Source: Opitutaceae bacterium
Lineage (GTDB): Bacteria > Verrucomicrobiota > Verrucomicrobiia > Opitutales > Coraliomargaritaceae
Direction of reading: 5' to 3'
Assembly: GCA_009886465.1 (NCBI GenBank)
Contig: QXZH01000087.1
Span: 1 to 48,192 of the forward strand
Length of the DNA: 48,192 nt
Shown piece after piece: positions 1 to 48,192 of this stretch. Every line of letters begins with the position of its first letter. Positions within the stretch are counted from its first letter, which is position 1. A program made the translations under genes and the position numbers. The notes under the pieces are model-generated. The model was given only the letters and a program-made list of their open reading frames with translations. It was not told the origin of the DNA and made no database searches.

Positions 1-35
1 GCAAGGCCGTCGCATAGGGCAGTAGCCAGCTCGCA

Positions 36-221
36 TCATGCGTCTCTAATATATTCGGCAAAGAAGTCACCCACATGCCAGGCGGCATGAATATTAGGCA
101 CATCACGACACCCATCATGTAGCGGCGGTTTTGGAGACTCAGTTGCATAAGCGTTCAGCGGTATACGCGGCGACCTGCCAATAGCAAGAAAGGTCATCCC
201 TATTTTAATAATAGTGAACAT
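36..221 (-). CDS. Possible short secreted or remnant protein, unrecognised
   Basis: A 61-codon open frame. The N-terminus (MFTIIKIGMTFLAIG) is weakly hydrophobic, and the rest is polar with two Cys/His-containing stretches. I recognise no family. An AAGG element lies about 8 bases upstream of the ATG, which is weak support for translation. It runs divergently from the Y-family polymerase, with about 50 bp between the two starts. It could be a real small gene, a decayed fragment or chance; the window edge hides its downstream context. Confidence 0.2.
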   Translation of the reverse strand: MFTIIKIGMTFLAIGRSPRIPLNAYATESPKPPLHDGCRDVPNIHAAWHVGDFFAEYIRDA

Positions 222-271
222 AATTATACCTTTTTATTGCGTTCGGTTGACCACTAGTACCCTTTGGTTGA

Positions 272-1558
272 ATGTCCCTCCGCTACTTATTTATAGATTT
301 CGACAGCTTCTACGCCTCAGTCGAGCAGCAGTTCCAACCCGAGCTGCGAGGCCGGCCTGTGGGCATCGTGCCTTCTCTTGGCGTAGAAACCACCTGCTGT
401 ATTGCGGCGAGTTATGAGGCTAAAGCCTACGGCGTTAAAACTGGGACTGGGGTCCGTGAAGCGCGCTACCTCTGCCCCGGGATCGTCTTCGTAGAGGCGG
501 GGCACTCGAACTATGTCCGCGTGCATGAGCGAATAAAGAAACTGGTCCACGAGATCATCTATGTGGATGCAGTGCTTTCGATCGATGAAATGTATGGTCG
601 CTTGCCGCAGCACTGGCAACCGCTGGAGGTGGCGCGCGCTAAAGCAATGGAGGTCAAGACGGCTCTGGCAGCTGGGATCGGTGAGTACATTCGCGCCTCC
701 ATCGGGCTCGCGCCGAACCGCTTTCTTGCCAAGCTAGCGAGTAAGCTGGAAAAGCCAAACGGACTGACCACGATGGACTTCGAAGAAATCCCAGAGAAGC
801 TCTACCACTTCAAGCTGAGCGACATCACAGGGATCGGGCAGCGTATCGAACAGCGGCTGTATACTGCGCGGATCATGGATATGGAAGCGCTTTGCATGGC
901 CAGCCGGCGTAAGCTTCATCGTATCTGGGGTGGGATCGAAGGCGACCGAATGTGGTATGCGCTCCGCGGCGTCGAGGTGCCAGCGGTGGAGACCACTCGT
1001 CGCAGTATCGGGCACTCGCATGTCTTGCCCCCACACTTGCGAACCTTCCACGGCGGGCACGCCACGCTTCACCGCATGCTGCAAAAGGCCTGCCTACGAC
1101 TGCGGGCGATGGATTATTTCACCGGGCATCTCTCGGTCGGGGTCAAATTCGGCTTCGAGCTACGGTGGGGGGCAGAGACACATTGCTTCCCGACGCAGGA
1201 CAGCGTAGTGCTAGGCAAATTACTGAATCAAATTTGGGCGGCGCACCCAGGGGATGCCCCCGAGCCGACGAAGGTCAGTATTACGCTTTCCCGGCTAGAG
1301 CACATCGCTGTGCATACGCCCTCGCTCTTTGCAGAGGACAATCAGCCACGCCGGATGAAACTCCAACACGCCATGGATGCAGTCAATAAGCGCTTCGGCG
1401 GCCGCACGCTCTACTACGCCGACGCGATGGAAGCTCAACGCAGTCGCGACGCGGCCCCGATGCGCATCGCCTTCAATCACATTCCCGAGCTAGAACTGGA
1501 GCGCGACCAAAATCTAGACAAAAAGCCTCCGATCCCTAGAGACCGGAGGCTTTCGTAA
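272..1558 (+). CDS. Y-family DNA polymerase (DinB/UmuC-like translesion polymerase)
   Basis: A translesion polymerase that copies past damaged bases with low fidelity. The first catalytic motif FIDFDSFYASVEQ is at residues 7-19, and the second acidic motif SIDEMYG is near residues 104-110, so the metal-binding aspartates and glutamate are present and the enzyme is probably active. This separates it from catalytically dead ImuB. The palm motif ASIGLAPNRFLAKLASK (about residues 142-158) and the helix-hairpin-helix DITGIGQRI (about 188-196) are typical of DinB/UmuC, followed by a little-finger domain. The length of 428 fits UmuC/DinB. The residue after SIDE is Met rather than the usual Ala/Val. 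No partner gene (umuD, imuA, dnaE2) is visible. I did not recognise a LexA box upstream. The last 12 or so codons lie within a hairpin. Confidence 0.85.
   Translation: MSLRYLFIDFDSFYASVEQQFQPELRGRPVGIVPSLGVETTCCIAASYEAKAYGVKTGTGVREARYLCPGIVFVEAGHSNYVRVHERIKKLVHEIIYVDAVLSIDEMYGRLPQHWQPLEVARAKAMEVKTALAAGIGEYIRASIGLAPNRFLAKLASKLEKPNGLTTMDFEEIPEKLYHFKLSDITGIGQRIEQRLYTARIMDMEALCMASRRKLHRIWGGIEGDRMWYALRGVEVPAVETTRRSIGHSHVLPPHLRTFHGGHATLHRMLQKACLRLRAMDYFTGHLSVGVKFGFELRWGAETHCFPTQDSVVLGKLLNQIWAAHPGDAPEPTKVSITLSRLEHIAVHTPSLFAEDNQPRRMKLQHAMDAVNKRFGGRTLYYADAMEAQRSRDAAPMRIAFNHIPELELERDQNLDKKPPIPRDRRLS
1522..1553 (-). terminator. Rho-independent terminator, best oriented on the minus strand
   Basis: A perfect 10-bp inverted repeat (AAAGCCTCCG / CGGAGGCTTT) surrounds a 12-nt loop. 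On the minus strand the stem runs into TTTTTGTCTAG, a fair U-tract. On the plus strand only TTTCG follows, so termination of the polymerase transcript would be weaker. The hairpin lies inside the 3' end of the polymerase gene, so it encodes the final residues. No recognised minus-strand gene precedes it, which hints at an uncharacterised minus-strand transcript from 1560-1800. Confidence 0.6.
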
Positions 1559-1724
1559 AAGTTGACGCCAGCTACTTCGCGACTGGAAGCTCGGACGGTT
1601 GAATTGCAGCTTTCTGCACGACTCCTTAGGTTTTTTCTTTGCTGGCGGGAGCCATGCCCTCCACGTAGTAACTTGATGCACCCAAGCAAACGTCACCAAG
1701 AGTAATGACTAATTTCGCTATACC

Positions 1725-1758
1725 CGTCACATTTGAGTCGCATTGCTGAAACGCAAGC
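1725..1758 (+). promoter_or_regulatory. Pho-box-like 11-bp direct repeats upstream of the TonB operon
   Basis: GTCACA at 1726-1731 is followed exactly 11 bp later by GTCGCA at 1737-1742, and a weaker third copy (GAAACG) starts at 1748. Heptamer direct repeats at 11-bp spacing are the known form of PhoB/PhoP-type boxes. The site ends about 60 bp before the DUF3450 start, a reasonable activator position. The remaining 1559-1724 stretch has no recognised gene. The family assignment is an inference and binding is unproven. Confidence 0.4.
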
Positions 1759-1814
1759 TTAACAATCAGACACTTTTACTTGAAAAAGCTTTCTGATATC
1801 TGTGGTAGTTAAAT

Positions 1815-2576
1815 ATGAAAATACAACTTTGTTCACTCCTAACAATCGGCTGCTCGCTAATTATTGTTGGCCTAAACGCTCAAAATCAAGTCGCGGAAAC
1901 CCGTGAGGTATTAGACCAGTGGGTGGAAACCCGCCAGATCATCTCGGAGGAAAAAGCCAGTTGGAAGGTCGAGGAGTCCATTCTCGGCGACACAGTGCAG
2001 CTGCTCAGCAGCGAGCTCCATCGGCTCAGTGAAGCGCTCACTGATCTAGAGTCCTCAGCCACTGCAGCCGACGAAGAGCGTAGCACACTTGCCGACGAGA
2101 AGGAGAAGCTAACCGCCGCATCTGCCGTGGTTGAAGCCAACATCGGCGCGCTTGAAAGCCAATTGAAGCGTGCGCTCAAGAAGCTACCGGAGCCCTTGAT
2201 CGAAAAGATCAAGCCACTGATCCGCCGCCTGCCGGAAGACCCGAGCGACACAGACCTTTCATTAGGTGAGCGTGTGCAAAACATCGTCGGCATTCTCAGC
2301 CAAGCCGACAAGTTTAACACCACCATCACGCAGACCAACGAGTCCCGTAAGATCGAGGGTGGCAAGACCGTCGAAGTCCGCACCCTCTACTGGGGCCTCG
2401 CAATGGCCTACTATGTGGATGCTTCCGGCCAATACGCTGGCATCGGCGTTCCTGGCCCTGACGGCTGGGAGTGGCCCCGCGTGGACGCTGCCGGTGCAGA
2501 AATCAAGCAACTCATCGACGTCTACGAAGGCTCCGAAGACATCAGCTTCGTAAACGTCCCCGCATATATTAAATAA
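1815..2576 (+). CDS. DUF3450 family protein, periplasmic part of a TonB energising operon
   Basis: First gene of a six-gene operon. The product has a signal peptide (residues 1-23, ending near LNAQ) and then a long coiled coil of heptad-like Glu/Leu/Ala repeats to about residue 120. A conserved C-terminal part contains TLYWGLAMAYYVD (about residues 192-204) and GPDGWEW, typical of DUF3450. DUF3450 genes usually sit in front of TtpC-like ExbB, ExbB, ExbD, TonB and TPR genes, exactly as here. The biochemical role is not established; a periplasmic accessory of the TonB motor is the usual inference. The start is chosen for the signal peptide; only a weak GGTAG-like ribosome site precedes it. The next gene begins 25 bp downstream. 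Confidence 0.85.
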   Translation: MKIQLCSLLTIGCSLIIVGLNAQNQVAETREVLDQWVETRQIISEEKASWKVEESILGDTVQLLSSELHRLSEALTDLESSATAADEERSTLADEKEKLTAASAVVEANIGALESQLKRALKKLPEPLIEKIKPLIRRLPEDPSDTDLSLGERVQNIVGILSQADKFNTTITQTNESRKIEGGKTVEVRTLYWGLAMAYYVDASGQYAGIGVPGPDGWEWPRVDAAGAEIKQLIDVYEGSEDISFVNVPAYIK

Positions 2577-2601
2577 CTGAGCGCCTAAGCCTTCACTGAT
2601 C

Positions 2602-4008
2602 ATGCAACGCACAATTAAAACCCTACTCGGCACTGCCGCACTGCTCGGACTCGCGACATTCGCCCAAGCACAGACTTTAAACTCGGCAAGCGAACAAGCC
2701 GAACGCGATCTCAAATCCGCACTTACAGAGCTCTCCGAAACACGGGGCACAATAGCCGCGGAGAAGATTCCTCTTATTCGAGAAGTCTCCGCGCTGGAAG
2801 ACGATGTGCGCCAGAAGTCGGATGAGCTCAATCGCCTGCGCCGTCTGCGAGACAACAGCGACCTAGGGCTGAATCGCCTGCGCGAACAAGTTAAAGCAAT
2901 CGACGCACAAAACGAATATGCAGCTGGTCTATTGGACGAATTTGTCCGCTCCTTCGAAACACGTATCGACTACAGCGAGGTGCAACTCTACTCCGAGGCC
3001 GCCGAAGAAGCCCGCCTCGCGATCGATGATCCTAACCTGACTCAAGCAGAACGTTTTAGTAAACAGATCGATGTCATTGGAGTTGCTCTGAACCGACTTG
3101 AGCAACTTGCCGGCGGTTACACTTTTAAGGGCAAAGCTCTAGCCCCGAACGGTGATATCGAAGACGGCACCTACGCCGCCTTCGGCCCAACTGTTTACTT
3201 TGCCTCTGGTGAATCTGACTTAGCCGGTATCACTTTCACCAAGCTCAATGCAGCCGAGGCCGCCATCGCGATTCCCGGCGAGGGCTACTCTGCTGGCATT
3301 CGCGAGTTCATTAGTCAGGGCGAAGGCAGCATCCCCATCGATCCGACCCTCGGAAAGGCTCTTAAGATTGAAGAAAGTAAGGACACCGTCGCTGAGCATA
3401 TCGCTCAAGGTGGCGTCGTAGGATATGTCATTATCGGCCTCGGCCTACTTTGTATGCTACTAGCAGTCTTCAAATTGAATGAGGTTGTTGGCTTCAAGAC
3501 GCCATCCACAGAAGAGGTTCAGAAAGTGCTGCAGCAGATCGAGGCAGGCGATAAGGCCAAGGCTCTCTCCGTCGCGAGCGAGATCAGTGGCGCAGGTGGC
3601 GACATCCTACGCAAGGGCATCGAGAATATCGACGAGAAGCGCGGCACGCTCGAAGAAATTCTTTACGAAAAGATCCTTGCGGTTCGCCCCAAGCTGGAAC
3701 GCTTCCTCCCTTTCATGGCACTCACCGCTGCCGCCGCACCACTCCTTGGACTACTCGGAACCGTCACCGGTATGATTAACACCTTCAAGCTGATCACCGT
3801 CTTTGGCACAGGTGACGCTAGCAACCTTGCCTCGGGCATCTCTCAAGCACTGGTCACCACCGAGCTTGGTCTGATCGTAGCGATCCCGTCGCTCATCATC
3901 CACGGACTCCTCTCGCGTATGGCTCGCCAAAAGCTCGGCGACCTCGAGCAAATCGCGGTTGGCTTTATCAACGGCGTAGTCGGTGCCCGTAATAAGGATG
4001 GCGCTTAA
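2602..4008 (+). CDS. TtpC-like large MotA/TolQ/ExbB proton-channel protein
   Basis: An inner-membrane protein of the TonB motor. It has a cleavable signal (residues 1-24, ending AQAQ) and a periplasmic coiled-coil region of about 240 residues. A first membrane helix lies near 273-293 ([17 protein letters not shown]), followed by a cytoplasmic loop and two helices near 369-391 ([17 protein letters not shown]) and 414-436. The last two carry the ExbB/TolQ channel signature. Ordinary ExbB proteins are about 200-240 residues, so the 270-residue periplasmic extension marks the TtpC type known from Vibrio TonB2 systems, where it is needed for TonB2-dependent uptake. A second, short ExbB is encoded 18 bp downstream, so both subunit types are made together. 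Confidence 0.9.
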
Positions 4009-4026
4009 TCCTCGCGAAAGCAGACA

Positions 4027-4611
4027 ATGGTAGAAGAAATCATCAGTATTTTAGATAGCGGCGGATGGGTCATGTATCCACTGGCCCTATTAGCGCTCTT
4101 GATTTATACCAACGGCATTGAGTTAGTCATCTTTCTTAGCAAGGGTAATATTCAGTTGGGTCGTGATACCGAATGGCTTCAATGGGTCTATAGCCCTGGA
4201 AGCGCCAAGGGCCGCGCTGGCGAAATCATCCGCTACACACAGGAAAACGTAAGCGCATCCAAGCATGTCCGCAACCGCTTCGAAGAAGTGCGCCAGTCCA
4301 TCCTGCACAACGTGGAGCGCAGAGTGATCTTTCTCAATACACTGGTAGCAGCCGCACCTCTAATGGGCTTGCTAGGGACTGTCATCGGCATGCTCGCGAC
4401 TTTCTCCGGCATCGCCCGTCAAGGCGGCGGTGATACCGTCGATGTGGTGGCCTCTGGGATCTCCGAGGCGCTCATCACCACCCAGACCGGTCTGGTCATC
4501 GCGCTGCCCGGCATCTTCCTCGTGCTAGTCATCCGCAATCGTATCCACTCGATCGAAGCTGCACTCGCCAGGATCGAATCACTCAGCCTGACAAAGCTTC
4601 AATTCGATTAG
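4027..4611 (+). CDS. exbB: ExbB-type biopolymer transport protein
   Basis: The short, canonical ExbB of the operon at 194 residues. A first helix lies near residues 13-35. The pair of channel helices lies near 103-126 ([19 protein letters not shown]) and 146-171 ([18 protein letters not shown]). It forms the proton channel with ExbD that drives TonB. The GLLGT.IGML and TTxxGL motifs are the family hallmarks and match those of the preceding TtpC-like gene. It follows that gene by 18 bp and precedes exbD by 31 bp, so it is very likely co-transcribed. Confidence 0.93.
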
Positions 4612-4642
4612 TCATCAATCATTACTAATTAGTCATTTTAAC

Positions 4643-5041
<399 letters not shown>

Positions 5042-5063
5042 CTGCTTCCGCATCTCGCCAAAA

Positions 5064-5720
5064 ATGTCCAAGCCGTATAATACGCCAAAATATAGAGGCC
5101 GCACAAAAGTCACCGGCTCTGTCATCGGCATTATTATCAGCGGACTCCTCTTTTTGGCGATCCCGTTGACTCAAATCTTTAACGACTTCGATAAAAACCC
5201 AGAGCAAATCGAGACGATCAACGTCGCGCCGCCGCCCCCACCTCCTCCACCCGAAGATCCGCCCGAGCCACCCCCACCTGAAGAGGAAGAGCCCCCTCCG
5301 GAGCTCAATACACCGCCGCCCCCCATTTCCTTGGAGCAGCTCGATATGGCACTCAACCCTGGCACAGGTGGCTCTATGGCAGGCGACTTTGCATTGCCAA
5401 CTCTTGACCTAGGCAGCAGCGACCTCGGTGGCTTGGAAATCTTCGAGCTGGGTGATGTGGATTCACCTCCGCAACCTCGCACAAAAATCGAGTTCAGTTA
5501 TCCTACCTCCGCGAAGCGTAAGGGTATTACTGGCGTGGTTAAAGTAGAGTATATTGTCAATCAGAACGGTCGAGTCGACAACATTACAATCGTCGAAAGC
5601 CCTGACCGCAGTCTCTCAAAAGCCACTGAAGATGTTCTTCGACGTGCACGCTTCGAACCCGCAAGCAAGGGTGGCACCGCAGTTAAAGTCCGCATGCGCG
5701 CCGCTATCCCGTATAGTTAG
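5064..5720 (+). CDS. tonB: TonB energy-transducing protein
   Basis: The N-terminus has a single membrane anchor (about residues 17-37, GSVIGIIISGLLFLAIPL). A proline/glutamate-rich periplasm-spanning segment (residues 54-90) follows, then a linker. The C-terminal TonB domain (about residues 140-218) begins FSYPTSAKRKGITGVVKVEY and ends near VRMRAAIPY. The YP..A...G..G.V.V.Y pattern is the family signature. It transmits energy from ExbB/ExbD to outer-membrane receptors, most obviously the receptor at 12.1-15.5 kb. The Pro-rich segment is short (about 35 residues), as in TonB2-type proteins. Confidence 0.93.
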   Translation: MSKPYNTPKYRGRTKVTGSVIGIIISGLLFLAIPLTQIFNDFDKNPEQIETINVAPPPPPPPPEDPPEPPPPEEEEPPPELNTPPPPISLEQLDMALNPGTGGSMAGDFALPTLDLGSSDLGGLEIFELGDVDSPPQPRTKIEFSYPTSAKRKGITGVVKVEYIVNQNGRVDNITIVESPDRSLSKATEDVLRRARFEPASKGGTAVKVRMRAAIPYS

Positions 5721-5785
5721 AATAGCTCACAAATTTCCAATTATCCACTTCCATTCCCGCATCACAGATCCCCTATTACTTTAAA

Positions 5786-7141
5786 ATGAACAAGATCACC
5801 GCACTCCTCATCACCGCATGCATCACAGCCAGTTCGCTTGCCTCACAGCCAAGCAATAGCAGTCAACTCTGGAGCGACCCGACATTCCAAAAAGAGTTCC
5901 TTGGTAGCTATGGCTTCTTGGCCGGTGCCGAGCCACCGATCTCCGCCGAGGAAAAAGAAGCACTGCGCAACCTGATCGACCTTATCAAAGCTAGTCCAGA
6001 AGCTGCCATTCAAGCACTCGAACCACAGATCACCAAGGACAGTAGTGCCGCCTTTGACTTCATTCTGGCCAACTTATACTTTCAGGGTGGGGATCTAGCG
6101 AAGGCCGAGCAATACTACGGTAATGCTGTGGTCAAGCACCCTGATTTTCGACGTGCTTATAAGAACCTCGGACTCGTTCAGGTGCAAAAGGGAGACTTCG
6201 ATAAAGCAATTAAGACCATTTCCAAAGCCATGGAACTCGGCGAAGTCGACGGGCGTTCGTATGGACTTCTTGGATACGGCTACTTAACTCAGCAAAAATA
6301 CTACCCAGCCGAAGCCGCTTATCGCCAAGCGATCCTTATGCAGCCGGAAACCAGCGACTGGAAAGTTGGCCTCGCGCGCTGTTTGTTGGAAACAAATCGC
6401 TATGCCGATGCGATCGCACTCTTCGACACACTCCTTCAGGAGGAGCCCAACAACACCGACTACTGGCTACTTCAGGGCAATGCCTACCTAGGCAAAGACG
6501 AATCGATCGCCGCAGCCAAGAACTTAGAAGTTGTCCGGCGCATGGGCTCCGCCGACCTTAGTACACTTACCCTACTCGGCGACATTTACATGAACAACGC
6601 CTTGCCCGACCTCGCTCTCGATGCCTACCAAGCTGCCACCGAGATGGCTAGCGCTGGGGACAGTAAGCCTCTCGTCCGCGCAGCAGAGCTCCTCACCCGC
6701 ACCGGCAGCTTCGATCAGTCCAAACTAATGATCGCCAGTATCCGTGAGAAACTGAGTGATACAATGGACGAAGATACGGATCTGAAACTGCTCACAATTG
6801 AGGCCAAAGTCGCTCGCGCCGAAGGCGACGACGATTCCGCAGTGGAGCTGCTGACCAAGATCGTCGAGCGTGACTCACTCAATGGAGAGGCCATTATCGA
6901 GCTAGCTAACTTCTTTGCCGATCAAGATGACATGGCCAAAGCCATCAACCGCTACGAGCAAGCTGAGAAGATTGAAGCCTTCGAGCGCGAAGCCCTTGTC
7001 GCACACGCTCAAGCACGCGTCCGAAATGGCGAGTATAAAAAAGCATTACCCCTACTACGCCGCGCCCTACAGATTGAGTCAGACACGAATTTAGAAGACT
7101 ACACCGACCGCGTAGAAAGAGCGGCCCGAAGTCAAAGCTAA
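5786..7141 (+). CDS. TPR-repeat periplasmic protein of the TonB operon
   Basis: A signal peptide (residues 1-19, ending SLAS) precedes at least eight tetratricopeptide-like helix pairs. Examples are [20 protein letters not shown] near residues 93-112 and further units of the form [22 protein letters not shown] protein closing the DUF3450-TtpC-ExbB-ExbD-TonB operon is a known arrangement; in Vibrio the equivalent (TtpB/TPR) contributes to TonB2 function. It probably scaffolds partner proteins in the periplasm. The start is 65 bp after tonB, so it probably shares the transcript. No enzymatic motif is visible. Confidence 0.88.
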
Positions 7142-7162
7142 CTCTAAAGCTTCATTGTTTCT

Positions 7163-7182
7163 GTTCGATAAGGATATCGAAC
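7163..7182 (+). terminator. Perfect hairpin after the TonB operon, possible weak terminator
   Basis: GTTCGATA and TATCGAAC form an 8-bp perfect stem with an AGGA tetraloop, 22 bp after the TPR stop codon. Only a scattered T-stretch (CTCTTTGG) follows, so it is not a strong intrinsic terminator. It may instead stabilise the 3' end of the operon mRNA. Confidence 0.35.
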
Positions 7183-7272
7183 CCTAGCTCTTTGGTGTGT
7201 ATAAAGCTTGCTGCTTCAAAAGCTCGGCAGAAAGCACACACTCACTCAAATAGTAAAGTAGCTATAAAGGAG

Positions 7273-7323
7273 TGTCACACAATTGCCTCGTATCTGTAAT
7301 ACCGGATTCACGCATCTGTCACT
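7273..7323 (+). promoter_or_regulatory. Pho-box-like heptamers at exact 22-bp spacing
   Basis: TGTCACA (7273), TGTAATA (7295) and TGTCACT (7317) are spaced exactly 22 bp apart, twice the 11-bp Pho-box period. The last two are preceded by ATC (ATCTGTAAT, ATCTGTCAC), as in classic Pho boxes. The block ends about 70 bp before the GTG start of the LolA-like gene, and an AT-rich -10-like stretch (TATATTTTAT) lies between them. The string GTCACACAATTG also occurs in the box upstream of the PiT-like gene. Regulation is an inference. Confidence 0.4.
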
Positions 7324-7395
7324 CGACACCGAATTTTCACCAACGTAACCGATACGTTCATATCTATATTTTATTTTTTAGGTTATGATGATTGT

Positions 7396-8151
7396 GTGAT
7401 AATTATTCGCCAACTAATCGGTCTTTCGCTTTTACTTTCCGCCCTGCACTCCGTGTCAGCGGCCGTAAACGACCCCAGAGTGAATGAAATCCTAAGCAAG
7501 CACCTGGAAGCGATGGGTGGGCTTACCAACTGGAACCAAGTAGAGAGCATACAACTCAACGGAACCGTCGAGCGAGACGGTAAAACTGTCAATGTCGTCA
7601 TCATAAAAAAGCGCCCCAATCAGATCCGGGCTACCGTCACCGTGCCAGTGCCAGGGAAGGAGGGTGAGGCGATACAGCTAATCCGCGCCCATGACGGCAA
7701 GAGCGCCTGGACCGCTAATCGCTTGGCGGGTGCCCCAGAAATGCAAAAGGAAGAGCTCCCCCCCGAAGCCGCCGACCAACTACTGGCCGACGCAGGCGTC
7801 ATGCCGCGTCTAATTAAGTTCTGGCGCGAAGGTGCTAAGCTTGAGCTATTAAATTCAAAAACTATCGATGGCACTCGCTGCTATGTGGTCGAAGCTAGCC
7901 CTGAGGGCACGCTCAACAAATATACGTTCTATATTTCTGATGAAACTTACTTGGTCACGCATTATGAAAATGACCATCCGACGAATGGACGCACCATCAC
8001 TCAACTGAACGATTACAATTCTGATCATGGCATTCTCATACCAATGGTCAATGTGATCGAAAACGAGCAAACCGGTCGTTCTGTGATGACCACAAGCTCG
8101 ATAAAGTTCGGCGTGGGCATTTATGAGGATTATTTTGCCGACAAAAGGTAA
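7396..8151 (+). CDS. LolA-like periplasmic (lipoprotein-sorting-fold) protein
   Basis: The start is GTG, with no in-frame ATG upstream. A signal peptide (residues 1-23, ending SVSAA) is followed by a region with the LolA/LppX/VioE-like antiparallel beta pattern. Near residues 37-60 the segment LEAMGGLTNWNQVESIQLNG leads into short beta strands and repeated KRPNQIRATV-type and DGKSAWTAN-type strands. The same order of motifs occurs in the incomplete gene at 47387-48192, so the two are paralogues. LolA-fold proteins bind lipids or hydrophobic ligands in the periplasm; the substrate here is unknown. It follows the Pho-box-like block and is monocistronic (187 bp to the next gene). Confidence 0.65.
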   Translation: MIIIRQLIGLSLLLSALHSVSAAVNDPRVNEILSKHLEAMGGLTNWNQVESIQLNGTVERDGKTVNVVIIKKRPNQIRATVTVPVPGKEGEAIQLIRAHDGKSAWTANRLAGAPEMQKEELPPEAADQLLADAGVMPRLIKFWREGAKLELLNSKTIDGTRCYVVEASPEGTLNKYTFYISDETYLVTHYENDHPTNGRTITQLNDYNSDHGILIPMVNVIENEQTGRSVMTTSSIKFGVGIYEDYFADKR

Positions 8152-8338
8152 ATCGAGAGGGCAGTCTAGCTTTTCTAACAGTAAGAATTGGCCAATTTCG
8201 ATGCACACTTGGCATCATCTGCGGATAAACAACTCGCACTGCGTTTTATTGTATGCGCTATCCGAACAAATAAGTTGCGCCAGTATAGCCAGAGATCTTG
8301 AATAAAAGTAGCCTTCTATGACTTAACCAACAAACCCA

Positions 8339-9004
8339 ATGAAACCCTGGCTAATATTATATTGCTTACTATACGTGGCGCTTATTGCACCCGCATCGGG
8401 GCGCAGTAACTTAAATCAGAATTATACTCTCAAGGGTATATGCAATATAGATGGCACGTGGATGCTAAGCATAAAAGACAATCCTAACAGACAGCACTTC
8501 TGGCTAAAAGTCGGGCAACGTTTCGGCGACTTACATTTGCATACCTTCAACCCTGATAGCTCTACTGCAACACTGCTTTATCAAGAGGAAGAATTCACTT
8601 TAGCACTTGCTGAGAAGGATAACTCGCCGATCATGGTGATTAGTTCAAGATCACTAACATTCGAACAGATAGAACAGATTAAAAAGAAGGTTGAAAGTCA
8701 CCGGCAGGGACTAAATCAAGTGCTCCTCGCAACGCCTAAATCCGGCCCACGTAGCCTGGAAACACGGAAGAAAATTGAACAAGACCTAGAGAACGCTGTC
8801 GCGAATTATAGACAACGGCTAATGTCTCAGGCGGAGGATAACTTCATTACTAATGAAGTCAGCACGGACGCTAAAATCAATGCAGCCACCGTGGGCACTA
8901 GTAGCAAAGAAGTCAGTATTATTGGAGTGAAGAGACGTAACCGCGTAAATTCAAGAATTTGGTCATCGGATCATATTAAAAAGCATGGCATGCCCGAGGA
9001 GTGA
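8339..9004 (+). CDS. Secreted protein of unknown function, possibly GspC/PilP-like strand domain
   Basis: A signal peptide (residues 1-21, ending APASG) precedes a small beta-rich region (about residues 30-95). Its pattern TLKGICNIDGTWMLSIKD, FWLKVGQRFGDLHL and then EEEFTLAL resembles the homology-region domain of GspC/PilP pilus-system proteins, though no motif is decisive. A charged helical segment (about residues 105-165) and a basic, low-complexity C-terminus follow. I recognise no family with confidence. It is transcribed toward the next gene, with 7 bp between the two stop codons. Confidence 0.6.
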   Translation: MKPWLILYCLLYVALIAPASGRSNLNQNYTLKGICNIDGTWMLSIKDNPNRQHFWLKVGQRFGDLHLHTFNPDSSTATLLYQEEEFTLALAEKDNSPIMVISSRSLTFEQIEQIKKKVESHRQGLNQVLLATPKSGPRSLETRKKIEQDLENAVANYRQRLMSQAEDNFITNEVSTDAKINAATVGTSSKEVSIIGVKRRNRVNSRIWSSDHIKKHGMPEE

Positions 9005-9011
9005 AATTCTT

Positions 9012-9767
9012 TTACTTTAGTAGCCAATCTATGATTTCCTCCTGTCCATGTAATTGACAGATCATTCTACCAGATGAGGCGACTTCCACTAACTGTGGAA
9101 GTTTCAAGTTTGGATTGATGTGATCGAGTGACTTAGAATAGCTTCTAGATAAATATCCAGGCATGCACTGAATACTTGGGCTCAGATCTTCAGCCAGCTC
9201 CTGGATTGCTTCCTTATTACCTGGCACATCCATATAGACGAAAATGGTTTCTTCACGCTCTGAATCATTCAGATTTTTATAAAATTCGTTAGCAGCAGCG
9301 ACAACTGAACGCGTCGCTTCCATCTCGGCATTACCATACAACAATATCCATCGCTTGCAGCTGTAAACCATCCCCCCATGCACAGGATCCTGCCATGAGG
9401 ACTCTCCGGACATTACCCTATTTGCTAGGAAAAAAGACATGCGCGGAACGATTCTATAGTTTGGGTCTTCCGTGTTCTTTGCTCTTTCAATCTCAGAGCT
9501 GATACTTGTTGCATTCAGTGACAGCGTGAGAAGGCCTTTCCGCGGGACATTTACTCGAATAGTCTCTGCATCGATCGGCCGGATGACTACAACCCTTTCG
9601 CCCTTTTTAAGTGCTCCCAGTTCCGTTTCAATTTCCTTCTCAATTATTGCGTGAAAAGGAATAAAATCTTCATCCTGAATTAGATTTCCGCAATCTTCAG
9701 CAACCAGATTACTGAGTGGGAAACAGGCTATAATGAGAATCGAGAGAACTACATTATGGATGGTCAT
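9012..9767 (-). CDS. Secreted protein with a thioredoxin-like C-terminal region, function unknown
   Basis: The open frame can begin at GTG 9785, but that codon sits inside the AAAGGTGAT ribosome-binding-like sequence, so ATG 9767 (251 residues) is more likely. A signal peptide is followed by a domain of unknown type. The C-terminal half (from RWILLYGNAEMEATRSVV) has the strand-helix-strand order of a thioredoxin fold, ending in LPQLVEVASSGRMICQLHG, where LPQLV could be the cis-proline loop. No CxxC motif is present, so it is not a normal disulfide oxidoreductase. It is convergent with the 8339 gene. Confidence 0.55.
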   Translation of the reverse strand: MTIHNVVLSILIIACFPLSNLVAEDCGNLIQDEDFIPFHAIIEKEIETELGALKKGERVVVIRPIDAETIRVNVPRKGLLTLSLNATSISSEIERAKNTEDPNYRIVPRMSFFLANRVMSGESSWQDPVHGGMVYSCKRWILLYGNAEMEATRSVVAAANEFYKNLNDSEREETIFVYMDVPGNKEAIQELAEDLSPSIQCMPGYLSRSYSKSLDHINPNLKLPQLVEVASSGRMICQLHGQEEIIDWLLK

Positions 9768-9862
9768 TATTCTTATGTGTATCACCTTTATTTGATTTGA
9801 TGATAGTAATGTAAAGTCTAACTGATTTACAGCACATCAATTTAGTGATGTATTTATTAAAA

Positions 9863-9890
9863 AAGGCACCTCCCATGTGGAAGGTGCCTT
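9863..9890 (-). terminator. Intrinsic terminator after the PEP-CTERM gene
   Basis: AAGGCACC and GGTGCCTT form an 8-bp stem (extended by a T-A pair and an inner CCA/TGG), followed on the minus strand by TTTTTTAATAAA. It lies 20 bp past the PEP-CTERM stop codon and is a good rho-independent terminator for the beta-helix/PEP-CTERM transcript. Confidence 0.85.
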
Positions 9891-9909
9891 GAACTTAAGA
9901 TGAATTCGT

Positions 9910-10515
9910 CTACTTGCGACGACGATTTGCAGCAAATGCGAGTGCAATTACTCCAAAGATCGCGGCGAAAGAAGATGGCTCTGGGACCGCAGTGCCTGTG
10001 ATAGCAAAGTTATCGTAAGCAGTGCTTGCCCCAGTGTTGAGCACGTAACTAGCAGAAGCATTGCCAGCAAATGAGCTCAAATCGACTGAAGCGGATGCGA
10101 AGTCAGAACCAGAATCAGCAGCATATGTGAGAGTAAGGCTACTGTAGCCACTCGCGTCGAAGCTGAAGGTCATAGTTTCGCCGCCAGCAATAGACTGGAA
10201 GCCAGCCTCGGCAGCCGACACACCATCGCTAAACTGATCGTATCCAGTAGTTGGGTCTACGAAAGCGAATGTGTTGCCGACAACAGCAGAGTTGAATCCC
10301 AAGTCGATCCCGAATTCAGCAGCGCTAAAGAAAGGAGGTCCGCCTGCAGGCGAGTGGCTCCATGAAAGAGTCGCAGAGCCTGAGAGGTCGCCCCAGTTCG
10401 CAGTGGCGTTGGCAGCAGTGGCTCCGACATTATCGAAGTCCCAACCAGCAACGAAAGACTGTGCATTCGCTACTGATGCAGCAACCAGCGCTGTAAGTAT
10501 GAGTGTTTTTTTCAT
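9910..10515 (-). CDS. PEP-CTERM sorting-domain surface protein
   Basis: A signal peptide (MKKTLILTALVAASVANAQ) precedes about 155 residues rich in Gly, Ser, Ala and Asp, typical of exported matrix proteins. The C-terminus is a textbook PEP-CTERM sorting signal: VPEPSS at residues 177-182, a hydrophobic helix, then NRRRK. Such proteins are processed by exosortase EpsH-type enzymes and exported. It lies 35 bp after the beta-helix gene in the same direction and ahead of a strong terminator, so the two form an operon and the protein may be a surface partner of the TonB receptor system. Confidence 0.92.
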   Translation of the reverse strand: MKKTLILTALVAASVANAQSFVAGWDFDNVGATAANATANWGDLSGSATLSWSHSPAGGPPFFSAAEFGIDLGFNSAVVGNTFAFVDPTTGYDQFSDGVSAAEAGFQSIAGGETMTFSFDASGYSSLTLTYAADSGSDFASASVDLSSFAGNASASYVLNTGASTAYDNFAITGTAVPEPSSFAAIFGVIALAFAANRRRK

Positions 10516-10550
10516 TATTATTTCCTATTTTAGTAGTTACAAAAACTGTA

Positions 10551-12008
10551 TTAGTCAGCGAAGTAACCAAGTTGTGAAGGCACGGTCCATCCATCAGTCC
10601 AAGGAGTGGTAGCTGGTGAGAAAGCACCCATGTAGTTAACCGCATCGAAGTAGAGTGCGATGTATGGCTCAAGCTTAGTTGAGTCAGTTGCATCGTTACC
10701 TGCGAAAGCAAGTGGCTTGAGGTAGACACCGCCGACTTCGTAGCGTTTCTTTGAAGAACCAGTGGAACCCATTACTGCGTAGTTAGCACCACCAAGGTAG
10801 GGATTCGAGAAGTAGTTATCGGAACCCAAGATAGCATCTGCATCGGCACTATCACCATGAACAGCTGCTGTCTCAACACTAGCGTTGTCGACATCTAAGT
10901 GCCAAACGTTACTACGTATCTGAAGGTTACCAGCATCTGCCATGTCACCGCATGTTGAATTAAGGTCAAGAGAAGTGCCTTGGCCAGAAGCGAGAATAAT
11001 CGAGTTGAAGAGTGAACCTCCAGCATTTTTGTCGTAGTCGATTTGACCACCTTTTCCACCGATAACAGTCATGTTATAGATAACAGGAATGCCATATGGC
11101 TTTGCACCAGCCTGGTCATCACCATCGAATTCACCGCCTTTATCGCCATCACTGCCATTGTCAGCTTGAACGACTGCCCAGAACTGGCCAAGACCGCTGA
11201 ACCCTTGGTCGTAATCGAAGGCATCATCGTTGTTATACGCAGAAAGGAGATACTTCGAGTTGACTGTGCCACCGAACCACTCGAATCCGTCATCTTGACC
11301 TGCGATAACTTCGACGTATTCGAGAACAGTGCCATCACCAACACCACCCATTGTAAGGCCGTTAATTTCATTGGCTGCAGACAGATTGAATCCACCATTA
11401 CGGATAGATACGTAACGAATCACACCACTGCTGTCGTGTGGACGGTCACCGCCATAAACACCGCGAAGGTCAGGGCTTGCATCCGATGGGTTTGGCTCAA
11501 CAAGACCCTCGATGAAGTCGGTGCCAGGGGTGAGCAATGAATTATCAGCTGACTGATCGTTATTGATTGGAGCATTACCCAAGATGATCACACCGCCCCA
11601 AAGACCAGTAACGAGTGTATCACCTGATAGTGGCACTGTTGGAGCTGTTTTTGGAGCTGGATCTGATTCGAAAGTGAAGATGATAGGATCAGCAGGTGTT
11701 CCAGTTGCATTGATCTGGCCAGTGCGCGTGATAGCCAATGTGCCAGGCTCTTGGGTCACGTTGTTGGAACCATCCTTGAGGCCAATAACACCTCGGATTA
11801 CGGTACCAGCAGGGATGTTGATGGTAGCATCAGAAACATACACAACTTCTGTCAGGAGATACTCTTTAGAGCTGTCCAAAGTAACAGTAGAAGCGATCGG
11901 ATCTGAAATCTCATAGAGACCAGCAGAATTTGCCACGCTAGAAACGCCAGCGTATGCAGAGCAGCCAATGGTAGCTGCTAGTGTTGCGATTGAAGTAATT
12001 TTTTTCAT
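10551..12008 (-). CDS. Secreted beta-helix-like protein paired with a TonB receptor
   Basis: The signal peptide ends near GCSAYA (residues 1-20). The mature part has repeated beta-strand turns typical of right-handed parallel beta-helix proteins, with the motif GLWGGVIILGNAPIN (about residues 136-150), NGGF/NGLT/GVGDG-type turns and several Asp/Gly-rich loops (DNGSDGDKGGEFDGDDQ) that could bind calcium. Proteins with this GLWGG.I.LG motif are common next to TonB receptors with carboxypeptidase-regulatory-like domains in Bacteroidetes and Verrucomicrobia. The function is unproven; a surface-exposed ligand binder is likely. It follows the receptor gene after 102 bp that hold their own box-like repeats. 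Confidence 0.7.
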   Translation of the reverse strand: MKKITSIATLAATIGCSAYAGVSSVANSAGLYEISDPIASTVTLDSSKEYLLTEVVYVSDATINIPAGTVIRGVIGLKDGSNNVTQEPGTLAITRTGQINATGTPADPIIFTFESDPAPKTAPTVPLSGDTLVTGLWGGVIILGNAPINNDQSADNSLLTPGTDFIEGLVEPNPSDASPDLRGVYGGDRPHDSSGVIRYVSIRNGGFNLSAANEINGLTMGGVGDGTVLEYVEVIAGQDDGFEWFGGTVNSKYLLSAYNNDDAFDYDQGFSGLGQFWAVVQADNGSDGDKGGEFDGDDQAGAKPYGIPVIYNMTVIGGKGGQIDYDKNAGGSLFNSIILASGQGTSLDLNSTCGDMADAGNLQIRSNVWHLDVDNASVETAAVHGDSADADAILGSDNYFSNPYLGGANYAVMGSTGSSKKRYEVGGVYLKPLAFAGNDATDSTKLEPYIALYFDAVNYMGAFSPATTPWTDGWTVPSQLGYFAD

Positions 12009-12077
12009 TTAATTTATGTTTTGTTAGAGTTGAGCAGATCGAGAAATGACCCGCAATATTAACTTAAGATAAGAGTG

Positions 12078-12106
12078 TGTACATCGGATGTCTTAATTGT
12101 TACAAA
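12078..12106 (-). promoter_or_regulatory. Pho-box-like repeats between the receptor and the beta-helix gene
   Basis: Read on the plus strand, TGTACAT (12078), TGTCTTA (12089) and TTACAAA (12100) are spaced 11 bp apart. The core AATTGTTACAA is shared exactly with the site upstream of the PiT-like gene. It lies 70-100 bp upstream of the beta-helix start. This is the most degenerate of the sites listed here. Confidence 0.3.
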
Positions 12107-12110
12107 GTAG

Positions 12111-15100
12111 TTAAAACTCATAATTAATTCCCAGCGACATACTTTGCCCTACTTTATATGTATCTCGGTCTACATCGTCACCCTCAATGTCATAGTAAGT
12201 CCCTCTTTCAGAATCTGTTATGTTCTTAATTGAAAAGCTTACCTTCAAATTCTCTTTGATTGTTTTCGATGCCGTCAAATCCAGAGATGTGTAGGCATTA
12301 CCATAAAAATCGTATGAGTCGACAAACGAGACCCCTTGCAGGACTTCGCTAATATGATATGCAATCAATGAAACTCGAAGACCCCAATCGGGGTTATCGT
12401 AAGTTAAATCTGCATTCGCAATATACTCAGGCTGATTTGTAAGCGCCCTGGTTTCTTCGATTGGGCGCCCAGCTAAGGTCTTCGCAGCAATTTCAATTGG
12501 GAATCGATCCACCTCGCCCTCAATATAAGTAAAATTGCCTCCAAGCGAGAAGTCGCGTAACGAATCATGTAGAAACCCCAATGATTTACGGCCTTCGACT
12601 TCTATTCCGGTAAGTGTCGCTTCATTTGGGTTGTTATACCAACTGTAGAGAGCAGCATCCAAGTTATCCGAAAACGTCAGGATTTGGTAATTATTGTAGT
12701 CAAGTGGATCGGGATCGACCAATTCGGCTTTAAATGTGTCAGCACCTATTCCGTTTAGTTTTTCTATTCGATTATCTACAACTTTATGGAACAGTGTGAC
12801 TCCAAACGAATCGCCGCTTTCATTGAACCAACTAAATCCAATGTCGAAATTTTCTACATTCGATGGGCTAAGGTTCGGATTCCCTACGTCGATATCAGAG
12901 CCGGAGAACACCGACGACGCATAAGGAGATACCTCACGGGCGGAAGGTAGAGCCAATGTTTTAGAATACGCTAACTTAAGGCTCATTCGATCAGTTGGTT
13001 GGTAGATAAAAGTCAGACCGGGAAGCCAACGATCATCCTCATATCCTCCAGCAGTAGGTAAGTCTTTCAAAGGGTTATTACTCCCCGCGCCCCTCAACTG
13101 CAATTCGCCATTAACCTGAACGTCGGCGGAATTCTTCTCATGTCGATAGCCACCGATTACTCGAAATTTTTCAAACAGCTGCTGCTCGACCATGAAATAG
13201 CGACCCTCCTGCTCAGTCTCGAGTGAAACATCAGCCGCAATAGCATATCCAGCCGCATCAAGCTCATTAAAGTTTTCAAGCGGTGCGTCGGGATCATCGG
13301 AGGCATCCACAGTAGTATCTCCCGCGGCAGATAAATCGTCGCCAAGCAACGAGATATACTCGTCAAAGACAGTGCGATCACCTTGACTCGTTAATGCCCC
13401 GAACTTAATCTTCGTATCGAAGCCGTCCGCAAATGTTTCCTTAAAGCTGAAATCGATTCTCTGATTGTCTCTCTCCTCTTCAATTTCACGCCAAATTACA
13501 AATGACGGGCTTGCAGAACCCGCAGCGGTAGAATCCTGCGCTAGTGTCAGATCACCATTATCCAAAACAATTGTCCTCGTTTGAACGTAACCAGGTTCCT
13601 CTTGAGTGGCTGTATCTCTTCCAACTGCCCACTCGATCTCAAGCTCATCGAAAACTCCATAGGAAGGCAGATCAAAGCGGTGGCCGCCTGCAACTTGGTC
13701 ACTAATCAGACGACGTTCCGTATAGCGCAGAGATTCAGCAATCTCCGTATCCAAAGAATCTGGAACTCCAGAATCCGAGGAGAACGGGAACTCATTATAA
13801 ACGTCACCGACGAGACGGACGTTCTCATTCTCGCTTTGGCGCAGATCTAAACGGCTCAAGCTAAATTGATGATCCTCACCTATCTCCAAGCCAAAACCTA
13901 CGAGCCACGAAAGCACACTGGTCGCTGTCGCCTCAGTCCTTAATTGATTTCTATAGCCAATAGCTACGTCAGGATCGACGAAGTTTTCCGGGCTTAGTGT
14001 CGCGGTCCCAGATGTTTCGGTTGCACTACGGAAGTAATCAGCTTCCTCAATCATACGGAACTTACGGCTATAATTAAGTCCCCCAAAGTAGCCCGCTCGA
14101 ATACGATCATTCACATCGTGGGCGTTTCCAAAACTGAATTTAACGCCGTAATCGGGACCGGGAGCATCGCCATAATTATGGAATTCACGCCCAATTGAAT
14201 TGGTTATTGCAACTGCTTCTGCGACAGCGGCATCTTTCTCAGCCTGCGTAATCGTACCCGTAATCGGAAAGGGTAATGTGTTCACAGGCTTAGTTAGATC
14301 TTCTGGGAATTCTTTAGCCCCATCAGGCAATCCTCGATCCTCAGCACCCATAGCAAACTGATCCATAGAGCCGCCTCGATCATTGACCAAAAACTTATCA
14401 TTACCAGTTGCAATCGAATGAAACCCGACACTCGTCGACACATTCATGAAGAACTCGTCTGGTAAGGACTTGAGCTTTAGATCGATCGCGCCAGTCGCTG
14501 TAGCTGATTGGTCTGGCGTGAAAGTTTTACTAACAGCGATCGATTCAAACAAAGAGGACGGAAAAAGATCCAATTGCACCGCAAGCCTATCAGGGTCAGG
14601 GCTCGCAATAGGCAGGCCATTCATAGTCGTCCAAACATAGCGGTCTCCAAGCCCACGGATAACCGCATACTTGCCTCCAACCACAGAGACTCCCGAAACA
14701 CGCTTAACCGCATCACCGATATCACTAGCTGCAAACTTCGAGAAGTCCTCCGAGCTCATGACGCTCAAGATAGAATCCGAATTCATCGTAAGCTCTAATT
14801 GAAGCATGATATTATTGGCCTCTTCAGCCGTCACCGTGAAGTCCTGGAGCTCATAGACCTCGTCGGACATATCCGCTGGGCGTGGGGGAAGCCCAAAGGG
14901 GAAGACACTGACTTCACCGCCCACGATCGCGTAGTCGGTGACGTTGGCTTCGATGTAGCCAGTTTTAACAAAGCTGACAGTGTATTCGCCGGCAGGGGCG
15001 GGTCCGATGGAATAGCGGCCTTCGCTATCGGTGACTGTTGCGATATTAGTATCTTCGAGTAGAATAGCCACACCACTGAGTGGCTGGCCGCTCTCCTTAT

Positions 15101-15452
15101 CGATGATTTGGCCGGAGATGATGCCTTCACCAGCCGCTAGATTAAGTTCAAATTCTGTGGCCGCATCGGTCGCTTCGATGACGGACTGGACGAGGAATTC
15201 ATCGGCAGCGTCTTCGGGGCTCTGATTGTCCTCCGCTTCGCCTTTAGATAAATCTACAGTCAGCCCGGAATCTGCGGACTCGTTCGCCCCTTGAAGCTCT
15301 TGTTTCCGCTCGGAACGCTCGGCTGCCTTGATAGCCTCGACCTGATCTTTATATTCATCGGGAACGACAATTTTAATCGCGCTTAGTGGCGTAACTGTGA
15401 GTGCAGAGGCAGATGCAATCAGCAAGGCGGTTAACTTAAAAGATGTTTTCAT
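12111..15452 (-). CDS. TonB-dependent outer-membrane receptor with CarboxypepD_reg-like domain
   Basis: A signal peptide (residues 1-25) is followed by an unusual charged, helical linker (26-105). A carboxypeptidase-regulatory-like beta domain spans about 110-190 (IISGQIIDKESGQPLSGVAI). A TonB box-like DFTVTA is at 204-209, and the plug domain (about 228-330) carries SDIGDAVKRVSGVSV and YAVIRGLGDRYVWTTMNGLP. A long barrel region follows to the last residue, which is Phe (LGINYEF), as usual for outer-membrane barrels. At 1113 residues it belongs to the large receptors of Bacteroidetes/Verrucomicrobia. It imports a substrate too large or too scarce for porins, powered by the TonB operon at 1.8-7.1 kb. 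The substrate cannot be read from sequence; the PiT-like neighbour and box-like sites suggest phosphorus compounds. Confidence 0.93.
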   Translation of the reverse strand: MKTSFKLTALLIASASALTVTPLSAIKIVVPDEYKDQVEAIKAAERSERKQELQGANESADSGLTVDLSKGEAEDNQSPEDAADEFLVQSVIEATDAATEFELNLAAGEGIISGQIIDKESGQPLSGVAILLEDTNIATVTDSEGRYSIGPAPAGEYTVSFVKTGYIEANVTDYAIVGGEVSVFPFGLPPRPADMSDEVYELQDFTVTAEEANNIMLQLELTMNSDSILSVMSSEDFSKFAASDIGDAVKRVSGVSVVGGKYAVIRGLGDRYVWTTMNGLPIASPDPDRLAVQLDLFPSSLFESIAVSKTFTPDQSATATGAIDLKLKSLPDEFFMNVSTSVGFHSIATGNDKFLVNDRGGSMDQFAMGAEDRGLPDGAKEFPEDLTKPVNTLPFPITGTITQAEKDAAVAEAVAITNSIGREFHNYGDAPGPDYGVKFSFGNAHDVNDRIRAGYFGGLNYSRKFRMIEEADYFRSATETSGTATLSPENFVDPDVAIGYRNQLRTEATATSVLSWLVGFGLEIGEDHQFSLSRLDLRQSENENVRLVGDVYNEFPFSSDSGVPDSLDTEIAESLRYTERRLISDQVAGGHRFDLPSYGVFDELEIEWAVGRDTATQEEPGYVQTRTIVLDNGDLTLAQDSTAAGSASPSFVIWREIEEERDNQRIDFSFKETFADGFDTKIKFGALTSQGDRTVFDEYISLLGDDLSAAGDTTVDASDDPDAPLENFNELDAAGYAIAADVSLETEQEGRYFMVEQQLFEKFRVIGGYRHEKNSADVQVNGELQLRGAGSNNPLKDLPTAGGYEDDRWLPGLTFIYQPTDRMSLKLAYSKTLALPSAREVSPYASSVFSGSDIDVGNPNLSPSNVENFDIGFSWFNESGDSFGVTLFHKVVDNRIEKLNGIGADTFKAELVDPDPLDYNNYQILTFSDNLDAALYSWYNNPNEATLTGIEVEGRKSLGFLHDSLRDFSLGGNFTYIEGEVDRFPIEIAAKTLAGRPIEETRALTNQPEYIANADLTYDNPDWGLRVSLIAYHISEVLQGVSFVDSYDFYGNAYTSLDLTASKTIKENLKVSFSIKNITDSERGTYYDIEGDDVDRDTYKVGQSMSLGINYEF

Positions 15453-15565
15453 TGTTTGTCGCTTGGAACAATTAACCCGCCATATTTTATTGGGGCAGGA
15501 TAAACACGCACTCTTCTGCTCACCTCATTTAGGGGCACAATATCAAAGTGGTTGCACAATGAGAA

Positions 15566-15605
15566 AATCACAGCGCCGTAACGTGAGCGTAACGATAATG
15601 ACACA
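15566..15605 (-). promoter_or_regulatory. Tetrad of 11-bp-spaced repeats upstream of the TonB receptor
   Basis: On the minus strand, TGTGTCA, CGTTACG, CGTTACG and TGTGATT follow each other at exact 11-bp steps (15605 down to 15566). The two central heptamers are identical. The block lies 114-153 bp upstream of the receptor start, between it and the stop of the PiT-like gene. The spacing matches PhoB-type boxes; the sequence match is partial. Confidence 0.4.
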
Positions 15606-15664
15606 TTTAAATATTTAGCCCCTGTGTATAGTAATTCTTACCTAACATGCACCCTGTTAGTAAA

Positions 15665-16810
15665 TTAAGGCATCTGAGTAGCGGTGGCTTGTGTCGCTTC
15701 TACCGATACCGGTTTCTCGTGGATCGCCTCGTTGACTGGCTTTATGAGGAGTGGCAGGAAGAGTGCCAAGACGACCGCAATACCCGAACCAAAGAAGGCT
15801 TTACCGGCATCTTTGAAGATGAGCTTAGACACTTTCTTCTTGCTGCGGTGGCGAAGCCGAAGCGCGATGCCAACCTCCCGTCCGGCCAGCAGACCGAGGA
15901 AAACCCAGGTGGTACTCATGGGCATTTTCTCGGGCCAAGGGACGTCCATCCCCATCGCTGTAAACAGCTTGGGAATATAATCGACCTTGAAAAAGAGCAG
16001 CACTAAGCCGTAGAGTAAATCGATAAAGGTGGCGGAGCGAACATCCAGTGTGTTGGTCTTACTCGTCACAACACGCTGTATCTTTCCGCCCTTCTCTTTA
16101 AACAGGTAACCTTGCAGTAAGGCCATGCCTCCGAGCGAGAGTGCCAAGCCCCACCAGGAAAGCTCGCGGGGTAGATAAACAAAAATATTAGCGAGGTCCT
16201 GAACCAGCCACATCGACCATAGAAACCCTGTCGAAAGCCACTGAAAGACTAACCACTTGGGGTGCAAAGCCTTGGCGCTGTTGCCGTCTTCCTGGTCAGC
16301 TTTGACCTTCCTCTCCAGTAGGTAGATAACCGCAAAAAACAAGATGAGTCCCAGCAGGAATGCGATGGCATAGCCAACGAGCGACTTCTCCATCATGGAT
16401 TTAAAGAGATCGACCGCGGCACCTGGAGTCTTACCCTGTTGTGCGGCAACGAGGCCTTTGAACCCTGTGAGGACGAGTAGAGATGTACTCACGGGGATGC
16501 CCATCCGGGTCAATATTACGAGGCATAGTGGCGGCAGTAAAAAGAGCCAAGTGATCATGCCGCCGATATCGTGGGGGTGTGGTATATTTTTACCCGCAGC
16601 GGACAGGCGACCGAAAGCCGGATCCCCTCCGTTGGCAAACCACCCCCAAGAAACAGTCACGACCATAATCCCGGAAATCCAAATCCAGAGAACCCACCAT
16701 GGGCGTTTGGCATTCGACGCGAGGAAAGTCCCGAGGCTCTGTATCGAGTCGTTAGCCACGATAGCATAAGCTGCCATCGCAAAGGCGATAATCATAAAAA
16801 ATTCTGCCAT
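15665..16810 (-). CDS. PiT-family-like multi-spanning membrane transporter (possible phosphate)
   Basis: A membrane protein of 381 residues with about nine hydrophobic segments. The N-terminal motif IVANDSIQSLGTFL (residues 17-30) matches the pattern GANDVANxxGT of PiT phosphate transporters. The motif MGIPVSTSLLVLTGF (about 103-117) matches PiT GLPVSTT. Both key motifs are present in the usual order. The second half lacks an obvious repeat of them, so it is a divergent PiT relative rather than a standard PitA. The likely role is proton- or sodium-coupled uptake of phosphate or a similar anion. It is transcribed toward the TonB receptor, 212 bp away, with box-like repeats upstream of both. 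Confidence 0.6.
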   Translation of the reverse strand: MAEFFMIIAFAMAAYAIVANDSIQSLGTFLASNAKRPWWVLWIWISGIMVVTVSWGWFANGGDPAFGRLSAAGKNIPHPHDIGGMITWLFLLPPLCLVILTRMGIPVSTSLLVLTGFKGLVAAQQGKTPGAAVDLFKSMMEKSLVGYAIAFLLGLILFFAVIYLLERKVKADQEDGNSAKALHPKWLVFQWLSTGFLWSMWLVQDLANIFVYLPRELSWWGLALSLGGMALLQGYLFKEKGGKIQRVVTSKTNTLDVRSATFIDLLYGLVLLFFKVDYIPKLFTAMGMDVPWPEKMPMSTTWVFLGLLAGREVGIALRLRHRSKKKVSKLIFKDAGKAFFGSGIAVVLALFLPLLIKPVNEAIHEKPVSVEATQATATQMP

Positions 16811-16868
16811 ATTAGATGTTGATGGGTTTTGTCTGTATTTTGCGATAAGCCAAGCAAAGAGAGCCCAT

Positions 16869-16890
16869 CGTCACACAATTGTTACAACAT
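16869..16890 (-). promoter_or_regulatory. Pho-box-like repeat upstream of the PiT-like gene
   Basis: GTCACA at 16870 and GTTACA at 16881 are spaced exactly 11 bp, with the linker CAATT. On the gene strand this reads TGTAACA-ATTG-TGTGACG, also an 11-bp direct repeat because the centre is near-palindromic. It lies about 60-80 bp upstream of the start codon. The sequence GTCACACAATTG recurs upstream of the LolA-like gene. Confidence 0.45.
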
Positions 16891-16953
16891 GCGAAGAGTT
16901 TCGAGACCTTTGCTGAGGGCTCGCCGATCACTCCGTGCGCTTTTTAATGCTCA

Positions 16954-19521
16954 CTACATCTCGTCGAGATCGACCATGATCTCACGTGGGCTGGAGCCGT
17001 TTTCGGGCCCTACGATGCCACGCTCTTCAAGCTCTTCCATGAGGCGAGCCGCACGGTTGTAACCGATACGCAGACGACGCTGAAGCATCGAGGTGGAGGC
17101 GCGCTTTGTACTGCGAAGTACGTCGATAGCCCCGGGCAAGAGCTCATCCCCATCAGTGGGGCCACCATCGTCGCCCGCGACTCCATCGTCGCTGCCAGCA
17201 TCAATTTGCTTCTGCACCTCTTTAGCGATCTCTGGTGGGTCGTTATTCTCTTTGAGGAATTCGACGATGGCTTCGATCTCGTCGTCGGAAACGAAGGCAC
17301 CTTGGGCGCGCACCAGATTCGAAGTGCCGGGAGGAATGAAGAGCATGTCGCCCTTGCCAATCAGCGCTTCAGCGCCACCGCCATCGAGAATGGTGCGACT
17401 GTCGATCTTGGACGCTACCTTAAAAGAAATGCGGCTGGGTAAGTTGGCCTTGATCACGCCCGTGATGACGTTCACCGACGGGCGCTGGGTAGCCAAAATA
17501 AGGTGGATGCCAGCGGCGCGTGCGAGTTGGGCTATACGGGCGATGCAGGTCTCAATATCTGCGGGTGCGACCATCATTAGGTCGGCCAACTCATCGATAA
17601 TACAGACGATGTAAGGCAACTTTTTACGTGGGACCTCGAAGGCATCGTCATCGCGGGGGACTTCGACCTGCTGAAGGGCGTTCCGCTCTTCGGGGCTCAT
17701 GTCCGACTCCATAGCTTCAGCCTTAGCCTGCTCCGCCTTATCTTTCAGGAGCTTGGCATTAAAGCCTGCAATATTACGCACGTTCGTCTTAGCAAAAATC
17801 TGATAGCGATGCTCCATCTCGGCGATCAGCCATTTGAGGGCAGCAGGTACTTTCTTGGCCTCGGTCACCACGGGGATGAGCATGTGCGGCAGCGAGTTAT
17901 ACATCTGCATTTCCACTACCTTGGGGTCGACCATAATGAAGCGAAGGTCCTCGGGCCCGGAGTGGTAAAGGAGCGACGCGATGACAGCGTTAATACAAAC
18001 GGTCTTACCCGAACCAGTGGAACCGGCGATGAGCACGTGAGGCATCTTGGTTAGATCCATGACCATGGGCTTACCTGTCACATCTTGCCCCAATACGATG
18101 GGGATCTCGGCTCCAGCATCGTCCCACGCTTTCGATTCAATGATGTCACGCATACAAACGGCTTGCGCAATCTTGTTAGGCACCTCGATACCAACGGTGC
18201 CTTTCCCCGGGACGGGGGCAAGAATCCGCACGGACATCGCTTTGAGGCCGAGGGCGATGTTCTTATCGAGATTAACGATCTTTTCCACACGGACACCCGC
18301 CGCAGGTGTGACTTCGTAGCGTGTGATGACCGGGCCGGTGTGAATCTCGCCAGGGATAACTTTAACCCCAAACTCTTCGAGCGTGCGCACGAGCGCGTTC
18401 ATCGTGCCTGCATGATCTTCGGGGGAGGCATCGATCCTGTCGGGCGCTTCAGATAGCAGTCCGCGCGGCGGAAAGATGTAGTCACCTCGTCGTTCAGGAA
18501 TATTAGCTACGGACTTTTCAGCCTTTTCACCAGAGATGATCTTGATCGTGGCAGGGTCTAGGGCGGGTTTCTTCGGCTCGGGCTCTGGAACCTGAGGCTT
18601 CGAGATTATCTTCTTCTTGGCCGGAGCCTTAGCGACTGGGGTTACACTGGTAGTGGACAAGGGCGTGGGTGCGCCTCTGAGCAGTGAAGGTTTGCGGTCA
18701 TCTTCGAGAGCTTCGCCATCCTCTGCATCCTCTGCATCCTCGGGCTGCTCTTCGGCTTCTTTTTGAGCGGACTTCTCCGATTTGTCTTTTTTCGCGGCAG
18801 CACGTTCGAGTTTTGATTGGGCTTTAGCGCGAGCGACCTCTTCTTTGGCGACAAGTTTGGCAGCTGCGAGTTCCGCTTTGCGAGCTTTCCGCACCTCCTT
18901 AGACTCAGAGCGGTTGGCGAGGAAGTCACGGTAGGCATTTTGCAAGTAGTCTAGGAAGCGCCCGAGGTTGTCAGTGAAAACGAGGATCGAGCCTATGATG
19001 AAGCCCATAAGCATAATAAGGAATGACCCAAAATCACCAAGCGGCGGGTAAAGAACTTTTTGATACAGGAACTCGCCAAAGACGCCCCCTAAATAATTTG
19101 AAATTTGATCTTCGAAGATGCTGCCTACTCCGTTAGCGGAAGGGTAGATCCACTCGATGAGCCCTGCCGCAAAGAGAATGGCGATGGGTGAAGCGATCGC
19201 AACCAAGGTACGCTTTCCTCGCTCCTGCTGGATGAGCAGCCGAACACCAAACCAGAATAAAAAGACGGGAATTAAAAATACCGCGACTCCGAGATAGTGA
19301 AAGCCGCGGAAGCCAATGCCGCTACCCACTAGGCCAACTGCATTGATGTCAGAGGGAGGGGTTGTGTTGTATTGTCCCGAATTATAGTCAAAAATCGAAA
19401 CCGCGACAAGGGCAGCGATCGTAAAAAGAAGCAAGGCCCAGACTGGCCGCGATTGCGCCTTACGCGGGTTTTGAGAGACTACTTTCTTTTTTGCGATTTT
19501 CTTCTTTGCTTTGCGTGCCAT
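16954..19521 (-). CDS. ftsK: DNA translocase FtsK/SpoIIIE
   Basis: A septal DNA pump that clears chromosomes from the division plane and helps dimer resolution. A basic N-terminal tail (residues 1-25) precedes four hydrophobic segments up to about residue 185, then a long Lys/Ala/Glu-rich linker (about 200-310). The motor domain contains Walker A GSTGSGKT (near residue 499) and Walker B-like IVCIIDELADLMM. The C-terminal gamma winged-helix domain (about 790-855) includes RRLRIGYNRAARLMEELEERG, used to read polar DNA motifs. The length of 855 is normal for FtsK. Transcription is minus-strand, divergent from manA; no operon partner is evident. Confidence 0.96.
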   Translation of the reverse strand: MARKAKKKIAKKKVVSQNPRKAQSRPVWALLLFTIAALVAVSIFDYNSGQYNTTPPSDINAVGLVGSGIGFRGFHYLGVAVFLIPVFLFWFGVRLLIQQERGKRTLVAIASPIAILFAAGLIEWIYPSANGVGSIFEDQISNYLGGVFGEFLYQKVLYPPLGDFGSFLIMLMGFIIGSILVFTDNLGRFLDYLQNAYRDFLANRSESKEVRKARKAELAAAKLVAKEEVARAKAQSKLERAAAKKDKSEKSAQKEAEEQPEDAEDAEDGEALEDDRKPSLLRGAPTPLSTTSVTPVAKAPAKKKIISKPQVPEPEPKKPALDPATIKIISGEKAEKSVANIPERRGDYIFPPRGLLSEAPDRIDASPEDHAGTMNALVRTLEEFGVKVIPGEIHTGPVITRYEVTPAAGVRVEKIVNLDKNIALGLKAMSVRILAPVPGKGTVGIEVPNKIAQAVCMRDIIESKAWDDAGAEIPIVLGQDVTGKPMVMDLTKMPHVLIAGSTGSGKTVCINAVIASLLYHSGPEDLRFIMVDPKVVEMQMYNSLPHMLIPVVTEAKKVPAALKWLIAEMEHRYQIFAKTNVRNIAGFNAKLLKDKAEQAKAEAMESDMSPEERNALQQVEVPRDDDAFEVPRKKLPYIVCIIDELADLMMVAPADIETCIARIAQLARAAGIHLILATQRPSVNVITGVIKANLPSRISFKVASKIDSRTILDGGGAEALIGKGDMLFIPPGTSNLVRAQGAFVSDDEIEAIVEFLKENNDPPEIAKEVQKQIDAGSDDGVAGDDGGPTDGDELLPGAIDVLRSTKRASTSMLQRRLRIGYNRAARLMEELEERGIVGPENGSSPREIMVDLDEM

Positions 19522-19610
19522 ATAATTGGATTAAAATTACGTGCGAATACGTGAATAACAAGGTTCGATTGAGTATCGCATCCACCTGAAAATCCAGCAA
19601 TAAAACTTAT

Positions 19611-20558
19611 ATGGAATTAATGTCGTTCACCCCACTCTATATGGACCGCGTTTGGGGCGGTCGTGGTCTCGAACTTAAACTGGGGCGCACGCTCCCCGAA
19701 GGCAGAGTGATCGGCGAGAGCTGGGAACTGGTCGACCGAAAGGGTGAGCAGTCAATCGTCGCCGAAGGCACTCACAAAGGTAAAACCATCCGCGAGCTTT
19801 TGGAAAGCGCCCCGGCGGATATTCTTGGGCCAGGGCGCAAGGGTTCGATACCATTTCCAATACTAATTAAATGGCTTGATTGCCAAGATCGCTTATCGCT
19901 CCAGGTGCATCCGCCTGCCGCGATCGCACCCATACTGGGCGGCGAACCAAAAACCGAGAATTGGTACATCGCTGACTGTGACGAAGATGCCTCGCTGATC
20001 GTTGGGCTGAAACAAGGCGTCACCCGCGAACAATTCACTCAAGCGCTTAAAGACAATAAAGTGGCCACCTGCGTGCATCGTTTCCCCGTAAAACCAGGCG
20101 ACTCGATCCTCGTTGAGAGCGGCCGTATGCACGCGATCGACGCGGGCAATTTGATTCTAGAGATCCAGCAAAACTCGGATACAACCTACCGAGTCTACGA
20201 CTGGGGACGTGTAGGACTAGACGGTGCCCCGCGACAATTGCACCTCGAGGAATCACTCCAATCGATCGACTTTAACGACTACGAGCCGGGGACTCTCAAG
20301 ATCGTACCGGGAGCGCAGACGCTGGCCGACTGTAAGGAGTTTCGAATCCGCAAATTTGAGCTGCAGCCTGGCGACTGCTCACTGGAGCTAGCCGCTGGCA
20401 AAAGTGCCCGCCTCATCCACGTAGTGAAAGGCAGAGTGACCGACAGACTAAGTGGGACCACGCTCGCGAAGGGCCGGAACTACCTGCAGCCATATGTGAC
20501 TGGCACAAACTTGAGCGCTGACGAGCCAGCGACGGTTTTAGTCACAGATCAGTTTTAG
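19611..20558 (+). CDS. manA: Mannose-6-phosphate isomerase, class I
   Basis: Interconverts fructose-6-phosphate and mannose-6-phosphate, feeding polysaccharide synthesis. Zinc-site and active-site motifs are visible: QVHPP (about residues 98-102), ENWYIADCDE (about 116-125), and GRMHAIDAGNLILEIQQNSDTTYRVYDWGR (two adjoining stretches, about 171-200). The product is 315 residues, which matches the short bacterial class I form. It is divergent from ftsK and convergent with the SlyD-like gene, separated from the latter by a terminator. Confidence 0.93.
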   Translation: MELMSFTPLYMDRVWGGRGLELKLGRTLPEGRVIGESWELVDRKGEQSIVAEGTHKGKTIRELLESAPADILGPGRKGSIPFPILIKWLDCQDRLSLQVHPPAAIAPILGGEPKTENWYIADCDEDASLIVGLKQGVTREQFTQALKDNKVATCVHRFPVKPGDSILVESGRMHAIDAGNLILEIQQNSDTTYRVYDWGRVGLDGAPRQLHLEESLQSIDFNDYEPGTLKIVPGAQTLADCKEFRIRKFELQPGDCSLELAAGKSARLIHVVKGRVTDRLSGTTLAKGRNYLQPYVTGTNLSADEPATVLVTDQF

Positions 20559-20581
20559 GGGTAACGCTAGCCTTCAAAAAA

Positions 20582-20613
20582 AGAGCCCCGCCTGTAAAAG
20601 TAGGGAGGGCTCT
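20582..20613. terminator. Bidirectional terminator between manA and the SlyD-like gene
   Basis: AGAGCCC and GGGCTCT flank an inner CCT/AGG stem. A run of A residues at 20575-20583 supplies the U-tract for the minus-strand SlyD-like transcript. The plus-strand side has only a short TCACTTTA tail. It suits the convergent gene pair. Confidence 0.75.
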
Positions 20614-20634
20614 CACTTTAAATGTAGGGCTGAA

Positions 20635-21222
20635 TTAGTTCGAGCAGCATTCGCCCTCTGCGCCTTCATTGCCCTCACTGCAACATTCGCCCTCTGCGCG
20701 TTCATTGTCCTCACTGCAACATTCGCCGCCTTCGCCGCCACCCCCACAGCAACCGCCACCCAATTGGGTATGGCCGCGTGCAATCTCTTCTTCAGTCGCC
20801 GCACGAACTTCCAGCACAGTGACGTTGAAGTTAAGGTGCTTACCCGCAAGCGGGTGGTTCCCGTCTACAGTGACGTCATCGTCATCGATTTTGAGCACGC
20901 GGACAGAGACCTGCCCCTGCTCTGTGTTGGCTTGAAATTGCATGCCCACTGCGAGCGATTCCACCCCTTGAAAACGGTCGCGAGGCACCACTTGCTCGAG
21001 CGAAGGATTGGGCTCACCGTAGCCATCCTCTGGAGCGACGCGCACTTCTAGAGTTTCACCTACAGCTTTCCCAGCAAGGGAAGCTTCTAGGCCAGGGATG
21101 ATATTTTTATGCCCGTGTAGATAGGTCAGCGGTTGGCCGGGTTGAGATTGATCGAGTAATGTTCCATCGTCGTCTTTGAGCGCATAGTCCATTGCGACGA
21201 CTGTTCCGTCTGCGATTTGCAT
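20635..21222 (-). CDS. SlyD-like FKBP peptidyl-prolyl isomerase with Cys-rich metal-binding tail
   Basis: A prolyl isomerase and chaperone of the SlyD type. The FKBP fold is split by an IF insert: residues 1-70 contain MDYALKDDDGTLLDQS and PGLEASLAGKAVGE, an insert domain spans about 70-120, and HPLAGKHLNFNVTVLEV closes the FKBP domain. The tail (about 150-195) has four CC pairs within Gly/Glu-rich repeats (GGECCSE, GECCSEG, GECCSN). In E. coli SlyD a similar Cys/His-rich tail binds nickel for hydrogenase maturation; here the tail has almost no His, so soft metals such as Zn or Cu are an alternative. It is monocistronic. Confidence 0.9.
   Translation of the reverse strand: MQIADGTVVAMDYALKDDDGTLLDQSQPGQPLTYLHGHKNIIPGLEASLAGKAVGETLEVRVAPEDGYGEPNPSLEQVVPRDRFQGVESLAVGMQFQANTEQGQVSVRVLKIDDDDVTVDGNHPLAGKHLNFNVTVLEVRAATEEEIARGHTQLGGGCCGGGGEGGECCSEDNERAEGECCSEGNEGAEGECCSN
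20644..20727 (-). repeat. 36-bp in-frame tandem repeat encoding the Cys-rich tail
   Basis: Two full 36-bp copies start at 20644 and 20680, and a partial third begins at 20716. The copies differ at only a few positions. Each encodes a 12-residue GECCSE-type unit, so copy-number change adds or removes CC metal-binding pairs without a frameshift. Confidence 0.85.
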
Positions 21223-21397
21223 AATGTTTAGTGTTTTGTTTTTCTTATTTTAGGAGAACAGAAAGAAGAAACAGAAAGCGATGCGGGGTCAAAAGCGAAA
21301 GCGATTTATTTACCGCAGCTCTAACAAGCTAGCGAACTCACTTGACGCGAAGCGCAAAAATGAGGTTCTTTGAGCGACTCAAGCACTTTCACGGCAT

Positions 21398-24187
<2,790 letters not shown>

Positions 24188-24233
24188 ATCGAGGTTCGAC
24201 CTGCTGTTCGAAACTACCAAAGCTTAGGCTTAA

Positions 24234-25928
24234 ATGGACCCTAGCCTTACCGAGCAGACAGCTATTGATTCGCTTTACCGAATCAGTAGCCTCGTATCCG
24301 ATACCGACGAAACAGAGGAAGCCTTGCAGCTGATTCTCGACGAAATCGTCCGTGTGCTACAACCTAGCAGCGCTTCTATCTCATTGATCAATCCCGAAAA
24401 CAAGGCCTTAGAACTTGAAGCTTCGTTTGGGCTGCCCAACGACTGGCAAGACATGAAGCTCTCGCTCGGGCAAGGCATCACAGGTTGGGCAGCACTGCAC
24501 GGGCGCGCACTGGTCGTTAACGATGTGAGGGACGAACCTCGATACATCTCTATCCGCCCGAATATTCGCTCCGAGATGGCCGTGCCGATGGAAGATCACG
24601 GCACCGTCATCGGGGTGGTTAACGTCGACAGCGAAGAACTGGATGCCTACGGCGAATCATCGCTTAAAATCCTTACCTTGCTAACCAATGAGGCCACCCG
24701 AGTAATCTCTAGGCTCTGGCTGGTCATGCAGTTGCGGGCAAAGGCTAATCAGCTGGAATCACTCGTGGTGATGAGTCAGCGACTCGCTGGCGAAATCGAC
24801 AGTGATATGCTAATGGAAACACTCGCGAGGCAGGGCAGACATCTGATGGATGCCGATGGTAGTGCATTTTTTGAGCTTGGTTCTGAGGGTGAAAAGCTGC
24901 ATCTGCATAGCTTGATCGCTGGAGATGAAACGATCAAGGAAACTGCCACGATTCCACTCAGTCAGAGTGCACTCGGTGCGGCCATCTATCGAAGGAAACA
25001 GGTAGAAGTCACGAATTTAAATTTCACTGAAGAAAATGAGTTTCTGCTTATTTTACAGAGGCAGGGCTTTGTTTCAATGCTCGCATCACCGATCATTTTT
25101 GGAAACGAGATTATTGGCGTTATCATTGCCTATACCAAACAGCCGCACCGTTTTAATAACGAAGAGCGTAAAGTCTTCCAAACGTTTGCAGAGATTGGAG
25201 CGCTGGCCATTCAGAACGCGCGCCTCTACTCACGAATCTTCGCAAGCGAAGAGTCTCTGCGGCGCAATGAGAAGCTAACCACTCTAGGAATGATCGCGGC
25301 AGAAATCGCGCACGAGATACGCAATCCATTAACCGTGATCAAACTCCTATTTGATTCGCTTGACCTGCAATTTACCAATAAAGATCCGCGCCATACGGAT
25401 GTTCAAGTTATCGGCGAGAAGTTGAACCAACTAGAAGAACTCGTCGAGCGGGTACTGGGCTTCGGTCGTACGCGCGAAGGCATGCATACGCGGCAAGACC
25501 TCAACGCGCTGGTTGATGACACACTCAAACTTATGCGCCTTAAGCTGCATCAACAAAAAATTGATCTACAATTTGAACCACTGGTGAGTAATATTCATGT
25601 TGACGTAAACAAAGGGCAAATTCTCCAGGTGATGCTCAACCTCGTGCTCAATGCCACGCAAGCCATGCCTGAGGGCGGTCGTATCCGACTTGAAACTTCG
25701 GCGGACGAGAATACTGCACACCTCACGATTACAGATGATGGAAGTGGCATACCTACATCGATTCAGTCTGATATTTTCGACTCCTTTCTCACTGACCGTC
25801 CCGACGGCACAGGGTTAGGCCTATCTATCAGCAAACGCATCCTTCGCGGCCACCGCGGAAATATCGAACTGGCCCACTCTTCACCCGAGGGTAGTAGTTT
25901 TCACTTCTGGCTGCCCCTCTCGCAGTGA
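24234..25928 (+). CDS. Soluble sensor histidine kinase with two GAF domains
   Basis: There is no membrane segment, so the kinase senses a cytoplasmic signal. GAF 1 spans about residues 20-165, with LSLGQGITGWAALHG. GAF 2 spans about 185-340. The dimerisation/phosphoacceptor motif IAAEIAHEIRNPL carries His360. The catalytic ATPase has the N box MLNLVLNATQAM (about 466-477), the G1 box DDGSGI (about 501) and the G2 box GTGLGLSISKRIL (about 525-537). The HEIRNPL type is shared with NtrB-class kinases. It is an orphan, with no response regulator in the window. Its position directly after glnD suggests a link to nitrogen status, which is an inference. Confidence 0.92.
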   Translation: MDPSLTEQTAIDSLYRISSLVSDTDETEEALQLILDEIVRVLQPSSASISLINPENKALELEASFGLPNDWQDMKLSLGQGITGWAALHGRALVVNDVRDEPRYISIRPNIRSEMAVPMEDHGTVIGVVNVDSEELDAYGESSLKILTLLTNEATRVISRLWLVMQLRAKANQLESLVVMSQRLAGEIDSDMLMETLARQGRHLMDADGSAFFELGSEGEKLHLHSLIAGDETIKETATIPLSQSALGAAIYRRKQVEVTNLNFTEENEFLLILQRQGFVSMLASPIIFGNEIIGVIIAYTKQPHRFNNEERKVFQTFAEIGALAIQNARLYSRIFASEESLRRNEKLTTLGMIAAEIAHEIRNPLTVIKLLFDSLDLQFTNKDPRHTDVQVIGEKLNQLEELVERVLGFGRTREGMHTRQDLNALVDDTLKLMRLKLHQQKIDLQFEPLVSNIHVDVNKGQILQVMLNLVLNATQAMPEGGRIRLETSADENTAHLTITDDGSGIPTSIQSDIFDSFLTDRPDGTGLGLSISKRILRGHRGNIELAHSSPEGSSFHFWLPLSQ

Positions 25929-26030
25929 TAGTGTAGAATACGAGTTAGTTCCAGCGTGACCGTAGCGCTTAGTCACTCTCCTAACTGCAGTGACCTTACA
26001 CGCGGGGCGGTTCTCTGCATTTGAAAGCAT

Positions 26031-26066
26031 AAAAAGCCGCTCGGCGAACCGACGGCTAGTGCTTTT
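26031..26066. terminator. Candidate terminator between the kinase and pilin genes
   Basis: AAAAAGC and GCTTTT flank an inner AGCCG/CGGCT pairing, between the convergent kinase and pilin genes. The A-run at the left gives a U-tract for the minus-strand pilin transcript. A second hairpin, CTAAACT/AGTTTAG at 26081-26101, lies between it and the pilin stop codon but has no T-run. Confidence 0.5.
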
Positions 26067-26102
26067 GCATAAGGTTGTTGCTAAACTGTAAGCAAGTTTA
26101 GG

Positions 26103-26450
26103 CTAGAAATCAACCGAGGGTTGCGGACTGAGTGGACTGCCAGTCACCGCAATATCTGTGCCTTGGGTAATTGTAGCTGGATACGTTTCACCCGCGACTG
26201 CATTGAGAGACTCCACGTAAGCGTCCGCGCCGACAATATCACTTAGTGACACGGTAGTGACACCGTTTTCGATAAAATATTGGTCCGCTCCCGAAGCTAG
26301 CTGGCGAAGGTTGCTGCGGATCGCTTTCTCTTGTGATGTTTCACGAACCTTTTTGAAGGCCGGGATAGCCATTGTTGCGAGGAGACCGATGATAACAACT
26401 ACGATCATAATTTCCACGAGAGTGAAGCCTTTTTTGATTTTTGCGTTCAT
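26103..26450 (-). CDS. Type IV prepilin / type II secretion pseudopilin
   Basis: The classic prepilin start is present: basic leader MNAKIKKG, cleavage after Gly8, then FTLVEIMIVVVIIGLLATM with the conserved Glu at position 5 of the mature protein (Glu13). Together these form the hydrophobic assembly helix. The globular part is short (about 75 residues) and the total is 115, closer to GspG-like or short Verrucomicrobial pilins than to PilA. No pilus assembly genes are near, so its system is elsewhere. A purine-rich GGAGAATCAAT sits just upstream of the start. Confidence 0.93.
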   Translation of the reverse strand: MNAKIKKGFTLVEIMIVVVIIGLLATMAIPAFKKVRETSQEKAIRSNLRQLASGADQYFIENGVTTVSLSDIVGADAYVESLNAVAGETYPATITQGTDIAVTGSPLSPQPSVDF

Positions 26451-26663
26451 ATTGATTCTCCTTTTTATAGATTAGTGTTTGTTAAATATCACAAAGATAT
26501 TTCTTCGAGCGCTCTAATACTATACGGGCAATACGGTGATTCAAAACAAAAACTATGCAACCCAAAGGTTCGTGAATTTTCAAGTCTAGCCCAATTCTTT
26601 ACGAACGTTGCTAATCTGTGGCACTGAGCGCCATATAGGGGCAATACCTAGCAGCCCCTCTCT

Positions 26664-26870
26664 CTACCAGCCCGACGAGGTCAATCCTGGATCGATCTTT
26701 ATCCAGTTCTCGTGGCCAATCCACTCCCGCCAATTGTTCACAACTGCATCCGAACGTCATGCATAGAGGCGATCAAGCTACCTAAGCCTATGCCCCAGGT
26801 AATGGCATATAAGTCACGCAGTGCGCACCCTGAAGTGTAAAATCGATCAAGATAATTAATACAACTAGAA
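26664..26870 (-). pseudogene. Possible frameshifted remnant of a small protein
   Basis: Two short open frames on the minus strand abut. The upstream frame (down to TGA at 26738-26740) reads a membrane-like LYAITWGIGLGSLIASMHD. The downstream frame, opening just before 26755 and ending in TAG at 26664, reads NNWREWIGHENWIKIDPG, which looks protein-like with many Trp. A one-base shift near 26750 would join them. No start codon or family is recognised. The rest of 26451-26663 shows nothing I can name beyond the pilin promoter region. Confidence 0.25.
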
Positions 26871-27008
26871 GCGGATGGAACCAGTGAGCCACACTAAGAG
26901 AAAAGGCAGCAGAATGAAAATCAGCATCCCTAGATAGATAATACGCACAACTCGCTTCGCTCTTCGCGGGAGCCCTTCGGGCCTAGGGGGCTGTTCTTGC
27001 GATTCCAT
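26865..27008 (-). CDS. Small single-pass membrane protein (47 residues), unrecognised
   Basis: An ATG-initiated frame encodes a charged, Pro/Arg-rich head (MESQEQPPRPEGLPRRAKR, residues 1-19) and then a clean membrane helix (about residues 22-42, IIYLGMLIFILLPFLLVWL), ending GSIRF. The positive-inside pattern (RRAKR before the helix) predicts a cytoplasmic N-terminus. It starts 60 bp after the stop of the FGE-like gene on the same strand, so it may be co-transcribed with it. No Shine-Dalgarno is visible. The distinct head/helix composition makes chance less likely, but there is no homology evidence. Confidence 0.5.
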   Translation of the reverse strand: MESQEQPPRPEGLPRRAKRVVRIIYLGMLIFILLPFLLVWLTGSIRF

Positions 27009-27068
27009 GCAACACAAGGGGCTTAACTAATAGAGGAGATCACAAGTTGTTGCCATGGGAAGATTCCA

Positions 27069-28820
27069 TTAAATTTTAACAACGATTCGAAAACCCGTCA
27101 AGCGATTGCGCTCGCCGCGGGGTGCTTCACGTAGAGGAACGGTGAAGATCGATTCGATACTATCTTGCGCGTGTCCGCCGATATGCCGCGCAGCCTCAGT
27201 CTCGAAACGGTCGATTGATTCAAGCCACTCGCTGGTATTACCCAGCAGATCATAAAAGCCGCTAGCAAATGGTTCTTTTGTGCCGACAGCTTGCGGCACG
27301 CCGTCGGCATCTACAACGCTCCATACGTGATCCTCGAGCACTACGTAGCGCAGGCGGCCGAGGGCTTCGCGGAACTCATTCTCTGTCGGCAAGCGCACAG
27401 ACTGCCCCAATATCCATGAAAGGCGCTCACAAAAATCCTTCGCATCTATCCAGCTGATTGAGTCGACTGGGCAAACGTCACCTTTGTTACGGCTAGGGTT
27501 TGTGCCCATGATGAGGGAGTAGAGCACTTGTGGTACTTCGGTGCGGAGCATGTGCCAACCCTCGGTCTCGGGGATCGGCAACAACGCCCCGTAAATACGG
27601 TCTTGAATGAAGCCGAGGTCGCTCTGCACCAGGTTTAAATAACGAATTTTGACTTGCAGGTCATCGTCATTCAGCGAACTACGAGGAAAGGCCTCTTGCA
27701 TCTGTCGGACATCCCGGCGTAGGGAGGCGATCACCTCAGCGGCCTCAAAGGTGCGCCGCTCGGAGAGCAGTTGTCGCATAAAGTCGCGCTTGCGCTCGAT
27801 CTCTAAGCCGAGTTCGAAACTTTCTGAAGTCTGTCTTTTGCGCTGATATTCAGCGACCCGCTCAGACGAGGCGTAAGGGCTGTCACGGTAGGCCTCATTT
27901 AGCTGAACTTGAAGGCGCGCCGCTTCTTGGTAAAGGGCGGCTGCTTCGAGGTTTTCGCTAAGAGCGAGGCGTTCATCGGCAAGCCCTGCGACTCGCTGCA
28001 CTTCCACGTAGCTTTGCCCAGAGCGAATGCCGACTAATTTAACGCGTAGGCCTTCGAGGCGAGGCACGCTGGCCTGATTAGTCCCCCGATACTCGCGATT
28101 TAGCTTATCCTGCAAGTCGATCGCCCTTTGTAGGCTCTCTTCGGCCTGTCCCCACTCCTTGGCTTCGATGAGAAGGGATGCTTCGTTCTCAGAAGCGAGG
28201 CTGCGCTGGAGCAAAGGTTCTGCCGTGAAGTTAAGGATTTGCCGCTGCAATCGAGTCGCGCGACCCACGTTGTAAGACAAACTAAGGGGGAAAGTTTCGT
28301 TGATCTGCTTCTGCTGCTCATAGGCTTCGCGGTATTTCGCGCTAGCATTCTCATAGTCTCGGCTAGAGGCCAGTGCCTCCGCCTGAGACTCTAGATCCAA
28401 ACTAACAGCTCTTAGAGACGCCCCTGCAAGATTCTGGTAGCGCTCCTCGAGATTCATTTGACGATTATAGCCCTCGGAATCAACTGCAGTGGTCGCGGCC
28501 AGATACTCTTCCTGCTTATCCAGAGCCTTTTTGAGCAAATTAATATCTTCAAGAAGTGGCTCCCGCAAAACGAGCACTTCCTCAAATTGCGCCTCCAGTT
28601 CAATGCTCTCCTGCTGGATCGCTTTGATCGTATCTGACAGCTCTACAGTAAAGTCAAAATCACGGAAATCGACATCTTTAGGCCCTAACTTGCTCAAAAA
28701 CCAAAATCCGCCTAAAACCACTAGAGTGGTTACGACGACGAGCAGTCCTTTAAAGAACTTTTTAACACCACTTGTTTCGTGGAGAAGGAGTTTACGGGAG
28801 GGCTTCTTAAAAATTGCCAT
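27069..28820 (-). CDS. Membrane-anchored coiled-coil protein with FGE-sulfatase-like C-terminal domain
   Basis: One membrane helix (about residues 22-43, FFKGLLVVVTTLVVLGGFWFL) is followed by a helical region of about 370 residues. This contains TPR-like pairs such as ASSRDYENASAKYREAYEQQ and AKEWGQAEESLQRAIDLQDK. The C-terminal domain (about 435-583) matches the formylglycine-generating enzyme/SUMF1 fold: CPVDSISWIDAKDFCERLS, VRLPTENEFREAL, GFYDLLGNTSEWLES and RLTGFRIVVK. The Cys pair used for catalysis by true FGE is not found near its usual C-terminal position, so a binding or structural role is more likely. The start follows the basic MAIFKKPSRK. Confidence 0.8.
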   Translation of the reverse strand: MAIFKKPSRKLLLHETSGVKKFFKGLLVVVTTLVVLGGFWFLSKLGPKDVDFRDFDFTVELSDTIKAIQQESIELEAQFEEVLVLREPLLEDINLLKKALDKQEEYLAATTAVDSEGYNRQMNLEERYQNLAGASLRAVSLDLESQAEALASSRDYENASAKYREAYEQQKQINETFPLSLSYNVGRATRLQRQILNFTAEPLLQRSLASENEASLLIEAKEWGQAEESLQRAIDLQDKLNREYRGTNQASVPRLEGLRVKLVGIRSGQSYVEVQRVAGLADERLALSENLEAAALYQEAARLQVQLNEAYRDSPYASSERVAEYQRKRQTSESFELGLEIERKRDFMRQLLSERRTFEAAEVIASLRRDVRQMQEAFPRSSLNDDDLQVKIRYLNLVQSDLGFIQDRIYGALLPIPETEGWHMLRTEVPQVLYSLIMGTNPSRNKGDVCPVDSISWIDAKDFCERLSWILGQSVRLPTENEFREALGRLRYVVLEDHVWSVVDADGVPQAVGTKEPFASGFYDLLGNTSEWLESIDRFETEAARHIGGHAQDSIESIFTVPLREAPRGERNRLTGFRIVVKI

Positions 28821-28952
28821 GGGTAAATTGAGGCTGGCGCTACAAAAGTAGCCTGCATTAAATGAGTAGCAGCTTTGAATGTCGCAAGGCTAAAGACTCG
28901 TAAGCACGCTCATCGCGACACGCATTCTGGATAAAATTTTCTCTATTCATAC

Positions 28953-29786
28953 ATGTTTCACCAAATTTCAATACTTGGCCCTGGTCTGCTGGGCGCTTCA
29001 CTTGCTCTAACAATGAAAAAGCGCGGGCTCTGCCAGCGAGTGCATTCTTGGTCACGACGCTCGGAGACCCGCGCGCAGGCGATGCAGGCGGATTGGTGCG
29101 ATGCGATATTTGATCAAGCAAGTGCAGCCTGCGAGGGCAGTGACCTAGTCGTAGTCTGCACCCCCGTCGAAACGATTGTTCCTCTAATCAAACAAGTCGT
29201 GCCTTCAATACGACCGGACGCCCTAGTTACTGACGTCGGCAGCACAAAGAACCTGATTAGTCGCGAGGCGCAAGGCATCGCAGTTAACTTCATCGGCTCG
29301 CACCCAATGGCAGGCTCAGAACTCAAGGGGATGGGCCACGCCAGCCATAATTTGTTCGATGGTGCCGCCTGCTTCGTCACTCCGCTAGATGGTGACCGCG
29401 ACTCTGAGATTGTACGGCTACAAAATCTCTGGAAAGCCATCGGCATGCGAGTCGTCACCACTACCCCGGAGAAACACGATGAAATTGTAGCGCACATCAG
29501 CCACCTTCCACACCTATTGGCTTCATGCTTGTGCGGCTACCTAGGGGGGATGGACGCTAACTGGAAGAGCCTAGCCGGCGGTGGACTTCGTGATACCACC
29601 CGCATCGCAGCAGGCGACCCAACGCTCTGGAAGCAAATCCTCGAACAAAACCGCGAAGAAGTAATCCGGGCAGTCGACGGCTTTGAAAGCGAACTCCAGG
29701 CTCTTAAAGGCGCTCTGCTCGATAAAAAAACACCTGAACTCATCGCACGCTTAGAACGAGGCAAACAATTCCGAAATAGCCTCTAG
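28953..29786 (+). CDS. tyrA: Prephenate dehydrogenase
   Basis: Oxidatively decarboxylates prephenate to 4-hydroxyphenylpyruvate in tyrosine synthesis. The Rossmann motif ISILGPGLLGASLAL is at residues 5-19, followed by VTDVGSTK (about 92-99), the substrate motif GSHPMAGSELKGM (about 114-126), and HDEIVAHISHLPHLLA with its conserved histidines (about 173-188). The length of 277 matches the monofunctional bacterial enzyme; there is no chorismate mutase or ACT fusion. It is the first gene of a tyrA-aroA-cmk-plsC cluster, 39 bp before aroA. Confidence 0.95.
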   Translation: MFHQISILGPGLLGASLALTMKKRGLCQRVHSWSRRSETRAQAMQADWCDAIFDQASAACEGSDLVVVCTPVETIVPLIKQVVPSIRPDALVTDVGSTKNLISREAQGIAVNFIGSHPMAGSELKGMGHASHNLFDGAACFVTPLDGDRDSEIVRLQNLWKAIGMRVVTTTPEKHDEIVAHISHLPHLLASCLCGYLGGMDANWKSLAGGGLRDTTRIAAGDPTLWKQILEQNREEVIRAVDGFESELQALKGALLDKKTPELIARLERGKQFRNSL

Positions 29787-29825
29787 TTTTAATTAGTAGC
29801 ATTCACAAATTTCCGTTTTCAAAAC

Positions 29826-31208
29826 ATGCCCGCCCCACTTCCGATTCAACCACTCGTCCGCACCCTCGACCACAGCTTATCGCTTCCCGGCTCAAAGAGT
29901 ATCACTAACCGCGCCCTGATCCTCGCCGCTCTAGCAGATGGTGAGACTCAGCTTGAAGGTGCTCTTTTTAGTCGAGATACTCAGATCATGCTAGCCGCGC
30001 TCGATCTACTAGGCTTCAAAACCACATCCGATGAAGCTAACGCCAAGATCACGGTCAATGGCCAAGGCGGCCACATACCTTGCAATAGCGCCCACATCGA
30101 GGTCGGCAACGCAGGGACAGTTGCGCGCTTCCTAACCGCCTTTCTCGCACTCAAGGATGGGGGCGTCTATCACTTAGATGGCGACGCAGCCATGCGCCAA
30201 CGCCCAATGGCCGGCCTGCTCGAGTCTCTGGTCACTCTCGAAGCTGCCGATTTCGAATTTCACGGTGAGCCAAGTCATTTCCCCTTCACGCTCAATGCTA
30301 AAGGCTACAAAGGGGGCAAAGTCGCTGTCGACGCGAGCGCGAGCAGTCAAATCCTCTCTGCCCTGCTCCTTGCCGCGCCAAGCAATCCAAAAGGCGCGGG
30401 AGAGGCAGGAAGCCCCATCAAGCTAATCTGCCCCGAGGTTCGTCCGCATTACGTCGCGATTACTTCGAAAATGCGTGAAGACTTCGGTGCCGCTCCTGTC
30501 GTGGCCACCGAAGCCGGCGAATACGCCATTCCCCTTGCCTCATACTGCCCGCCCGCCTCGGGAAGCTACGCGATCGAGCCAGACGTTTCCGCCGCCAGCT
30601 ACTTTCTGGCACTCACCCTCATCCACGGGGGCAGTCTACGTATCCCCAATCTGAGCGCCGATCCGCTCCAAAGCGACGCCCACTTCGTTGAAGTGCTCGC
30701 CCAACACGGCCTCCAAGTCGATGCCGCCCAAAGCGAGTGGACGATTACATGCAGCGCAACCAACGACCTCCGGCGCGGCCACCGCGAGATTAACTTTAAC
30801 AGCATCTCTGACACCTTCCTTACCTACGCCGCAATTACGCCTCTATTGGGCGACTCCGTCCGCATCACAGGTATTGCCCATACCCGGCACCAAGAGACTG
30901 ACCGTATCGCAGGTATGGCTGCTGAACTCTCCAAGCTCGGCCAGCTAGTTAAAGAAGAACAAGGTGCCCTCACCATTCAGCCCAAACCCAACGAGCTTCG
31001 CGCCCGCGCGATGCAGGCACGCAACGCAGGCAAGCTACTCAGTATCGACACCTACGAAGACCACCGCTTCGCAATGAGCTTTGCCGTGCTCGCTAGTTAC
31101 GATCTACTCGGCGATGGCAAACCCTGGCTTGCGATCAAAGACCCCACCTGTTGCGCAAAAACCTATCCTGGCTTTTTCGATGCCCTCGACTCACTCCGCC
31201 ATGCCTAG
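29826..31208 (+). CDS. aroA: 3-phosphoshikimate 1-carboxyvinyltransferase (EPSP synthase)
   Basis: Transfers enolpyruvate from PEP to shikimate-3-phosphate. Family motifs: LPGSKSITNRALILAAL (about residues 20-36), GNAGTVARFLTAFLAL (about 93-108), DGDAAMRQRPM (about 118-128), DASASSQILSALLLAA (about 169-184), and the C-terminal DTYEDHRFAMSFAVLA (about 404-419). The catalytic Lys, Asp and Glu contexts look intact. The length of 460 is slightly long because of loops around AGEAGSP. The stop codon overlaps the cmk start (ATGCCTAG), indicating translational coupling. Confidence 0.96.
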   Translation: MPAPLPIQPLVRTLDHSLSLPGSKSITNRALILAALADGETQLEGALFSRDTQIMLAALDLLGFKTTSDEANAKITVNGQGGHIPCNSAHIEVGNAGTVARFLTAFLALKDGGVYHLDGDAAMRQRPMAGLLESLVTLEAADFEFHGEPSHFPFTLNAKGYKGGKVAVDASASSQILSALLLAAPSNPKGAGEAGSPIKLICPEVRPHYVAITSKMREDFGAAPVVATEAGEYAIPLASYCPPASGSYAIEPDVSAASYFLALTLIHGGSLRIPNLSADPLQSDAHFVEVLAQHGLQVDAAQSEWTITCSATNDLRRGHREINFNSISDTFLTYAAITPLLGDSVRITGIAHTRHQETDRIAGMAAELSKLGQLVKEEQGALTIQPKPNELRARAMQARNAGKLLSIDTYEDHRFAMSFAVLASYDLLGDGKPWLAIKDPTCCAKTYPGFFDALDSLRHA

Positions 31209-31863
31209 CTCCAATACTTTTAAAATCATCACCATCGATGGGGGCGCCGCCGTGGGCAAATCATCCACCTCTAAAGGACTCGCCGAGCGCCTCGAGCTCA
31301 TGCACGTGGACACTGGCTCGCACTACCGCACTCTAACCTGCGCGATTCTTGGATCTGGCGCAGACGCCGAACAAAGCGAGACCATTTCAAAAATCCTAGA
31401 AGCACTTAAGCTCAGCACTCAAATCGATGGCCGTAGTGCCAGGCTTGGTATAAACGACGTAGTCCCTGTAGACTCCGATCTTCGCTCGCCCGAGGTGAAT
31501 GCACAGGTATCCAAATTTGCCGCGATCCCCGAAGTGCGCAAAAAACTTTTCGCCTATCAGCGTTCGCTTGCCGACCTCGCTCGTGAGCAACAATACGCTG
31601 GCTTGATAATGGAAGGACGCGATATTGGCTCCATCATCTTCCCCGGGGCCGCTTACCGGTTTTTCCTCGACGCCGACGAGGCCACACGCGCCGCTCGCCG
31701 TGCTAAAGAGGGGCAAACCGACTCTATTGCTGCCCGCGACAAAATGGATAGAACCCGCCAGGCAGCCCCGCTCGTCTGCCCCAAGGGAGCCACCCAAATC
31801 AACACCGCGCACCACACCCTCGAAGAAGTCATCGAAAAAATCACCCACCTTATAGGATCTTAA
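31201..31863 (+). CDS. cmk: Cytidylate (CMP/dCMP) kinase
   Basis: Phosphorylates CMP/dCMP with ATP. The P-loop ITIDGGAAVGKSSTSKGLAE lies near the N-terminus, followed by DTGSHYR, the MEGRDIGSIIFPGA motif and FFLDADEATRAARRAKE, all typical of Cmk. The same frame is open upstream to ATG 31081, but that part overlaps aroA and precedes the conserved start. ATG 31201 gives a normal 220-residue enzyme overlapping the aroA stop by 8 bases. An aroA-cmk order is common in bacteria. Confidence 0.94.
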   Translation: MPSSNTFKIITIDGGAAVGKSSTSKGLAERLELMHVDTGSHYRTLTCAILGSGADAEQSETISKILEALKLSTQIDGRSARLGINDVVPVDSDLRSPEVNAQVSKFAAIPEVRKKLFAYQRSLADLAREQQYAGLIMEGRDIGSIIFPGAAYRFFLDADEATRAARRAKEGQTDSIAARDKMDRTRQAAPLVCPKGATQINTAHHTLEEVIEKITHLIGS

Positions 31864-31890
31864 CGGGTATTCGTCCTCCGTCATTGTTCA

Positions 31891-32541
31891 ATGTCAGACA
31901 GCTCCATTCCAAACCCACGGCTTTACGAACTCGTACGCGTGCTTGCCTCGTGGTATTTCACTACGCTTTACGATTATACCCAGAGCGGCCTTCAAAATGT
32001 GCCTAAATGCGGTCCCGTCATCTTCGCCGCCAACCACGTTAGCTTCTACGACCCGCCCGCTATCGGTGCCTGTATCCACAGGCCGATCAACTACTTTGCG
32101 CGCGATACTCTGTTTAAAGGACTCTTCGGCAAAGCCCTACGCGAGATCGGCACCATCCCCGTAGCCCGCGAAAATGCTGATATTAAATCCCTTAAAGCCA
32201 TCTTCCGAGCGCTCAAGTGCAAAGGCATTGTCGCTATTTACCCAGAGGGCACACGGTCAATGGACGGCCAACTTATGGAACCCAAGGCAGGTGCAGGTAT
32301 GATCGCCTGCAAATCAAAAGCTACCGTTATACCTACTCGCCTCTTTGGCACCCACGAAGTCTTTGGCCGCGCTGACAAAGGCCCAAAAATCGGAGGGCAC
32401 ATCCACATCACCTACGGCCAACCCATGACTACTGCCGAGATCGATCCTGGCAAAACACACACCGATAGATACCTAGAAGCCTCACGCAGAATCATGGCAC
32501 GCATCGCCGCACTTCAGGCCCCCAGCCAGGCGATCTTTTAG
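31891..32541 (+). CDS. plsC: 1-acyl-sn-glycerol-3-phosphate acyltransferase
   Basis: Makes phosphatidic acid for membrane lipids. The acyltransferase motif I FAANHVSFYDPP holds the NHxxxxD catalytic pair (about residues 47-58). Motif III YPEGTRSMDG (about 117-126) and the PKAGAGMIAC region (about 131-140) bind the phosphate substrate. A length of 216 fits PlsC. It lies 27 bp after cmk, so it is probably the last gene of the tyrA-aroA-cmk-plsC transcript. Confidence 0.93.
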   Translation: MSDSSIPNPRLYELVRVLASWYFTTLYDYTQSGLQNVPKCGPVIFAANHVSFYDPPAIGACIHRPINYFARDTLFKGLFGKALREIGTIPVARENADIKSLKAIFRALKCKGIVAIYPEGTRSMDGQLMEPKAGAGMIACKSKATVIPTRLFGTHEVFGRADKGPKIGGHIHITYGQPMTTAEIDPGKTHTDRYLEASRRIMARIAALQAPSQAIF

Positions 32542-32747
32542 ACCTGTAACCTAATTTAATGAGCGCCCGGGCTACAATTAACAATTACAAGGAACTCATT
32601 CTCCACTTTAAACAACCCAGTTTACAGTGGCACATATTTGTCCAGAACTCATGATTTACCAGAACAAGCTGCCCCCATGCATAAACTTCTTAGCCATAAC
32701 ATAAATTAACGGTTCTAGATAGCCGCGCCAAAGATTCCCATTTTTTC

Positions 32748-33944
<1,197 letters not shown>

Positions 33945-33964
33945 GCGCACTCAGCATTTCGATT

Positions 33965-35689
33965 ATGCCCTACCCTGATCTACTCGAAAAACTCCGAGAA
34001 GAAGTTGGGGCAAAGAACGTTTTCACGGGCGAGAAGAAAACTGCTTACTATCGTTCAGGCTTTCGCTCGGGGCTCGGAGGCGCGCTCGCAGTAATCTTTC
34101 CAGAGACCCTACTCCAGCAGTGGCACATCTTACAGCATTGCGTCGATAGCGGATGCGTGATCATCATGCAAGGCGCTAAGACCGGACTGACCGAGGGCTC
34201 TTGCCCTAGCGAAGGCGGCTACGGCCGCCCCGTAATCATCATCAACTCAAGGCGACTGACCAAGCTCATGCTTCTTGATGGCGGCAAACAGGTGTTGGCT
34301 CTACCAGGAGCCAGCCTCCACCAATTGGAAAACCTCCTGCGCCCTCTTGGCCGCGCGCCCCATTCCGTAATCGGTTCTACGAGTATTGGTGCGACCATCG
34401 TGGGAGGCATTGCGAACAATGCGGGAGGAGCGCTCTGCAAGCGTGGCTCGTCCTACACCGAACTATCACTCTTCGCTCAGGTCGATGCCGCCGGTAAGCT
34501 CCAACTCGTCGACCACCTCGGTATCCGAAACCTAGGGGAGACCCCTGAGCAGATCTTCGAGCGTCTCGAAGGTGGACAGATTGATAGCGCCGACCTAGAA
34601 GCGCAGGACACTCCCGCCTCGGACAGAGAATACCCCAGCCGTATTCGCGATCTCGAAGCCGACCTTCCCAACCGCTACAACGCTGACCCGAAACGCCTTT
34701 TCGAGCTCAGCGGCAGCGCAGGTAAGGTCGCCGCCTTCGCGGTGAGAGTCGACACCTACCCACTCCCTAAAAAGGAGCAGGTCTTCTTTCTTGGCACTGA
34801 TCAGCCCGATGACCTCACCAAACTCCGCCAGCAAATTTTAACCAAATTTAAAGAACTGCCCGAGATGTGCGAGTACATGAACCGCGACATTTTCAAAGTA
34901 GCTGAGCGATACGGAAAAGACGTCTTTCTTTCGATCAAACATATCGGCACGCGTCGCATGCCAAGGGCCTATGCACTTAAATCAGCGATAGAGCATCGGC
35001 TCAACAAACTCAAGTTCTTGCCAAGGTTCCTGCCCGACTTATTACTCTACCATCTCAGTCGTCTCTTCCCGCAACATCTACCACAGCGCTTGCTGGAGTA
35101 TCGCAACCGTTTCAATTACTATCTAATACTCAGCATGTCCGACGACGGCATCGAAGAAGCACGTAAATACCTAGGCCAAGAATGGAAACCGCGAGGCGAG
35201 GGCGACTTTTTTGAGTGCACGCCCAAAGAGCAGGAGGCTGCGCTGCTCCACCGCTTTGCCGCCGCTGGCGCTGCCATACGCTATCAAGCCCTGCATCAAA
35301 AAACAACCGAGGAAGTCCTCGCGCTGGATATTGCGCTACTTGGCAACGACCCCAACTGGGTGGAATCCATCCCGCCCGAAGTTCAAAAGCGGCTCGATCT
35401 TTCGCTTGATTATGGTCACTTCATGTGCCACGTGTTTCACCGCGACTACATCTTTAAAAAAGGCACCGATCTCCGGGCAATGAAGGCAATGCTCCTTGAG
35501 TGCCTAGATAAAAAAAGAGCCAAGTATCCTGCTGAGCACAACGTCGGACACCTATATGAAGCGGAGCCACATCTGAAATCTTTCTACCAAGAACTAGATC
35601 CCACAAACACCTTTAACCCGGGTATTGGCAAAACGAGTAAAAGTAGACCTCCATTACAATCTAACGAAGAAACCCCCACGTCCCCCTAG
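33965..35689 (+). CDS. dld: FAD-dependent D-lactate dehydrogenase (quinone)
   Basis: A membrane-associated flavoenzyme oxidising D-lactate to pyruvate. The FAD-binding PCMH domain has MQGAKTGLTEGSCP (about residues 68-81), the flavin-pocket motif GSTSIGATIVGGIANNAGG (about 138-156) and LSGSAGKVAAFAVRVDTYP. The E. coli Dld-type membrane-binding middle domain is basic and hydrophobic (LKFLPRFLPDLLLYHLSRLF). The C-terminal part ends with GHFMCHVFHRDY, EHNVGHLYEA and TFNPGIGKTSK. The length of 574 matches Dld. It follows purM by 20 bp, although the two functions are unrelated. Confidence 0.9.
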   Translation: MPYPDLLEKLREEVGAKNVFTGEKKTAYYRSGFRSGLGGALAVIFPETLLQQWHILQHCVDSGCVIIMQGAKTGLTEGSCPSEGGYGRPVIIINSRRLTKLMLLDGGKQVLALPGASLHQLENLLRPLGRAPHSVIGSTSIGATIVGGIANNAGGALCKRGSSYTELSLFAQVDAAGKLQLVDHLGIRNLGETPEQIFERLEGGQIDSADLEAQDTPASDREYPSRIRDLEADLPNRYNADPKRLFELSGSAGKVAAFAVRVDTYPLPKKEQVFFLGTDQPDDLTKLRQQILTKFKELPEMCEYMNRDIFKVAERYGKDVFLSIKHIGTRRMPRAYALKSAIEHRLNKLKFLPRFLPDLLLYHLSRLFPQHLPQRLLEYRNRFNYYLILSMSDDGIEEARKYLGQEWKPRGEGDFFECTPKEQEAALLHRFAAAGAAIRYQALHQKTTEEVLALDIALLGNDPNWVESIPPEVQKRLDLSLDYGHFMCHVFHRDYIFKKGTDLRAMKAMLLECLDKKRAKYPAEHNVGHLYEAEPHLKSFYQELDPTNTFNPGIGKTSKSRPPLQSNEETPTSP

Positions 35690-35705
35690 GTGAATTAGGC
35701 ATGGG

Positions 35706-36215
35706 TTATTTCTTATTTTTTTTGCCGCGCTTTTTCTTTCTGCCCTTGAGTAGCTTCTTCACTTTCGTGCGCTGATCTTCGCGCACAATGTAGCCGATGC
35801 AATTGCGAGAGCCACACAAGCAAGGGTGGTCAAGGAAGTGCTCCATGTCGTAGCCGTAGTCATAGACGAGCTCATCGCCTTTTTTGATGTCTTGGATTGC
35901 TACGATCCAAATTTCACCACCGGAATTGATCGCTTCACAATTCCCATCGCAGGAGTGGTTCATGTAGCGGGCGGGGTTATCGCCAAGGCGCCCGTCTATG
36001 TCATATTTGTCATCGAGCTCGAAGATGTAAACAAGGCCTTCGCCCGTTTCGCGAGCTTCATCCTCCCATTCGAGAGCACGCTTCTTTGACTCCTCTTTCG
36101 TAATTTTTTCACCGACATATTGGATGATCTGAGCCTTCTCTTCGATGTCAGTCGTGGCGTATAGTCCGTGCCCGTGAATCTCTGATGTTTTTACTTTGCA
36201 AAGTGGTTTTGGCAT
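35706..36215 (-). CDS. SET-domain protein-lysine methyltransferase
   Basis: A complete SET domain: the N-terminal strand [16 protein letters not shown] (about residues 11-26), the SAM-binding/pseudoknot motif [13 protein letters not shown] (about 82-94) and the catalytic tyrosine region [11 protein letters not shown] (about 112-122). A post-SET zinc-binding cluster CLCGSRNC follows (about 132-139), and the very basic tail ends [10 protein letters not shown]. Eukaryotic histone methyltransferases share these features, and post-SET Cys clusters occur in a minority of bacterial members. The target is unknown. It lies 21 bp downstream of gpsA, probably on the same transcript, and converges on dld. 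Confidence 0.9.
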
Positions 36216-36236
36216 GAGTCGTTCAGTAGAAAATAT

Positions 36237-37235
36237 CTATTCTGATTTCAAGTCGCGGGTCATTAGCTGCTGCATCGCAGCCAGGGGCTCTAGCCCGCCA
36301 TAAAGTATTGCATGGATGATGCCAAGAATTGGAGCATCCACTTTTTTTTCCGCGCAGATTTGTTGAAGGCATTTCGTCGCACGGTAACCTTCGACAACCG
36401 ACTTCTGACTTTCGATAATCGCGGTCGGCGTTTCACCCTCCCCGATTCTTTGCCCAAGGGTGCGATTGCGACTCCACTCGCCGGAACAAGTCGCCACCAA
36501 ATCACCAAATCCACTGAGGCCGAAGTAAGTTTCTTTTTGCCCGCCCAGTTCTACGCCGAGGCGCACCATTTCATTCAGACTGCGCGTAAGTAAGGCTGCT
36601 TTTGCATTATCTCCCAGTTGCAATCCATCACAGAGACCCGAGCCGATAGCGTATATATTTTTTAAGGTTCCGCCCAGTTCCGTGCCACGCAGATCATCGG
36701 AAAGGTAGGCGCGTAGCCCCGCATTACTAAAAGCACTTTGATATCGCTCGGGGTCTTCGCAATCGCTACTCATGGCGAGTACCACGGCTGTCGGTTTGCC
36801 CTCGGCTACCTCGCCTGCAAAAGTGGGCCCCGAAAGCACCCCGCGAGCGATACCTGGCAAGGCTTCGCCCACGATCTCGGCAGGCGTTTTAAAGGTCTCT
36901 AGCTCGAGGCCTTTGCACATAATCACACAAAGTTTTAGCTGCCAAGCGCCCTCTAGGTGCGGCTGGATCGATTCGCAGAGCAATCGCAGCGCTTTTGACG
37001 GGCAGGCAAGGAAGACCACCTCTGCCTCCATAAGGACGGGGCCTACCTCACAGCCGACTTGAATTGTGTGGGGCAACTTGAAGCTCGGCAAGTAGTCGCA
37101 ATTTTCACGCGAGGAGGCAATCTCAAGGGCGTGTTCCATACGACGCGGCACCAAAGTTACCGAGTGGCCACATCGGTCAAGGTGAAGAGCCATTGCGGTG
37201 CCCCAAGCACCGGCTCCTAAGATGCAACAATTCAT
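36237..37235 (-). CDS. gpsA: NAD(P)-dependent glycerol-3-phosphate dehydrogenase
   Basis: Makes sn-glycerol-3-phosphate for phospholipids, supplying the acyltransferase pathway that includes PlsC. The N-terminal Rossmann motif [16 protein letters not shown] is at residues 4-19, followed by [19 protein letters not shown] (about 134-152) and the substrate/catalytic region [20 protein letters not shown] (about 188-207) with its conserved Lys. The helix [17 protein letters not shown] and [18 protein letters not shown] complete the fold. The length of 332 is typical. A 138-bp gap to rluD, containing a TTGTCA-type promoter-like element, suggests its own promoter. Confidence 0.95.
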
Positions 37236-37373
37236 AGAGGTATGGGTTGTAAATAATTAACCAAGTATATGATCATTAGAGGTTGATAATACAGCGATGC
37301 ATTAAGTCTGTATGACTGATCTTCTTTTGACAACTCTTTGTCTCCACTGGAGCACAAAACATGTTTATCGCTC

Positions 37374-38303
37374 CTACCCCAGTTGCACCGTCAAATCCTC
37401 GAAATCCCTCGGGAGCGGAGCCTCAAAAGTCATCAGCTCGCCGCGATCGGGGTGCTGTATGCGTAGCTCTGTCGAGTGAAGCATGACGCGGGGCACTTCA
37501 ATGTCCTTCAAGCGCCCGGGCTTGAAGCCGTAGGTCGTGTCGCCGAGTAGCGGGAATCGAATCTCGCTCATGTGAACACGTATCTGGTGAGTGCGCCCAG
37601 TGTGTATGATGCAACTCATGCGTGTCGCCTTCTGGCCATAACGTGCTTCGACCTTCCAATCGGTATGGGCAGATTTGCCGCTATGCACGACTGCCATCCG
37701 AGTCCGCATTACGGGATGGCGCCCGATGGCTTCTTTAATTGTGCCACGACTTACCTTTGGGGTGCCGAAAACCAACGCGGTATAGCGCTTGTAGGTCTTC
37801 CTTTCGCTGAAGGCAGCAGCCAGCTTGTGATGTGCCGTGTCGTTTTTTGCGACGATGATTAAGCCGCTGGTATCTTTATCCAAGCGATGAACAATCCCTG
37901 GCCGATCCGGTGCGCCAACCGTGCTGAGATTTTCGCCACAATGATATAGCAGCGCGTGAACAAGCGTATTATCCTCGGTGCCGTTGCCGGGGTGCGTAAT
38001 CATCCCTGGTGCTTTATTCACCACTAAGATCGACTCGTCTTCATAGATCACGTCGAGCGGCAAATCGACGGGGGTCGGTGCGGCATCAAAGGTCGGTTCT
38101 TCGAGTGCGGCGCGGAGCAGTCCTGATTGGGTCACCTTAAAACGTTTATCAATGGTCTTACCGTCAAAGGTGACTTGCCCTGCATCAAAGGCGCGCTGTA
38201 AGCGAGCGCGGCTGACATCATCAAACTTGGCTGCGAAGATCTTATCTGCGCGCCCTGCTTTAGTGCCAGAAGGCACTGAGAATTTTATGATCCGGTCAGG
38301 CAT
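37374..38303 (-). CDS. rluD: RluD-family 23S rRNA pseudouridine synthase
   Basis: An S4-like RNA-binding region (residues 1-70, [17 protein letters not shown]) is followed by a pseudouridine synthase domain with the catalytic motif [16 protein letters not shown]; the Asp is the nucleophile. Later motifs are [20 protein letters not shown] and RVMLHSTEL. RluD modifies the large subunit near helix 69. A GTG at 38336 would add 11 residues, but ATG 38303 (309 residues, MPDRIIKF) matches the usual N-terminus. It is the last member of the nusA-to-rluD run. Confidence 0.9.
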
Positions 38304-38355
38304 AATGGTTTTTACTTCGGTTGCTTGAAGGGGCACGCCACTCTTAACCGAGCAA

Positions 38356-39345
38356 TCACTCAGCCAACTCCTTCGCCGTTACACAATCTTTAGCAATCTG
38401 GGCTTTCAACTCTTTGGCGCAGGCAAATTTTTGTTCAGGGCGGATAAACTTTAACCACTCAACCTCAATCGCATCGTTTATGCTTAGCTCTGTCGCATCC
38501 AAGGCATGGACTTCGAGCGCAGGCACTTGATCAGCATTAGCCACAGTCGGTTTGACGCCGTAGTTGGCCACCCCGACTTGCCAATCCTTCGACCCGCTTT
38601 CACGTAAGCTTACTAGATAAACTCCGTAGCGCGGTAGACACTCTGGTTGCCAAGGAAGGTTCAATGTAGGAAAGCCAATTGTGCGTCCCAGCTTTGCGCC
38701 ACCGACGATCCTACCCCTTGCGGTATAATTATAGCCGAGCAAATCGTTAACGGCCTCAATCTCGCCCGTTTCGAGTTCTTTACGAATGCGCGTACTACTG
38801 ATTGGTTCGCCGTTATGTTTAATACGCTCGGCGCTGAACACACCGAGGCTTAAGGCGCGCCCAGATTCAATCAATGTCGCCACGTCACCCGCACGCTTCT
38901 GGCCAAAGCGGAAGTTCTCGCCAACATAGATTGACTTGAGTGCGGGTAAGGCAGCCTTCAGATGGCTAAGAAACTGGTCGGCAGGAATCGAGGCAAAGGC
39001 ATGGTCGAAGTGCTTGCAAATCACGCAGTCGACCCCTACCTCGTGAAGCATTGAGGTCTTCGTCTCAATCGGCATGATGAGGCGCGTCGGATCTTTGGGG
39101 CGAAAGAGACGACTCGGATGCGGATCAAAAGTTAGCACACCTGCAATACCACCACGGCCTGAACCTGCTTGAAGTGAGTTTTTTCGGGCTGCTGTAGTAC
39201 CTGAGCGGCGAGCGGAAAATACGGCCGATTCAATCACAGCCTTATGACCGAGATGCACACCATCGAAGACACCAATGGCCAGATGTAGTTCTCCCTTTAA
39301 CCCAGAAAGAGCTTCAAAGTTATCAACGGTAGCTGGGAAGTTCAT
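38356..39345 (-). CDS. ribF: Bifunctional riboflavin kinase / FAD synthetase
   Basis: Converts riboflavin to FMN and then FAD. The adenylyltransferase domain has [16 protein letters not shown] (about residues 23-38), [12 protein letters not shown] and [14 protein letters not shown]. The kinase domain has [20 protein letters not shown] (about 208-227) and ends with [19 protein letters not shown]. An insertion of about 18-25 residues (near 44-69, Gly/Ser/Arg-rich) breaks the usual spacing between helix 1 and the TFDPHP strand. The downstream motifs are intact. It is 28 bp after truB, as in the standard truB-ribF arrangement. Confidence 0.93.
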
Positions 39346-39373
39346 GAGAATTGCTTAGCTTAGAGTTCCGCCC

Positions 39374-40102
39374 TTAAAGCGCATGAGTGGGCACGGCTTG
39401 AATCACGGGAATTAGTTGCTTGCGCAGGGTGGACGGGGACATCACCTCTAGCTCTTCGATCTTGGTGGCATTCTCGATGCGAAACTGGCCGACGGCGGTC
39501 CTACGAAGCTCATTCAAATGGCCACCACAACCGAGTTTTTCGCCAAGGTCGTGCGCAATCGTGCGCACATAAGCACCCTTACTCGTGCCTACTATAAAGG
39601 AAACTTCAGGCAGCGCATACTTGGTTAACTCAAAACGGCTAATGTGGATAACGCGTGGCTCGCGCTCAACGACTTTACCCTGACGAGCTAGCTTGTAGAG
39701 CTTTTGGCCATTAATCTTCTTCGCCGAAAACATCGGGGGTGTCTGATATTGATCACCCATAAAGGTCTTTATCTCGGCTTTCACTTGCTCTTCTGTCAGT
39801 TCAGGCACAGGGCGCTCTTCTGTAATCTCGCCCTCAGCATCTTGCGAGTCAGTACTCACACCTAGCTTGACGGTTCCAGTGTATTCTTTGCCGAGACTCA
39901 TCAAATATTGCGAAGTCTTTGTCGCCTTACCAATCAAGATAAGTAACAAGCCGGTGGCCATTGGGTCAAGCGTCCCAGCATGCCCGACCTTTTTCATGTG
40001 GTAGACCCGGCGGATTTTTGACACGACATCGTGCGAGGTAATGCCTTGCGGCTTATCTACAAGAAGGATGCCTTCCGGAGCGTCGGTAATTGGCTGGGAC
40101 AT
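39374..40102 (-). CDS. truB: tRNA pseudouridine-55 synthase
   Basis: Makes pseudouridine 55 in the T loop of tRNA. The catalytic region is [20 protein letters not shown] (about residues 37-56), where the Asp in TLDP is the nucleophile. [12 protein letters not shown] precedes it and [16 protein letters not shown] follows. A length of 242 corresponds to a short TruB without a full PUA domain. It belongs to the nusA-infB-rbfA-nrnA-truB-ribF operon, and 113 bp separates it from nrnA. Confidence 0.94.
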
Positions 40103-40215
40103 GATGAAATGGTTGGTTGATCGCAGGGCTTTACTTTGCTGGATACTCGGGCGGCAAAGGATCGCCCTCGCCCACCTAAGAGCATTGCGCTAGCATGAGT
40201 CCTAAAGAAATAAAA

Positions 40216-41211
40216 TTATAAATTCTTCAAATGTTCACCGATGGCTTGCATAAGTTGCGGATAAAATTCTTTGGTCGAGCTGTTTTCGACATTGAGTCCA
40301 GCCGCACAAGCGTGGCCTCCGCCCCCAAATTGTTTGGCGATTTGGTCGACACGATACTTCGGGTCTTTAGCGCGGAGGCTCCCTTTGAGGGCTCCAGCCC
40401 GATCTTCGATTAACACGCCCACTTCGACGCCATCAATGGCACGAGCATAGTCGACTAAGCCTTCGGAATCATCAATCGTAGCGCCAGTTTCTTCGTAAAC
40501 ACCGTTTTCGATTAGGCCAACACAAACGCGGTTCTCAAACTCCATGGTAAGGGAATTAAGGAAGTTCTGTAAAAGTTTGATTTTGGCAAAACTCTCGCGC
40601 TCGTAGAGTTCATGCGCCGCTGCAGAGGGATTTGCTCCACACTCACAAAGGCGGCGCGCGATCTCGAAGGTATCAGGCGTGGTTGAAGAGAACCGGAATT
40701 GCCCCGTGTCGGTCGCTATACCTACATAGAGTGCCTGGGCGGTAACGGCATCAATATCGTAGCCATTATCTAGGTAGAAGCCAGCTAGGATCTCTGCGGT
40801 GGCACAAGCCGTCGCAATGACTAAGTTTTCCTGGCCATACAGCTTGTTAGAAATGTGGTGGTCGACGTTTAGCGTAACTTCAGGAAAGAGCTCATTAAGG
40901 CGATCGCCCACGCGCTTGAAGTCAGCGCAATCAACAGATAAAGCCACGTGCCCATCGGGTGTAAAGTCGGCAGCTAGAGCCATCGGAGTCTCGCCAATAA
41001 AAGCTTTAAGGGTCGCTGGCGTGACGTCGCGATTTAGACCAATGGCCTCGATCCCGAGGCTCTTTAATACACGAACCACAGCAACGGTAGAACCAATGCA
41101 ATCTCCATCAGGGCGCTGGTGGCCAAGTACGGCAACTTTTTGTCCCTTTAGCTTTTCAATCGCGGCAGCGAAGCGCGCGCTGTCTTCGGGGTAGAATTTT
41201 TTATCTGTCAT
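40216..41211 (-). CDS. nrnA: DHH/DHHA1 phosphoesterase, NrnA-like (nanoRNase / pAp phosphatase)
   Basis: Degrades short RNA oligonucleotides and dephosphorylates pAp. DHH motifs: [12 protein letters not shown] (about residues 31-42), LSVDCADF (about 91-98), NVDHHISN (about 115-122) and [10 protein letters not shown]; the DHHA1 glycine motif is [11 protein letters not shown] near the C-terminus. All metal-binding Asp/His positions look intact, and the length of 331 is normal. Its start overlaps the rbfA stop by four bases (ATGA), so translation is coupled. A DHH gene between rbfA and truB is a common arrangement. Confidence 0.92.
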
Positions 41212-41552
41212 TTTGATTCTTGGTCCAGTTGATCGAGGATTTCGTTGATCTCCGCCCCGCGTTCTAGCGATGGATCGTAGGCATAATAAAAAGTCGGGAA
41301 GTATTTAAGCGTGATCTCACGGCTCACCCGCTGGCGGATGTCTTTACCGATCCTACGAAAAAGCTTCTGGCTGGCTGCGATCTCGGCATCGTCGCCGAGC
41401 ACTGAGTAATAGATTTTGGCATTACGTAAATCAGCAGACACAGAGACATCACTAATTGTGATCGCTGCAGTATCTGCGCGATAATACCGCCGCATTTGTT
41501 CACTGATCTCACGTTGAAGTAGTGCATTAATGCGTGTGATGCGTTGTGACAT
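41208..41552 (-). CDS. rbfA: 30S ribosome-binding factor A
   Basis: A small KH-like protein for 16S rRNA 5'-end maturation. The sequence [14 protein letters not shown] at the N-terminus, [20 protein letters not shown] in the middle and [21 protein letters not shown] near the end are the family signature. A length of 114 is typical. It is between infB (111 bp upstream) and nrnA (4-base overlap). Confidence 0.94.
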
Positions 41553-41663
41553 GATAGCTAGTAACTTAAGGCGAGAAATAGTTAATTCGGGGCGTGCTTG
41601 CCTGTAGATGCCAATTTAGGCAGCAAGTAAAGCAAGTGTTCGAAAGCGGGCTCGCCGCGTAAA

Positions 41664-43991
41664 TTATAAGGATGCGCGTTGCTCTTCAACGGCGAAGCAT
41701 TCGATCGTATCGCCTTCTTGATAGTCGTCATAACCTGCCACGTTGATACCACATTCATAGCCTGCTCGGACTTCTTTGACGTCGTCTTTAAAGCGTTTCA
41801 GAGTGTCAATTTTGCTCTCGTGGATGAGCTCGCTACCTCGCATGAGACGGGCGATACAGTTGCGCTGGATAACGCCTTCCGTAACCATACAACCAGCAAC
41901 GTTGCGCGTCTTACCAACGGAGAATATTTGGCGAACCTCGGCTGCGCCTGTCTTCTTCTCTGTGTATTCCGCGTCGAGCAAGTCAGTCATAGCCTCCTCG
42001 ACTTGGTCGATGAGTTCATAGATAATCGCATGCTGGACAATGCGAATATCGTGATGTTTAGCCAGACTTTGTACGCCGTTATCGAGTTTGACATTGAAAC
42101 CAACAACTACCGCTCCTCCCGCGCTAGCGAGAGTGATGTCGTTCTTGGTAATATGGCCAACGCCTTTACTGATCACATCGAGTTCGACCTTATCGCTCCC
42201 GATGGCTTTGAGCGCCTGAACCAGTGCTTCAGTCGAGCCGTGCACATCTGACTTTACAATAATACGGAGGCACTTCTTCTGCTGATTTTCGATCGCAGCG
42301 AAAAGGTCTTCAACTGTAGCAGCGCCACCTTCTGTGTTTTTCTGTTGAGTCTTGGTTGCGTCATGGAGTTTACGCACTTGCATGTTCTCCTCTGCGCAGC
42401 GTTTGGCTACTTTTTCGTTTTTCTCAGTGGAAAACTTGGTGCCGGATGCGGGTACGTCTGACCACCCGGTGACTTTAACCGGTGTCGCAGGTGGCGCGTC
42501 TTTGAGCTGTTTGCCATCGGCATCGGTCATTGTTTTGACTCGACAATAAACCTCACCGCAGAGCAATGCGTCCCCCTTCTTCAGGGTGCCTCGCTCGACG
42601 ATGACCGTAGCGGAAGCACCACGACCCATTTCGATCTGAGATTCTATAATAGTGCCAGATGCGGGGCAAGTCGGGTTGGCCTTGAGCTCAAGAAGTTCGA
42701 CTTGGAGTAGAATCATGTCGAGCAGGTTGTCGATGTTCGTGCCCTTGAGGGCGGAAACCTCGACAGCAATCGTTTCACCGCCCCAATCTTCTGGAGCGAT
42801 GCCCTTCTCCTGCATCTGCTGTTTAACACGATCGATGTTGGCTCCCTTAGAATCAATCTTGTTGATGGCTACGATGATGGAGTTGTTAGCCTCTTTGGCA
42901 AATTTGAGTGCTTCTTCGGTCTGCGGCTTAAAGGCGTCGTCGGCCGCGATCACAAGGATCGAGACGTCGGTTACATTGGCACCGCGCTCTCGCATCATGG
43001 AGAAAGCGGCGTGCCCGGGTGTATCGATAAAGGAGATCTTCTGCCCCTTGTGATCGATCTGGTAAGCACCGATGTGCTGAGTGATCCCGCCGGCTTCCCC
43101 TTTAACCACGTTGGCTTTGCGTATCGTGTCGAGCAGTGTGGTCTTGCCATGATCGACGTGACCCAAAATGCAGACGACGGGAGGGCGGGGCTTTAGAAAC
43201 TTAGGGTCATCGTCGTCGAGCTTTTCCACTTTTGGCTTAGACCCGCTTTTTTCGGTCTGCTCGCCACGGTGGTGGATCTCTAGTTCGCAACCATGTCGGC
43301 CTGCGACTTGCACCGCGACGCTCTCTTCGATCGTTTGGTTCATCGATGCGAAAATGCCCATCTCCATTAGCTCAGAAATGAGCTTGAAAGGCTTAAGTCC
43401 AATCTCGCCCGCAAAGTCGCGCACGACAATAGGGGGTTTGACGTGGATTTTCTTCAGCGCTCCGGCTTCAGTCGTAGAAGCTTCGAGATCTTCAGCAGAT
43501 TCGGCAACAGGTGCTTCGTCCGCATCGACTTCTTTGGAAGCAGCGGGAGGCTTGGGAGGACCAGTAGGCGTCGGTGCAGCAGGCGGTGTAGAAGTTGCGG
43601 GTGTCGGGCTAGGTGCCTTTGGCGGAATCGTAGCGGGAACGGGTGGCGATGCGGCGGGCGCAGGATCGGCCGACTTGGGTGCTTTAGTCGTCTTTTCTGA
43701 TTCCTCGGCGTCAGATTTTTCCTGATGCTCACGCTCGATGTCAGCAACGGATTTGACGAAGGCGCCCACAGGCAACTTCGGCGCGACTGGCGCTTCAGTT
43801 GTGGTCTCGGCCTCGACAGGCTGAGCTTGAGGCGCTTGCGCGGCGAACTCCTCTCGGAGGGCCTCGGCGGAGATGTTGTCGACGGTGCTGGAAGCGCTCT
43901 TCACCTCATAGCCACGACTCTTCAGAAGCGCTATCAGCTCCTTGTTCTCCATTCCGATGTCTTTGGAAAGTTGGTGTATGCGAACACTCAT
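41664..43991 (-). CDS. infB: Translation initiation factor IF-2
   Basis: The GTPase that brings initiator tRNA to the 30S subunit. An IF2-N helix domain (residues 1-50) precedes a Pro/Ala-rich linker (about 60-165) and a second IF2-N-like segment ([20 protein letters not shown]). The GTPase carries [21 protein letters not shown] and SALKG. Domains II-IV run to the end, with [16 protein letters not shown]. The length of 775 is within the normal range. No ylxR-like gene lies between nusA and infB; the gap is 54 bp. Confidence 0.97.
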
Positions 43992-44045
43992 AGATGAGAT
44001 ATTTTTTAAGTCTGGTTATTGCGGGAGGGATGGCAGCATGTTCGC

Positions 44046-45296
44046 TTAGCCTTGTTGCTGGAAAAATGCGGCTACCTTCGAGATCACGTCTGCGGCCTCT
44101 TCAGAAGTGAAGCCTGCGCCTATCAGGTCGTCGGCTTCGACGCCTTCAAATACTTCGGGACTGGCAAAACCAATCGCGACCAATCGCGAGGCCACTTCAG
44201 GATCCAATCCACTGATGGCATTAAGCCCTTGGACGGCTTTAGCGACCTTTTCATCAAAACCGACGGCCTCTTTCTCCTCCTTGCCAATGTCGAGCTTCCA
44301 GCCTAGAAGACGAGAAGTGAGCTTAGCATTGAAGCCGCGGCGTCCAATCGCGATAGAAAGGTCGTCTTCCGCCACTTCAAAGTGAATACGGCGATCGCCT
44401 TCGTTTACGTTGATGTTTTTCGGGACGGCAGGCTTGAGCGCTTCCTCGAGTAATTGTAGCGGGTCTTGATAATAACGGATGATATCGATCTTCTCGCCGC
44501 CGAGTTCACGGACGATGGTTTTGACACGCGCACCACGGGCACCAACACAGGCGCCGACGGGATCAACCTTAGGATCGTTGCTGTTCACTGCGATCTTCGT
44601 ACGATAGCCGGGCTCGCGAGCCATCGCTTCGATCGAAACAGTGCCATCCGCGATCTCGGTAACTTCAAGTTCAAAGAGACGACGTACGAAGTTTAAGTTA
44701 GATCGGGAAAGAATGATATCGGGACCGCGGTTAGTCTGCTCGATCTTAAGTAGTAGGCAGCGGATGCTTTCACCAGGGGCGTAATCTTCGCCGGAAACAC
44801 GCTCGCGAGGTGGCAAGATCGCTTCGGCCTTACCGAGGTCGACTACCAAGTCGCCGCGCTCGCGACGACGGACGATACCGGTGACAATGTCGCCTACAGT
44901 GTCTTTATAATCATCGTAGATACGGTCTTTTTCAAACTGGCGTATGCGCTGCATGATCGCTTGTCGGGCAGTCTGCGCTGCGATACGACCGAGATAGGCC
45001 GGATCGATTTCCTTCTCGATAGTCTCGCCAACTTGAACGTCCGCGTTGACTTGACGTGCCTTCTCAACGTGGATTTCAAGATCATCATCTCCGACGGAGT
45101 CCACGACCTGTAATACGGTCCATGCTTTGAGAGAACCGGTCTTTGGATTAATCTCAACACGGATATCTTGACCCACACCGACACCCTTTTGGGCAGCGCT
45201 CGCGATCGCACTAGAGATGGCTTCGATCATGTCTGGGCGACTGATCCCCTTCTCTTTTTCCATGTATTCTAAAACTGATAATATTTCGTGGCTCAT
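44046..45296 (-). CDS. nusA: Transcription termination/antitermination factor NusA
   Basis: Binds RNA polymerase and controls pausing and termination. The N-terminal domain (residues 1-125) is followed by an S1 domain ([20 protein letters not shown]), then KH1 (about 225-285, [17 protein letters not shown]) and KH2 ([14 protein letters not shown]-type motif, about 300-345). A C-terminal helix-hairpin-helix-like tail ([15 protein letters not shown]) has a single repeat rather than the two of E. coli, as in many phyla. It leads the nusA-infB-rbfA-nrnA-truB-ribF-rluD operon. rimP, usually in front, is absent. An intrinsic terminator sits just before the ATG. Confidence 0.96.
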
Positions 45297-45304
45297 TGGG
45301 TGCT

Positions 45305-45337
45305 AAAAATAAAAAAAGCAGGCATAGGCCCGCTTTT
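45305..45337 (-). terminator. Intrinsic terminator in the nusA leader (attenuator candidate)
   Basis: On the minus strand AAAAGCGGGC-CUAU-GCCUGCUUUU forms a 10-bp stem with one G-U pair, and its 3' U-run continues into UUUAUUUUU. The U-tract ends about 9 bases before the nusA ATG. The promoter lies upstream (45370-45397), so RNA polymerase must pass this terminator to enter nusA. It occupies the place of a ribosome-binding site; none other is visible. Confidence 0.8.
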
Positions 45338-45369
45338 AAAGTGTTACTAGATTTAAAAGTGAATTTGGC

Positions 45370-45397
45370 ACAATATAGTGCGCTTAGCCCTTGTCAA
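45370..45397 (-). promoter_or_regulatory. Sigma70-type promoter of the nusA operon
   Basis: On the minus strand, TTGACA (45397-45392), a 16-bp spacer and TATTGT (45375-45370) form a near-consensus promoter. The predicted start is near 45362, giving a leader of about 65 nt that contains the terminator hairpin. No other gene lies between this promoter and nusA. Confidence 0.65.
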
Positions 45398-45418
45398 GGT
45401 ACCTGTATGGAGGAATTA

Positions 45419-45437
45419 GGTTCGGAGAACCGAAGCC
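45419..45437. other. Hairpin in the queC/nusA divergent region
   Basis: GGTTCGG and CCGAA-g-CC pair around an AGAA tetraloop, with an outer GGAG/CTCC pair possible at 45409 and 45441. It lies just upstream of the nusA promoter and about 115 bp before queC. It does not show the preQ1 riboswitch core, so no riboswitch is claimed for queC. Confidence 0.3.
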
Positions 45438-45550
45438 CACTCCCTTCATTTATACTTGCAGCGATCCAACGCATGCACATCTTCCGCAGTTACTTTCGCC
45501 CTGCTAGCTGAATTCCCAGGGCTCCGCCATTCTGGCACGCCACTGAATTC

Positions 45551-46252
45551 ATGAAAACCGTCATTGTCTATTCTGGAGGCCTCGATTCGACCGTCCTCCT
45601 CTATCACTTACGTCAGGCAGGTCATGACCTTCACGCTCTCTCTGTGGACTACGGCCAACGCCACCGTTGCGAGCTCGAGCGCGCCGCCGCGATCTGCGAA
45701 GAGCTAGACATCCCGCAGCCCGTCGCGAATCTTTCGGCGCTCCAGCCACTCCTTGCAGGCAGCAGTCTAACCTCATCAGAGATCGAAGTTGCCGAAGGGC
45801 ACTACACGGAAGAGAATATGAAGAGCACGGTCGTGCCGAATCGTAATATGATCTTACTCTCCGTCGCGACTGGTCATGCTCTCTCAATCAAAGCGGGGCA
45901 AATTGCCTACGCCGCCCACTCTGGTGATCACGCGATCTACCCCGACTGCCGTAGTGAATTTGCCGATGCCATGAGCAATGCAATCAGGCTCGCCGACTGG
46001 GAAAAGGTCGGACTAATCCGCCCTTTCGTCGACTGGACAAAGGCTGACATCGTGCGCCGCGGTGCCGAACTCAGCGTACCTTTTGCTAAAACATGGTCAT
46101 GTTACAAGGGCGGCGACCTCCACTGCGGTCGCTGTGGCACCTGCATCGAACGCCGCGAAGCCTTTGACCTCGCCAAGGTCAAGGACCCCACCCCCTACGC
46201 CGAAAACGCCCCAAGCGTCGCAAACCTTCGCGCAAACGACTGGCGACTTTGA
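45551..46252 (+). CDS. queC: 7-cyano-7-deazaguanine synthase
   Basis: Converts carboxydeazaguanine to preQ0 in queuosine synthesis. The N-type ATP pyrophosphatase P-loop is [17 protein letters not shown] (residues 4-20), followed by [12 protein letters not shown] and [19 protein letters not shown]. The zinc-binding cysteines sit in [18 protein letters not shown] near the C-terminus. The length of 233 is normal. It is divergent from nusA and followed by queD. Confidence 0.96.
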
Positions 46253-46305
46253 GCACCAGAATCTGCCTATCTCCAGTAAAGCGCCTCTCCCATCACCTAA
46301 ACATC

Positions 46306-46737
46306 ATGCTAACCTGTAGCAAAACCTACCGCGACATCCCCTTCGCTCATCGTCAACACCGGCACGACGGCCACTGCTCCCTCATACACGGCCATAACTG
46401 GGCAATCACCCTCACCTTCGCCTGCCAGAAAAGTGATGCCAACGGTTTCGTAGTCGACTTTGGTGACTTAAAATATCTCAACGCCTGGATCGCCCAAAAT
46501 CTCGACCACGCCTGTCTTTTCAATGACTGCGACCCGGAGAGCGAAGCCCTGCTTGCTCAATTTGGGCACCTCTTTAAAGCCTACATTTTACCCAACACCT
46601 CTTGCGAAGGCCTCGCACAACATCTCCATGGAGTCTTTAACCCCATGGTGCGTGCGCAGACAGAAGGCCGCGTCTGGGTCACACAAGTCGAGATCGAGGA
46701 AGATTCTAAAAACTCGGCCATCTACTCGCCGGAATAG
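46306..46737 (+). CDS. queD: 6-carboxy-5,6,7,8-tetrahydropterin synthase
   Basis: Catalyses the second step of queuosine synthesis. Zinc-binding and catalytic residues: [20 protein letters not shown] contains the CxxxHGH motif, followed by [20 protein letters not shown] and [12 protein letters not shown]. The length is 143 residues from ATG 46306. A TTG at 46249 overlapping the queC stop would add 19 residues before the conserved start and is less likely. It forms a queC-queD pair and converges on the Nudix gene with 8 bp between stop codons. Confidence 0.93.
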
Positions 46738-46745
46738 CCGCAATC

Positions 46746-47255
46746 CTAGTAGTTACTATCGAGATATTTCGCCCAGAGATAACTGAAGGACCATGCAAAG
46801 TCACGCGGGCGATTACTAAGCCAATTCTTCAAATCCTCTAGATCAATCCAGCGGCCTTCGATCACTTCAATTGGATCTAAGATGAAAGGCCCCTCCGCTA
46901 AGCAGGTGTAGACCCAGACAAATTCATTCCCAGTCGGCTCGCAGGGGGCTTCTTTAAAGAGGCGCTTCAGATCGACAGGGTCGCGCAAGCCGAGCTCTTC
47001 AATGAGTTCTCGTCCGGTCGCTTCGTCGTAGTCCTCGCCAGTATCAACATGGCCAGAGCAGGAACTCACCCATTTGCCCGGTGCAGTATCTTTGGCCATA
47101 GAGCGACGTTGTAAATAAAGTTGTCCCGCTTGATTAAACACAAAGACATGGATTGCGCGGTGCAGGAGTTTCTCACGGTGCACAACAGAACGTGGTTCTT
47201 GTCGGAGTACCTTGTCGCTCGTATCGACGACGTCGAAAATATCGGTTACGGGCAT
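46746..47255 (-). CDS. Nudix hydrolase, IDI-like subgroup
   Basis: The Nudix box [22 protein letters not shown] fits G-x5-E-x7-REL-x-EE-x-G (about residues 67-88). The surrounding sequence ([33 protein letters not shown]) matches the isopentenyl-diphosphate-isomerase-like group of Nudix proteins with 160-180 residues. The members studied are mostly of unknown substrate; a nucleotide or phosphorylated-metabolite diphosphatase is the conservative guess. It runs toward queD and away from the LolA-like gene. Confidence 0.85.
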
Positions 47256-47386
47256 GATCGTAATTAGCTAGATAATATGAGCTGCTTTTTAGAAGCGCTC
47301 ATAGCCTGCCAAGCCTTATGGTGAGGGGCGAGCCAAAGTTAGTGACATTTCGTAAACAATTTATGAAAGGTCACAATCAAGAGGTC

Positions 47387-48192
47387 CTACTGGCGCATCT
47401 CAAACATCCATGGCATAAGGCCTGAATTCACTTTAAAGTCATCAAGCGTGAGCGTGCTAACCCATTCCCCATTTTCGAAGTTCTCAATTTGTTTCGCGAT
47501 GGGCATGCCCGACTCATGAATATAATCCTTGTAAACGACGCTAGTCACTGAACCACTGCGGAGGTCAGTATGAATGGATTTAAGCTCTAGATATACGCGT
47601 ATATCGATGAAATAATCGACCTGAAACTCATTATCGAGCGTCACACGAATGTGATGGCAAAGATTACCTTCGGTGGGGACTGTATCGATATATTGGATCT
47701 TTTTTCCATCCGCGTAGGGATGCAGTAGATAATTACCAAACCGGGCGCCGTGTATAAGGCGTCTCGCCTCGTCCTCTCCCAACGCTTCAGGCTCAGTATT
47801 GCGGCCTGGCTTTCTTTGCCAAGCGGTGGTGCCGTCGAAGCCCATCTCAAAATCTCGCATAGCGTGAAGAATCCTCATTCTAAAGAGGTCTGGTTTTTTT
47901 TGATAAGCAATCACCTCGAACTCGCCACCCGCCAATTTGATCATGCCAGACACTTTTAAGCTCGAGATCTGATCCCATTTTTCTGCGCCTCCAAAGCTTG
48001 TTTTGTAGTAACGGGTGAGAATCCTTGCGAGTCGCCCTTCACCTAGATCAGGCATAGCGCTTTGCCGTATGATGGTATTGATCTGATCGGTGGGCATACT
48101 CAAAGTATCGCCCAATGGTATTGGATCGCTCTCGCCCGAAAGCGTGGCAAAAAGCCCTAGTGAACAGAGCAGGTAGGTGGCAGAACGGGTGA
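47387..48192 (-). CDS. LolA-like periplasmic protein, 5' end beyond the window
   Basis: The frame stays open through position 48192, past the TTG at 48115. Residues encoded by 48125-48185 form a signal-peptide-like hydrophobic stretch (YLLCSLGLFATLSGES). The true start must therefore lie outside the window and the gene is partial at its 5' end. The domain matches the 7396-8151 protein in order: FGGAEKWDQISSLKVSG, VIAYQKKPDLFRMRI, then DGTTAWQRKPG and a similar C-terminal strand pattern. A lipid- or hydrophobic-ligand-binding role is inferred. A hairpin TATGAGC/GCTCATA lies at 47276-47303, between this gene and the Nudix gene. Confidence 0.7.
   Translation of the reverse strand, partial: TRSATYLLCSLGLFATLSGESDPIPLGDTLSMPTDQINTIIRQSAMPDLGEGRLARILTRYYKTSFGGAEKWDQISSLKVSGMIKLAGGEFEVIAYQKKPDLFRMRILHAMRDFEMGFDGTTAWQRKPGRNTEPEALGEDEARRLIHGARFGNYLLHPYADGKKIQYIDTVPTEGNLCHHIRVTLDNEFQVDYFIDIRVYLELKSIHTDLRSGSVTSVVYKDYIHESGMPIAKQIENFENGEWVSTLTLDDFKVNSGLMPWMFEMRQ

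What the first reader, a model, noticed from the sequence alone, without database searches (positions are those of the whole stretch)
1725..16890. Pho-box-like direct repeats upstream of five TonB/transport units
TGTCACA/GTTACA-type heptamers at 11-bp or 22-bp spacing occur upstream of the TonB operon (1726/1737), the LolA-like gene (7273/7295/7317), the beta-helix gene (12078/12089), the TonB receptor (15605-15566, four copies) and the PiT-like gene (16870/16881). Two share GTCACACAATTG and two share AATTGTTACAA. 11-bp heptamer repeats are the known form of PhoB boxes. With a PiT-like transporter in the set, this points to one phosphate-responsive regulon coupling the TonB motor, surface proteins and inner-membrane uptake.
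Basis: partly seen in the sequence, partly recalled or inferred. Interest (0 to 1): 0.68.

Follow-up and report, generated by a model that had tools for sequence, protein, structure and literature searches.

The report
Phosphate-regulated TonB outer-membrane uptake island
A marine Verrucomicrobium carries phosphate-starvation (PhoB-type) control sites ahead of a whole set of genes (a dedicated TonB energy motor, an outer-membrane receptor, a surface protein and a divergent phosphate transporter), suggesting that some bacteria actively pull phosphate or phosphorus compounds through their outer membrane instead of relying on passive pores.

Summary
A motif learned de novo from pstS and porin upstream regions of relatives (own bin excluded) is an 11-bp tandem repeat, TGTMACA-N4-TGCCACA-N4-TGWAACA. 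Its four best three-unit matches in the window lie upstream of the LolA-like gene, TonB receptor, DUF3450-ExbB-ExbB-ExbD-TonB-TPR operon and beta-helix gene. The best two-unit match is upstream of the PiT-like gene. In Coraliomargarita-type relatives the same genes are contiguous with porin-pstSCAB-phoU. On an Alteromonas plasmid the module sits beside phoB-phoR-pstS with strong Pho boxes. Related DUF3450 operons outside this setting lack boxes. The 'PiT-like' protein is below the Pfam PHO4 cut-off, but its predicted fold matches TmPiT (Z 19.6; next 5.8). The beta-helix/receptor pair resembles Caulobacter ElpS/Cc0171; ElpS is phosphate-starvation induced. Corrections: the receptor array lies antisense to its gene, the beta-helix array lies on the minus strand at 12087-12115, and the PiT site has no clear orientation. 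Not shown: PhoB binding, expression, or what the receptor carries. The bin is mixed (its pst contig repeats the same dinB-ftsK locus), so whether this organism has Pst is uncertain.

The parts
1725..1753 (+). Pho-box-type array CGTCACA-N4-AGTCGCA-N4-TGAAACG, 90 bp upstream of the TonB operon
   Evidence: Rank 3 of all window positions; same place (-88 to -92) in G002, G006, G009, G013, G001, G004, G007, G017
1815..2576 (+). DUF3450 (TtpB-like), first gene of TonB operon
   Evidence: PF11932 6.5e-35; Vibrio TtpB2 is DUF3450
2602..4008 (+). long ExbB/TolQ-like (TtpC-like)
   Evidence: PF01618 1.2e-28
4027..4611 (+). ExbB
   Evidence: PF01618 6.6e-24
4643..5041 (+). ExbD
   Evidence: PF02472 3e-26
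5064..5720 (+). TonB
   Evidence: PF03544 3.4e-18
5786..7141 (+). TPR protein (TtpD-like)
   Evidence: TPR families
7273..7323 (+). Pho-box-type array ahead of LolA-like gene (three-unit model 7273-7301; further TGTCACT at 7317)
   Evidence: Best three-unit score in the whole window, 20.7; conserved in G006 (18.8)
7396..8151 (+). LolA-like periplasmic protein
   Evidence: PF17131 1.5e-7
9910..10515 (-). PEP-CTERM-anchored protein of the module
   Evidence: TIGR02595 3.2e-4; syntenic in relatives
10551..12008 (-). beta-helix-type exported protein, ElpS-like by neighbourhood
   Evidence: No Pfam; homologue lies next to TBDR and T2SS genes in Indioceanicola and next to TBDR/TonB operon in Alteromonadales
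12087..12115 (-). Pho-box-type array TTTAACT-N4-TGTAACA-N4-AGACATC ahead of the beta-helix gene
   Evidence: Rank 4 three-unit score 13.5; E. coli-type matrix 15.0 for TTTTAACTACTTTGTAAC
12111..15452 (-). TonB-dependent receptor with carboxypeptidase-regulatory-like N-terminal domain
   Evidence: PF00593, PF07715, PF13715
15577..15605 (+). Pho-box-type array CGTAACG-N4-CGTAACG-N4-TGACACA, 125-153 bp upstream of the receptor, antisense to it
   Evidence: Rank 2, 17.7; same antisense orientation upstream of receptor in G001, G004, G005, G012, G019
15665..16810 (-). PiT-like transporter, divergent family outside Pfam PHO4 cut-off
   Evidence: Model pLDDT 86.6; matches TmPiT 6l85_A, Z 19.6, rmsd 4.3, 313 residues aligned
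16869..16886 (+). Pho-box-type pair CGTCACA-N4-TGTTACA (near-palindromic) 59-76 bp upstream of PiT-like gene
   Evidence: Best two-unit score in window 14.9; identical in single-cell genome G006

Best explanation
The five sites are PhoB boxes of one phosphate-starvation regulon. When phosphate is scarce, PhoR phosphorylates PhoB, which binds the 11-bp tandem heptamers. That switches on a dedicated six-gene TonB motor (DUF3450, long ExbB, ExbB, ExbD, TonB, TPR), a LolA-like protein, an ElpS-like beta-helix surface protein, a TonB-dependent receptor and a PiT-like inner-membrane carrier. The receptor, powered by its own motor, most likely takes a phosphorus source (phosphate bound to the surface protein, or a P-containing compound) through the outer membrane; phosphate then enters the cytoplasm by the PiT-like carrier and, in relatives, by Pst. 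Shown here: the sites, their identity with pst sites, the synteny with pst/phoBR, and the predicted PiT fold. Inferred: PhoB binding, induction, the receptor's cargo and the flow through PiT.
For: The motif learned from pst/porin regions of other genomes picks the window's five sites first. The exact core TGTMACANNNNNGYMACA occurs in G001 only at pstS and the TonB operon, and in G004 at the same two plus one other. The G001 TonB-operon box TGTAACAAAACCGCCACAATTCCGACACC is nearly the pstS box of G007, TGTAACACATACGCCACAATTCCGAAACA. Box position is constant at about -90 in eight genomes; unboxed DUF3450 operons, mostly outside the module, score 6.7 or less, boxed ones 13 to 19. The gene set is contiguous with porin-pstSCAB-phoU in G001/G004 and next to pst in G019, and the PiT-like gene adjoins pst in G007, G023 and G030. 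PhoB and PhoR homologues lie side by side in the bin and the relatives examined. Alteromonas plasmid pBGP9: phoB-phoR-pstS-(2OG oxygenase)-beta-helix-receptor-DUF3450-ExbB-ExbB-ExbD-TonB-TPR, with boxes at -66, -78 and -94 of phoB, beta-helix and DUF3450. Fold of the PiT-like protein matches TmPiT. Caulobacter ElpS, encoded next to receptor Cc0171, is induced by phosphate starvation (PMC2996285).
Against: No binding or expression data. The receptor's box is antisense, and so it is in relatives, which does not fit simple PhoB activation at that promoter. Some relatives lack a good box at one member (PiT in G001/G004; DUF3450 in G005). Motors of the same architecture serve iron uptake under Fur in Vibrio, and one Pseudoalteromonas copy lies near siderophore genes. 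Pst and PhoU, the usual PhoR inputs, were not found in several close relatives. Caulobacter cc0171 itself was reported constitutive.
Confidence: 0.82

Rival explanations
1. The sites are PhoB boxes, but the TonB system imports a P-independent or metal substrate that happens to be co-induced (for example iron, since phosphate and iron starvation are coupled).
For: The same motor architecture drives siderophore uptake in Vibrio TonB2 and is iron-regulated there. One Pseudoalteromonas module lies beside siderophore genes. The receptor's best subfamily matches include siderophore and heme receptor models, all far below cut-off.
Against: Tight synteny with pst/porin/PiT or phoBR-pstS in two phyla, and the pair is of the ElpS type linked to phosphate starvation.
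Confidence: 0.2
2. The heptamers bind another OmpR/PhoB-family regulator that is not responsive to phosphate.
For: The PhoB homologue scores below the TIGR02154 equivalog cut-off (231 versus 296 bits), as it does in nearly all relatives. The bin encodes eight PhoB-profile matches.
Against: Like sites stand ahead of pstS and the porin. The Alteromonas sites match the E. coli PhoB box beside a gene annotated phoB.
Confidence: 0.08
3. Chance matches of an AT-rich heptamer in intergenic DNA.
For: Individual sites such as the beta-helix one are weak alone (p about 0.03).
Against: Externally trained model, top ranks in the window, enriched 11/22-bp spacing, conservation of position and negative-control operons.
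Confidence: 0.03

Closest known systems
Pho regulon / PhoB box (Escherichia coli type)
   Same: Tandem 7-mers at 11-bp pitch ahead of pstS and other phosphate genes; PhoB-PhoR pair present
   Different: Half-site is TGTMACA/TGCCACA rather than CTGTCAT; often three or more units; includes a whole TonB motor, receptor and surface protein
Caulobacter crescentus ElpS (cc0170) and TonB receptor cc0171 (PMC2996285)
   Same: Exported protein encoded next to a TonB receptor; ElpS is induced by phosphate starvation; the beta-helix homologue in Indioceanicola sits next to receptor and T2SS genes as in Caulobacter
Vibrio vulnificus TonB2 system with TtpB2/TtpC2/TtpD2 (PMC6957404)
   Same: DUF3450 first gene and a TPR protein (TtpB2, TtpD2), plus the fourth protein TtpC2, with the TonB system
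   Different: Vibrio system is iron/Fur controlled and serves siderophores; this one has Pho boxes and lies in a phosphate island
PiT/PHO4 Na+-phosphate transporter TmPiT (6L85)
   Same: Predicted fold, 313 residues aligned, Z 19.6, rmsd 4.3
   Different: Below the PF01384 cut-off; only short, weak profile match; a distinct widespread family

Membership tests
PhoB box | Direct repeats of a TGTNA(C/T)-type heptamer at 11-bp spacing | tested here: met
PhoB box | Same motif upstream of pst genes in the same lineage | tested here: met
PhoB box | PhoB-PhoR two-component pair in the genome | tested here: inconclusive
   PhoB-like gene next to PhoR-like gene, but below the TIGR02154 equivalog cut-off in nearly all relatives
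PhoB box | PhoB binding and phosphate-dependent expression | not testable with these tools
   needs experiment
PhoB box | Repeat orientation in the direction of transcription | tested here: inconclusive
   Sense for DUF3450, LolA-like and beta-helix; antisense for the receptor; near-palindromic at PiT
PiT / PHO4 (PF01384) | Sequence match above curated cut-off | tested here: not met
   No hit in the bin; relatives of the protein reach at most 29.6 bits versus 33.7
PiT / PHO4 (PF01384) | PiT fold | tested here: met
   6l85_A sole significant Foldseek hit, VIA-align Z 19.6 versus 5.8 for the next
PiT / PHO4 (PF01384) | Cation-coupled phosphate transport | not testable with these tools
   needs uptake assay
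Ttp-type TonB system | DUF3450 (TtpB), long ExbB, ExbB, ExbD, TonB, TPR (TtpD) in one operon | tested here: met
ElpS-receptor pair | ElpS-type gene beside a TonB receptor, near T2SS genes in some species | tested here: met
   By synteny: Indioceanicola homologue directly upstream of receptor and gspC/D-type genes; Caulobacter arrangement described
ElpS-receptor pair | Sequence homology to cc0170 itself | not tested

The most novel reading that the evidence does not exclude
TonB-dependent active uptake of phosphate or a P-compound across the outer membrane: a receptor plus ElpS-like capture protein with its own Pho-controlled motor, delivering to a PiT-like carrier, able to stand in for porin and Pst in some pst-less marine Opitutales.
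Probability: 0.4. Interest if true: 0.8.

Novelty: new variant of a known kind. Interest (0 to 1): 0.66.

Why it matters
Phosphate is generally thought to cross the outer membrane through passive porins such as PhoE or OprP (general knowledge). A conserved module that puts a dedicated TonB motor, receptor and surface protein under phosphate control in Verrucomicrobiota and marine Gammaproteobacteria would add an energy-driven step, important where phosphate is extremely scarce. It also gives the ElpS/Cc0171 pair, whose role was left open in 2010, a testable function, and points to a widespread PiT-like family that falls below the Pfam cut-off.

Tried and rejected
PF01384 search of the bin found nothing. 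AlphaFold on the shallow nine-sequence PiT-like alignment failed (pLDDT 39); the 27-sequence alignment worked. hhalign against PHO4 proteins gave only a 24-column match at 17.9% probability. Linkage of the PiT-like family to pst does not hold across all bacteria: 7 of 80 wide loci had a pst gene within 9 kb, a few more phoBR. A DUF3450 tblastn against plasmids found nothing even though DUF3450 genes exist there, so that search is not evidence of absence. Ten literature searches found no paper on TonB-dependent phosphate uptake (among them); the library lacks most subscription journals. The core pattern with one mismatch in the own bin is no better than its reversed control (9 versus 9), so genome-wide listing of the regulon by pattern alone was dropped. 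An E. coli comparison of the TonB promoter found nothing.
Full report
What was checked. The window is contig C130 of a 1.84-Mb, 143-contig bin; named relatives include Coraliomargarita sp. SDUM461004, the genome AG-913-J04 (contig CACIKF010000001.1, matching G006; the isolate name is that of a single-cell genome) and BACL24-type Opitutales. Gene content: DUF3450, long ExbB, ExbB, ExbD, TonB, TPR (1815-7141 plus); LolA-like 7396-8151; PEP-CTERM protein 9910-10515 minus; beta-helix protein 10551-12008 minus; TonB-dependent receptor 12111-15452 minus; PiT-like 15665-16810 minus; FtsK 16954-19521 minus. 'Beta-helix' is a reading of the repeat pattern in the sequence; its fold was not predicted here.

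Motif test. An E. coli-type Pho matrix already gave an excess in the window: 7 hits at 12 bits or more versus 1.4 in shuffles. To avoid circularity I trained a motif by EM from random seeds on 28 upstream regions of pstS and porin genes of relatives, leaving out the own bin and its near relative G006. The best model is a tandem repeat at 11-bp pitch, TGTMACA-N4-TGCCACA-N4-TGWAACA. Scanned on the window, the three-unit form ranks 7273, 15577, 1725 and 12087 first to fourth of all positions, and the two-unit form ranks 16869 first. Heptamer pairs at 11 and 22 bp are about ten times denser there than in the rest.

Relatives. Boxes stand at about -90 of the DUF3450 start in G002, G006, G009, G013 (weaker), G001, G004, G007 and G017. 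G017 has two DUF3450 operons: the one within the module has the box, the other does not. In all, the unboxed operons score at most 6.7, the boxed ones 13 to 19 (for G001/G004 the start codon chosen in that script cuts the array, whose full score is 25.1). The unboxed group includes two module-linked operons: G005, which lacks a convincing box, and G012, whose site at -89 is seen by the E. coli matrix but not by the three-unit model. In G001 the exact core occurs only at pstS and the DUF3450 operon in 4.7 Mb.

Synteny. In G001/G004 the order is dinB, PiT-like, TonB operon, LolA-like, PEP-CTERM, beta-helix, receptor, porin, pstSCAB-phoU (then ftsK in G004). In G019 pst is divergent from PiT-like, receptor, beta-helix, PEP-CTERM. 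The PiT-like gene adjoins pst in G007, G023, G030 and on bin contig C26. G011 has dinB, PiT-like, porin, ftsK. So the dinB-ftsK interval is a phosphate island of variable content. The window has the TonB/receptor half with PiT-like and no pst.

Other phyla. The beta-helix protein has homologues in Alteromonadales, Bacteroidota and Alphaproteobacteria. In Indioceanicola it precedes a TonB receptor and gsp genes, the arrangement described for Caulobacter ElpS/Cc0171, where ElpS is induced by phosphate starvation. In Pseudoalteromonas it follows the same TonB operon. On Alteromonas plasmid pBGP9 the order is phoB-phoR-pstS-2OG oxygenase-beta-helix-receptor-TonB operon, with boxes at phoB, beta-helix and DUF3450. 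This independent case is, with the pst synteny, the strongest support.

PiT-like protein. No Pfam match at cut-off; relatives of it hit PHO4 below the cut-off (best 29.6 bits). With 27 sequences AlphaFold gave pLDDT 86.6; the only significant PDB match is TmPiT 6l85_A (E 2.3e-4, TM 0.53; VIA-align Z 19.6, rmsd 4.3 over 313 residues; next 5.8). At least 523 loci encode the family. Fold does not prove phosphate transport.

Caveats. The receptor array is antisense to its gene in the window and in relatives: unexplained. The beta-helix and PiT sites are weaker. The bin is mixed: C26 (pst, phoU, porin, second PiT-like) ends in the same ftsK and dinB genes as the window. PstC (apart from one trace match in G009) and PhoU were not found in G002, G006, G009, G010, G011 and G013, so a pst-less Pho island is likely but not proven. 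The window itself is mosaic: its left part is 96-98% identical to G006, its right part 92% to G011. No expression or binding data exist; the receptor's cargo is inferred. Whether PhoR works without Pst and PhoU in these organisms is open.

Noticed in passing
window 1559-16953; G001 C116, G004 C11, G011 C4, bin contig C26 (L070): The dinB-ftsK interval is a phosphate island with variable content: pst+porin+PiT, PiT+porin only, TonB module+PiT, or everything.
   Followed up: partly
bin contig C26 (L070) 1-158 and 9320-9405: C26 ends in the ftsK and dinB genes that also flank the window's island, so the bin holds the same locus from two organisms.
   Followed up: yes
window 6-5446 versus 16919-24667: Mosaic ancestry: left part 96-98% identical to genome G006, right part 92% to G011 (86-88% to G006), suggesting recombination at the island.
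   Followed up: partly
G006 C1:332028-332342 (L074 about 7014-7343): Remnant of a window-type TonB receptor with stop codons beside a different receptor and beta-helix pair: the receptor pair seems to be swapped in place.
   Followed up: no
G011 C4 (L148) 9043-11426: PiT-like and porin genes each split over two frames in a 99% complete genome: frameshift or sequencing error.
   Followed up: no
window 26476-26504 and 19516-19533: Further single motif matches (11.9 three-unit; 11.8 two-unit) outside the module, next to genes of no known phosphate role.
   Followed up: no
L264 7488-8279 (Alteromonas pBGP9): A 2OG-Fe(II) oxygenase gene lies between pstS and the beta-helix gene in the Pho-TonB cluster.
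   Followed up: no
L185, L201, L217, L219: In some distant genomes the PiT-like gene has phoB-phoR neighbours, pointing to a phosphate role of the family outside Verrucomicrobiota.
   Followed up: partly
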